Origin: Diphasiastrum complanatum
Taxonomy: Eukaryota > Streptophyta > Lycopodiopsida > Lycopodiales > Lycopodiaceae
Reading direction: 5' to 3'
Assembly (NCBI GenBank): GCA_029204225.1
Contig: CM055112.1
Span: 21,642,578 to 21,706,577 of the forward strand
DNA: 64,000 nucleotides
The notes under the pieces are model-generated. The model saw nothing but the letters and a program-made list of their open reading frames with translations. It ran no database searches and was not told where the DNA came from. Each line of letters opens with the position of its first letter. Within the stretch, counting starts at the first letter, position 1. Positions 1 to 64,000 of this stretch are shown here, in pieces. Made by a program: the position numbers and the translations under genes.

Positions 1-708
1 TCAAACCTACTCCTCTTTGTCTTTACCAAACAACGTTAGAGACACTTTGTTCCATTTGCAATAGACTTTGCTTCCTAGTAAAGTTGAGTGAAGGAAGCTT
101 TGAGATTTACAGATGTGAAAAGCTACACAGCATCGACTTTCTCACTCAATTGTCTGGGGAATTGCTATGATATATCCGTCATCAAACCTACTGGTCTTTA
201 CTAAACACACTCGTGACCCCCTTCCCTTAGCAGTACACTGCCTGATTCCAGTCAAATTTGAGGGAAGGAAGTTCGTAATTTGATTGATGTGAACTGCTAG
301 CTGCTAAACGCCATCGACTTTTCAATATAATGCTAGAACGCTGCGGTAAGTTGCAACAAATAACTATTGAAAGAGCATATTCAAATCTTGAAAAACATGA
401 TGTAACTCAATTACAATGTATTTACATCTCCTGAGAGCAAGATTACTACATTTTCAAAAAAACCAGCTGCAAAATCGATCAAAAGCGTGAGAGACAGTAG
501 CTTCAGCGTCCAAGCTTAGAACCTTATAGTGAACAGAATCAAGCAATTTTTTCATCATTGCAATAACATCAACATCCCATATCAGTAATCCATCATCAGA
601 AGTTTTCTGTTTCATATCAGACTTCAAGTTTCAACTACCGCAAGAGTGTCTTAGAGCTCAAAAATAGCTATCTAAGATCACAACTTGGCTAGACTATCAT
701 TTTGCTAA

Positions 709-1374
709 TCATGTTTTCTTGATCAGAGATCTGAGCCGGCTGACATCAGCTGCACTCAGCTGGAGCGACTTCTCTAGTACTGTGTCGTCGATAGGTGGGC
801 TGGAGGTAAAGAGCGCTTTCGCAACTTGTGAAGTGCCTTGATTCTGGCTGTTGAAGGAGGAGAAAGCCAGAGCTGTGCCGTCGCCTGTACTGAGCTGGAA
901 ATGCACGAGGCCCCTGGGGAAGACGAAGAGTTCCCCGGCAGTAATCGTTTGCGCGAAAAGCTTATTCTCTGGCGTGCTAGTGACGAAGCCTACTACCAGC
1001 GTGCCTTGTGAGAGGTAGAGGAGCTCCGTGGCACGCGGGTGAACATGGGGAGGGTTGAGGCCGTTCTTTGCAAAGTCGATGCGAGCTAAGGAGACACCCA
1101 GAGTGTTGAGACCTCCAAAGGTGAGGGCATTGGCAGCTGTGACTGCTACACCCAGTCCATTGGAAGTATTGCCAGGATTCTTTACAACAGTAGATACAAA
1201 TTCTGATGCTTGCACTTGCGCAGGATCTTTGCAAGGAAATCCATTCACGTGAATTTGTTGGGTGGTGTCCTTCACACAGAAGTCCTGCAATGGATCTTCG
1301 TCCGCAGCTAAGCTTCCCTGTGGAATGACCCACATCACCAATAAACTCAGAACCATAATCCACTGCGATGCCAT
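709..1374 (-). CDS. Germin-like protein (cupin), copy 1
   Basis: Intact single-exon ORF of 221 residues. I start it at the ATG at 1374, because upstream in-frame extension needs a TTG start and the MASQW start gives a clean signal peptide of about 23 residues. The mature part has the germin features: Cys33 and Cys48 (disulfide pair in the family), cupin box 1 around residues 106-124 with His110, His112 and Glu117, and box 2 around 148-160 (GELFVFPRGLVHFQ) with His158. These four are the family's metal ligands. One N-glycosylation site lies at Asn69. Germins are secreted, oligomeric wall proteins; some are oxalate oxidases or superoxide dismutases, and the activity here cannot be told. It differs from copy 2 at only four residues. 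Its TATA-like element is degraded, so expression may be reduced. Confidence 0.93.
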   Translation of the reverse strand: MASQWIMVLSLLVMWVIPQGSLAADEDPLQDFCVKDTTQQIHVNGFPCKDPAQVQASEFVSTVVKNPGNTSNGLGVAVTAANALTFGGLNTLGVSLARIDFAKNGLNPPHVHPRATELLYLSQGTLVVGFVTSTPENKLFAQTITAGELFVFPRGLVHFQLSTGDGTALAFSSFNSQNQGTSQVAKALFTSSPPIDDTVLEKSLQLSAADVSRLRSLIKKT

Positions 1375-1583
1375 AATTTTAATCTTCACTTTTGTAGCGG
1401 TCTGGTGCACAAGGCAGTCTGCCTTGATCTGCACCGACGCTTGCTCAGCTATCAGCTGGCTAAGCAACGAAGGACAATGTGATTGAAGCTTCTGTCTGAT
1501 CTCTGTATTATGAATTATCCTTTGATTTCTTCCTCCTCACACAAGTATGGCAGCTTCTCTCCATGTCTCATTTTCCTTCCCTC

Positions 1584-1614
1584 GCGATTTATGCTGAAAG
1601 GATAATACAATGAT

Positions 1615-1651
<37 letters not shown>
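1584..1651 (-). promoter_or_regulatory. Degraded TATA region and (TC)n of copy 1
   Basis: Read on the minus strand, the block homologous to the copy 2 TATA box reads CATAAAT instead of TATAAAT. A TC repeat of about 35 bases (about 1617-1651) sits just upstream, as GA does in copy 2. The comparison is direct; loss of promoter strength is inference. Confidence 0.6.
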
Positions 1652-1654
<3 letters not shown>

Positions 1655-1998
1655 CCTCCCTTCAGACTTCAGAGGTGTATCGTGCCAGGCACTCTTTTCA
1701 AGCTGAAGGGGGATTGTGGCTTTCAATGCCTGTCATTAGTTGCAACGTGGACATCATGGCAGGTAGGCCTGGCCCCAAAAATAAAGACTTTCAAACATGG
1801 GAGTCGGTATTTACTGGACACCTAATTTTTATATACCTCAAAAGGAGTCAGGGGGGTGAACGTGCATTGTGAAGGAGTCACGGGGTGAATGTGCATTCTG
1901 AGGAGAAAACCATTCCTAATTTAATAGCTCATGAAAAATGAACCCACATCCTACACTTGAAGCAATGTCTTGAAAGGTTGCATAATAGTATACCTGCC

Positions 1999-2040
1999 CC
2001 ATCATCCATGAAGACTTCTTCACACACTCATGGATGATGG
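1999..2040. repeat. Perfect 13-bp hairpin
   Basis: CCATCATCCATGA at 1999-2011 is the exact reverse complement of 2028-2040, with a 16-base loop. It lies inside the left arm of the germin duplication where the two arms differ in length. It could be a small foldback remnant; no flanking duplication was recognised. Confidence 0.6.
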
Positions 2041-2321
2041 TAAGCTTGACACTCTTGGCTTAACTAGGCCCCTTGGTCCTCCTACAAGTGCATGTGTGGA
2101 CTATGGAGTCATGAGGAGTCATAAAAAGTTAGTGAGTTTACTCATCTTTATCTTCACTTATGTGTTGTAATATCTTCCTTGTAGAAGAAACTTCTTGTTT
2201 CTATTAATAAAAGATGGGAAAACCCATCAGAGTACAAAGGAATGCATGTTGAAAGCGTAAAGGCCATAAGGCGAATTGAGATACTGTACAACTAAAACAA
2301 AGCAACAATCTCGCAGAGTAT

Positions 2322-2912
2322 TTACATATAACCTACTGCTTGGTGTAAGTCGCTAGTTAAGACAGTTGGAAGTTTAGGTAGTGCAGGAAGCTGTGAAGCA
2401 GCTGTTCCTGCAACTACGGCACGTCGAAGTATTGCAAGTGCCTGAGTGCATTGTAAAGTCATAGAAACTCGTTGACAATAATAAGCCGTAATGATAGATA
2501 AAGGTGAGGCACCACGTCCTTGGAGTTTCGCTGCAAAACCTGCACAAGATGATAGAAAATCATCGAATTTCTTATGCAGGCACCCATATGTTTCCAAAGC
2601 AAAAGGAATAAAGTCTTCTCCATGAGTGCGAAGTGAATAATCTTGCTCTTTATCTAGAGCTGCATGAGAAGCAGCGGCACCCTAAGTAGTTGAAGCACGA
2701 CGAAGGAGGTCAGGCCGCGAAGGATCAGCAACAACAACATCCCCAAGCGTGCGAATCCCCTCACGCGAAAGAACAAGATCAACTCGACGCCGAGGCGACT
2801 GAGAATCAGACACAGGCAAGATGTGGGTCTGCTCTTGGACAATATGAAAGCCGCACTCATGTGCAATAGATGCCAATACATCATGAATGGAATCCTGAGT
2901 CGCAGTGCGCTC
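2322..2912 (-). pseudogene. Decayed ORF of unknown, probably element-derived family
   Basis: On the minus strand one frame stays open from about 2912 down to 2322 apart from a single TAG at 2684-2682. The pieces read ...SREGIRTLGDVVVADPSR... and, after the stop, ...LETYGCLHKKFDDFL..., ending with LPALPKL near the C-terminus. From memory this resembles the C-terminal part of reverse-transcriptase-associated proteins common in algae, bryophytes and ferns, but I cannot name the family. The whole 2170-2940 block has no counterpart in the right arm of the germin duplication, so it looks inserted after that duplication, or lost from the other arm. Confidence 0.5.
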
Positions 2913-2975
2913 TCTGCCAGAAAAGTCTCAAAGGGAGGCAAAGAACGTTAGGTTACTCCTAGGTTCACTCATGCA

Positions 2976-4060
2976 TTAGCATAATGCCACTCAAGGATAA
3001 CTAGTTCCTACTATCACCGTGATGCATGCTTGGACCCCAAATGCTCATTGTTGACATGTTTGGAGCATTGTTAGGCTTGTATATCATTGTTTTTAAACCA
3101 CTAGTTCCATTAATGACCTTTTAAAGCCTAATTGTCAATTTAGGGCATGTAAAAGCTTTTTAAGTTGATTTACCCATCGTCAATGAATAGCAATAACATC
3201 TTAGCAGTTCTTTATTGGGTATATGATTGCTTATAAATAGGGTATGTACATTGGTATTAGCCAATCATATATCCATAGTTCTCAATAATGACCAATTCTC
3301 TAAGAACTACATACCTGTAGGACTTTTGATACATGGATTGATAATTGCTAGCTATAACTAACCTTATGCTATACTCACCACTAGTTTAAAGCCTTGTGTT
3401 GTTGGGGCAAGTTTGGCCTAACGTACAATGTTAGTGCATAAAATAGTCCAATACATTTAAAGTGATTTGCCTATGTCAACAAAAAAGGACAACATTGTCT
3501 CCCTATCTTCCATCTATGTTTCTTATCAAACACAAGTACAAAATGCACTATGCCAGCACTAGTCAATCGAGAAGAAGCTTGGGCTACAATTGCCAACAAT
3601 CAATAAGATTAAGGACAACATGTACTTAAGCTTAAATTGAAGCGAATTCCTTCACTATGATACAACCTATATGGTGAATGGATAGGTCATGACCAATTTT
3701 TCATTCTTTCATATTCATTCGAAAGAAGGAAACAAGTCTTAATACGTATTGTGAAAACTCTTGTGCGAGTGTCTACAAAGAAAATAGAGAGAGAGAGAGG
3801 TAACGACGCAGATCTTCTCTGTCTTAACAAATCTATTGCCTCCTAAATAATAAGACAAGGCCTTCACATCCATTATAAGTGTCTCTCCAACTAGATTGAA
3901 CTTCAAATGAGCAATGTAGATCTCATTCTTCTTAAAATGCCTAAGGTAGTGGCCCGGTCCACTGTGCTTGTGGAATGAAGTGGTGTGCTATCTACTTCCA
4001 TAATGGTAGGATTCGTTCTCCTTGACTAGCAAGCAAATACTTGAAAATTGCCAAGTTAGT
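2976..4060. other. Spacer between the germin arms, no gene seen
   Basis: AT-rich sequence without a supported ORF. A weak inverted match (about 2980-3005 with about 3985-4030) suggests the arms once reached further in. Nothing else recognised. Confidence 0.5.
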
Positions 4061-4725
4061 TGCATGAGTGAACTTAGGAGTAATCCAAAGTGTTGAAATT
4101 TGTTACAATCTATAACTAAGATGTGCCAATGCATAAGTGAAGATAAAGGTGAGTGGACTTAGCCAACTCTTTATGATTTCTCATAAATCCATGGTCCATA
4201 CATGCGTTTGGTAGGACTATGACTAAGGGTATAGTAGGAGAGGATGCAAGGTGAGGCTCACCCCGAAGGAGGGTGCAAGGCGAGGCTTAGGGCCTATTCA
4301 CATGTAAATCCATTACCCCTTGGAGCACACCACCTATTCTCACAAATCCACTTCACGTGTCATCACCCATTCTCCATGCAATCCAACCATTTCTACTTGT
4401 TGAACCAGTCTACCATCTGCCATTAGCATGTTGTAACAGGTGTATTAGCCAAAAATTAATTTTTCAAACATTGTACCTGTTGAATGGCTCAGGATGAATG
4501 GAGGCTGGAGGCTGGAGGCTGATCTGTTCTCTCCCAACTTAGGAGAGGCACATGCAGCAAGTTGGAGAGACTGACCCATGCAACGACTGGTCCATTGCAA
4601 GGGCCCATGTGAATGTGCAAAATGACCCGACGACTATGAGCTTGATGTCAAGAACGGGCCGGGTTCTCATTCCAATAAGGACACTCTCACCCGCATCCAA
4701 TAGTAAAGAAATTTCCATCGAGTTG

Positions 4726-4850
4726 AGTGGATATATAATGAATCATGGCACAACCATCGGGTCAAGTGGATATATCATAAATCATGATGCAACTTTTGGG
4801 ACATTGCTTCAAACTAGATATATTACGAATCATGATGCAAGTTTTTAAAC
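4726..4850. repeat. Three-copy imperfect tandem repeat
   Basis: The motif GGATATAT..(A)AATCATG(A/G)..CAA recurs three times with spacing of about 45-60 bases. It accounts for the repeated Tyr-Ile-x-Asn-His pattern of a short ORF here, which I do not regard as a gene. Confidence 0.5.
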
Positions 4851-5141
4851 TATTTTTCAAGTGTAAGATGAGAGTTCATTTTTTCATGAACTATTGGATT
4901 AGGCATAGGTTCCTCCCTTGACAATGCACATTCAGCAACTGACTCGTGAGTCAGATGAGGTAGATAAAAATCAGCTATCCATTAAATAATGACACCCCCC
5001 CCCCCTTTTGAACGTCTGTTATTTATGGAGCCAGGGCTACCTGCATTCATATCTACGTGGCAACTTATCAAACCACAATCCCCCGTCAGCTTGAAAAGAG
5101 AGACTGGCAGGTGTACCTGTACACCTGCCAAAGTTTGAAGG

Positions 5142-5144
<3 letters not shown>

Positions 5145-5177
<33 letters not shown>

Positions 5178-5197
5178 ATTGCTTTTGAGTATAAATG
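5145..5197 (+). promoter_or_regulatory. GA tract and TATA box of germin-like copy 2
   Basis: A (GA)n tract (about 5145-5176) precedes a good TATA box, TATAAATG at 5190-5197, 207 bases before the ATG at 5404. GA-rich core promoters are common in plants. The equivalent block in copy 1 has lost the first T of the TATA box. Confidence 0.6.
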
Positions 5198-5403
5198 GCG
5201 AGGAGGGAAAGAAAGTGAGACATGAGAGAAGCTGTCATCCCTGTGTGAGGAGGAGGAAGCAAGCAAAGGATAATTCATACTACAGGGATCAGACAGAAGC
5301 TTCAATTACAATCGTCTTTCGTTGCTTAGCTAGCAGCTGGTAGCTGAGCAAGAGTCAGTGATCAAGGCAGATTGCATTGTGCACCAGATCTAACGTGAAG
5401 ATC

Positions 5404-6069
5404 ATGGCATCGCAGTGGATTATGGTTTTGAGTTTGTTGGTGATGTGGGTCATTCCACAGGGGAGCTTAGCTGCAGACGAGGATCCATTGCAGGACTTCT
5501 GTGTGAAGGACACCACCCAGCAGATCCATGTGAATGGATTTCCTTGTAAAGATGCCGCGCAAGTGCAAGCATCAGATTTCGTGTCCACTGTTGTAAAGAA
5601 TCCTGGCAATACTTCCAATGGACTGGGTGTAGCAGTTACAGCTGCCAATGCCCTCACATTTGGAGGTCTCAACACTCTGGGTGTCTCCTTAGCTCGCATC
5701 GACTTCGCAAAGAACGGTCTCAACCCTCCCCATGTTCACCCGCGTGCCACCGAGCTTCTCTACCTTTCACAAGGCACGCTTGTAGTAGGCTTCGTCACTA
5801 GCACGCCCGAGAATAAGCTCTTCGCGCAAACGATCACTGCTGGGGAACTCTTCGTCTTCCCCAGAGGCCTCGTGCATTTCCAGCTCAGTACAGGCGACGG
5901 CACAGCTCTGGCTTTCTCCTCCTTCAACAGCCAGAATCAAGGAACTTCGCAAGTTGCGAAAGCGCTCTTTACCTCCAGCCCACCTATCGATGACGCAGTA
6001 CTAGAGAAGTCGTTGCAGCTGAGTGCGGCTGATGTGACCCGGCTTAGATCTCTGATCAAGAAAACATAG
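5404..6069 (+). CDS. Germin-like protein (cupin), copy 2
   Basis: Intact single-exon ORF of 221 residues ending in TAG. I choose the ATG at 5404; an upstream in-frame start at 5377 would spoil the signal peptide. Features: signal peptide about 1-23, Cys33/Cys48, metal ligands His110, His112, Glu117 and His158 in the two cupin boxes, and an NTS glycosylation site at 69. Compared with copy 1 it has Ala for Pro51, Asp for Glu58, Ala for Thr198 and Thr for Ser212. It is expected to be secreted to the apoplast as a manganese-binding oligomer. This copy keeps an intact TATA box and a polyadenylation signal, so it is the better candidate for the expressed gene. The 3' flank is also homologous to that of copy 1, so this is a DNA duplication and not a retroposed gene. 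Confidence 0.94.
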   Translation: MASQWIMVLSLLVMWVIPQGSLAADEDPLQDFCVKDTTQQIHVNGFPCKDAAQVQASDFVSTVVKNPGNTSNGLGVAVTAANALTFGGLNTLGVSLARIDFAKNGLNPPHVHPRATELLYLSQGTLVVGFVTSTPENKLFAQTITAGELFVFPRGLVHFQLSTGDGTALAFSSFNSQNQGTSQVAKALFTSSPPIDDAVLEKSLQLSAADVTRLRSLIKKT

Positions 6070-6225
6070 TTTGCAAAATGATAGTCTAGCCAAGTTTTGA
6101 TTTTAGATAGCGATGTTTGAGCTCTGAGACACTCTTGCGGTAGTTGTAGCTTGAAGTCTGACATGAAACAGAAAACTTCTGATAATGGAATACTGATATG
6201 ATATGTTGATGTTATTTCAACAATG

Positions 6226-6231
6226 AATAAA
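6226..6231 (+). terminator. AATAAA polyadenylation signal of copy 2
   Basis: AATAAA lies 157 bases after the stop codon of germin-like copy 2. The matching block in copy 1 (about 546-558) reads as a T-rich run and lacks a perfect AATAAA. Confidence 0.5.
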
Positions 6232-6620
6232 ATTGCTTGATTCTGTTCACTACGAGGTTATAAACGTGTACGCAAAGGTTACTGTCTCTAACGCTTTTGA
6301 TCAATTTTGCAGCTGGTTACTTAAGAATGTAGCATTCTAGCTCTCAAAAAGATGTAAATACACTGTCATTGAGTTACATTATGTTTTTAACATCAATGTA
6401 ATTAACACCTTCCTTCCCTCAAATTTGACTGGAATCAGGAAATCTATTGCTAATGGAAGAGGTTTGATGACTGATACATCACACAATTTGTTCGATGCTG
6501 CGCTAATATATTCACATCTGTAAATTTCTAGGCTTTCTTCCCTCAACTTTCATATAAAGCAGGCAGTCTAGTGCAAATGGAAAAGTGTGTAACTGTGTCT
6601 GGTAGAGAGAAGTAGGTTTG

Positions 6621-7866
6621 ATGACTGTCATTACAGCTTGCCAACAGCAGTCAATTCAAGCAAGTAATAGATTCTGAGAGGTGTATCGCAGAAGAGGTAG
6701 GAGTGGGCCAAGTATGGATCAGAGATAGACGGGTCAACTACAGCTGGAAAGAGAAAAGGATAACGTGGGGTGTAGTATACTAGAGTTGTGAAGTCTGACT
6801 CCTGAGGAAGAATCTGGTAGCTGCTGTATAATTGTACTATATTCATGATACATTAGTAGATCAGACCTTTACACCTGTGACCTAGCTTATGTTTTGGTCA
6901 TTTTCAGAACAAAAGCTAACCAGCTGTCTGGTCCATTCTAACTGATAACTGTAACTAAAATGAATGCATTAATATAAAAGATAGATAGGTGAAGTCCTGG
7001 TGGATGCAGGGGTTATCTAACCAAATACTCTAATGCATGTAATACTCTATTATGGGAGAAGGTTCTTTTTAGTGACCTTTGCACCCAACATAACATACTC
7101 TCATGATTAAAGCAACATTGAAGTTTGGTGTAAAATTCACCAAAAAGATTTTTTTGAAGCACAAAGGTGTTGGAGTATGCATGCAAGCTACAGCCTCAGC
7201 AGAGTGCAATTGCTTTCATAAAGGCACTAAAAAGAGTGCACTTGTCCCTTAAGTAGTGAATATTCAAACATCATTCACATATAAGCTCAAAGTAGACATA
7301 ATACCCTTGTCCCATGGTATTAGCCCTTTTGGAGTCAAGTGGATAAAAGGTGGGTGGCTAGGCGGGGTGGGGATGAGATCCCGCCCACGCATGGCCTGCA
7401 CGTGCGCGCGCACAAGGCACCACACACAGTCTACTGGACCAGATTGTTGCCGCTTTCCGCTGTCTATAACAAACTCTGAGAAAAGGATCACAATAACATA
7501 TCGCGCAAATTTTGACATCCGCGTCCGACGTATGCTCGAAAATTTCATAATCTGTCGCAATCCGACACGTCAAGGTCCGACGTCCCAGTAAAAAATCCGA
7601 AAATCAGAGTCCGGCGATCGGGAAATATGGGCGGCAACCAATTTTTCAAAGGCACGTCGGAGTCCGACATGTCGGATTCCGACTTGTAGACGTGGATATG
7701 ACCTGTCACAGATTTTAAAAAAAAAAATACGTGTAATCCAACGTGGACGTCTTTTCATAGCTCGTTTTTGTTATAGTCTTGCTAATCCATCTGTATGAGT
7801 CAATATGTAATTCAAAGTTTTTTTGGACCTTTGTATAACATTTTTGTGAGCACAACGTTCATATGA
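6621..7866. other. No gene recognised; GTCCGAC-rich patch
   Basis: No supported ORF. From about 7520 to 7690 the motif TCCGAC (or its complement GTCGGA) recurs at least seven times, including a short palindromic cluster around 7658-7682. A GC-rich CGTGCGCGCG patch lies near 7400. The origin is unknown. Confidence 0.4.
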
Positions 7867-8240
7867 ACACGGGGAGGTAGTGACTATAAATAACAATACT
7901 TGTCTTTTACAAGTCTGGTAATTGGAATGAGTACAATCTAAACCCCTTAACGAGGATCCATTGGAGGGCAAGTCTCGTGCCAGCAGCGGCAATAATTCCA
8001 TCTCCAATAGCGTATATCTGAGTCACTTGTAGTTAGAAAGCTTGTAGTTGGATCTTGGGATGGGACGAATGGTCTGCCTCCTTTGGTGTGCACTGGTCGC
8101 TCCATTCTTTTGGTCAAGGACGCACTTCTGGCCTTATTAGCTGGACGCGGAGTCGACGATGTTACTTTGAAAAAATTAGAGTGCTCAAAGCAGGCTTATG
8201 CTCTGAATACATTAGCATGGAATAACGTGATAGAACTCTG
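7867..8240 (+). rRNA. Diverged 18S rRNA fragment (pseudogene)
   Basis: This stretch follows nuclear small-subunit rRNA from the ACACGGGGAGGTAGTGAC block, through GGTAATTGGAATGAGTACAA, CCTTAACGAGGATCCATTGG and the CCAATAGCGTATAT block, to TTAGAGTGCTCAAAGCA and ACATTAGCATGGAATAA. It covers roughly the second quarter of the gene (about 374 bases) and stops abruptly at both ends. The universally conserved 530-loop block is damaged (CAGCAGCGGCAATAATTCC at 7981-7999), so it cannot be functional. Three positions read unlike green-plant 18S as I remember it: TTTGAAAAAATTAG, CAAAGCAGGC and TGGAATAA. These look more like fungal or other opisthokont sequences. A captured fragment, foreign DNA or assembly chimera are all possible. 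Confidence 0.85.
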
Positions 8241-9008
8241 TGATAAAATTCCAGCAAGTTCACATGCATGGGGAATGATCCTAAAGTGTGAATGATCTTG
8301 TTAAGCTTTCTGTTTAGCACATAAATTGATTCTAGATTGAATACCAAGATCTAGTACAAGAACTTATGGCCAAAGCACAATCTAGCATGCTAATAATCAA
8401 AGAATGATTGCATTGAAAATCAAAAGAGAAGAAGTACAAGAATTTAACTTTTCAAAGTTCATTAGTCTAAATTTCATTTGAATAAACACTTTTTGAAAGT
8501 GTGGGAAAGATAGAATGCGAGTTTGAGTAGATTCAATTTGAATAAGTTGGGTACATTGAATCTAGACCCAAAATTGGTAGGGTTAGCATTTTGGTGAGAA
8601 AGCCAAGTGGCCAAATAGGATTTGGACCTGTTATAAAAGGATGTAACTCATGGAGAGAGTGATCTTCTCTCTTCTCTATCTCATTTCATGCTTATACATG
8701 GTTCTCTTGGGTTCTACTATCCATTGGTGCACTATACTTGTAATTGCATGCAATTTTATGTGTAGAATGATCTATAATTGCTATTTTCGGATCCACACAT
8801 GTGAAATATAGTAGATTGCTGGTTTTGTAGAAACAACAACAGTACTTTATCATTTCATTCAATTTTGATCAAATTCTATTAGTGTTTGCATCTCATTTTG
8901 TGTGTAGATGCTGATTTTTTCTACATTGGTGAGATTGGTAGTGTATTTCTCTTTCTAAACAAATATCTTTCAAGTTGATTGGATATTAAAGATCTGAAAA
9001 CTTTCACA

Positions 9009-9020
9009 TGGTATCAGAGC
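9009..9020 (+). promoter_or_regulatory. Primer-binding site of Copia A
   Basis: TGGTATCAGAGC directly after the LTR; complementary to the 3' end of plant initiator Met tRNA. Confidence 0.8.
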
Positions 9021-9640
9021 TTGTGTTTTAGGTTATGAAGGAGAAAATTAGATCTATCAATGATTTGGTGAAGATATCAAGTCTAGAGCATGCTAGAGCA
9101 TGCTAGAGGGGATTCTACACCAAAATTGAGTTTTTTGCTTTTGTAGATTGGATCTTTTGTAGATCAAAACCCTATATAGGTCTATAAACTTGATCAATTC
9201 CAATTTTTGATTTTACAGACTAGATTTGGCCGATTTTTGGATAATTGGATCAGCCTTAGTGGTGGCTATTTGATTGCATAATCAAAATTTCAGCATTTGC
9301 ATGTAGATTTGGAATAGTCAATTTTTTGTGATTTTGTCAAAACCCTAATTTTGATTAATATCTAGATAGTGAGGTTGCTGGACTTCATTTGAGTGTGTTT
9401 CAATCTTAGGAAGTGGCAAAAGTCATTAGATTGAGGATAGATCATAGGTTGATCAAGATTCCATGATTCTATTTGTTGATTTGCTTGGTATAAGTGCTAG
9501 AAGAGAATTTGTGAAATAGTTTCATATCTTGGTGATTTGTTTTGAAAGCATTTGTTGTTGTTCAAAGGAGTGCTTTGTGCATTGAAACAGGTTGAAAAAG
9601 AAGATCAGCTCGTTGCTACGTGGCAACCTCAATTGGAGTC

Positions 9641-10279
9641 ATGTTGGAAGCCAATGATATGCTTACCTCAAGTAACTATTCATTGTGGAAAGTGAGGATG
9701 GAGTCACTTCTTGAGATGAATGATGTTTTGGATATTGTTATAGGCTTGGAGGAGAGACTAGCAACACAACAAGATCAAGTGAGGTATGAAAAGAAAGCCA
9801 AGAAGACTCTACACATGATAAAGATGAATGTTACCAATGAGCATCTCAAGAAAGTTGGTAAGTGCACATCATCTTTGGAAGCTTGGGATTCATTGAAGAA
9901 GCTTTATGAATCCAAGTCTACTTCTAGAGAGTTGATTCTAAGAAGGCAAATCTTTTCTTCTTTGCAAAAGAATGAAGAAAGTCCAAGTATTTTTGTTTTG
10001 AGGATGAAGGCATTGAATGATGAGTTGGCTTGCATTGATGAAAGCATTAAGGAAGGAGAGCTTATTCAAGTAATTCTTAATGGCTTGTTGGATGCTCATG
10101 ATAACATTGTTCAAAGTATTGCTATTCAAAAGACTTTGCCAAGTGGATCTACATCGACACTTCAAGAAGTGGATCTAGATCGACACTTCAAGAGGATGCT
10201 ATGTTCACAAAGGGCAAATTCAAGGGCAAAACCAAAAGTAAGTGGTCTAAAGGGCAAGATCAAGTGGATGCTTTTTTAA
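9641..10279 (+). pseudogene. Copia A gag polyprotein, 3' truncated
   Basis: Open frame of about 212 residues from the first ATG. It has the Copia gag pattern: an N-terminal SSNYSLWKVRMESLL motif (DUF4219-like), then the UBN2-type capsid region with AWDSLKKLYESKS and a run of hydrophobic helices ending near LIQVILNGLLD. The nucleocapsid zinc knuckle is missing: reading ends soon after a short Lys-rich tail where the element is broken. The same family, with its knuckle region preserved, occurs in the palindrome arms (SSNGKKKDRSK). Confidence 0.75.
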
Positions 10280-10306
10280 GTGGCAAAAAGAAGGATAGAT
10301 CAAAGC

Positions 10307-11260
10307 TCAAGTCACCTACAACTTCAATCATTCTCGCACCAAAAGGTTTATCTCTACCTCTCCAACCTGCTTCTTGAGGTTGAGTAGTAGTATCTTGAGA
10401 TGTATCCTCATGTTCATCACTTGGAAAGTCAATTAATGGATTATCATCAGGAGGAATCCTCACTATACCATATTTTCCACTAGATGTGTCTATCTTATCA
10501 ACATCCTCATCTTCATACATGTTGGATTTATCAAAGATAACATCACGGCTTACATGAATTTTGTTTTCCACTGGATCAAAACATCTATAGCCCTTCACAC
10601 GATCATCATATCCTAGGAATATACACTTGATAGCTTTCACATCAAGTTTACGTCTCTCTTCCTTAGGAATGTGTACAAAGGCCTTACATCCAAAGATTCG
10701 CAAGTGATTCACCTTTGGCTTCTTCTTCGTGAATGCCTCCTCAGGTGTTATCTTTGGTATGGCAATGGTAGGACTTCTATTTTGAAGATAGACAACCATA
10801 CTACATGCTTCTGACCAAAAATCTTTTGGTCATTTCATTTCAGCTAGCATAGATTTGGCACTTTCTACAATCGTACGATTCTTGTGTCTAGCTACACCAT
10901 TGAGAGCAGGAGTATGAGCTTGCGTAAATTGTCTTTTGATCCCACATTGGTCAAAAAGATCATTGAAGTCATTAGACTTGTACTTAGCTCCACTATCTGA
11001 TCTTAGAACTTTGATCTTCCTACCTATCTGAATTTTGACCAATGCTTTGAAGCTTTTGACCAATGCATCTGATTTCTTCTTCAAGAAGTAAATCCACATC
11101 TTACATGACATATCATCAATAAAGGTCATTAAATAGAAGGCTATACCTAAGGACATACTCCTCATAGGCTCGCATAAATCTATGTGGATCAAATCCAGGA
11201 TGTTCTTTGCACTTGCAAAACCACCTTTATTGAACTTCTCTCGATGCTATGTATTTGTGA
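10307..11260 (-). pseudogene. Copia integrase fragment, inverted
   Basis: Minus-strand frame carrying the end of the GAG-pre-integrase/linker region and the integrase core: HIDLCEP, TFIDDMSCKMWIYFL, LRSDSGAKY (second Asp), and GVARHKNRT where the catalytic Glu is expected (VAER in intact family members), so the Glu appears lost. One TGA interrupts the frame near 10830 (…LAEMK stop PKDFW…). It continues through the integrase C-terminal region (KVNHLRIFGCKAFVHIP, SRDVIFDKS). No reverse transcriptase follows: it abuts the gag of element A at 10306. The 5' side is cut by the tandem Copia at 11265. Confidence 0.8.
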
Positions 11261-11264
11261 TGAG

Positions 11265-12002
11265 TGTGAAGAATTGAAAAAGATTATCTATGTTAGATAT
11301 AGGGGTCTTATGTTTTTTACATCAAGCATCTAGGTGTAGGATGTTGATAGGAATAAATTTGGCATAGATGGCAAAATTGTGCATTTCCACTTGTAATGCC
11401 ACTATTGAGCCAAAATAGAGTAAGAGGCTAAACACTTGATAATTAGAGTGTAGACAAGTGTAAAGTTTTTGTTTGATGAATTCCAAGAGGTCCAATAGGA
11501 TATAGAGGTGGAACCTTGTGAGGTCCAATAGGAAATTGAGGTGTGCTTGAATATAGTCCAATAGAATTAAGAGGTGCATAGATCAATGATCCAATAGGAT
11601 CAAGAGGTGACAAAATGTGATCCAATCATAGTTAAGCATAGTGGTAGCTCGTGGACCTATTAGTATCATTGTACTCCTCATTTTGATGTTAATTGATTTG
11701 GTGATTTCATGGATTTTGTGAGTTATTGGATTTCTAGCTTTCTCTCTCTACCCGAGAGCTCTTGATGCATTTTCTCTCTCTACCCGAGGAGAGCAGCTTT
11801 TTTTTAATTAGATTATTTTTTGAATACTTCCCACACGTGTGAGTGAGAGTTGGAAGTGATTGAATGCATGTAGTAGTGTGTTTTTGCCATAGGATTCAAG
11901 ATTGATCTTGAATCTCAATATAGTCTTGATCTTGGTGCATCTACACACCTTAGGAGATCACAAGTACATGTAGTGGACAGTCCAGACGTGTGAAATTTAA
12001 CA
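11265..12002 (+). repeat. LTR 1 of Copia B
   Basis: 738 bases, TGTGAAG...TTAACA, followed by a primer site. It carries pairs of CTCTCTCTACCCGAG motifs near 11740-11790. Confidence 0.9.
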
Positions 12003-12019
12003 TGGTATCAGTGCCTACC
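12003..12019 (+). promoter_or_regulatory. Primer-binding site, Copia B copy 1
   Basis: TGGTATCAGTGCCTACC directly after LTR1. It differs from the usual TGGTATCAGAGC at one base. The same sequence follows LTR2 at 17121. Confidence 0.75.
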
Positions 12020-12759
12020 TAAGGTTACCATGCATTTTGATCCATCTAAGTGAAAAAATTTTCATCAATCTTGAGCTAGAAGTTGTCAAGGCCCATTTTC
12101 CTAGCTATATTGTTCAATCTTGGATCAAAAGAGATCAAAAGGACATTGATTGGGTCTGACCTGGTACTGTACGGAATCAGGTGCTCAGACACGTGTGAGG
12201 AACATCCAATTTCAGTTTGGAAGTTCTCTCTCATGTTTGATCCATTTATCTTGCTTGATAGCTTGTTTTGAAGCTATTTTTGTCTAGTTTCTGTTGCAAT
12301 CAGTTTCATTCCATTTGGTTGAGCCAATCAAAAGTTATAAGCTTTTGAAGAGGGTTAGGTAGGGCACCTAGACCTGGGTGGACACATTTGGTTTGGTCAA
12401 GAGACTGCTTGGTTGATCCAAAATCACAGTTGTATGCTTGCCAATCTCATCTATATGTGATCTAGGCACTGTTTTGAGATCTTAGCCATTTTGTTTCATG
12501 CAATATCATTGTATTTGAGTCAAATTTGGTTTCTTAGTGTATTTCACACGTGCTAAGAGTGTTAGATCCTAACTTTGCCTATACTCCATCATTTGATGTG
12601 AAATAGATCTTGTTTTAGAGAGATTTGAGTAGCTAGTGAGAATCAATTCACAAATTGTTGTAAGATCTTTCATAGGAGGAGATAGTACTCAATTATTGGA
12701 TCCTATTGAAAGTGTGTAACAACATTTATTGTTCATCATTTGAGTTTTCTTCACTTCAA

Positions 12760-13338
12760 ATGTCTTCAATGGGTTCATCCTTGTTGGAACCAAGTGAAAG
12801 ATTTTGGTGATTCCATCAATCAAAATGAGCTAGTTCAAGTCATTCTCAATGGCTTGAGAAGTGAATTTGATAATCTTGTCCAATCCTATGCCATTAAGGA
12901 GTAGCTACCAAGTTTGGAGGCTCTCCAAAGTGTGCTAATTTCAGAAGAATCAAGACAAGAGTACAAGCTCTTGAGGATGGACAAGCTTTCTCTCACTCAT
13001 AATGATGGCAAAGCTCTCTTTGCCAAGGATAAGCACAAAGAGAGGAGCAAGAACCAACATCAACCCCCTCAAGCAAGGACAAAGTCAAATCCAAAGACAA
13101 AGATGAGGAGGAAGATGATTCCTCTAATGCTTCATCATCCAAACTCAAGAAGAAGAAGAAGATCAAGTGCTTTTATTGTGGCAAGAAAGGTCATTATGCC
13201 ACCAATTGCTTCAAAAAGAAGAATCAACTCAAGCAAGCCAATATTACCAATGAGAAGGAAGACACTATTGCAAGTGATGGAGAGGGATCTCTTATGGTCT
13301 CTAGTTTCTCATCTACTCCTTTCAAGAAGGACGGCCTA
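12760..13338 (+). pseudogene. Copia B gag remnant, copy 1
   Basis: A plausible gag start (MSSMGSSLLEPSE) at 12760 runs directly into a late gag segment (ELVQVILNGLRSEFDNLVQ), so most of the capsid domain is deleted. A TAG follows at 12902-12904, then LEALQSVLISEE..., a frameshift near 13060, an acidic/Lys-rich linker and an intact zinc knuckle CFYCGKKGHYATNC at 13168-13209. The gag cannot give a full capsid protein. All of these lesions recur in copy 2. Confidence 0.8.
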
Positions 13339-13368
13339 TGATATATTGATAGTGGAGCCTCTTCACAT

Positions 13369-14739
13369 ATGTGTAGCTCCAAGGACTCTTTCTCTTCTAT
13401 TGCACCTTATGATGGAGTGAAGAAATCAATATACACTGCAAATAATTTTGAATGTCCTATTGAAGGCATAGGGAACATTCCCTTGAAGCTTGCATCCTCT
13501 AAAGTTTTTTCTCTCTCTAGAGTTCTTTATGTACCTAAGCTTACCAAGAATCTTATTAGTGTTGGCCAATTGCTTGATAATGGCCTTGATGTAAAATTCA
13601 ATGTTGATACTTGCACTATCAAGAAGAATGATGAGATACTTGCATTAGGATCTAGATTTGGTGGCATCTATAAACTAGATCCAAATGAGTATGTGAATGC
13701 TTGTAATGTTGCTCTTGTGAACAAGCTCTCTATGGAGGAATTATGGCATAGGAGGTTGGGACATCCCAACTACAAATCCATGCTCTCTATGATCAAAGAA
13801 TCCAAAGCTATTGGCTTGCCAAAGTCATTCTCCAAGAAGATCAAGCCTTGTGAGGCTTGTGCTATTGCTAAATCTCACAAAAAACCATTTACAAGATCTT
13901 CTATCAAAAGCAAGCATCCTTTGGAGTTAATCCACTCGGATGTGCATTTCTCATCAACTACAAGCAAGGGAGGAGTCACTTGTTTTGTTACTTTCATTGA
14001 TGATTACACAAGATTCACTTGGATATATCTTCTTGCTTCAAAATCTATGGTGTTTGATCATTTCCTTATTTTCAAAGCTTATGTAGAGAAGCAATTCTCA
14101 TTCAAGATTAAAGCTCTTAGAAGTGATGGAGGTGGTGAATATATCTCCAATAAATTTCAAGATTTTTGTGAGCTTGAAGGCATTAAAAGAGAGTTTTCTT
14201 GTGCCTACTCTCCATCTCAAAATGGAGTGGCCGAGAGAAAGAATAGATCTCTATGTGAATGTGCAAAATCTATGAGAATTGAGGCATCTTTGCCCAAAGA
14301 TTTTTGGGGAGAAGCCATTAATTGTGCAAATTATCTTTGCAATAGGCTCCCACATATAGCTCTTGGAGGAAAGTCACCATATGAAATCTTATTTTTGAAG
14401 AAGCCTAAGGTTGATCGCCTTAGAGTTTTTGGATGCTTATGCTTTGTCCATATTCCCTTGGAAACAAGGAAGAAGGAAGATCCTAGTGCATGCAAAGGGA
14501 TCATGGTTGGATACTCATCCACCAAGAAGGCCTATAGAGTCTTTATACTCTCTACTTCTCAAGTTATTGAAAGTAGAGATGTTGTCTTTCATGAAGATCA
14601 ACACTCATCATTTGAAGAGGCCGAGATCAAGAAATCTATGGATGCATCATCAATTATTGATTTTGAAGACAATCATGATGTGATGGGGTCGAGATTTGAA
14701 GAAGACTCTCCTCGGATTTTTTACCAAGAAGATCCATGA
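13369..14739 (+). CDS. Copia B protease-integrase ORF, copy 1
   Basis: 456-residue open frame. Just upstream, in the same frame, is the protease active-site motif YIDSGASSHM, but a TGA at 13339-13341 takes the place of the usual Trp before it, so this ORF begins inside protease. It then has the protease tail (VLYVPKLTKNLISVGQL), the GAG-pre-integrase zinc site (ELWHRRLGHPN...CEACAIAK), the integrase core with HSDVHF, LRSDGGGEY and GVAERKNRS (D,D,E triad present), and the C-terminal VFGCLCFVHIP and SRDVVFHED region. It ends by frameshift into the reverse transcriptase frame, probably in the T6 run at 14717-14722. Confidence 0.9.
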   Translation: MCSSKDSFSSIAPYDGVKKSIYTANNFECPIEGIGNIPLKLASSKVFSLSRVLYVPKLTKNLISVGQLLDNGLDVKFNVDTCTIKKNDEILALGSRFGGIYKLDPNEYVNACNVALVNKLSMEELWHRRLGHPNYKSMLSMIKESKAIGLPKSFSKKIKPCEACAIAKSHKKPFTRSSIKSKHPLELIHSDVHFSSTTSKGGVTCFVTFIDDYTRFTWIYLLASKSMVFDHFLIFKAYVEKQFSFKIKALRSDGGGEYISNKFQDFCELEGIKREFSCAYSPSQNGVAERKNRSLCECAKSMRIEASLPKDFWGEAINCANYLCNRLPHIALGGKSPYEILFLKKPKVDRLRVFGCLCFVHIPLETRKKEDPSACKGIMVGYSSTKKAYRVFILSTSQVIESRDVVFHEDQHSSFEEAEIKKSMDASSIIDFEDNHDVMGSRFEEDSPRIFYQEDP

Positions 14740-16364
14740 GAGATAGATCCGAGCCTAAGAGGCTCTCATATGTTGACAAAGGCAAACAAGTGGATCTTGA
14801 TTCCACTTATTATGTTTTTTATGTCTCTCATGAAGAGCCAAAGAATGTACAAGAGGCACTCAATACCAAGGAGTGGTATGATGCCATGAAGCAAGAGTAT
14901 GATGCATTGATCACCAACAATACTTGGGAGCTTGTGGATCCTCCTTCCAACAAGCATGTGATTGGTTGCAAGTGGGTATTTCGGATCAAGTTCAATCATG
15001 ATGGCACCATCAACAAGCATAAAGCAAGATTATGTGCCAAAGGATTTGCTCAAATCCATGGTCTTGATTATGAGGAGACCTTTGCACCCGTTGCAAAGAT
15101 GGTGACAATAAGAATTCTTATTTCTCTTGCTTGTTTTTTCAAGTGGAAGGTGTTCCAATTAGATGTATCCAATGCTTTTCTAAATGGTTATCTTGAGGAG
15201 GAGATCTATATGGAACAACCTCAAGGATTCATCAAGGATGAGTCCAAAGTGTGCTTGCTCTTCAAAAGTCTTTATGGACTCAAGCAAGCACCAAGATCAT
15301 GGTATTCAAGACTTAACTCTTTTCTTATCTCACTAGGATTTACTCTTAGTGACTATGATCCTTCCATGTGTCTAAAGTTTGTTGATAGCAATATTGTCAT
15401 TCTTCTAATTTATGTTGATGACATTATTCTTTGTGGAAGTTGTATCAAGCTAGTTGATGAAACCAAACTAGCACTTGGATGTGAGTTTAAAATGCAAGAT
15501 CTAGGAGAGATACATTACATCCTAGGCCTAGAAATTGATTTTTATGAAAATCATGTCTTTATATGCCAATCTAGATATGCTCACTCTATGTTGAAAAAAT
15601 TCCATATGGAAAATTCTAAGAGCATAGATACTCCAATGGGGCAAATTGTAAAAGATTCTAATAAAGGTGATGAAAGATCCTTTGAGGACATCACACTTTT
15701 TAGGAGTCTTGTAGGCTCCTTGATTTGGCTTACCATTACTAGGCCCGATCTTAGTTTTTGTGTGCACAAATTGAGTCAATTTATGCAAGAACCTAAGATC
15801 CATCATTGGAAGATGGCCAAGAGGATTCTAAGATATGTATCTTCATCTTGTGATTATGGTCTACTCTATAAAAGTGAAGATCTATCCATTATTGGCTACT
15901 CGGATTCGGACTTTGCAAGTGACAAGATGGATCGAAAGTCTATTAGTGCATACACTATCTTTCTTGGATCTTGGCTTTCCAAAAAGCAAGATACTATATC
16001 TCTCTCTTCATGTGAGGCCGAGTACAAAGCACTCACTACAACTACCAAAGAAGTGCTTTGGATCAAGAGGTTATTAATGGAACTAAAGTGCATCAAGGAA
16101 GATGATCTACCAATGATCAAGTGTGATAACATCTCGGCCCAAGCTCTTGCCAATAATCCCATATTTCATGCAAGAAGCAAGCACATAGAAGTGGCACACC
16201 ATTTTGTGAGAGAAAAGCTTATTGGAGGAGAAATCTATTTCGAGCATGTCAACTCGTCCTCTTGTATTGCCGATCTACTCACCAAGCCTTTGAGCAAAAG
16301 TGCTTTCATCAAGCATAGATCTAATCTTGGAGTTATATCAAGATCAATGTTCAAATCTTCATAG
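14736..16364 (+). CDS. Copia B reverse transcriptase-RNase H ORF, copy 1
   Basis: 542-residue open frame overlapping the previous stop by four bases (ATGA). Domains in order: linker; RVT_2 reverse transcriptase with GCKWVFRIK, FQLDVSNAFLNG, SLYGLKQAPRSWY and the catalytic IYVDD; then Ty1/Copia RNase H with YSDSDFAS, SISAYTIFLG, SSCEAEYKAL and the terminal DLLTKPL region. All key residues look intact. In relatives protease, integrase and RT share one frame, so the split here is a lesion. The polypurine tract (AGGAGGAG) lies just before LTR2. Confidence 0.92.
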   Translation: MRDRSEPKRLSYVDKGKQVDLDSTYYVFYVSHEEPKNVQEALNTKEWYDAMKQEYDALITNNTWELVDPPSNKHVIGCKWVFRIKFNHDGTINKHKARLCAKGFAQIHGLDYEETFAPVAKMVTIRILISLACFFKWKVFQLDVSNAFLNGYLEEEIYMEQPQGFIKDESKVCLLFKSLYGLKQAPRSWYSRLNSFLISLGFTLSDYDPSMCLKFVDSNIVILLIYVDDIILCGSCIKLVDETKLALGCEFKMQDLGEIHYILGLEIDFYENHVFICQSRYAHSMLKKFHMENSKSIDTPMGQIVKDSNKGDERSFEDITLFRSLVGSLIWLTITRPDLSFCVHKLSQFMQEPKIHHWKMAKRILRYVSSSCDYGLLYKSEDLSIIGYSDSDFASDKMDRKSISAYTIFLGSWLSKKQDTISLSSCEAEYKALTTTTKEVLWIKRLLMELKCIKEDDLPMIKCDNISAQALANNPIFHARSKHIEVAHHFVREKLIGGEIYFEHVNSSSCIADLLTKPLSKSAFIKHRSNLGVISRSMFKSS

Positions 16365-16382
16365 ATAATTCTTTAGGAGGAG

Positions 16383-17120
16383 TGTGAAGAATTGAAAAAG
16401 ATTATCTATGTTAGATATAGGGGTCTTATGTTTTTTACATCAAGCATCTAGGTGTAGGATGTTGATAGGAATAAATTTGGCATAGATGGCAAAATTGTGC
16501 ATTTCCACTTGTAATGCCACTATTGAGCCAAAATAGAGTAAGAGGCTAAACACTTGATAATTAGAGTGTAGACAAGTGTAAAGTTTTTGTTTGATGAATT
16601 CCAAGAGGTCCAATAGGATATAGAGGTGGAACCTTGTGAGGTCCAATAGGAAATTGAGGTGTGCTTGAATATAGTCCAATAGAATTAAGAGGTGCATAGA
16701 TCAATGATCCAATAGGATCAAGAGGTGACAAAATGTGATCCAATCATAGTTAAGCATAGTGGTAGCTCGTGGACCTATTAGTATCATTGTACTCCTCATT
16801 TTGATGTTAATTGATTTGGTGATTTCATGGATTTTGTGAGTTATTGGATTTCTAGCTTTCTCTCTCTACCCGAGAGCTCTTGATGCATTTTCTCTCTCTA
16901 CCCGAGGAGAGCAGCTTTTTTTTAATTAGATTATTTTTTGAATACTTCCCACACGTGTGAGTGAGAGTTGGAAGTGATTGAATGCATGTAGTAGTGTGTT
17001 TTTGCCATAGGATTCAAGATTGATCTTGAATCTCAATATAGTCTTGATCTTGGTGCATCTACACACCTTAGGAGATCACAAGTACATGTAGTGGACAGTC
17101 CAGACGTGTGAAATTTAACA
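16383..17120 (+). repeat. LTR 2 (shared middle LTR) of Copia B
   Basis: 738 bases; serves as 3' LTR of copy 1 and 5' LTR of copy 2. It matches LTR1 far better than LTR3, which places the recombination point at or left of the LTR start. A primer site TGGTATCAGTGCC follows. Confidence 0.9.
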
Positions 17121-17877
17121 TGGTATCAGTGCCTACCTAAGGTTACCATGCATTTTGATCCATCTAAGTGAAAAAATTTTCATCAATCTTGAGCTAGAAG
17201 TTGTCAAGGCCCATTTTCCTAGCTATATTGTTCAATCTTGGATCAAAAGAGATCAAAAGGACATTGATTGGGTCTGACCTGGTACTGTACGGAATCAGGT
17301 GCTCAGACACGTGTGAGGAACATCCAATTTCAGTTTGGAAGTTCTCTCTCATGTTTGATCCATTTATCTTGCTTGATAGCTTGTTTTGAAGCTATTTTTG
17401 TCTAGTTTCTGTTGCAATCAGTTTCATTCCATTTGGTTGATCCAATCAAAAGTTATAAGCTTTTGAAGAGGGTTAGGTAGGGCACCTAGACCTGGGTGGA
17501 CACATTTGGTTTGGTCAAGAGACTGCTTGGTTGATCCAAAATCACAGTTGTATGCTTGCCAATCTCATCTATATGTGATCTAGGCACTGTTTTGAGATCT
17601 TAGCCATTTTGTTTCATGCAATATCATTGTATTTGAGTCAAATTTGGTTTCTTAGTGTATTTCACACGTGCTAAGAGTGTTAGATCCTAACTTTGCCTAT
17701 ACTCCATCATTTGATGTGAAATAGATCTTGTTTTAGAGAGATTTGAGTAGCTAGTGAGAATCAATTCACAAATTGTTGTAAGATCTTTCATAGGAGGAGA
17801 TAGTACTCAATTATTGGATCCTATTGAAAGTGTGTAACAACATTTATTGTTCATCATTTGAGTTTTCTTCACTTCAA

Positions 17878-18456
17878 ATGTCTTCAATGGGTTCATCCTT
17901 GTTGGAACCAAGTGAAAGATTTTGGTGATTCCATCAATCAAAATGAGCTAGTTCAAGTCATTCTCAATGGCTTGAGAAGTGAATTTGATAATCTTGTCCA
18001 ATCCTATGCCATTAAGGAGTAGCTACCAAGTTTGGAGGCTCTCCAAAGTGTGCTAATTTCAGAAGAATCAAGACAAGAGTACAAGCTCTTGAGGATGGAC
18101 AAGCTTTCTCTCACTCATAATGATGGCAAAGCTCTCTTTGCCAAGGATAAGCACAAAGAGAGGAGCAAGAACCAACATCAACCCCCTCAAGCAAGGACAA
18201 AGTCAAATCCAAAGACAAAGATGAGGAGGAAGATGATTCCTCTAATGCTTCATCATCCAAACTCAAGAAGAAGAAGAAGATCAAGTGCTTTTATTGTGGC
18301 AAGAAAGGTCATTATGCCACCAATTGCTTCAAAAAGAAGAATCAACTCAAGCAAGCCAATATTACCAATGAGAAGGAAGACACTATTGCAAGTGATGGAG
18401 AGGGATCTCTTATGGTCTCTAGTTTCTCATCTACTCCTTTCAAGAAGGACGGCCTA
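17878..18456 (+). pseudogene. Copia B gag remnant, copy 2
   Basis: Same as copy 1 shifted by 5118 bases: truncated gag start, capsid deletion, TAG at 18020-18022, frameshift, and zinc knuckle at 18286-18327. No difference from copy 1 was noticed in this part. Confidence 0.8.
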
Positions 18457-18486
18457 TGATATATTGATAGTGGAGCCTCTTCACAT

Positions 18487-19857
18487 ATGTGTAGCTCCAA
18501 GGACTCTTTCTCTTCTATTGCACCTTATGATGGAGTGAAGAAATCAATATACACTGCAAATAATTTTGAATGTCCTATTGAAGGCATAGGGAACATTCCC
18601 TTGAAGCTTGCATCCTCTAAAGTTTTTTCTCTCTCTAGAGTTCTTTATGTACCTAAGCTTACCAAGAATCTTATTAGTGTTGGCCAATTGCTTGATAATG
18701 GCCTTGATGTAAAATTCAATGTTGATACTTGCACTATCAAGAAGAATGATGAGATACTTGCATTAGGATCTAGATTTGGTGGCATCTATAAACTAGATCC
18801 AAATGAGTATGTGAATGCTTGTAATGTTGCTCTTGTGAACAAGCTCTCTATGGAGGAATTATGGCATAGGAGGTTGGGACATCCCAACTACAAATCCATG
18901 CTCTCTATGATCAAAGAATCCAAAGCTATTGGCTTGCCAAAGTCATTCTCCAAGAAGATCAAGCCTTGTGAGGCTTGTGCTATTGCTAAATCTCACAAAA
19001 AACCATTTACAAGATCTTCTATCAAAAGCAAGCATCCTTTGGAGTTAATCCACTCGGATGTGCATTTCTCATCAACTACAAGCAAGGGAGGAGTCACTTG
19101 TTTTGTTACTTTCATTGATGATTACACAAGATTCACTTGGATATATCTTCTTGCTTCAAAATCTATGGTGTTTGATCATTTCCTTATTTTCAAAGCTTAT
19201 GTAGAGAAGCAATTCTCATTCAAGATTAAAGCTCTTAGAAGTGATGGAGGTGGTGAATATATCTCCAATAAATTTCAAGATTTTTGTGAGCTTGAAGGCA
19301 TTAAAAGAGAGTTTTCTTGTGCCTACTCTCCATCTCAAAATGGAGTGGCCGAGAGAAAGAATAGATCTCTATGTGAATGTGCAAAATCTATGAGAATTGA
19401 GGCATCTTTGCCCAAAGATTTTTGGGGAGAAGCCATTAATTGTGCAAATTATCTTTGCAATAGGCTCCCACATATAGCTCTTGGAGGAAAGTCACCATAT
19501 GAAATCTTATTTTTGAAGAAGCCTAAGGTTGATCGCCTTAGAGTTTTTGGATGCTTATGCTTTGTCCATATTCCCTTGGAAACAAGGAAGAAGGAAGATC
19601 CTAGTGCATGCAAAGGGATCATGGTTGGATACTCATCCACCAAGAAGGCCTATAGAGTCTTTATACTCTCTACTTCTCAAGTTATTGAAAGTAGAGATGT
19701 TGTCTTTCATGAAGATCAACACTCATCATTTGAAGAGGCCGAGATCAAGAAATCTATGGATGCATCATCAATTATTGATTTTGAAGACAATCATGATGTG
19801 ATGGGGTCGAGATTTGAAGAAGACTCTCCTCGGATTTTTTACCAAGAAGATCCATGA
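18487..19857 (+). CDS. Copia B protease-integrase ORF, copy 2
   Basis: 456 residues, identical in sequence to the copy 1 ORF at 13369. It carries the same upstream TGA in protease (18457-18459) and the same frameshift at the T6 run before reverse transcriptase. Shared lesions show that both copies descend from one already defective element. Confidence 0.9.
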   Translation: MCSSKDSFSSIAPYDGVKKSIYTANNFECPIEGIGNIPLKLASSKVFSLSRVLYVPKLTKNLISVGQLLDNGLDVKFNVDTCTIKKNDEILALGSRFGGIYKLDPNEYVNACNVALVNKLSMEELWHRRLGHPNYKSMLSMIKESKAIGLPKSFSKKIKPCEACAIAKSHKKPFTRSSIKSKHPLELIHSDVHFSSTTSKGGVTCFVTFIDDYTRFTWIYLLASKSMVFDHFLIFKAYVEKQFSFKIKALRSDGGGEYISNKFQDFCELEGIKREFSCAYSPSQNGVAERKNRSLCECAKSMRIEASLPKDFWGEAINCANYLCNRLPHIALGGKSPYEILFLKKPKVDRLRVFGCLCFVHIPLETRKKEDPSACKGIMVGYSSTKKAYRVFILSTSQVIESRDVVFHEDQHSSFEEAEIKKSMDASSIIDFEDNHDVMGSRFEEDSPRIFYQEDP

Positions 19858-21482
19858 GAGATAGATCCGAGCCTAAGAGGCTCTCATATGTTGACAAAGG
19901 CAAACAAGTGGATCTTGATTCCACTTATTATGTTTTTTATGTCTCTCATGAAGAGCCAAAGAATGTACAAGAGGCACTCAATACCAAGGAGTGGTATGAT
20001 GCCATGAAGCAAGAGTATGATGCATTGATCACCAACAATACTTGGGAGCTTGTGGATCCTCCTTCCAACAAGCATGTGATTGGTTGCAAGTGGGTATTTC
20101 GGATCAAGTTCAATCATGATGGCACCATCAACAAGCATAAAGCAAGATTATGTGCCAAAGGATTTGCTCAAATCCATGGTCTTGATTATGAGGAGACCTT
20201 TGCACCCGTTGCAAAGATGGTGACAATAAGAATTCTTATTTCTCTTGCTTGTTTTTTCAAGTGGAAGGTGTTCCAATTAGATGTATCCAATGCTTTTCTA
20301 AATGGTTATCTTGAGGAGGAGATCTATATGGAACAACCTCAAGGATTCATCAAGGATGAGTCCAAAGTGTGCTTGCTCTTCAAAAGTCTTTATGGACTCA
20401 AGCAAGCACCAAGATCATGGTATTCAAGACTTAACTCTTTTCTTATCTCACTAGGATTTACTCTTAGTGACTATGATCCTTCCATGTGTCTAAAGTTTGT
20501 TGATAGCAATATTGTCATTCTTCTAATTTATGTTGATGACATTATTCTTTGTGGAAGTTGTATCAAGCTAGTTGATGAAACCAAACTAGCACTTGGATGT
20601 GAGTTTAAAATGCAAGATCTAGGAGAGATACATTACATCCTAGGCCTAGAAATTGATTTTTATGAAAATCATGTCTTTATATGCCAATCTAGATATGCTC
20701 ACTCTATGTTGAAAAAATTCCATATGGAAAATTCTAAGAGCATAGATACTCCAATGGGGCAAATTGTAAAAGATTCTAATAAAGGTGATGAAAGATCCTT
20801 TGAGGACATCACACTTTTTAGGAGTCTTGTAGGCTCCTTGATTTGGCTTACCATTACTAGGCCCGATCTTAGTTTTTGTGTGCACAAATTGAGTCAATTT
20901 ATGCAAGAACCTAAGATCCATCATTGGAAGATGGCCAAGAGGATTCTAAGATATGTATCTTCATCTTGTGATTATGGTCTACTCTATAAAAGTGAAGATC
21001 TATCCATTATTGGCTACTCGGATTCGGACTTTGCAAGTGACAAGATGGATCGAAAGTCTATTAGTGCATACACTATCTTTCTTGGATCTTGGCTTTCCAA
21101 AAAGCAAGATACTATATCTCTCTCTTCATGTGAGGCCGAGTACAAAGCACTCACTACAACTACCAAAGAAGTGCTTTGGATCAAGAGGTTATTAATGGAA
21201 CTAAAGTGCATCAAGGAAGATGATCTACCAATGATCAAGTGTGATAACATCTCGGCCCAAGCTCTTGCCAATAATCCCATATTTCATGCAAGAAGCAAGC
21301 ACATAGAAGTGGCACACCATTTTGTGAGAGAAAAGCTTATTGGAGGAGAAATCTATTTCGAGCATGTCAACTCGTCCTCTTGTATTGCCGATCTACTCAC
21401 CAAGCCTTTGAGCAAAAGTGCTTTCATCAAGCATAGATCTAATCTTGGAGTTATATCAAGATCAATGTTCAAATCTTCATAG
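19854..21482 (+). CDS. Copia B reverse transcriptase-RNase H ORF, copy 2
   Basis: 542 residues, identical to the ORF at 14736, with the YVDD motif and RNase H residues present. It is followed by the polypurine tract and LTR3. Confidence 0.92.
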   Translation: MRDRSEPKRLSYVDKGKQVDLDSTYYVFYVSHEEPKNVQEALNTKEWYDAMKQEYDALITNNTWELVDPPSNKHVIGCKWVFRIKFNHDGTINKHKARLCAKGFAQIHGLDYEETFAPVAKMVTIRILISLACFFKWKVFQLDVSNAFLNGYLEEEIYMEQPQGFIKDESKVCLLFKSLYGLKQAPRSWYSRLNSFLISLGFTLSDYDPSMCLKFVDSNIVILLIYVDDIILCGSCIKLVDETKLALGCEFKMQDLGEIHYILGLEIDFYENHVFICQSRYAHSMLKKFHMENSKSIDTPMGQIVKDSNKGDERSFEDITLFRSLVGSLIWLTITRPDLSFCVHKLSQFMQEPKIHHWKMAKRILRYVSSSCDYGLLYKSEDLSIIGYSDSDFASDKMDRKSISAYTIFLGSWLSKKQDTISLSSCEAEYKALTTTTKEVLWIKRLLMELKCIKEDDLPMIKCDNISAQALANNPIFHARSKHIEVAHHFVREKLIGGEIYFEHVNSSSCIADLLTKPLSKSAFIKHRSNLGVISRSMFKSS

Positions 21483-21500
21483 ATAATTCTTTAGGAGGAG

Positions 21501-22238
21501 TGTGAAGAATTGAAAAAGATTATCTATGTTAGATATAGGGGTCTTATGTTTTTTACATCAAGCATCTAGGTGTAGGATGTTGATAGGAATAAATTTGGCA
21601 TAGATGGCAAAATTATGCATTTCCACTTGTAATGCCACTATTGAGCCAAAATAGAGTAAGAGGCTAAGCACTTGCTAATTAGAGTGTAGACAAGTGTAAA
21701 GTTTTTGTTTGATTAATTCCAAGGGGTCCAATAGGATATAGAGGTGGAACGTTGTGAGGTCCAATAAGAAATTGAGGTGTGCTTGAATATAGTCCAATAG
21801 AATTAAGAGGTGCATAGATCAATGATCCAATAGGACCAACAGATGACAAAATGTGGTCCAATCATAGTTAAGCATAGTGGTAGCTCGTGGACCTACTAGT
21901 ATCATTGTACTCCTCATTTTGATGTTAATTGATTTGGTGATTTCATGGATTTTGTGAGTTATTGGATTTCTAGCTTTCTCTCTCTACCCGAGAGCTCTTG
22001 ATGCATTTTCTCTCTCTACCCGAGGAGAGCAGCTTGTTTTTACTTAGATTATTTTTTGAATACTTCCCACACGTGTGAGTGAGAGTTGGAAGTGATTGAA
22101 TGCATGTAGTAGTGTGTTTTTGCCATAGGATTCAAGATTGATCTTGAATCTCAATCTAGTCTTGATCTTGGTGCATCTACACACCTTAGGAGATCACAAG
22201 TACATGTAGTGGACAGTCCACACGTGTGAAATTTAACA
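21501..22238 (+). repeat. LTR 3 of Copia B
   Basis: 738 bases with the same ends as LTR1 and LTR2 but clearly more substitutions. Examples: TTATGCAT for TTGTGCAT near 21614, GCTAAGCACTTGCTAATTAG near 21663, and CAAGGGGTCC near 21720. Followed by GTGAGTC. Confidence 0.9.
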
Positions 22239-23542
22239 GTGAGTCTTAGTACTCGTGCTTTGTCTGGTTTGCATGATTGCTTGTGATACAAGGAGCTGAT
22301 GGCTCGAGAAGAAACCTTTTCTTTTGAAGGCTGATACCATCAAACAAAGAGAACTACAGAATCTGTGGGGCGGATTTGCATTTCAAGTACTCGCACGTGA
22401 ACGACAACGAAACGACTCAATGTTTGCAAAGGATGGATGGCTAGCCTGTTTCTTGGGTTAGTTTCATTTGCGACAACGCCCACCAGACGCAAGCAGGAAG
22501 TCAAAAGTTGGAAAGGGCAATTTCAGGGGAGATCTTCTATGGAGCAGTTGGTCTTCATTTTGGGACGGCCACCTTCGAAACTGAAACTCACTGAACATGG
22601 GTGATATCCAGTATCAGTTGGGTTTTTCGTCAAAGAGAAAAGACTAGGATCCTCTTCAGAGATTGGCAACAAGTTGGATCGAGCCATAATCCTAGCAGAT
22701 GGGAAGCAAAGTGTTGGAAAGGCTTTTTGTCCAAAGAACTCTACTCTAAGTCTGATCAGCTGATTTTATAAGTGGAGGGGAACTATCACACACACCTCTC
22801 TCTTGGGGCAAATTTTGAATGAAAGTTGACCAAAATGGGGGCAAGTTCAAGGTGACCTAGCCATACTCACACGAGGAGACTGGCGAACTTTGGACCTAAT
22901 AAGTTGACAAGTTTTTGTTGTGGAAAGGAAAGTTTGTTATAGGCTTTCTCTGGACCAGCAATGATGAGGAAACATATGAGTACGCTGGCTTGTGTTACGT
23001 GTAAGGCAGTTGATCAATGAAGGAACTGTGAAAGTTGAGTCTTGCATGAGAGACTTCGTATTTTGAACGGACGCTAAGGGACAGTTCGCGTTGAGATCGG
23101 ACTAGTGCAAACTCTGGGTCATGTGTCTGATTCAAAGAGAGGTACTTGAAGCCAAGCTCGATGTACACTTCTTGTTTTGACTGTGAGGCAACTGACCAGT
23201 GATGGAATTGTGAAAGTCAAGTTTTGCGCGACAGACATGGTGCTTCAAACAAACGCGAAGAGATAGTTCGGATGCGGATCAAACTGGTGCGACCCTTTGG
23301 CTTTCCACGAGGTCAATGGTTACATTTGGGCTGATTCAAAGAGCTACTTTAAGCTAAGTGAGAGGTGCATTGTGGAGTACTCAATCTTTGCCTACCTTAA
23401 AGAGCCAAGATGGAAAAGTATCAAGATCAGGCTGGGACAAGGAGAGAAATCAAGGTGCAGAAGCAACAAGGCACGGAGTGGACCATAAAGTGGGAAATCA
23501 AACGATAAATCCTTTGGCTCAAGGAGCCCTGATACCTGTGCG
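22239..23542. other. Non-coding relic with a diverged 195-bp duplication
   Basis: No supported ORF. About 22997-23170 and 23185-23370 are diverged direct copies: both hold a GGAA(C/T)TGTGAAAGT(T/C) block, then a block ending (G/A)GACAGTTCG or AGATAGTTCG, then CTGATTCAAAGAG. This looks like an old mobile-element end, but I cannot place it. Confidence 0.45.
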
Positions 23543-24396
23543 GACAAAAAATATCCTTCGAAGGGGGGGGGGGGGAGAGGGAGGTGTTGGATTTATCTCC
23601 TCTACTCTCTTAAATCCTATGGTAATCTGCCTCCATTCATGTTGTTGCATTTTTACTCGTGTTGTCGCATAGTCTGCATATTTGAGCTGTCTATCGCTGT
23701 AGTCTGCATTTTTACTCGGGAATTTCCATAGGCGAAAAATGCGACACTGCATTTTTACATGCAATTTATGATAGGAAAAAATGCGACACTGGCCTACAAA
23801 TGTCGACGGTGCCCTTATAAAAAAACGAATATACCTTACAAATGATTTTCTAAGGCATTGGACAGAGTGTCGCAATTTTTGCATTTTCAGCAGCGTGAAT
23901 TTTAGCGAAGCCCGACATCGTGGCCTCCTCACGCTCATTCTATGCACTATGCAATCAGATTTGACAACAGCAGCAGCCACCCACGACCTCCCACAAAAAG
24001 CTCAACCACTTTTGTACCGTCTTCATCTGCACACCTGTAAAATTTATGTATATACTGGATACCATCTGAGTATTTACACAACAAAAGATAGAGAATGAAG
24101 CATGATTCGTAATTCAGAGGCAGACATTGTACATGCCTTCACGCATTGATTCTTTTTTCTAGATAGATTGTCTGTAATAGGTTCATAACCTTTACAAAAT
24201 TGTGATTAGCTTTGTGAAGCACATGGTTATGTCCGCTATTGTTTTGTGCTAACTTGCATTATTGACTCGTATATTTCGTTATACTTAATCTGATTACGGC
24301 TCTGTTTGGTTTTGCATTCAGATTTCTGTCAATACTGCAATGCTTTTCTACATTCTGTCTAGCTATCTAATTGCTTTGTCTGTCTGTTTGCTCTTC

Positions 24397-24521
24397 TGGA
24401 CTAATTATTTGTCTAGCTCTTCGCGACTAATTATTTGTCTAGCTCTTCTCGACTAATTATTTGTCTAGTGAGTCGCGACTAATTACTTGTCTAATGGTCC
24501 GCGACAAATTATTTGTCTGAT
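24397..24521 (+). repeat. Five-copy tandem repeat of about 25 bp
   Basis: The motif CGACTAATTATTTGTCTAG recurs five times with slightly different spacers in the 5' LTR region of the gag-only element. The right-arm copy is at about 37996-38120. Confidence 0.75.
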
Positions 24522-24935
24522 GTTTCGATGCTTAATGTTTGGCTACGTAATCACTATAGTACTAATGATTTTAGAGTCAGTTACTATAAGATCGAACGTG
24601 ATTTCTATCACTACTGTTTTTGTTTGAAATTGATAGGAGTAGTCATGCATGAAGAAAGAGGAAGATAGCTTATTCCGCTGCGCACGATAAGTTCTAATTC
24701 TTGTCGTTCAAATATTTTTCATTCGAGTTCGACCTATCTTTCACAGACCTCTTTCCAACATGGTATCAGAGCTATTTCTATAGCCTGATAAGCTTCCATA
24801 GAAAGAAGACTCTACTAGCCAATAGAGTATTCTTCTTGTTCTATAATTTAGCACTAGTACTTAAGTCACTGATAGTTACTCCTATCACCTAGACTAATCT
24901 TCCACATAGATTTCCAAGGGAAATCTAGTCCTATC

Positions 24936-25674
24936 ATGGACAAGCTTGATGAAGCTAATTATCATTTGTGGAAATTTAAGATGAGAACTGTGCCAATGGC
25001 TAAGGAGTTGTATGACATTGTTACAGGTGCAGAGGGGATACCCGAAGCTGACGATGCAACAATCTCCAGATGGAAGCTGAAGGATGGCACATCATGCGCT
25101 GATCATCCTCAACATTTCGGATACTCAGATCGGCCATGTGTTCGAAGCACAGACATCCAAATAAGTCTGGGACATCTTGAGCACATTATATGAAGTGCAA
25201 GATATAGCTTCTAAGCTACATTTCAGGAAGAAATTTTACTCCCTCAAGATGGCAAATGATGATTCCTTGCAGAATTACATCAACCAGTTACTGAAGCAAA
25301 TGGCCACTGTCGGATCTGTCATAGACGATCAAGACGCAGTAATGCAACTGCTTACAAGCTTGCCAAGCTCATACAACAGCTGGGTGATGATCATCACGAC
25401 GCATCCAGAGTTGACTCTTTCAAGAGTCATTGTAATGTTGTTGCAAGAAGACACGCGGAGGAATGAAGCCTCTAGTTTCTCAACTGATTCTCATGCCTTG
25501 TACACCAAAAAAGACATGACTAAGCAGAAGAAGAAGAAAGGGCCAAAACAATCAAAGCAAGACCATAAACCAACACAGCACAAAGACAAGTCAAATCTGC
25601 ATACTAAGAAGAAGTTGTTCTGCAGATACTGCAAGAGAAACAACCACGAGATTCAAGACTGCTGGATACTATAA
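24936..25674 (+). pseudogene. Gag of the gag-only element, left arm
   Basis: Begins MDKLDEANYHLWKFKM, the DUF4219-like start of Copia gag. The middle is broken: the frame shifts near 25090, the correct frame has a TAA near 25163, and it continues as VWDILSTLYEVQD. The capsid region (NDDSLQNYINQ, QLLTSLPSSYNSWV) and the terminal zinc knuckle CRYCKRNNHEIQDC are intact. It ends with TAA just before the 3' LTR with no protease. The left copy lacks three codons (FKN) present in the right arm. Confidence 0.8.
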
Positions 25675-26164
25675 GGAAACAACTCACGAAATTTGTCGCA
25701 AACAATTCGCGAAAGACGAAAATGTCTCGATACTTAATGTTTGGCTATGTAATCACTGTAGTACTAATGATATCAAAGTTAGTTACTATAAGATAGAACG
25801 TGATTTCTATCACTTGTTTTTGTTCGAAGTTGATAGGCATAGTCATGCACGAAGAAAGAGGAAGATAGCTTATTCCGCTGCGCATGATAAGTTCTAATTT
25901 TTGTCATTTAAATATTTTTCATTCGAGTTTGTTTCTTTTTGAGTTTCACCTATCTTTCGCACACCTCTTTCCAACAGGGGGGGTCCCTATCTTGACCCCT
26001 CAATGCTTCCGCTGTATGTGAATGAATTTATGTGTTCCTTTTTTTTCGAATTTTGAAGTAAAATTTAATTTCATTTAAGTTGATTCAAGACTTGTATTAT
26101 GTGATTGATAAATCAATAGGCCTATTGGCCTTTAAGATTTTAGGAGAGACTTTCCCTTCGAGTT

Positions 26165-28566
26165 CACACATTGGTGCACTATATTTGTGATATCTTGCAA
26201 TCTTGTGTGTAGAATGCTCATTTTATGTTATTTTCAGATCCACACGTGCAAAATACAATAGCTTACTATTTTTGTACATGTATCAACTTCATCATATCAT
26301 AAGTTTGATGTTTGATCAGGTTCTTATTGAGTTTGCATCTCTTTCATTGAGTATATGTTGATTTTTCTACATTGGCAACATTGGTAGGATTGATTTCTTT
26401 CTAACCAAAGATCAAGTTATGGATTTGGATAATGATCTGAAATTCTTCACATGGTATCAAAGCTTGTGTTGTAGGTTATGAAAGGATCAGCCACATTAAT
26501 CAAGGATTTGGAGGAGATATCAATGCTAGAGTATGCTAGATTGACTTCCACTCAAAAATTGAGTTTTTTGCATATGTAGAAGATCAAGGGGAGACTTCTT
26601 CAAATGGCAAAAAGAAAGATAGGTCAAAGATAAAGTGTTTCTATTGTGGCATCAAAGGATACTTTGCAAGTGAGTGCTACAAGAAGAAGAGAGGTCAATC
26701 TTACTCATGATGAAGATGTTGTGGACGTTCAAAACTCAATGATGATGCTTTTGTGATGTCTTCATGTATGCTTGCTAATGATGAATATCTAGATTCATGG
26801 TGGATTGATAGTGGTGCAAGCTCACACATGACTTTTCACAAAGAGTACTTCACTTCTTTGTTAGCATATGGAGATGACAAGAAGGTGATCTACACAACCA
26901 ATGATGGTCAGTGTGCAATCAAAGGGATTGGCACAACTCCTATTTCTCTCTCTACAAATAGGACTGTTCACTTGAAGGATGTTTTGTTCATACCTTCCAT
27001 TACCAAGAGTTTACTTAGTGTGAGTCAATTGATAAGTAAGGGTTTCAAAGTTGAGTTTGATGGAGGTTCTTGCATGATCAAAAGGAAGGATGGCTTGATT
27101 GCAAAAGGTAAAAGGCAAGAGAAGTTGTCAAAACTAGATGCTTGTGTTATTGCTAACCAAGTTGGATGCGTGGCAAGTGAGCAAATACCTATTCAAGAGA
27201 TTTGGCATAAAAGGATGGGGCACCTCAACTTGAAGTCATTGGAGGTAATGGCTAAGAATTAAGTTGTGATTGGTCTTCCAAGATACCTAACTAGCATCAA
27301 TCGTGCTTGTGAGACTTGTGCTTTGTCAAAGTCACATAGACTATTGTATACTAGATCTATCGTAGCCTTTTCAAGTTGTACATTCGAATATTCATGGAAT
27401 TACTACAATTAGCAATAGTGGAGCTAAGATGTATGTAACTTTCATTGATGATTTTAGTAGATTTTGTTGGATCTATCTACTTAAGAGCAAAGATGAAGTG
27501 TATGATGTCTTTGTGAAGTTCAAGAATGCAAGGTAGAGCCAATTTTCTACAAGGATCAAATGCGTGAGGAGTGACAATCGTGGTGAGTATATCTCAACCA
27601 AGTTTAAGGCCTTTTGTGATGAGGATGGGATCAAGAGGGAGTACACATCTTCAAGGACACCCACAATAAAATGGAGTGGACGAGAGGAAGAATAGAACTT
27701 TATGTGAAAGTGCCAAAGCCATGAGGTTAGGTGCTAATCTCCCAAAACCATTTTGGGATCAAGCTTTGTTGTGTGCTAACTTTCTATGCAATAGGTGGCC
27801 GAGTGCTATATTGAATGGAAGAACACCTTTTGAGATGCTATTCAAGAGGAGGCCGAGTATCAAATTTCTAAAACTTTTGGATGTACTTGCTATGTCAATA
27901 TAATTCTTGATGATAGGACAAAGGAGGATTCATCTTCAAGAAAAGGTATATTTGTTGGATATAGTGAGGTGAGTAAAGCCTACAAGGTTAACATTCCTAC
28001 TACTAATAAGGTGATTGTTGGTAGCGATGTCATTTTTGCTAAGGGAGATATTCCAAAGGTGTCTTCAAGTAATGATGTTGTGGATGGATCTAGTATTCTT
28101 GATGGTGATGACATGGATCCTACTTTAGAAGGTGATGATGAAGGACCTTCATCAAGTCAAAAGCCAAGGAGAACATCAAGGCAAAAACTAACACCTTCAA
28201 GGCTCACATATGATGAGAAAGGTTAGAAAGTTGTTGGAGGTACACACTTTGATTTTCTAACCTCTTTTGATGAACCTACTTGTGTAGATGAAGCAAGGGA
28301 CAAAGATGAGTGGATCCAAGCAATGGATATTGAGTATCAAGCTCTCTTGAAGAATGATACATGGAGATTGGTTGAGTTACCTAAGGACAAGAAAGCTATT
28401 GGATGTAAATGGAACTTCAAGGTGAAGACAAACCAAGATGGATCTATCAATAATCAGATGGCAAGGTTGGTGGCAAAAGGATATGCTCAAGAACATGGTA
28501 TTGACTATGATGAAACCTTTGCACCCATGGCAAAGATGGTAAGCATTCGGGTCATCATCTCTCTTG
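26165..28566 (+). pseudogene. Truncated Copia C, left arm
   Basis: A 5'-truncated LTR (about 26165-26451) is followed by TGGTATCAAAGC and a leader, with most of gag deleted. Then come a zinc knuckle at 26636-26677 in which the His is replaced by Tyr (CFYCGIKGYFASEC), protease (WWIDSGASSHM), the GAG-pre-integrase motif IWHKRMGHL, broken integrase pieces (27263-27675), the integrase C-terminal region (27676-28226), and the start of reverse transcriptase to ...MVSIRVIISL at about 28566. There the DUF7869-like sequence begins. It has stops at 28224 and elsewhere. Related to Copia A. Confidence 0.85.
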
Positions 28567-29319
28567 AAATAGTTTGCCCCATGATAATAGAATGCCTAAT
28601 TTATTACATTTGATTTTAAACTGGTGTTGAAAGCTAATATCATTAATATTAGCTATGCATCGCTCTGTTTCGTTGGATGCCTTAACATAATCACGAAAAT
28701 CATATGTGTGTCTGATTAGTGACATGTTTGGCTTTGGCACATATGATTCTTCAACAGTGCTTTGAAACATTGGTAAAGAAAATGCTTTCTTGCGTCTCAA
28801 CCTCTTAGAAAAGCAACTACACATTTGATCAATTTGATCGTGGATATGTCCTACCAACAAAAATCCTATTTTTACTTTTTTGAAAATTGTTTTATTCACT
28901 AGCATGGACAAGTATGCCAAAACAGTTTGGTTTTTATTTTCCCTAGCAGTGTTGTCAAGATGCAAATAAAATATTTCTGGAAGATTTTCACCAAATTCGC
29001 AAATTATCTTACGTACAATGGTGATCATCAAATTTGGATCATTTCGAACATTGGGATAATTAAAAAAGACCTTGGACTCCAAAGTGCCATTAAACACAAG
29101 TGCTCCAACGAGATGAACTTGAATAAAATCTGCCTCGTTCAAATTTTTGGGCACTCTAACAAAATGAGGCAACATTGTTTTCTTCTGATCCATGCCATCA
29201 ATAACAAGGCCCAGATATTTTTGTGGACATTCCAAACATTTCTTTCGATGCTTGGCCAACTTTTGTCTTTCAATTGTTTGTTGGTCTCTGTGCAGTTGAA
29301 GAGCTTTTGCAGCATCCAT
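28555..29319 (-). CDS. DUF7869-like protein, left arm
   Basis: 254-residue ORF in opposite orientation to the neighbouring Copia. It contains YLGLVIDGMDQKK, FYLHLDNTARENKNQ, KVKIGFLLVGHIHDQIDQM and SKRLRRKKAFSLP. From memory these match the family now called DUF7869 (consensus around LDNxxxENKN and GHTHxxxDQ), found in repetitive genes of plants, fungi and animals. The spaced acidic motifs suggest an RNase H-like, transposase-type fold; that is inference. The last roughly 12 residues read into Copia C, so the C-terminus is truncated. The protein string is identical to the right-arm copy. Confidence 0.65.
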   Translation of the reverse strand: MDAAKALQLHRDQQTIERQKLAKHRKKCLECPQKYLGLVIDGMDQKKTMLPHFVRVPKNLNEADFIQVHLVGALVFNGTLESKVFFNYPNVRNDPNLMITIVRKIICEFGENLPEIFYLHLDNTARENKNQTVLAYLSMLVNKTIFKKVKIGFLLVGHIHDQIDQMCSCFSKRLRRKKAFSLPMFQSTVEESYVPKPNMSLIRHTYDFRDYVKASNETERCIANINDISFQHQFKIKCNKLGILLSWGKLFQER

Positions 29320-29441
29320 TGAAAATACAATGATTCACTTATTTAATAGAATAAAGATCATATCTGTAGGCTGATATTCCAAGGAATATTCTAGCCATCC
29401 TACGGAACATCTTAAAAAATACAAGCAGGATAGGATTTAAA

Positions 29442-30008
29442 TGTAGAACTTGCCCAACAAGTTTAGGCTTTTACAGTATCCGTACTGGCTTAAGTTATTA
29501 AGTTTTAAGTTTAAATTGCCATAGGCACTGCACATAGATATGTAATTTCAGGTTAAGTAAAAGTTAGTCACAAAGGCCTATTGGGGGTTTGTCCCATGGC
29601 ACCAGTGTGATTCAAAGTTAAGTTAGTCTATGTGGCTTACTTGTCCCACAGTGCATTTTTGGAAGTGACCACCACTCCAAGTATAAATAGGAGTGGAAGA
29701 GTCCATTTTCGAGAAAAACCTCATTTGCAATACATGCTTATCTTTCTCTCTGAGTGTTCTCCCTTGTGTGGTTTCATGTACTGTGTTACTTCACATTGTA
29801 TTGTACTGTATTGATTTTGCAACAAGTTAAGTTAATACAGGTCCTCCATTCTCTAGTAGGGTAAGCCTTAGAGGAGGAGATTTGGTTTAGGGTTTTACCT
29901 TTAAGGTTAAGCCGTCATTTGTTAGAAACTAAGGAGAGAAAAGAGAGAAGAGTGGATCTTACCCATCAAGAATACTCACCACTATGCTCATGACTGTCTT
30001 TCTTGCAT
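29442..30008 (+). repeat. Gypsy-type LTR, left arm, 3' truncated
   Basis: LTR-like sequence starting perhaps at TGTAGAAC (29442), with a good TATA box TATAAATAG at 29682-29690. It breaks off at 30008, exactly where the arm ends, whereas the right-arm copy continues to a primer site. The LTR start is uncertain. Confidence 0.55.
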
Positions 30009-30429
30009 AGATTCATCATGATAGGATTGTCGGCGATGGAAGATGGATATGTACAATTCTAGGTGCAACGTGTATCTGCAAGAGCTTGGAGTTTCCTAAG
30101 TGGAACCATATGATGTTGATCTTAGAGGATTTTACTAAGTTTCAAGTGCTTGAAATTATGGGTCTTTGTTGTGATCACAAATGAACCTCTCTGGATATAA
30201 TTTGCATGCATGCCTGGGACTCGCACAAGTCAAGATCTTGCCAAAAAATAGGCTATGCGAGTACTAGATAGTTCTGTTTTAGGAGAGATCAAAGATTTTG
30301 CACTTGAAAGTATTTCTACAAGTTTGTTCAAGGTTTTCTTACCTTATTTGGGAGTTTTTTTTTTTTTTTTTCAATGTACTCACCTCCTCTCGGATTCTTG
30401 TAGCTGACAAAAGTCGTTGCAAAAATCAG

Positions 30430-30930
30430 GAAATGACTCGTATAGTTGTGCGAGTTATTTCGGACCTAGTCAACTCAAATGGACCACAGAGCAAAAAAAT
30501 TACTAGGGACTCGTACAAAAAATGACTCGTGGACGGAAACGGACGACTCGCACAAAAGATGACTAGCGCAAAAAAATAAAAAAATAAAAAAAATAAATAT
30601 ATGTGGACGGAGACGGACGACTCGCACAGAAGATGACTCGTGCAAAAAAATGACTCGTGGACGGAAACAGACGACTCGCACAGAAGATGACTCGCGCAAA
30701 AAAATGACTCGTAGATGACTCGTATAGAAGATGACTCGCAGATGACTCGTGCAAGGGTGGGAGATGACTCGTACTCACAGATGACTAGTGCAGAAGATGA
30801 CTCGCAGATGACTCGTATAAAAGATGACTCGTGCAAAAAAATGACTCGTGGATGGAAACGGACGACTCACATAGGACTTGCACAGAAGATGACTCGCGTA
30901 AAAAAATGACTCATGGACGCTTGCACGTGG
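30430..30930. repeat. Array rich in ATGACTCG
   Basis: ATGACTCG or GACTCG recurs about 25 times with A-runs and GGACGGA(A/G)AC(G/A)GACGACTCGCA blocks, giving nested periods of about 16 and 60 bases. Short ORFs here on either strand are simple by-products (Ser/Glu/Val-rich) and are not genes. Confidence 0.7.
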
Positions 30931-31319
30931 GAGCTGGCGTACTTGCAGGTGACTCAGAAGGTGACAAAAGAACTGTAAATGGCTATGAACACTAATGAAA
31001 AACGTGTAGTGAAAATCAGCCAGAAACCCACTCAAAATGACTGAAAAAATGGTTGAATTATAGATGGCAAACACCGCTAAAATCTGAAAAACAGTAAGAA
31101 AATCTTGAAAAATCGCTGAAGTCGAAAAATAGCCGAAAAAAACGTGAAACAGGTCTGAAAAATGTTTGAAAAACGCTGAAAAACAGTTGAGGTACTTAAG
31201 AAAAACAAAAAATGTTTTGCTACCAGCTGTAGCTACAGCAGCCCACTCCCTGCACCCTGCTCCTTCAGCCTTCTGAAAAATAGCAGATAAAAATGCTCAA
31301 AAAACGAGACTCATAAACG

Positions 31320-31880
31320 AGGTGTATGCACAAAAAGGAGGGCGTCTAATGGGCGATGGAAGTCACGCTGGTCTGATGGACGGTCTGACTGACGCTGGAG
31401 GTCATGCTGATCTGATGGATGATCTGATGGATGCTGGAGGTCTGATAGCCCACCGTTCGTTGTGTGAGAAGATAGCTCGCTGCTCGTTGTGTGAGAAACC
31501 AGGCTCAGAAACGTTCTATAGAGAACCGAGGCTCAGAAACAGGGTGTATGCACAAAAAGGAGGATGTCTGATGGGCGCTGGAGGTCGTGTTGAGGGCGCA
31601 GCTGTCTGAATTAGGTGAAAGGCGGTCTGATGGGTACTGGAGGTCGTTCTTGAGGGCGCAACTGTCTGAATCAGGTGAACGCAGGTAGCTCAGAGGTGCG
31701 CAGGCAGCTCCAAATCAATTGCAGCTCGGAGGGAGGTGAAACGTAGCTCCAAAACGAGATGGTGGCTCCAAAACGCAGCTCTGAATGGTGAAAACGAGAT
31801 GTAGGTTCGATGGTGGGCTGGCTCAAACTCTGAATGGTGAAAACGAGACGTAGGTGCGATGGTGGGCTGGCTCAAACAGT
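31320..31880. repeat. Diverged short tandem repeats
   Basis: 31345-31450 repeats GATGGA/GCTGGAGGTC(A/T) with CTGATGGA; 31560-31670 has two copies of a GGGCGCTGGAGGTCGT...GAGGGCGCA block; 31785-31880 has two copies of CTCTGAATGGTGAAAACGAGA...GATGGTGGGCTGGCTCAAAC. No coding signal. Confidence 0.55.
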
Positions 31881-32381
31881 GCGATGTCTGATCTACCGGG
31901 TTGCTGGAACTTCAATGGACATGAAAGAGTAGCCCGTAAACAGATGAACATTTTCAGAGGAGTGACTTCTCAAAACGCGGCTGATAGCGTCTGTCTCGGG
32001 GGACATTTCTACAATAGATAACATATTCTGCTAGCAAGCAGCAAGCCATCCATTCTGCTGCACTAGATTTCTAGAGCAGTTCGAACTTTGAAGATCTATC
32101 TATCCGTGGCACGAATCATGGCACTCCCTTTGAAACCTGAGAAGCTAAGGATGGCCCTAAACCCTAGCAAAGATACTAACCAACAAGAAAAATGGTAAAA
32201 GAACCCGCAAAAAACAAAGATCATGAGAACAACAAGCAAAAAGGATGTTAAAAACAAGTAAGAAGAAGGCACAAAGGATGCGAAAAAAAATAAGCAAGAA
32301 CTAAAAAGATTAGCTAGAAACGTAGAACAAACAAAAACAAATGAAGAGGAGCTAGAAACGTAGAGAGAGCGAGAAAAAGAG

Positions 32382-32395
32382 CGGCAACGGCGCCA
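32382..32395 (-). promoter_or_regulatory. Gypsy-type primer-binding site
   Basis: On the minus strand TGGCGCCGTTGCCG directly follows an LTR end ...GATCCAACA at 32396. TGGCGCC primer sites are usual in plant Gypsy elements. Confidence 0.7.
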
Positions 32396-33066
32396 TGTTG
32401 GATCTTCGGCATCCACACCGGCTATGGCTCCAACTAGCTTGACTATGGCAGTCTCCCAACTAGTCTACGCTATGGCTTCTCCAACTAGCTTGGATATGGA
32501 TGCAAGAAAGACAGTCATGAGCATAGTGGTGAGTATTCTTGATGGGTAAGATCCACTCTTCTCTCTTTTCTCTCCTTAGTTTCTAACAAATGACGGCTTA
32601 ACCTTAAAGGTAAAACCCTAAACCAAATCTCCTCCTCTAAGGCTTACCCTACTAGAGAATGGACGACCTGTATTAACTTAACTTGTTGCAAAATCAATAC
32701 AGTACAATACAATGTGAAGTAACACAGTACATGAAACCACACAAGGGAGAACACTCAGAGAGAAAGATAAGCATGTATTGCAAATGAGGTTTTTCTCGAA
32801 AATGGACTCTTCCACTCCTATTTATACTTGGAGTGGTGGTCACTTCCAAAAATGCACTGTGGGACAAGTAAGCCACATAGACTAACTTAACTTTGAATCA
32901 CACTGGTGCCATGGGACAAACCCCCAATAGGCCTTTGTGACTAACTTTTACTTAACCTGAAATTACATATCTATGTGCAGTGCCTATGGCAATTTAAACT
33001 TAAAACTTAATAACTTAAGCCAGTACGGATACTGTAAAAGCCTAAACTTGTTGGGCAAGTTCTACA
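32396..33066 (-). repeat. Gypsy-type LTR, right arm
   Basis: Minus-strand LTR ending CCAACA at 32396 with a TATA box at 32818-32826. It extends 104 bases beyond the arm end at 32500 to its natural end and primer site. So this copy is complete at its 3' end, and the mirrored left copy is not. Confidence 0.6.
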
Positions 33067-33188
33067 TTTAAATCCTATCCTGCTTGTATTTTTTAAGATG
33101 TTCCGTAGGATGGCTAGAATATTCCTTGGAATATCAGCCTACAGATATGATCTTTATTCTATTAAATAAGTGAATCATTGTATTTTCA

Positions 33189-33953
33189 ATGGATGCTGCA
33201 AAAGCTCTTCAACTGCACAGAGACCAACAAACAATTGAAAGACAAAAGTTGGCCAAGCATCGAAAGAAATGTTTGGAATGTCCACAAAAATATCTGGGCC
33301 TTGTTATTGATGGCATGGATCAGAAGAAAACAATGTTGCCTCATTTTGTTAGAGTGCCCAAAAATTTGAACGAGGCAGATTTTATTCAAGTTCATCTCGT
33401 TGGAGCACTTGTGTTTAATGGCACTTTGGAGTCCAAGGTCTTTTTTAATTATCCCAATGTTCGAAATGATCCAAATTTGATGATCACCATTGTACGTAAG
33501 ATAATTTGCGAATTTGGTGAAAATCTTCCAGAAATATTTTATTTGCATCTTGACAACACTGCTAGGGAAAATAAAAACCAAACTGTTTTGGCATACTTGT
33601 CCATGCTAGTGAATAAAACAATTTTCAAAAAAGTAAAAATAGGATTTTTGTTGGTAGGACATATCCACGATCAAATTGATCAAATGTGTAGTTGCTTTTC
33701 TAAGAGGTTGAGACGCAAGAAAGCATTTTCTTTACCAATGTTTCAAAGCACTGTTGAAGAATCATATGTGCCAAAGCCAAACATGTCACTAATCAGACAC
33801 ACATATGATTTTCGTGATTATGTTAAGGCATCCAACGAAACAGAGCGATGCATAGCTAATATTAATGATATTAGCTTTCAACACCAGTTTAAAATCAAAT
33901 GTAATAAATTAGGCATTCTATTATCATGGGGCAAACTATTTCAAGAGAGATGA
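33189..33953 (+). CDS. DUF7869-like protein, right arm
   Basis: ATG-started 254-residue ORF identical to the one at 28555-29319. Motifs: VIDGMDQ near residue 39, LDNTARENKN near 123, GHIHDQIDQ near 157. An identical protein string in both arms means the arms have diverged very little here. It lies head-on to Copia C, whose truncated RT begins after about 33941; the last dozen codons come from that junction. No introns or partner genes of a complete element were recognised. Confidence 0.65.
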   Translation: MDAAKALQLHRDQQTIERQKLAKHRKKCLECPQKYLGLVIDGMDQKKTMLPHFVRVPKNLNEADFIQVHLVGALVFNGTLESKVFFNYPNVRNDPNLMITIVRKIICEFGENLPEIFYLHLDNTARENKNQTVLAYLSMLVNKTIFKKVKIGFLLVGHIHDQIDQMCSCFSKRLRRKKAFSLPMFQSTVEESYVPKPNMSLIRHTYDFRDYVKASNETERCIANINDISFQHQFKIKCNKLGILLSWGKLFQER

Positions 33954-36343
33954 TGACCCGAATGCTTACCATCTTTGCCATGGGTGCAAAGGTTTCATCA
34001 TAGTCAATACCATGTTCTTGAGCATATCCTTTTGCCACCAACCTTGCCATCTGATTATTGATAGATCCATCTTGGTTTGTCTTCACCTTGAAGTTCCATT
34101 TACATCCAATAGCTTTCTTGTCCTTAGGTAACTCAACCAATCTCCATGTATCATTCTTCAAGAGAGCTTGATACTCAATATCCATTGCTTGGATCCACTC
34201 ATCTTTGTCCCTTGCTTCATCTACACAAGTAGGTTCATCAAAAGAGGTTAGAAAATCAAAGTGTGTACCTCCAACAACTTTCTTACCTTTCTCATCATAT
34301 GTGAGCCTTGAAGGTGTTAGTTTTTGCCTTGATGTTCTCCTTGGCTTTTGACTTGATGAAGGTCCTTCATCATCACCTTCTAAAGTAGGATCCATGTCAT
34401 CACCATCAAGAATACTAGATCCATCCACAACATCATTACTTGAAGACACCTTTGGAATATTTCCCTTAGCAAAAATGACATCGCTACCAACAATCACCTT
34501 ATTAGTAGTAGGAATGTTAACCTTGTAGGCTTTACTCACCTCACTATATCCAACAAATATACCTTTTCTTGAAGATGAATCCTCCTTTGTCCTATCATCA
34601 AGAATTATATTGACATAGCAAGTACATCCAAAAGTTTTAGAAATTTGATACTTGGCCTCCTCTTGAATAGCATCTCAAAAGGTGTTCTTCCATTCAATAT
34701 AGCACTCGGCCACCTATTGCATAGAAAGTTAGCACACAACAAAGCTTGATCCCAAAATGGTTTTGGGAGATTAGCACCTAACCTCATGGCTTTGGCACTT
34801 TCACATAAAGTTCTATTCTTCCTCTCGTCCACTCCATTTTATTGTGGGTGTCCTTGGAGATTTGTACTCCCACTTGATCCCATCCTCATCACAAAAGGCC
34901 TTAAACTTGGTTGAGATATACTCACCACGATTGTCACTCCTTACGCATTTGATCCTTGTAAAAAATTGGCTCTACCTTGCATTCTTGAACTTCACAAAGA
35001 CATCATACACTTCATCTTTGCTCTTAAGTAGATAGATCCAACAAAATCTACTAAAATCATCAATGAAAGTTACATACATCTTAGCTCCACTATTGCTAAT
35101 TGTAGTAATTCCATGAATATTCGAATGTACAACTTGAAAAGGCTACGATAGATCTAGTATACAATAGTCTATGTGACTTTGACAAAGCACAAGTCTCACA
35201 AGCACGATTGATGCTAGTTAGGTATCTTGGAAGACCAATCACAACTTACTTCTTAGCCATTACCTCCAATGACTTCAAGTTGAGGTGCCCCATCCTTTTA
35301 TGCCAAATCTCTTGAATAGGTATTTGCTCACTTGCCACGCATCCAACTTGGTTAGCAATAACACAAGCATCTAGTTTTGACAACTTCTCTTGCCTTTTAC
35401 CTTTTGCAATCAAGCCAGCCTTCCTTTTGATCATGCAAGAACCTCCATCAAACTCAACTTTGAAACCCTTACTTATCAATTGACTCACACTAAGTAAACT
35501 CTTGGTAATGGAAGGTATGAACAAAACATCCTTCAAGTGAACAGTCCTATTTGTAGAGAGAGAAATAGGAATTGTGCCAATCCCTTTGATTGCACACTGA
35601 CCATCATTGGTTGTGTAGATCACCTTCTTGTCATCTCCATATGCTAACAAAGAAGTGAAGTACTCTTTGTGAAAAGTCATGTGTGAGCTTGCACCACTAT
35701 CAATCCACCATGAATCTAGATATCCATCATTAGCAAGCATACATGAAGACATCACAAAAGCATCATCATTGAGTTTTGAACGTCCACAACATCTTCATCA
35801 TGAGTAAGATTGATCTCTCTTCTTCTTGTAGCACTCACTTGCAAAGTATCCTTTGATGCCACAATAGAAACACTTTATCTTTGACCTATCTTTCTTTTTG
35901 CCATTTGAAGAAGTCTCCCCTTGATCTTCTACATATGCAAAAAACTCGATTTTTGAGTGGAAGTCAATCTAGCATACTCTAGCATTGATATCTCCTCCAA
36001 ATCCTTGATTAATGTGGCTGATCCTTTCATAACCTACAACACAAGCTTTGATACCATGTGAAGAATTTCAGATCATTATCCAAATCCATAACTTGATCTT
36101 TGGTTAGAAAGAAATCAATCCTACCAATGTTGCCAATGTAGAAAAATCAACATATACTCAATGAAAGAGATGCAAACTCAATAAGAACCTGATCAAACAT
36201 CAAACTTATGATATGATGAAGTTGATACATGTACAAAAATAGTAAGCTATTGTATTTTGCACGTGTGGATCTGAAAATAACATAAAATGAGCATTCTACA
36301 CACAAGATTGCAAGATATCACAAATATAGTGCACCAATGTGTG
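33942..36343 (-). pseudogene. Truncated Copia C, right arm
   Basis: Mirror of 26165-28566. Parts: LTR fragment 36057-36343, primer site 36045-36056, zinc knuckle with Tyr for His, protease/GAG-pre-integrase 35246-35755, broken integrase, then one open frame 33895-34539 covering integrase C-terminus and reverse transcriptase start (GCKWNFKVK, ETFAPMAKM). This frame is longer than in the left arm because AAG replaces the left-arm TAG. Confidence 0.85.
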
Positions 36344-36531
36344 AACTCGAAGGGAAAGTCTCTCCTAAAATCTTAAAGTCCAATAGGCCTATTGATTTAT
36401 CAATCACATAATACAAGTCTTGAATCAACTTAAATGAAATTAAATTTTACTTCAAAATTCGAAAAAAACGGAACACATAAATTCATTCACATACAGTGGA
36501 AGCACTGAGGGGTCAAGATAGGGACCCCCCC

Positions 36532-38941
36532 TGTTGGAAAGAGGTGTGCGAAAGATAGGTGAAACTAAAAAAGAAACAAACTCTAATGAAAAATATTTGA
36601 ATGACAAAAATTAGAACTTATCATGCGCAGCGGAATAAGCTATCTTCCTCTTTCTTCGTGCATGACTATGCCTATCAACTTCGAACAAAAACAAGTGATA
36701 GAAATCACGTTCTATCTTATAGTAACTAACTTTGATATCATTAGTACTACAGTGATTACATAGCCAAACATTAAGTATCGAGACATTTTTGTCTTTCGCG
36801 AATTGTTTGCGACAAATTTCGTGAGTTGTTTCCTTATAGTATCCGGCAGTCTTGAATCTCGTGGTTGTTTCTCTTGCAGTATCTACAGAACAACTTCTTC
36901 TTAGTATGCAGATTTGACTTGTCTTTGTGCTGTGTTGGTTTATGGTCTTGCTTTGATTGTTTTGGCCCTTTCTTCTTCTTCTGCTTAGTCATGTCTTTTT
37001 TGGTGTACAAGGCATGAGAATCAGTTGAGAAACTAGAGGCTTCATTCCTCCGCGTGTCTTCTTGCAACAACATTACAATGACTCTTGAAAGAGTCAACTC
37101 TGGATGCGTCGTGATGATCATCACCCAGCTGTTGTATGAGCTTGGCAAGCTTGTAAGCAGTTGCATTACTGCGTCTTGATCGTCTATGACAGATCCGACA
37201 GTGGCCATTTGCTTCAGTAGGTTCTTGAACTGGTTGATGTAATTCTGCAAGGAATCATCATTTGCCATCTTGAGGGAGTAAAATTTCTTCCTGAAATGTA
37301 GCTTAGAACCTATATCTTGCACTTCATATAATGTGCTCAAGATGTCCCAGACTTATTTGGATGTCTGAGCTTCGAACACATGGCCGATCTGAGTATCCGA
37401 AATGTTGAGGATGATCAGCGCATGATGTGCCATCCTTCAGCTTCCATCTGGAGATTGTTGCATCGTCAGCTTCGGGTATCCCCTCTACACCTGTAACAAT
37501 GTCATACAACTCCTTAGCCATTGGCACAGTTCTCATCTTAAATTTCCACAAATGATAATTAGCTTCATCAAGCTTGTCCATGATAGGACTAGATTTCCCT
37601 TGGAAATCTATGTGGAAGATTAGTCTAGGTGATAGGAGTAACTATCAGTGACTTAAGTACTAGTGCTAAATTATAGAACAAGAAGAATACTCTATTGGCT
37701 AGTAGAGTCTTCTTTCTATGGAAGCTTATCAGGCTATAGAAATAGCTCTGATACCATGTTGGAAAGAGGTCTGTGAAAGATAGGTCGAACTCGAATGAAA
37801 AATATTTGAACGACAAGAATTAGAACTTATCGTGCGCAGCGGAATAAGTTATCTTCCTCTTTCTTCATGCATGACTACTCCTATCAATTTCAAACAAAAA
37901 CAGTAGTGATAGAAATCACGTTCGATCTTATAGTAACTGACTCTAAAATCATTAGTACTATAGTGATTACGTAGCCAAACATTAAGCATCGAAACATCAG
38001 ACAAATAATTTGTCGCGGACCATTAGACAAGTAATTAGTCGCGACTCACTAGACAGATAATTAGTCGAGAAGAGCTAGACAAATAATTAGTCGCGAAGAG
38101 CTAGACAAATAATTAGTCCAGAAGAGCAAACAGACAGACAAAGCAATTAGATAGCTAGACAGAATGTAGAAAAGCATTGCAGTATTGACAGAAATCTGAA
38201 TGCAAAACCAAACAGAGCCGTAATCAAATTAAGTATAACGAAATATACGAGTCAATAATGCAAGTTAGCACAAAACAATAGCGGACATAACCATGTGCTT
38301 CACAAAGCTAATCACAATTTTGTAAAGGTTATGAACCTATTACAGACAATCTATCTAGAAAAAAGAATCAATGCGTGAAGGCATCTACAATGTCTGCCTC
38401 TGAATTACGAATCATGCTTCATTCTCTATCTTTTGTTGTGTAAATACTCAGATGGTATCCAGTATATACATAAATTTTACAGGTGTGCAGATGAAGACGG
38501 TACAAAAGTGGTTGAGCTTTTTGTGGGAGGTCGTGGGTGGCTGCTGCTGTTGTCAAATCTGATTGCATAGTGCATAGAATGAGCGTGAGGAGGCCACGAT
38601 GTCGGGCTTCGCTAAAATTCACGCTGCTGAAAATGCAAAAATTGCGACACTCTGTCCAATGCCTTAGAAAATCATTTGTAAGGTATATTCGTTTTTTTAT
38701 AAGGGCACCGTCGACATTTGTAGGCCAGTGTCGCATTTTTTCCTATCATAAATTGCATGTAAAAATGCAGTGTCGCATTTTTCGCATTTTTCGCCTATGG
38801 AAATTCCCGAGTAAAAATGCAGACTACAGCGACAGACAGCTCAAATATGCAGACTATGCGACAACACGAGTAAAAATGCAACAACATGAATGGAGGCAGA
38901 TTACCATAGGATTTAAGAGAGTAGAGGAGATAAATCCAACA
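36532..38941 (-). mobile_element. Gag-only Copia-type element, right arm
   Basis: Mirror of 23585-25976, 18 bases longer through two 9-bp indels. Primer site at 37745-37756 and 5' LTR end at 37757. It is inserted in a C tract (7 C before, CTCCCTCT plus 22 C after). The related unit near 43052-43064 has an uninterrupted 13-C tract at the same place, which marks the empty site. Confidence 0.78.
36834..37581 (-). pseudogene. Gag of the gag-only element, right arm
   Basis: Same gag as at 24936-25674, with the same internal frameshift and in-frame TAA. Here the NQFKNLLKQ segment is complete, which is the usual Copia gag pattern, so the left-arm version carries the deletion. Zinc knuckle intact (CRYCKRNNHEIQDC). 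Confidence 0.8.
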
Positions 38942-39129
38942 CCTCCCTCTCCCCCCCCCCCCCCCCCCCCCCTTCGAAGGATATTTTTTGTCTGGCCTAT
39001 GCCAATTACATATACAATGGATTCCAATAGGGGTCTCAAAAATAGGAACATCAATTTACTTCCTTTCAATGGTCTTAGTTCCATATCTAGCTTATCATAA
39101 GCATAGAAATTTTTTCATAAATCCTAATT

Positions 39130-39515
39130 CTTCCGACATGCAATCATGATAGATCTTAAATACTTGACATGCAATCATGATGGATCTTAGATACATGACA
39201 TGCAATGATGATGGATCATTTATTCTTGACATGAAATCATGATGGATCATAGATTCTTAACATGCTATCATGATGGATCATAGATTCTTGACATGCAATC
39301 ATGATCGATCATAGATTCTTGACATGCAATCATGATAGATCATTTATTCTTGACATGCAATCATGATGGATCATAGATTCTTGAAATGCAATCATGATGG
39401 ATCATAGATTCTTGACATGCAATCATGATGGATATTAGATACTTGACATGCAATCATGATAGATCATAGATTCTTGACATGCAATCATGATGGATCTTAG
39501 CTACTTGACATGCAA
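39130..39515. repeat. 31-bp satellite-like array in C1
   Basis: About 12 copies of a 31-bp unit built on CATGCAATCATGATGGATC followed by (A/T)TAGATTCTTGA. The core is near-palindromic (ATCATGAT). Confidence 0.9.
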
Positions 39516-39800
39516 TCGTCTGAACTGACATGCATGGACATTAGGCAAAGCATGGCATGACATGCAAGAGTCTAAACACATGCATGGTCATTAGGCAAAG
39601 GATGGCATGACATGCAAGAGTCTAAACTAACATGCATGGTCATTAGATGATGGATGGCATGACATGCAAGAGTCTATCTAAACTAGCATGCATGGTCATT
39701 AGATGATGGATGGCATGACATGCAAGAGTCTAAACTGACATGCATGATCATTAGGCAATGGATGGCATGACATGCAAGAGTCTAAACTGACATGCGTGGT
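39516..39800. repeat. Array of about 52 bp in C1
   Basis: GACATGCAAGAGTCTAAAC recurs at 39561, 39611, 39663, 39719 and 39771, so the period is 50-56 bases. Each unit also has CATGCATGGTCATTAGGCAA. Confidence 0.88.
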
Positions 39801-41036
39801 CATAGGATATAGTTTCTTATGACATGCATATGGTTCTAAACAACCATTCATACATATGCACATCAGATTCATGAACGTACCATGGTTTCAAAAGAGGATG
39901 AAAGTGAGAGAGAGTGTGTGTGTGAGAGAGAGAGACTGTGAAAGAGAGTGAGAGATCCAAGAGGGTTTGAGCTTCAAAATCCTCCAATCCACAATTGAGC
40001 ATAGCCTCCTTGAGCCAATGCTTCCATCTTCTGCTCCCAAGCACTTGTACACAAGAACAAACAAGAGGGAAGAGCCTGGATGCAAAATCATTCAATCCCA
40101 TTGGTAGAGGGGCGCATTTCCACTTATATAAAAAGTGGAGAGTCATTCCAAACTGAGTGAGGTGTCAAGTTCAAGTGCATGAGATGTGGGGAAGACTCCA
40201 ATTGGACTTAAGATAAAGTGGAGTGCATGGATGAGGTGTATTAGTAATTAGAGAGGTTGAATGGGTGAGGTGTATTAGCTTGGGAGAGTTATTATGATGA
40301 TTTGGCATAGGAAGTGAGAGTGAAGGAGGGTGCCCCATTCTAGGTGTCGAATAGCCTAGAATGCATGTAGCAAAGTAGGTGGGAGGTAGGTGGCACATGG
40401 TTTAAACTTCACTTTATTTTTCATATAGTTTTTTTCATTGTCACAACTTGGGAATTCACCCAAGTACAATCTTCCTAGTGAAAAGGCCAAAGTATATGCC
40501 CATCTTGTTTTGCATAATAGTCATCTAAGCCCTTTTTTCTAGAGGTTGCCCATCCTCAATTATGGTCATTGGCACTTTTTTCTAGAGGTTTCTCATCCTC
40601 AATCATGGTGGACAAGGATCAATAGGGTGATCAGACCCTTGGCCTTGTCCCATTCTTTATAGACTCCTCTGAGCCTTCATTATAGACTTAGAAATAAGCC
40701 TTCCGTATAGACTCCTATGAGCCTTTGTTATAGACTTAGATAAGTCTTCTTCTTGTAAACAGTCTTTAGCTTTGAAAGCTTCTTCTTCCCGTTCTGGTCC
40801 TTCAAGCACTTTCATGAGTACCTGCACACACCTTCAAAGTAAGTTCAGTTTCCATACCATCAGATATGGCTTACAATAGGTTCTTAGTTCTACAGGTATA
40901 ATACCTGTAGAAAAATTCAATCAATATCCAAAAAGAATAATGGTCATTGGTAGTTTCATGTCATCAAAGTCTATATGGAATTTGAAGCTGGGAAAGTCTT
41001 TATTACTTTGGGGCGATTTGTCTCTACAGATTACAC

Positions 41037-43064
41037 GCCTCCAATGCATAAAGTGTTGTCCTCGACGAATATTTCTCAAATAAAAGTCTTAAATCTTTGG
41101 ATATCCTTTGAAGGAGTGTTTTTTCATTCATCTTGCATCCATAGTCGGATGATTCTTAAAGTTGCGAAGATATAGTTTTTATGCTAATCTCTTTCTTTTA
41201 GATCTAATCTTATACATTAAGATCTGCTTTGATTGAAGAATTTGAATCTATCTAGGATAGTCCAAAATATTTCATTTCATTCTTGGTCTTAGGTATTCTA
41301 GAAGCAAAATCCACAACAAAATGTTTCTTTGGGGATTCAGGAATGGGTAAAGTTTGAAGTGGTCTTAGAGTTTTCAATCCTGGTTCATCCTTAGTATGTT
41401 AGCATACTAAATATGAGTTTACGTAATGTTTGATATGTGTGTGGTAGGCCAATAGAAAAATCTCTTTTTAGCTTCAAGAAAGTTGAAAGTATTTATGTAT
41501 GTTCATCATTCGATTGAATGTGGCGGAAGTGTGGATAAAACTGAAGGGAACCATTAGAAACTCATATAGGCTAGAGTTAGTTCTGGTGGCTGTTTTAATG
41601 GACATCTTCAGACACTACTCAAATATGGTGGTTTTCTTTTCTAGCACTTGCTTATAGGAAAGTGCCAACCTCTTAGATTACTTTTCAATGTGAAATTACT
41701 GTACTTTAGGACCATAAATGGATCTACAAAAGATCCACAAGAGTGATTGGATGCTTGCTTAACAATCTATCAAAAAACTAGACACAAAAAAGTTGATCTA
41801 GATTGGCAATTTAACAAACAACAAGCATTAACAATCAAAATCATTGATAAACATTGAAATCCGAGCCCACACGTGTGTACTACAGGCTGTAGTACGGCCT
41901 TCAACCTGAGAAACAAGTAGAAATTGATTTGGTTTCATTTGGATCACAAAAACTCAATGTACATAGTGAACTAGCTTGAGATTGCCAATGAGCTCCAAAA
42001 ATTTTCTATCTTCTCACTATGGAGAGAGGGAATACATACCAAATTCGACTTCCTTCTTGAAGTTAGGTGGATTTCCAGCATGTAATAAGGAAGTTAACTC
42101 ACTCTCCTTGACCTAAAATGAAACCCTAGTCTATTTCCTAGAGTTATGCTTGTTAGGTAGCTAGTTGGTCAAATTTTCACCTTAAACTTAGGTGTAGGTC
42201 CTATAAAGTAGGGATGACCACCAAATAGACATGACCAACTCTCTTGACTTGACCTAACCTACATTAGGATGGGTTTTCCATGTGGCATCATGGCCTCACA
42301 TGTGCGGGACCCACTTGTGTACACAATTTGCACTATTCTACATGGTTTTTTATCAAGCTAGGTTTGCCAATTTTTGGCAATTCTTCACATTCAAGAGTGA
42401 TCAACTCAATCTTTATTTTCCTTTATGGATCTAAATCCATATCATGAGATAAGACATTTTCAAAATTATACCAAATTTCATCTACTTAACTTATTCATGT
42501 CATGCAAAAGTTCACTTTTATGTATTCAAGTCAAACAAATCTTGATACAATTCTTTCATATTGACAATTCTATTTCATCTTGCTTTTCAAAGCATTCCTA
42601 GATCTTCATTTAGAACAATCCTTTGATTCTAACTAACAATCAGTGTGATTATGAAAAAACTCCTCTTGTTTTACTCGTATGGCCTTCAAAGATTTAATGG
42701 CATTGACTAGTTTTGGGTTGCATGTTCTTGATATGCGTGACCTTCTAGTTCTCCGCAAGTAGGCATCCAGTGTTCGGTGTCTCAGGTTCTACGTCATGCC
42801 GAGCAGGAGTCTTTATCTTATTAATTCTTTCCATGCAGTACTTGCTTCTTGAAGCAAAAGGCCTCTTAAACAACGGATGGAGCTTTATGTTCTTCTGCAT
42901 GCATGAACATACAAGGTCTTTATCATTCACATAATACAAGTCTTGAATCAACTTAAATGAAACAAATTTGACTTCAAAACTCGAAAACAAAGGATCACAT
43001 GAATTCATTCACATACAACGGAAGGACTAAGGCGTCAAGATGAGGACACAACCCCCCCCCCCCC
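41037..43064. other. Region between C1 and C2; LTR relic, no gene
   Basis: About 41862-42390 read on the minus strand begins TGTGAAGAATTGCC, like the start of the Copia B LTR, and ends near CACGTGTG, so it is probably an old LTR. About 42910-43050 matches the sequence beside the gag-only element in the arms (near 36395-36530), showing this was the ancestral left neighbour of the 2-kb unit. A 13-C tract sits at 43052-43064. No coding region is supported. Confidence 0.45.
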
Positions 43065-45045
43065 GAAGGATATTTCTTGTCATTATGCAAAACCAATTGG
43101 CCTATGCCAATTACATATACAATGGATTCCAATAGGGGTCTCAAAAATAGGAACATCAACTTACTTCCTTTCAATGGTGTTAGTTCCATATCTAACTTAT
43201 CATAAGCATAGAAATTTCTTCATAAATCTTAATTATTTCGATATGCAATCATGAAGGATCTTAGATACTTGACATGTAGTCATGATGGATCATTTATTTT
43301 TGACATGCAATCATGATGAATCATAGATTCTTGACATGCAATCATGGTGGATCTTAGATACTTGACATGCAATCATGATGATTCATAGATTCTTGACATA
43401 CAATCATGATGGATCATTTATTCTTGACATGCAATCATGATGGATCATAGATTTTTTATATGCAATCATGATGGATCATAGATTCTTGACATGCAATCAT
43501 GATGGATCTTAGATACTTGACATGCAATCATGATGGATCATAGATTCTTGACATGCACTCATGATGGATCTTAGATACTTGACATGCAATCGTCTGAACT
43601 GACATGCATGGACATTAGGGAAAGGATGGCATGACATGCAAGAGTCTTAACTGACATGCATGGTCATTAGGCAATAAATGGCATGAGATGCAAGAGTCTA
43701 AACTGACATGCATGGTCATTAGGCAATGGATGACATGACATGCAAGAGTCTAAACTGACATGCATGGTCATAGGATATGGTTTCTTATGACATGCATATG
43801 GTTCTAAACAACCATTCATACATATGCACATCAGATTCATGAACGTACCATGGTTTCAAAAGAGGATAAAAGTGAGAGTGTGTGTGTGTGTGTGTGTCTG
43901 TGTGTGTGTTTGTGTGTGTGAGAAAATGTGACAGTGAGTGAGAGATCCAAGAGCGTTTGAGCTTCAAAATCTCTCAATCCACAATTTAGCATAGCCTCCT
44001 TGAGCCAATGCTTCCATCTTCTTCTCCCAAGCACCTGTACACAAGAACAAACAAGAGGGAAGAGCCTGGATGTAAAATCATTCAATCCTCTTGGTAGAGG
44101 GGTGCATTTCCACTTATATAGAGAGTGGAGAGTCATTCCAAACTGAGTGAGGTATCAAGTTCAAGTGCATGAGGTGTGGGGAAGACTCCAATTGGACTTA
44201 AGGTGAAGTGGAGTGCATGGATGAGGTGTATTAGTTAGAGAGGGTGAATGGGTGAGGTATGTTAGTTGGGAGAGTTATTATGATGATTTGGCATAGGAAG
44301 TGAGAGTGAAGGAGGGCGTCCCATTCTAGGTGTTAAATAGCCTAGAATGCATGTAGCAAAGTAGGTGGGAGGTAGGTGGCACATGGTTTAAACTTCACTT
44401 TATTTTTCATATAGTTTTTCATTGTCACAACTTGGGAATTCATCCAAGTACAATCTTCCTAGTGAAAAGGCCAAAGTATATGCCCATCTTGTTTTGCATA
44501 ATAGTCATCAGTTCCTAAGCCCTTTTGTCTAGAGGTTGCCCATCCTTAATCATGGTCATTGGCACTTTTTTCTAGGGGTTGCCCATCCTCAATCATGGTG
44601 GACAAGGATCAATAGGGTGATCAGACCCTTGGCCTTGTCCTGTTCTTTATAAACTCCTCTGAGCCTTCATTATAGACTTAGAAATACGCCTTCCTTATAG
44701 ACTCCTATGAGCCTTCATTATAGACTTAGATAAGCCTTTTTCTTATAAACAGTCTTCAGCTTTGAAAGCTTCTTGTTCATGTTCTGGTCCTTCAGGCACT
44801 TTCATGAGTACCTGCACACACCTTCAAAGTAAGGTCAGTTTCCATACCATCATATATGGCTCACAATAGGTTCTTAGTTCTACAAGTAGTAATACCTGCA
44901 TACTCAAATCATTAGAGCAGAAAATTCATACAATATCCAAAAAGAATAATTGTCATTGGTAGTTTCATGTCATCAAAGTCTATATGGAGTTTGAAGCTGG
45001 GAAAGTCTTTATTACTTTGGGACAATTTGTCTCTACAAATTACAC
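43065..45045. repeat. 2-kb unit, copy C2
   Basis: Second copy, same orientation as C1, with its own 31-bp array (about 43245-43590) and a shorter array of about 52 bp (about 43595-43780). It keeps 16 or 17 bases (ATTATGCAAAACCAAT) near 43081 that are missing from C1 exactly at the palindrome boundary. It ends CTACAAATTACAC, then abuts a Copia LTR. Confidence 0.8.
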
Positions 45046-45502
<457 letters not shown>

Positions 45503-45513
<11 letters not shown>

Positions 45514-46331
45514 CCCAGTTATCCATTAAGAAAAGCATTAGAGACATCAAGTTGAAACATTTTTTACTCGAAGTAGCATGCAATAGAGATGATAATCCTT
45601 ATAGTCACCATCTTTGCAATGGGTGCAAAGGTGTCTTCATAGTCAAGGCCTTGAATTTGAGCATAGGCCTTGGCACATAGCCTTGTTGTGAGCTTGTTGA
45701 TAGAACCATCATTATTGTACTTGATTCTAAACATTCACTTGCATCCAATAATGTGCTTTTTGGTAGGTGGATCCACTAGCTCCCAAGTATTGTTGGTAAT
45801 CAAAGCATCATACTATTGTTCCATAGCTTCATACCACTCATTCGGCTAGAGTGCATCTTGGACACTTCTAGGCTCTTCGTGAGAGATAAAAAATGCATAA
45901 TTGGTGGATTCAACATCCATTTTCTTGCCTTTTGCAATATATGAGAGCCTATTGGGCTCGGATCTCTCTCTCATGGATCTTCTTGGTGTGAATGCTTGAA
46001 GATGCTCCTCCTCGAGCCTCGACCCCATCATATCTTGGTTTTTATCAATATCGATAAAAGAAGATGCATCATGAGATGCTTTGATCTCGGCCCCATCCAA
46101 AATGATCTTTTGGTCTTCATGAAAAATAACATCTCTACTTTCAATAACTTTGTTGGTAGAGAGTATGAAAACTCTATAAGCTTTCTTGGTAGATGAATAT
46201 CCAACCATAACTCCTTTGCTTGAGCTAGAATGATCCTTCTTCCTAGTCTCCAAAGGAACATGAGAAAAGCCAATACATCTAAAGATTCTAAGGTGATCAA
46301 CCTTAGGCTTCTCTTTATGCATTCTACACAT
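45503..46331 (-). pseudogene. Copia integrase C-terminus and RT fragment
   Basis: Minus-strand pol relic close to Copia B: KPKVDHLRIFRC, VGYSSTKKAYRVF, SRDVIFHEDQ, then the linker SMRERSEPNRLSYIAKG in frame with what precedes it (Copia B has a frameshift there). The RT start has three stops (after VQDAL, MEQ and GCK), then ETFAPIAKM-like and MFQLDVSNAFLNG, where it is cut off and joined directly to an LTR start at 45513. Confidence 0.82.
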
Positions 46332-46640
46332 AGAATTGCAAGATAGTAGTAGAACCCAAAGAGAACCATGTACAATGATGAAATGAGAGAGAGAAGAGTG
46401 AAGATGTGTATCTCCATGAGTTTTCTCCTTTTATAGCAGGTCCAAATCCTATTCAGCCACTTGGCTTTCCCTCCAATATAAAAACCCTACTATTTTGGGA
46501 CTAGATTCAATTTACCCAAAGCTCAAATTTGAATCTCTCTCAAACCCAACTACCAACTTTTCCACACTTTCAAAAAGTGTTTATTGAATGTATTGTAAAT
46601 AATATAACTTCAAAAAGTTTATCTCAAAGTCTAAATTGAG
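46332..46640 (-). repeat. Copia LTR fragment (internal piece)
   Basis: Matches the central part of the 46841-47282 LTR (ACTTTTTGAAAGTGTGG and CCAAGTGGCTGAATAGG-like blocks). Both ends are cut and joined to pol pieces. Confidence 0.65.
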
Positions 46641-46840
46641 TTTTGGTAACATAAGGAAGCTTTCTAGACTTTTCATAAGATCCACCAATCTTATTGATGC
46701 AAAAAGGTAACTTTGGAAAGTTGAGACCAATCCCCTTTTCTATTCCATCCTTTTTGTTAGCCATAACAAAAGCATCGAGCTTGAATGGTATACCTTGTCT
46801 ATTTCCCCTAGCAACCAAGATTTCTTCCAAGCATCACCAC
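46641..46840 (-). pseudogene. Copia GAG-pre-integrase fragment
   Basis: Short minus-strand pol piece reading ILVARGNRQGIPFKLDAFVMAN, the region between protease and integrase. It lies between two LTR fragments. Confidence 0.6.
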
Positions 46841-47282
46841 CAATTTCACACGTGTAGAACCAAAAATAGCAAGAAATGATCATTCTACACATAGACTTGC
46901 AACATAACATCATGAGAGTGCACCAATGAGTAGTAGAACCCAAAGAGAACCATGTATAATGATGAAATGAGAGAGAGAAGAGAGAAGATGTTTCTCTCAT
47001 GAGTTTCCTCCTTTTATAACAAGTCCAAACCCTATTTGGCCACTTGGCTTTCCCTCCAATATAAAAAACCCTACTATTTGGGACTAGATTCAATGTACCC
47101 AAAGTTCAAATTTGAATCTCTCTCAAACTCGACTACCAACTTTCCCACACTTTCAAAAAGTGTTTATTGAATTTATTTTAAACTAATATGACTTCAAAAA
47201 GTTTATCTCTAAGTCTAAAATGAGTTTTGGCCTCATATTGACAATTTACCAAAATATGACTAAACTTGTTGAAATCTCTCAC
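46841..47282 (-). repeat. Copia LTR, nearly complete
   Basis: Starts TGTGAGAGATTTCAACAAG at 47282 and runs to CACGTGTGAAATT near 46850, with a TTATAAAAGG TATA region near 47015. It resembles the Copia A LTR (AACACTTTTTGAAAGTGTGG). Confidence 0.7.
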
Positions 47283-47610
47283 ACAATATCTAAGGGAATA
47301 CTCCCAACTCCTTCAATCCTACACTCACAATCATTTGTAGTATAGATGGATTACTTGACTCCTCCATAAGGCAAAAGAGTAGAAAAATATTCTTTAGTGG
47401 TACACATGTGAGAACTAGATCCACTATCAATATACCACAAACCATCTTTTTTGAAAGGAGAAGAGTTAAAACTAGACACCAAAAGTGATCCCTTTCTATC
47501 ACTCTCATTAGCACCACTCTCTCTCTCTGATTAGATTTTTTTTTTTTTTTCATTTTGATGTAGAAGCTTGAGAGGAATTCTCCTCCTCTCCATTTTTATC
47601 CTTATCTTTG
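47283..47610 (-). pseudogene. Copia gag end and protease fragment
   Basis: Reads GEEENSSQASTSK, a poly-A indel, then SSFNSSPFKKDGLWYIDSGSSSHMC and IEGVGSIPLDIV. This is a close relative of Copia B with the normal Trp before YIDSG, where Copia B has TGA. One TAA/TAG interrupts it. It joins an LTR start at 47282. Confidence 0.78.
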
Positions 47611-47612
47611 CT

Positions 47613-47743
47613 TGGCTATCCAAGAAACAAGACACTATTTCACTATCATCTTGTGAGGCCGAGTATAAGGCCCTTGCAACAACAAAAATAGAGATGCTAT
47701 GGATCAAAAGACTATTACTGGAGCTAAAATGCATCACTGGAAT
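47613..47743 (+). pseudogene. Copia RNase H fragment, plus strand
   Basis: WLSKKQDTISLSSCEAEYKA followed by LATTKIEMLWIKRLLLELKC, the conserved C-terminal RNase H block, in the opposite orientation to its neighbours. About 43 codons, no stop. Confidence 0.82.
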
Positions 47744-48189
47744 ATGATACTTCCAGTTTTGGTGAGTTTTATCAACACTTAAATGGGTAACTTTGGAGGC
47801 ACATATCTATATCTATAGACCTCAAAATTCATTTTTTTTTATAGGCATGTTTCTATAATCATATAGGATTTTGAGCAGACATGCAAAAAAAAGAATGTAA
47901 AATTCACAATAATGTAGTCCCATATATGAAAATATTGAAGTTTCATCAATACCCCCACATGTTTGACACATCATATCTTACATATAAGTTGCTCAAAACG
48001 AAGGTCTCAAAATTTTTAATTGATAAATCTATACTATGAAGAACACACATGTGAAAGGATTAGATGTGATTTATCATAGTTTATGAGATATAATTTTTGA
48101 GTAAGTGCTTGAAATGCACACTTTTGTGCACATTTTGTGATGATCCCAGTGTTAATATAAATCAATCAATGATCACGATCTCTGAAAAT
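47744..48189. other. No gene recognised
   Basis: AT-rich; no ORF or repeat match noticed. Confidence 0.5.
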
Positions 48190-50344
48190 CTATATACCAA
48201 GGCAAAGATGGGCCTCTCCTAAATTTGTCATATCAAATTCATTCAATAACATCCCTTTGACATCTTTCAACATTCGAATGTCATCATTAAAGAGTAATGT
48301 GTCATCAACATATAATGTAATGATATCAAAAGATGAATTCACCAATTTGTAATATACACTACAATCAGCTGAACTTGGTATAAAGCTTTGTTGAATAAAG
48401 AATTTGTTGGTTCGACAAAACCATCACGAGATGACTGTTTAAGCCCATAAAGAGCTTTTCAAAGTTTGCATACCTAATGGATTTTACCCTCCAACTTATA
48501 GCCTTCGGGTTGAGACATACAAATGTCTTCTTCGATAACTCCATGTAAAAATGTAGTTTGCACATCCATCTGGTGAATTTCTAAATCTGCCATTGCTACA
48601 AATGAAAGTAAAAATATGATGAACGAATGTTTGACCATAGGAATAAAAGTTTCTAAATAATCAACATTTAGGATTTAGGAGAATCCTATGACACCTAATC
48701 TTGCCTTCCATCAATCAAATGAACCATCGACTTTGTATTTGATTTGATAAACCCATTTGCAAGAAATGTTCTTGCCATATGGCAAGTTCTTACCATATGT
48801 TCTTACCATCGACTTTCATGTCTGGTCTTTGATAAGAGATTGATACTCTTTTTCCATTGATAATTTTCATTGATTTGCTTCTGGACTAGAAATTGCCTCC
48901 AAATAACTGATTCTCCTCAACAAAGGAACAAGTGGCTATGGCGTTGTCGATAAATCTGTCAGGAGAAAATATGTTTAGATTTGATCTTCGAAGAATTGGC
49001 TTTTTTGACGGATGTTGTTGCTGTTGTGTCAAGTTGTCCACCAAATTATTAATTGGAGTAGAGTCAAGATTCGAACCTAATGTGATATCAGGTACTAATT
49101 CAACATATGTAACTTTCTCTTTTCCCTTGAGATTGACAAAGGAATCTTTGAGAAAGATAACATCTCTACTAAAAGTAATCTTCTTAGTCACTGGATTATA
49201 AATCCTATAAGCTTTATGATTAGAAGAGTATCCAACAGATATAGACTCAGAACTAGTAGTATCTAGCTTCTTACGAAGTTCTGCTAGAATCTATGCAAAG
49301 CGATAAAACCGAAAGTTTGAAGATGCCTTACCAAAAGTTTTGAACCTATCCACACCTCTTCTAGTGTTTTGTCAAATAAGACTTTTGTTGGACGATGATT
49401 ATGATGTTATGCAGCTGTCGAGATGGCTTCTTCCCAAAAGGTCTTCGATAATCCTACATGTAGAATCATACTTTTTGCACTTTTGACAAGTGTACAATTT
49501 TTACATTCAGCCACTCCACTCAATTGTGGAGAATAGCTGGTGGTATACTGCATTATCATGAGCTTTGGAGTGATCTTTAAATTCAGTCGAAATGAATTCG
49601 CCTCTACCATCAGTCCTATTTGCCTTGATTTTCTTGGAAGTTTCATTCTCAAGTTCCTGCGTTCATATTTTTCTTCAGAAAATAGACTATTGTCTTCCTC
49701 GAATAATCGTCGATGAAGGTTAAAAGGTATTTTGCTCCCCCTATTGAGAGAGTCTACATGGGTCCACATATGTCATTGTGCAAAATATCTAACACACCTT
49801 TGGATTTATGTTGTGAATCAGACTTGAAAGGAGTTCTAGCATGCTTGGCTAGAATATAGCTTCGACAAATTGTACGGTCTAAAATATTGTTGCAGTTGAC
49901 ATCTCGAACAATCTTTTTTGTTGACATATTTCGTAGACAAGTAACTTATTGACATGACCCATTTCATAATGCCACAACAAATCTATATCTTCCAAAGTAG
50001 AAGTAGATAGAGCAAACATTCGAAGCATTGCAATGACTGAGCTTATAAAGATTACCTTGCCTCTTTCCAAGCGCAAGTACCTTTCTACTTTTGTCTAATA
50101 TCAAACAAGTAGTAGAATCGAATTCGATTTTATGGCCCAAATCATCGATTCTTCTAATAGAAAGCAAATTTTTGGTAAGATTCAAAACATGAAGAACATT
50201 CGGAATGAAAGTACTACCATCCTGAAATTGCAATTTGATAGTGCTGATACCATCAATATTGTGAGTACTGTTATTGCCCAATGAGAAGTACTTCTGAGTC
50301 GTAGCTATTGTCCACCTGCTATCATCTATTGTCCTTGCTATCAT
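48190..50344 (-). pseudogene. Decayed Copia pol, a different lineage
   Basis: Minus-strand relic in correct order. Protease tail/GAG-pre-integrase (49879-50344): SVRK-like LLSIRRIDDLGHKIEF, GKRQGNLYKLS. Integrase (49407-49769): SYSPQLSGVAECKN, where the usual GVAERKN has Cys for Arg. Integrase C-terminus (48886-49191): KKITFSRDVIFLKDS. Reverse transcriptase (48190-48610): MDVQTTFLHG, ALYGLKQ, LYVDDTLLFNDD, LGEAHLCLGI. Many frameshifts and stops. The motifs match a Copia lineage other than A, B or C. No LTRs were recognised. Confidence 0.8.
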
Positions 50345-51241
50345 CTATTGTCCACCTGTTGTCATTTCTACAGTCCTGTTATCATCTCTAGTGGTGATAA
50401 AAAAAATTCAATATAGCAGACTTTCTCTCATTTTTTAAAACAATCACATTATTAAATTTTTAAAGTCAGCTACATTATTTTCAAGCACGACAGAATAACA
50501 TTTGTTTAGATTGTAAACCGTTACATGTCTCTTCTTCTTGGTAGATTTGCATAACAATGATTTAGAAAATAACTTCTTCAATGGCAAGAAAAAATTCTAA
50601 TAATATCTTTGAAAACATTTATATTGCTTTAGATGAGAGACATGCAAATTTTGCTAGGAGGATAAGGATATAGTAAGAAATTTGTCAAGGATAGTGACTT
50701 GGAAATAATGTATTCCTATATTATAAAATTTTCACGTTTTCTATGTCGAGAAGTACTATATATTGAAAAAATAGTTTTGGATATAAGCATTTGGCCCATG
50801 AATTGCTAAAAAGCCTTAAAAAAAAATTAATAAGTTTTGTAATAGGTTGAAAAAAAAGTTTTGTGCAAGCTAAGCACTGGTTGAAGAATCAGCCAAGGCT
50901 AACATCCAATCATTAGTTGATTAAAAATTTGATGGGCCAGTTTAATAGTATCACTAAATAAATCATTAGAAAATAAAAGAATCTAAGTTTTCTTAGTCAA
51001 AAGCTTGAGCTGAGGTGAGGAGTCATAATTGGGACGTCCTATGGTCCTTTGGCCGTAGGCGTGCTATAACGGCACGAAAAGTTCTTCAGACTACGACGCC
51101 CCAGGGACACACAACTGCGCTCTCTCTCGCCTGTCAGGCACGGGGCTGTAGTTTTGACGGTTCACTTCATCCCATCCCTTGAAAGCGCTAGCTAGATCTT
51201 CTCCTTCATATTTCGTTGTTGCTGTAAGCTTCGCATAGGGT
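50345..51241. other. AT-rich then promoter-like GC patch; no ORF
   Basis: 50345-51000 is AT-rich with nothing recognised. 51010-51240 is more GC-rich with CpG and a CTCTCTCTC stretch, as upstream of many plant genes. Confidence 0.4.
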
Positions 51242-52020
51242 ATGTCTTCTTTAGCTTACGATCACATGCACTGCTACAGGTAAGTCTCCGCATGTGTCTG
51301 AGTCTTGTTCACATTCTCACGCTCTTGGTGTCATGTCAATCTGCTCTCCGGCTTCCGCACCCTAAATCTGCTCTTTGCTACTCTACGGTTACCTCGCTTA
51401 CAAGTTACAACTGGCGCTAAGTGCGGAATTTATGGTCTACCCACTCTCCCAAATAAAGCAATTCCAAAACGGTGACAAACCTAACCAAAATTTGTCTATG
51501 ACGCCAGGCGAAGGCGTAATTTGTAAGTTGCAGCACACTCGGAACTACCAGATTGTCACTGATCCAGTTTCTAGTGGCTAGCATATGTATTAAGGGTGTG
51601 GGCAACCTTTGCCCGAAATCAGAATCTGATAAAATTTAATTCCTTCCAAGTTCTATCCGTTTAGTATATATTTAGTAAACTTTGTTCTGCAGAAAGTTCC
51701 ACAGTCTAGAGTCTGTAGTCTAGAGTCTAGGCCATACCGGCTCTCTGCTTCAAGGTTCAGGGACAGTCTAAACGCAGGTCACGACGCACGACTCCGCGAA
51801 TACCGTGAGGTTTTTTTAGTTTTGTACGTCAGGACTTCATGCCGAGTCGAATCTAATTGCAGAGTGGAATCTTATTATTGAAATTTGCAGACCTCCAGGT
51901 GAAAAGCTTATTTGTAATTGTAAAAGCAGATCGAGTGGTAATAGTCATTCGAAACCTTTTATTGCTTATCCTAGTTTGTCGTTTGTTCCTAACTCCCGAC
52001 TCAGTTATAAACTTCTATGA
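51242..52020 (+). CDS. Possible two-exon small gene, unknown
   Basis: An ATG at 51242 gives MSSLAYDHMHCYR and meets a consensus donor (CAG/GTAAGT) at 51279/51280. An acceptor TTTGCAG at 51890 restores an open frame to a TGA at 52018-52020, giving 55 residues. It would converge on the XRI1-like gene. I do not recognise the product, and both exons could be chance; the GC-rich upstream patch is the only other support. Confidence 0.2.
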
Positions 52021-52773
52021 TCAACTCACATCATCTTTACAACTTTGCATTACAATGGTCCACAAGGATCTAAGTTATTGAATCTCATCACCAAGTTTCA
52101 TCAAAAATGACACGCCAAAATGGGCTGTGCAAAGCCCCCGTCGGGCGGATAGGAAATCAACATCAGAAATCAAAATTGACGATTCAGATACAAGTTCCAA
52201 CTTCCAACACAGTTTACAAGTTAGGAATATTATTAGTCTACTAGGAGACACCTCGGTTCCTGAATGATAAAATAACTCATCCATAAATGTTGTCCAACAT
52301 TCCGTACTACGAGCCTTTTCCCGTCGACTATGACCTTCGAGGACAGTATGTTTCGAACAGTGCTGTTGAACAAATTTCAACCCAATCAACCTTACATTGT
52401 GCAATGTATTAGGTAAAAACTAAAACCTTCAACAGTTCGATAAAAAAGGCAAAACATTGAACTTCAAGCCGTATATTTTTATAATAAAGCCATTCTATCT
52501 TTTACATGTAAATATGCTATAAGCTTCGAGAAACTAATGAGTAAATTGCCAATTTCAACAATTAGCATGTAAATTTTCGATTGCAAACACTAATGTCAAG
52601 TTTTCTTGGCGACATTGCAGTAGTAAGCAATTGTTGTCACAATGCTTTTAGGAAGCAATACACTCAAACACGGAGTCTGGTTTAAAATCTTTGATCAATT
52701 TACAGATCAGATTGTCACAAAGGATTGTTAGATACGTCATGAACAGTCTTAGGTCGATCATCTACCAAAAATT

Positions 52774-54710
52774 TTACTCTCTTGTCCGCATTATCGTAAT
52801 TGTCCCTTTTCCTTCTGTATGAATCTTTGTGAGACTGACAATGGACTTTCCGGACAATCCAAATCCCTCTGATGTAACTGATTTGCAAGATTCATCCAAA
52901 TTGCACTTGGATTTACGCAGGTTGTGCGGTTTTGAGATTCTTTGATTGAGATGACGGATGGTTATATTGCCTTCAGCTTCTGAAGGCTTTACAAGTGCGA
53001 ACGGATACGCGACAGACGATTGAGGACTACTTGTCGACATAGCAGCGTTACTTCCTGCAACCACATGATGAGGTTGAATAGATGCATAGAGATGGTCTAC
53101 TAACTTATTCTGATTAAAAAGACAACAGATCCAGCCAAGAAAGGTTTGACATTAGTTTAGTGGGGCGTAACCTCAATATAAATACTTACTGTCAGTCACA
53201 CATGTTCCAGCAAGGATTTGTGACCGTTTCTCTTCTGTAAAAGGTTCAGTACTCTGGATCCACATCCCTGCGAATGTAATTGCAGAGACATTAAAAACAT
53301 GGTCCTCTAATAGCAATTATTAGCTACTTGAAGAATATATTCATGACGAATACCCAGGCTGAATACTACTTCTAAATATAGATTTGGCCACCTGAAGAAT
53401 GATCGTCCAAATGTACCTTCATGTTCCTGTCAACAGTCATCCAACCGTTCATCAGCCTCCATCGACAGTCAGTGACATAGAGAATACTGCTATTGCGTCA
53501 ACAATTGTGGTTAACTGAAGTATGCGAGCTAAATGTTTCAACACGAGCATACCTCTGTTTCCAGCAGTTATCTTGGATTCTTTTATCTGGACAAATCGTT
53601 TCCCATTTGACGCGTTCAAGTTCGAGATTTCTTCTTACCATACAAGAAGGATTACTTACTGCCAAAAGCTCACTGTTAAATGCTTGCAAATCGAGCAGCG
53701 GCAAATCATTAAAAATAGCCCGTCCCAATGCACTTGCTACAATAACATTCTGAAAAGTTTTATTAATAGCCCGTCATACATTTGCCACACAATCTTCCTA
53801 GTGCATACCTGTGTTTATATACTTCATTGCATCCGGCAGCTGGCACGCCGATGGTGTAGAGATATCAGAATCGTTCACATAAGTATGATGCTTTCCATAA
53901 AACTGCAATAGAATGTGACGACTGGTAAAGTGGCGATTTAGGTGTATATGGTAGTGCAATTCGAAATCGTATAATCTAAGCTATCTCAAATGAACCGACA
54001 AAAGCTGATATTCGTCATGACAGACGACAATGTCATGCAATAAATCGTGCAGATTCAATATCTTTTCCTCAATGAACTTCATCCTAAGCTCTAGAAAATT
54101 AATAGGTACCTCTTGGGAATAAACGAAATTCTCAGATTTGCAAACAGAATCAGAGCTGCAAGCCTCTTCGCTCTCACATAACATTAACATTCGGCGTCTC
54201 TTTGCTGATAGCGTCTTCTTGGAGATATCTATACAGATCCATATGTCACATGCCTATCAAGAAATCGAAAGAGTGCCAGAAGAAGAGGCAACTCCAAATC
54301 CGCAGGATATCGCAGCAATTCAAAACTGTTAAACTTGGAATTATTGTCAAACCTTCGTCATCGAGCTCAGGTAGCGAGACTGAATCAAGCTCCATGATGT
54401 CAGCAACAGGAGTCGAAGCAAATATGGACATTGAATTGTCATTCTCTTCAGGAAATTCTTCCCACAATGATGGAGGCAATTCTGTATAACGATGAGGTTA
54501 GTAAATAATAACAACTGGCTCACTGCTCGTTTTGCCTGTCACAACCGAAAAGATAGCAGATTCTCTTGTAGCTAAGCGGTGAACCACCGTAATGCAGTAG
54601 TTCCTAGATCAAATTAGATTTAGCAACATACCTCTTGATACTTGATACTCAAGCGTGAAAGACTCATCGTGCCAATCCCAAGCATCTGTTCCAAGATTTA
54701 AGTCTTCCAT
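52774..54710 (-). CDS. XRI1: XRI1-like protein, six exons
   Basis: Proposed exons (minus): 54710-54632, 54481-54353, 54228-54110, 53902-53809, 53267-53190, 53054-52774. All introns are GT-AG, phases agree, and the product is 259 residues. It shows the marks of plant XRI1 (X-ray induced transcript 1): a WDW motif near the N-terminus (11-13), an acidic middle, KRRRML at 79-84, the YPFALVKPSEAEG block at 183-195 followed by the T-(I/L)-x-x-(L/I)-NQRI motif, and the C-terminus KIHTEGKGTITIMRT. Arabidopsis XRI1 is radiation-inducible, needed for meiosis and linked to MND1; nuclear action is assumed. Exon 6 could use other acceptors, but only 53055/53054 keeps phase with a TTGCAG site. No lesions seen. 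Confidence 0.8.
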
Positions 54711-55560
54711 TTTTACTTCGGTCTACCAGATCTCAGGCGCTGAAACTGCTAAAAGAAATGCTTCAAACAACGGAAGGATGTTTTGAAATCTGATCAGTCA
54801 GTGACTACAAGTAAAGCTGCATCAACTGTCTTTCTCTGCTTGTTCTGAAAGTACAGCCCGCATGATTATTGTCTGCAGCAATTTGCGTTACATTTTCTTG
54901 TAGCCGGACACAATGCGACCGCGTGCGACCGACGGAGAGCATCCGTGGTGAAGGTAACTGATATGCAACATGTAAGCTAAGGTGCAGGTTTACAGCACAA
55001 TAACAACAACATCCACGAAAAAGAGTGGAAAGAAATCTCGAAAATACATTCTACAATCTTGCACTATATCTCTTGAAACCGGCAGAGGCATGTTCTTAGG
55101 AGCAAGAAGCCATTATGACAAAGAAGCAAGGAACAACGAGAAAGGGCGATAAGGAACGGTAAATTGTCATTCTGCAGCTCTCCATCGGCCTGGTAACATC
55201 ACAGCCATAAAAGCCAGTTAAGGCGTTCGTGATACTCGTGGCTCGTAAGTCGTGCATATCCACCAACAATGTATGTATGTGCTGAGCTCCTCTTCCGCTT
55301 GCAAACTGAACCCAAGCGACGGATTGACGTTGGCAGGAGATCGTGAAAAAGCAGTACAAAATCTCCTGCAAATGCTTTCTTTGTTTCTTTTGCTCTTTCT
55401 GGAGTCCGATCAGGCATCATCAGCGGCTACCCAAGGCAAGGGATGGAGGCGAGTGTAGGTCAGCACGACCACCATGACTGCCACATGCCGGTGATGAGGT
55501 ACTCTTTGTTGGCTGCCCGTGGGCACAGAACCGTGCAATGGTGATTGGGTCATTCATTTT
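54711..55560. other. Upstream region of the XRI1-like gene
   Basis: 5' flank without transposon matches; mixed composition with CpG near 54910-54950. Short ORFs on both strands lack support. A promoter is expected here but no clear TATA box could be assigned. Confidence 0.35.
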
Positions 55561-56513
55561 GGGCGGCCCAAAACAGCCTGAGCCGACAATCTGGATTTTC
55601 GAGACTGACCGTATAAATCACTTTAACAAAGTAATTAAGAATTTGAAAGCTAAGAGGCCTAACACAAGTTAACATTTCCAAGAGACTAGAGTCAATGCAA
55701 GGTTACAACTAGATTTGGAGCTTTTGTTTCTGCAATTAAGTACTACATACCTATTTATGAACAAGATGTACACAATCAAGCTCTCAAGAAGAAGACTTGA
55801 GTCTTGGGCCCAAGGGAATGGACTCCCTTCAATAAATTCTAAGCCATTCTTGGCATTAAGGTACAAATGACACACATAGGAGGTGGGCTATGCTACAAAA
55901 TACTTAGGAGGTCCCTAGTCCCTACATATAGCTATGTTGAGGGTGGACTTCAATGCAACCTTCATCTCCTTGCAAGGGCAATGGACGCAAGTGCAACCTC
56001 AAACTCAGACCTAATACTATCTAAAAGACTACTACTCACACCAGTGCTCGAGAAAATCGGCAAAGTATCGGAATGGGATTGGCAAGTTTTTAAACAATCG
56101 ATATCATAAAATATCTGACGATTTTTTATACAATTATATATACCTTTTCATGAGTAAAAGTCTTAAGAAAACCGAGAAATTCTCTAGAATGCAGGATTTT
56201 TGAGGATAACTCCAAGGAGGTTTCCCGAGCACTGACTCACATTCTTATGACTCACGAGTTGAGTAATGGGTAGAGAAGGTAGGGAGTTTGCAAATGAGTT
56301 TGCAAGTAGCTCTGACAACCAACTCAAGGTAGCATATAACTCCACCCCTCCCTATGTTGACAATAACAAAAGGTGTGATTATAGACCCATTTATCAAAAC
56401 TACTTGACCACCATGAAAAGCTTTTGATGAGATGACTTCATTTGTATCCAAGAAGATTACCCTTGCATGAGTGTCTACCAAGAAAATTGTTTGTTGTAAC
56501 AAAATGGTCTAGT
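55561..56513. other. No gene recognised
   Basis: No coding or element signature; a CTTGC(A)TGAGTGTCTAC(C)AAGAAAAT block near 56463 loosely resembles 3760-3785 in the germin spacer, so both may be pieces of one old repeat. Confidence 0.35.
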
Positions 56514-56646
56514 TCAACGGCTTGGGAGCATACAATGCAAAGAGAGGCGGACCAAAGTGCACACCAAAGGTTAGCATGACAGTGCAACGGTTTGGGAGCA
56601 TGCAATGGGAAGAAAGGACCAAAGTTCACACCAAAGACTAGCATGA
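56514..56646. repeat. Two-copy tandem duplication of about 70 bp
   Basis: CAACGG(C/T)TTGGGAGCAT(A/G)CAATG...ACCAAAG(T)..CACACCAAAG..TAGCATGA occurs twice in a row with small indels. Confidence 0.7.
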
Positions 56647-56959
56647 TTTTTTAAAGTTATGTGAGTCATCATGAATGGAGTGGTTGGTCTCAAGGGAGAG
56701 GAATTAAGAAATTATCTACAAAAGCAACTCACACACTTAGGAGGGTAGGATGAAACACGTCTTATAGTACCGAAGCAAAAAATCAAAGTCACATTAGCGT
56801 AATCTTTAATCCTACAAGTAGAGTGAGAGCCCTGAACATTGTCAAAGAATTCTCATACATTTGTGAGCAAGAGCATATGTAGCGCAGGCATCCCAAAGGG
56901 AGCCGGGAACCACGACTTGGCTTCCCAGCCTTCAACACTTGCCATCCAAACCCACTTGA

Positions 56960-57206
56960 CATACAAGCAGCCAACTCACCAACAACGATCAGACTTAACC
57001 AACTTGAAGTTCCGAAAACCAACATTGAGATCCAACCTGGCGCCATGCCAGATCGGGGGTCCCGATGTGGGTGACTTCCCTCCAAGCAAGTCGCCCGACA
57101 TACATCAAACTTGACCAACTCGAAGCTTCGTTACAAACGAGCAACATCCATTCCAAGCAAGCAGTCTGACTTACATCAGACTTAACCAACTGAAAGCTTC
57201 GTCACG
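56960..57206. repeat. Three diverged tandem copies, LTR-like
   Basis: Copies near 56964, 57093 and 57155 share CAAGCA(A)GC, then (A)CATCAGACTTAACCAACT-type text and (A)GCTTCG. Probably part of a Gypsy-type LTR that continues to the TGGCGCC repeats at 58004. Confidence 0.5.
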
Positions 57207-57827
57207 AGCACTGGAAGCCAACCTGGCACCACGCCAGACCGGACAGCCATAAACAGGTAACTTCCACCCAAGCAAGCCATCCAACTCAACCGACAGGTTA
57301 GAGCCCGTCCCCCAAGAGCTTAACCCATTCACGTTCATGCAAGGAACACTCAGAACCACAAGCCGCGACAGATATGGAAACAACCAATTCCTGGGCCAAA
57401 TGGTCCCGACAGCATACCGCTGGCGCCACTGACCGAATGGTCCCGACGGCATACCGCTGGCGTCCCGAGATACGACCCTCAGCTATGTGCCAACTTCAAA
57501 ATTTGGAAGCGGCCTTACAACTGGCGCTTTTACCGAACACTGAAACCCAAAAGGTAATCAGAGTCAGTTTGAGGAAAATCCCACTTTATTGATATATCTG
57601 AGAAGGTAACATTTCAAGTGTGTGACTGACCCTAGTCTCCGGGGCGCTAGCATGCCAAGGCGAGAGCCATGACAACATTCCAGCAAGGGAAGCTGAGACT
57701 TGGTTGGAGCTCGCCCTGAGTCGCAACCCACACTCCCCTATAGTATTCGTGTGATTCGGCACACCCCCCTCCCCTCATACCAAGCACTCTACCCAAGCTG
57801 GTAAAGCACGTTTTGTTCTCTCTCTAG

Positions 57828-57888
57828 GATTTTCTCTTTCTAGAAAGTCATTTTCTCTTTCTAGAAAGTCATTTTCTCTCTCTAGGTT
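57828..57888. repeat. 26-bp tandem repeat
   Basis: TTTTCTCTTTCTAGAAAGTCA occurs almost three times with a 26-base period, 120 bases before the TGGCGCC cluster. Confidence 0.65.
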
Positions 57889-58003
57889 TTATTGATCCCC
57901 AAGCTTTCTTTAATCATGCCTAGATCGTGTGAGGTGATTGCACATCGATCTGAGCTCTCTGGACTTCGCTAGAACCGATCAAAGACTTTCAGCCATAGGA
58001 ACT

Positions 58004-58108
58004 TGGCGCCGGCTGGATCCTGGTCACAGTGGCGCCGGGAGCAGCAGGGACGCTGCTGGCGCCGGGGACAACAGGGACGCTGCTGGCGCCGGGAACAATG
58101 CTGGCGCC
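58004..58108 (+). repeat. Repeated TGGCGCC cluster
   Basis: TGGCGCC occurs at 58004, 58030, 58057, 58084 and 58102; the middle copies belong to a 27-bp unit TGGCGCCGGGGACAACAGGG plus ACGCTGC. The first copy could be a Gypsy primer site. In one frame the unit reads as a nine-residue Ala/Gly/Asp repeat. Confidence 0.7.
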
Positions 58109-58258
58109 AGTGGTGTCGGAAGTAAAGCTTATGAAGATAGCTTTACATCAGCATACAAGCCCCAAAGATTGTGGTGGCAATTTTGGAGGGGAGAAATTCT
58201 CTAATGCCATGAGAGATGAGATGAAAGAATACTGATCATTAGATGCAAAAAAAAAAAT

Positions 58259-58489
58259 AGTATTGCCAATGTCATTGATGCAGTTAAAAAGGACCACCTT
58301 TTTGGCAAGTACAAGGTGGTCATAGACAAATGGAGGATAATTAATGAAATGAATTGTGGAGAACCAAATGGAAGCTTGAAGAGGGGATCTAGTAAGGGTC
58401 CTCCAAGTAAGACAGAAGATGAACTCACAAAGAAGAGAGCACAACCGCTTGAAAAAAAGGGAGCTGCAAAAAATATACTTGCACCATAA
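58259..58489 (+). pseudogene. Unrecognised 76-codon open block
   Basis: After a poly-A run the frame from 58259 stays open to a TAA at 58487-58489 with coding-like, charged composition (FGKYKVVIDKWRIINEMN, then a Lys-rich tail). The upstream in-frame text is broken near the poly-A run. It may be a gag or transposase scrap next to the TGGCGCC cluster. No family assigned. Confidence 0.3.
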
Positions 58490-60492
<2,003 letters not shown>

Positions 60493-60895
60493 TTTGTTGG
60501 ATATAGTGAGGTGAGTAAAGCCTACAATGTTTACATTCCAACTACTAACAAAGTGATTGTTGGTAGAGATGTCATTTTTTATGAGGGGAACATTCCAAAA
60601 GTATCTTCAAGTATTATTGATGGTGATGTGGATGGATCTAACATTCTTGATGTTGATGTAAATGATCCTACTTTAGATGGTGATGATAAAGGACCTGATT
60701 GGATTTCTCCAGATTCACTGTAAAGTCAAAAGCCAAGGAGAACATCAACGAAAAGACAAATGCCTTCAAGGCTCACTTATGATGAGAAAGGTTAGCAAGT
60801 AGTTGCTAGAGATTACTTTGCTTTCCTAGCCTCTTTTGATGAACCTACATGTGTAGATGAAGCAAGGAACAAAGAGGGGTGGATCCAAACTTTTA
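60493..60895 (+). pseudogene. Copia C-family integrase C-terminus fragment
   Basis: Reads VGYSEVSKAYNVYIPTTNK, VIVGRDVIFYEGNIPKVSS, then SQKPRRTS and RLTYDEKG followed by TAG (60793-60795), then SFDEPTCVDEARN to GWIQ. This is the same segment as 27950-28325 in the palindrome. The TAG occurs at the same place as in the left arm. Truncated at both ends. Confidence 0.82.
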
Positions 60896-61512
60896 AACAA
60901 GGATGCATATATACTATTTGACAATAATGTTATCAAATGAGTTAATTCTAAAGAAATGAAAGCACTCGGAGGATTAGTATGGCATCCTCACAGGAAAATA
61001 CATCTACGATCATCTAGGTATGACTTCACGCAACAAAACTCAAGTTGTGCATAAACGAATTACGTTTCTATTCATATTAAGGGGAGGATGCTATTGTTCT
61101 GAAAGCATAATCATTTCTCTACAACTAGTAAAGACTTTGTATGCTTATCATCTACCGGTCCACAACCAGTTTAATACTCCGATAATGAAGATTAATAAGT
61201 TGTCCATTGACAAGATTTTCATTAAATGATCTTAGACATCATGGATATGTGTAAGATACATGGTTCTTACTAAAGGATTAGAATGGCCTGGATCTGCCCT
61301 GATACCTTTTTAAAACCACGAAGACCTCATCAATAATATATAACCTATCCATAATAATGTCCTAAGTACCATAGGTTGAAAGTGTAATTATGATAAACGA
61401 AACTTTACTTGGAAATCATGGATATGCTCAGGAGTATGGACAACAGTGCGTGACTGGTTTCTCAAAAGAGCAGTCACATGGGTTAGAATGGCATGGATTT
61501 TTTCTAACACCA
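60896..61512. other. No gene recognised
   Basis: AT-rich; a 69-codon ORF at 61020 has no recognisable content. Confidence 0.45.
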
Positions 61513-62769
61513 GCACACGTGTCATATCTGATACCTAGTTGAAATATTTATGGTTAAAAGCTATTCTTACTTTTGCTCAAAACAACATAAACTGATATGG
61601 ACCAATGCCCATAAACCATTAGAGGAGTTCCAAAATTAAAAAAAGACCTTTTGTAAAGATACTTTTATTTTTTTTCTCTAGTTTCGACCTCCAGCTGGCT
61701 TAATGAAAATGCTCAAATTTGAAATCTACGTAACATAGCTCAAATAAATTAAAAAATAAAATATATTACACCAAACTTTGAAAGTTGCAATGAAATTTGT
61801 TAACTAGACTAATTATAGTTATAGAAATATAGTATGCACAGTTGCTAAAAATATAGTATGCACAGTAACTGTGACTACTATGGCATTCGCATGAGATTAA
61901 GTGTGATACGAAAAATTGAAGTTAGTATCATATCATAGAGATTTTTGGCGCCGAAGCTTTGAAATAGCAATGGCAAGGAGACCAAGATCTACAATCGAGT
62001 CTATGATTCTTTACAATGAGAAAGATGACACTGATAACTGGAAGCCAACAAAATATACGAAGAATTCATGGGTGTTGTAGCATCAATCATCAAAGGGCAA
62101 TTTTCGACAGAAGAAAAGGGAAAAGATGACATACAAATCTTATTGGAAAGCAAAGATTTTGGAGTTTAAGACAACTCCCAGAGGTCACTATATGTCAGAA
62201 GTTTTAGTACAACATGTGTATATGCATTTAGAAATAAAAGTACAAGACATCAATCCTCATGATCATCGAAAATGTAACTGTAAGTATATCAAAATGTATG
62301 CACTATATTGTAATCATAGGTGTTTTTGATTGATGCTCTCTAGATTACGATTTAAATATTTCAACGTTTTTCTTCTTTCAGATTTATATCCATCAAACAT
62401 AAGTGAATGGGAGCAGCACAATCACTTGCAGGAATATTGGATGTGATTTCCTTTGATGTTGGAAAACTGCAATACAGAGAAAGAAGTTCAAAGGAACTTG
62501 CAAATAGTGGTATATAATTTTATGAAGCTTCATATATACCACAAACGGATGGAGGTTTTGGCAAGCTTGAAATAATTCCATTGCCAAGTTTTCAGAGTGA
62601 TAAGTGGCCTATTTCTGACAGTATTGTTTCTGAATCATTCAGATGCAAGCTACTCTTGGATGTTAGAAATGCCATGAAGAAAAGTACGAAATTTGTTTGC
62701 AAGGATTTATCATATGAGACTTTGTCAGATCTCATGGATCAATGCTGGGATAGTAAAACAAATAAACCA
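61513..62769 (+). repeat. Tandem unit of about 1257 bp, copy 1
   Basis: Starts near CCAGCACACGTG and repeats from about 62770 (CCAGCACATGTG). It holds a non-coding AT-rich part, a TTTTTGG(C/T)GCC block and the broken gene at 61970. Confidence 0.75.
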
Positions 62770-62784
62770 GCACATGTGATCTGA
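61970..62784 (+). pseudogene. Unknown broken gene, copy 1
   Basis: From the ATG at 61970 one frame reads MARRPRSTIESMILYNEKDD and continues to 62329 with a single TAG at 62078-62080. It includes YKSYWKAKILEFKT, GHYMSEVLVQHVYMH and DHRKCNCKYIKMYALY. A possible intron 62310-62728 (GT...AG) would join in frame to LMDQCWDSKTNKPAHVI ending at 62784. A second open block (about 62530-62784) lies partly inside that intron, so exon structure is uncertain. I do not recognise the family. Confidence 0.4.
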
Positions 62785-63660
62785 TAGCCAGTTAGAATAT
62801 TTATGGTTAAAAACTAATATTGACCAATGCCCATAAACCATTAGAGCAGTTCCAAAATAAAAACCTTTTGTAAAGATAATTTTTTTTTTCTAGTTTCGAC
62901 CTCCAGTTGGCCCAATGAAAAATGCTCAAATTTGAAATCCACGTAACGTGGCTCAAATAAACTAAAAAATAAAAATATAGTACAACAAACTTTGAAACTG
63001 CATCGGGCAGCATGGACGTATCCCATTGGTTCCCTCTTTCTACTCGACACATGCTACACGTGCTAATCTGCCCGATGTCAATACCTCAAGTTAAATTTAT
63101 TTAACTATGTTGTTTGTTAGCTAGGCTAGTTACAATTATAGAAATATACTATGCACAGTTGCTAGAAATACAGTATGCACAGTAACTGTGACTACTATGG
63201 CATTCTCATGAGATTAAATGTGATACAAAAAATTGAATTTAGTATCATATCAGAGAGATTTTTGGTGCCTAGGCTTTGAAAATAGCAATGGCAAGGAGAC
63301 CAAGATCTACAATTGAGTTTATGATTTTTTACAATGAGAAAGATGACACTGATAACTGGAAGCCAACAAAATATACGAAGAATTCATGGGTGTTGTTGCA
63401 TCCATCATCAAAGGGCAATTTTTGACATAAGAAAAGGATAAAGATAACATACAAATCTTATTGGAAAGTTGGCATTTAAGACAACTCTCAGAGGTCACTC
63501 TATATAAGAAGTTTTAGTACAACATGTTTATATGCATTCAGAAATAAAAGTACAAGATATCAATCCTCATGATCATAAAAAATGTAACTGTAAGTATATC
63601 AAAACGTATGCACTCTACTATCTCATGGATCAAGGCTGGGATAGTAAAACAAATAATGAT
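62770..63660 (+). repeat. Tandem unit, copy 2 (with deletion and insertion)
   Basis: Diverged copy of 61513 onward. It lacks the 419-base stretch equivalent to 62310-62728 and has an extra piece of about 110 bases (about 63000-63115) containing a small foldback. Confidence 0.75.
63001..63077. mobile_element. 77-bp foldback with 10-bp inverted ends
   Basis: CATCGGGCAG at 63001-63010 and CTGCCCGATG at 63068-63077 are perfect inverted ends of a segment absent from copy 1. This is MITE-like in form, but the inserted stretch runs on past the second repeat, so its exact borders are unclear. Confidence 0.4.
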
Positions 63661-63750
63661 ATAGAATGTAGGATAAAAAGGTCGACAATGATCTTTAGTT
63701 TTCATATCGGAAAACAAATGCTCAGTCTCACATTTAGCAACCAAATTTGA
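63288..63750 (+). pseudogene. Unknown broken gene, copy 2
   Basis: Same start as copy 1 (MARRPRSTIE). It has Leu-His where copy 1 has TAG-His, but a TGA at 63423-63425, then a frameshift. The later part reads HSEIKVQDINPHDHKKCNCK and YALYYLMDQGWDSKTNN without the 419-base block of copy 1. It runs open to 63750. Confidence 0.4.
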
Positions 63751-64000
63751 CTAAGATCTTGTTGATCCATCAAGTATGTTTTGGATTTGACTTTTTCATC
63801 AAAGGTGCCTCGAAGCATAGTTAGAGAATAACATGGCATAGCTTAGATAGGAAATGTAAAACATGTGAAAGTCAAATTGCAAAAATAAATAAAAGTATTT
63901 TAACTTAGACTCTTAAGTTTAGAAATGAGCCAATATTTTTATGCCATCTGATTGGACCCAACTAGTTCTCCAACTTCATTTGTGTAATACAAGAGCTGTG
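63751..64000. other. No gene recognised
   Basis: AT-rich end of the window; nothing identified. Confidence 0.4.

Follow-up and report, generated by a model that had tools for sequence, protein, structure and literature searches.

A giant palindrome built of nested, decayed LTR retroelements lies in the window (the whole 64,000-bp stretch of Diphasiastrum complanatum DNA that was analysed, C21:21642578-21706577, from a 1.745-Gb genome assembled in 5176 contigs), and we consider it probable that this structure is an inverted segmental duplication made by break repair, whose arms later recombined with each other. Gapped self-BLAST of the window recovered one inverted pair (23563-30008 versus 38963-32500) with 99.21% identity and 33 mismatches over 6464 columns, while the same arm match comes out as three pieces in an ungapped repeat finder. 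By reading the edges across a G-tract, the left end of the palindrome was placed at 23543 and its right end at 38992. Two long inverted arms that are 99.2% identical (left arm, 23543-30008, + strand; right arm, 32500-38992, - strand) flank a non-repeated spacer of 2491 bp (30009-32499, no strand assigned), and a 6.4-kb match at 99% rules out chance as its source. The palindrome is thus real, and the initial annotation, which had placed it at 23543-38993, was right in recognizing a single long inverted repeat and in its left end, and overran the right end by one base. The arm differences that it had listed (two 9-bp indels, substitutions and the length of the G-tract) are all present: one indel, near 23731, is common to the window and to a second contig (C1806, see below), the other, at 25288, is found solely in the left arm of the window, the G-tract measures 13 G in the left and 22 G in the right arm of the window (10 and 31 in C1806), and a count of arm-to-arm divergence in the window gives 33 substitutions in 6424 sites.

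The four kinds of mobile-element piece that had been described in mirror order were recovered in both arms (R, E and LTR2 are convenience names coined in the present analysis), with the sequence running, from the outside to the inside, through the R leader and G-tract, E, a copia-type remnant, a DUF7869 fragment and LTR2. On the left arm, the R leader and G-tract form the outer end (23543-23584, +, 42 bp) and are followed by E, a truncated LTR element set into the G-tract of R (23585-25976, +; mirror 36532-38941), which comprises an LTR (23585-24760, delimited by its ends), a gag frame (25165-25674) and a remnant 3' LTR that extends to 25976. An alternative view of the arm edge, that E and R share the LTR of E in tandem, was abandoned because E is situated inside the G-tract of R. 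The copia-type remnant (25977-28563, +; mirror 33945-36531) holds the domains Pol_BBD, gag_pre-integrs (a match of 26 bits, under its cut-off of 28.4), SH3_retrovirus and the start of RVT_2 (reverse transcriptase). Over the first 130 bp past E (25983-26112) the sequence is 88% identical to the second R copy of the window, and the match ends there; this segment belongs to R, and the remaining pol part probably does as well. The DUF7869 fragment (28564-29364, -; mirror 33144-33944) has a reading frame at 28555-29334 (-) for which no solved structure was matched up to E 1, and DUF7869 was not named in the literature searched. In the window, a complete LTR2 is present on the right side alone (32396-33143, -, 748 bp, TGTAGGCTG..GATCCAACA), and the left-arm copy (29365-30008, +) is 104 bp short at the 3' end. 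The spacer consists of the LTR2-element internal region (30009-32395), which runs on from the right LTR2, and of the last 104 bp of its LTR (32396-32499); after the complete LTR2 stands a TGGCGCC stretch that we take to resemble a primer-binding site. Hence, both arm ends fall inside elements (the outer in the R leader, the inner in an LTR). Rfam gave no match at gathering scores between 22000 and 46000, and the cupin frames present in the sequence are presumably germin-like.

At the central junction (30008/30009, no strand assigned) LTR2 is joined, inverted, to LTR2 internal sequence with 0 bp of microhomology. Intact LTR2 internal copies on C6 and C11 show the sequence that preceded 30009 before the event, while the complete LTR2 shows the original sequence after 30008, and the join is blunt, as it has no base in common with the continuation in the intact copies (C6a and C11) or in the complete LTR2. 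We scored 40 of 1479 candidates for this junction (41 rows of matches, from which one short secondary row was left out), and in the 40 main rows only C21 and C1806 cross 30008/30009; four rows come from this locus and C1806, and of the 36 from elsewhere 35 end precisely at 30008 and the remaining one 2 bp before it. Both edges of the spacer, inspected by reading and not by a computed fold, showed no stem.

The right outer edge (38992/38993, no strand assigned) is the point at which 15-16 bp of other R copies are missing, in both contigs and exactly there. Out of 40 rows (from 698 first-look candidates) 38 begin at 38993, the other two being this locus and its C1806 counterpart, and all 14 copies fetched from among those 38 (L049 and L050 are identical where read and may be one locus) show one order: a C-rich tract, a short GGATATTTCTTGTC-like stretch, a further 15 or 16 bp, and after these the sequence of the right flank. 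The same arrangement occurs in the window's second copy of R, and among the copies read the palindrome alone is without these 15-16 bp. The right flank (38993-41036, -) is the continuation of R, as in other genomic copies, with 31-bp and 52-bp tandem repeats and a second copy at 42919-45045, and the left outer junction (23542/23543, no strand assigned) leads into a flank in which reading revealed no resemblance to the R leader. Considering that the right flank belongs with the R leader of its arm, we infer that the right arm is the original and the left arm its inverted copy, and the absence of 15-16 bp exactly at the right edge suggests that a break occurred there and was closed by end joining with a small loss.

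Read together, the junctions suggest a repair pathway in which an inverted copy of 38992-32500 would have become attached to the left flank at one end and, bluntly, to the broken interior of the LTR2 element (at 30009) at the other. The LTR2 internal region left behind would then form the asymmetric spacer, and 15-16 bp would have been lost at the outer arm edge. A similar product is the filler DNA of plant double-strand breaks, for which nearby sequence is copied, possibly in inverted orientation, and inserted at the break; 6.5 kb is long for such an insert.

A replication-based template switch or a hairpin-primed fold-back, in which a nascent or resected strand would have served as its own primer for outward copying of the arm, is a possible but unlikely origin. 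Either would yield an inverted duplication together with a spacer, and hairpin loops in yeast (medians of 3-4 or 36 nt, depending on genotype) are reported to reach up to many thousands of nucleotides (PMC7467729), but neither accounts on its own for the loss of 15-16 bp exactly at the right outer edge. The two variants do not fare equally: a template switch is possible, while a hairpin-primed fold-back is less likely, because a stem or microhomology would be expected at the centre, where the microhomology is 0 bp and the spacer edges, as read, show no stem. The initial annotation had proposed 'template switch or fold-back repair', and we retain the kind of event; its hairpin-primed form sits poorly with the blunt centre, the 2.5-kb spacer and the edge loss. 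Fold-back inversions and inverted duplications after breaks (PMC7467729, PMC10622511) resemble the present case in that a spacer-containing inverted duplication adjoins a break, and differ from it in that here the centre is without microhomology or stem and 15-16 bp are lost at the outer edge. A templated inverted insert at a break fits better than hairpin-primed fold-back.

Over window positions 1-54471 the second contig, C1806 (57,994 bp), is collinear at about 99.5%, and this collinearity, broken only by a tandem element at 11-22 kb and by the spacer, suggests that C1806 is apparently the other allele. It has a palindrome with arms at 27077-33528 and 35986-42446 (99.54% identical), and its outer edges are those of the window, down to the absence of the same bases on the right. 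An assembly duplication, which the initial annotation had named as the finding that would undo the palindrome, is unlikely to be its source because C1806 has the same palindrome and the same outer edges, with private variants of its own; the structure is present in another contig and the arms are not identical. The C1806 spacer aligns to that of the window in reverse only (6 mismatches, 36 gapped bases), and the complete LTR2 is joined to the right arm in the window and to the left arm in C1806. At the level of the assembly (two contigs of one assembly), the same outer flanks enclose the spacer in one orientation in the window and in the opposite one in C1806.

It seems rather improbable to us that this opposite orientation is an assembly error, with a single orientation existing and the palindrome itself being real. 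Arms of 6.4 kb with >99% identity are prone to mis-orientation during assembly, but the arm variant nearest to the spacer is 164 bp away in the window and 534 bp away in C1806, uninterrupted arm identity extends over at most 1.6 kb and 1.3 kb, and with arm-specific variants spaced in this way the spacer should be phasable in each contig by accurate reads about 4 kb long.

Alignment of the four arms over 23585-30008, leaving out the G-tract and not counting indels, yielded 42 variable substitution sites. In both contigs, 13 of these distinguish the left arm from the right; another 28 are confined to a single arm (10 in the window left arm, 10 in the window right arm, 7 in the C1806 left arm and 1 in the C1806 right arm), and none of the 42 switches sides. 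Tested for arm likeness within a haplotype, the sites include a single one (1/42) at which the arms of a contig agree with each other and differ from those of the other contig, and none of the 13 old differences falls in the inner half. All 13 shared left-right differences are situated in the outer half, at or outside 26694, near the arm midpoint, as opposed to 16 of the 28 private sites that are inner (0/13 versus 16/28; Fisher p = 0.0004; the boundary at 26694 was taken from the data, and the arm midpoint yields identical counts). Arm-to-arm divergence in C1806 amounts to 21/6433 sites, and the contig-to-contig divergence of the same arm to 18/6424 (left) and 12/6442 (right), while the inner halves differ between arms at 13/3314 sites in the window and 3/3314 in C1806.

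As the same junctions occur in both contigs, the simplest reading is that the palindrome predates the split of their haplotypes. The fact that the old differences are all outer, and that none switches sides, suggests later arm-to-arm recombination, in which the inner halves would have been homogenised by conversion and an arm-to-arm crossover somewhere in the interval of about 26.7-30.0 kb (26694-30008) would have inverted the spacer on the C1806 lineage. Support for conversion is indirect, given the single site at which arms group by contig; an inner half devoid of old differences could also reflect a locally different starting state, and the 13/3314 sites at which the inner halves of the window still differ speak against strong ongoing homogenisation.

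The TATA-like site TATAAATA is present in both LTR2 copies (29682-29689 in the left-arm copy, 32819-32826 in the complete one). If transcription started about 30 bp downstream of the site in the complete LTR2, the predicted transcript would fold, around the spacer, into a stem of 296 nt containing a single mismatch. The promoter-like site of the spacer element would in this way give a stem of about 0.3 kb, covering that one LTR only, and longer stems or stems of the other families would need read-through past an LTR of the same orientation. Hairpin RNA from the palindrome, which the initial annotation had put forward as a strong candidate source of small RNAs for all its families, is best regarded as possible. 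By analogy with what was proposed for maize Mu killer, the locus might act as a hairpin-RNA silencer of its families, which we regard as improbable: inverted LTR2 copies do stand downstream of a TATA-bearing LTR2 and the predicted stem is nearly free of mismatches, but the number of TATAAATA sites in the window is close to chance (5 found versus 3.75 expected) and, without long read-through, only the LTR2 part would pair. Mu killer is likewise a natural inverted duplication of mobile-element sequence with a potential hairpin transcript (PMC3440606); there, silencing and transcripts were demonstrated, whereas the present palindrome is known from its sequence and involves several element families. 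It is very improbable that the spacer flips repeatedly within the species, the intact LTR2 promoter facing alternately left and right; if it did, the locus would be a natural flip-flop redirecting read-through and hairpin transcription between two flanks.

That the whole unit is a foldback-like transposon with giant terminal inverted repeats can be dismissed as extremely improbable, since, although long inverted arms do enclose an internal region, the arms are built from pieces of unrelated elements and the right flank is repeat-family sequence that continues from the arm and not a target. Dispersed near-identical arms were sought among 40 scored matches per search (4264 and 1479 first-look candidates) and none was found apart from C21 and C1806, and reading of the outer flank ends revealed no direct repeat that would mark a target-site duplication. 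The transposon reading was rejected on both counts, in agreement with the earlier view that the arms are not the terminal repeats of one transposon; they are an inverted duplication of nested elements and end inside elements. We also rejected the idea that LTR2 copies tend to form palindromes. Two other loci with inverted LTR2 pairs were inspected and not taken as the same phenomenon: the one on C10 involves the LTR only (748 bp, 96.5%), and the arms of the one on C8 are 91.8% identical over 2.5 kb and could be explained by independent insertions of family copies, given the 93-94% identity between the LTR copies scored and that of the window.

An inverted duplication of nested retroelements with later recombination between its arms, which remains our preferred reading, has its nearest likeness in the human Y palindrome P6, for which PMC3723533 reports 3 inversion events against 56 conversions in 83 phased chromosomes. 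As there, inverted arms enclose a unique spacer, and arm conversion and rarer inverting crossovers are deduced from arm-specific variants. The human Y palindromes are >99.9% similar between arms (99.2% here), and P6 has much longer arms on a haploid sex chromosome, in contrast to the 6.5-kb arms of decayed retroelements on the two contigs described here (PMC3723533). We found no report of this locus in the literature searched, which is not proof of absence.

The palindrome is ordinary in kind and overturns nothing, and the flip of the spacer is a useful addition. The locus offers a compact natural case, within one assembly, of a retroelement inverted duplication that seems to have recombined with itself: the outer edge preserves the trace of a break, and the putative crossover can be confined to about 3.3 kb by arm-specific variants. 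Where haplotype contigs differ in orientation at loci of this kind, the difference may be biological.

Both inverted halves of the large palindrome (left arm, 23543-30008; right arm, 32500-38992) carry an uninterrupted stop-to-stop frame with PF25273 (DUF7869; 28555-29334, minus strand, 259 codons, E 3.7e-47). A solved-structure search with this frame returned no match, and a literature search for DUF7869 found no paper naming the domain. Two inverted pairs of LTR2, the 748-bp LTR whose retroelement fills the palindrome spacer, lie on other contigs of the genome: L041/L042 (C8:34523146-34530308), with arms of 2.5 kb at 92%, and L031/L032 (C10:42230814-42234462), in which the arms are the LTR alone (96.5%).

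The window holds a second inverted duplication (391-1795 versus 5007-6388, 87%), within which lie Cupin_1 frames (709-1536, minus; 5362-6069, plus) that we take to be germin-like. The leader region of R, the repeat family reaching the right arm's outer end, occurs twice in direct orientation (38993-41036 and 42919-45045, ~88%), with tandem repeats of 31 bp and 52 bp in these copies. Long AG/CT dinucleotide runs at 45087-45205 and 59940-60092, in opposite orientation, share 119 bp of identity.

In the window, the copia element at 11259-22238 is a tandem with three 744-bp LTRs and two internal regions. Its counterpart in C1806, a contig of the same assembly that, judging by collinearity, is apparently the other allele, has a single internal region with two LTRs. 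Typed at the 14 sites where first and last LTRs differ in both contigs, the window's middle LTR is of first-LTR type at 13 and of last-LTR type at one (position 3), a pattern, its type switch based on that one site, such as unequal LTR-LTR crossover would be expected to give.
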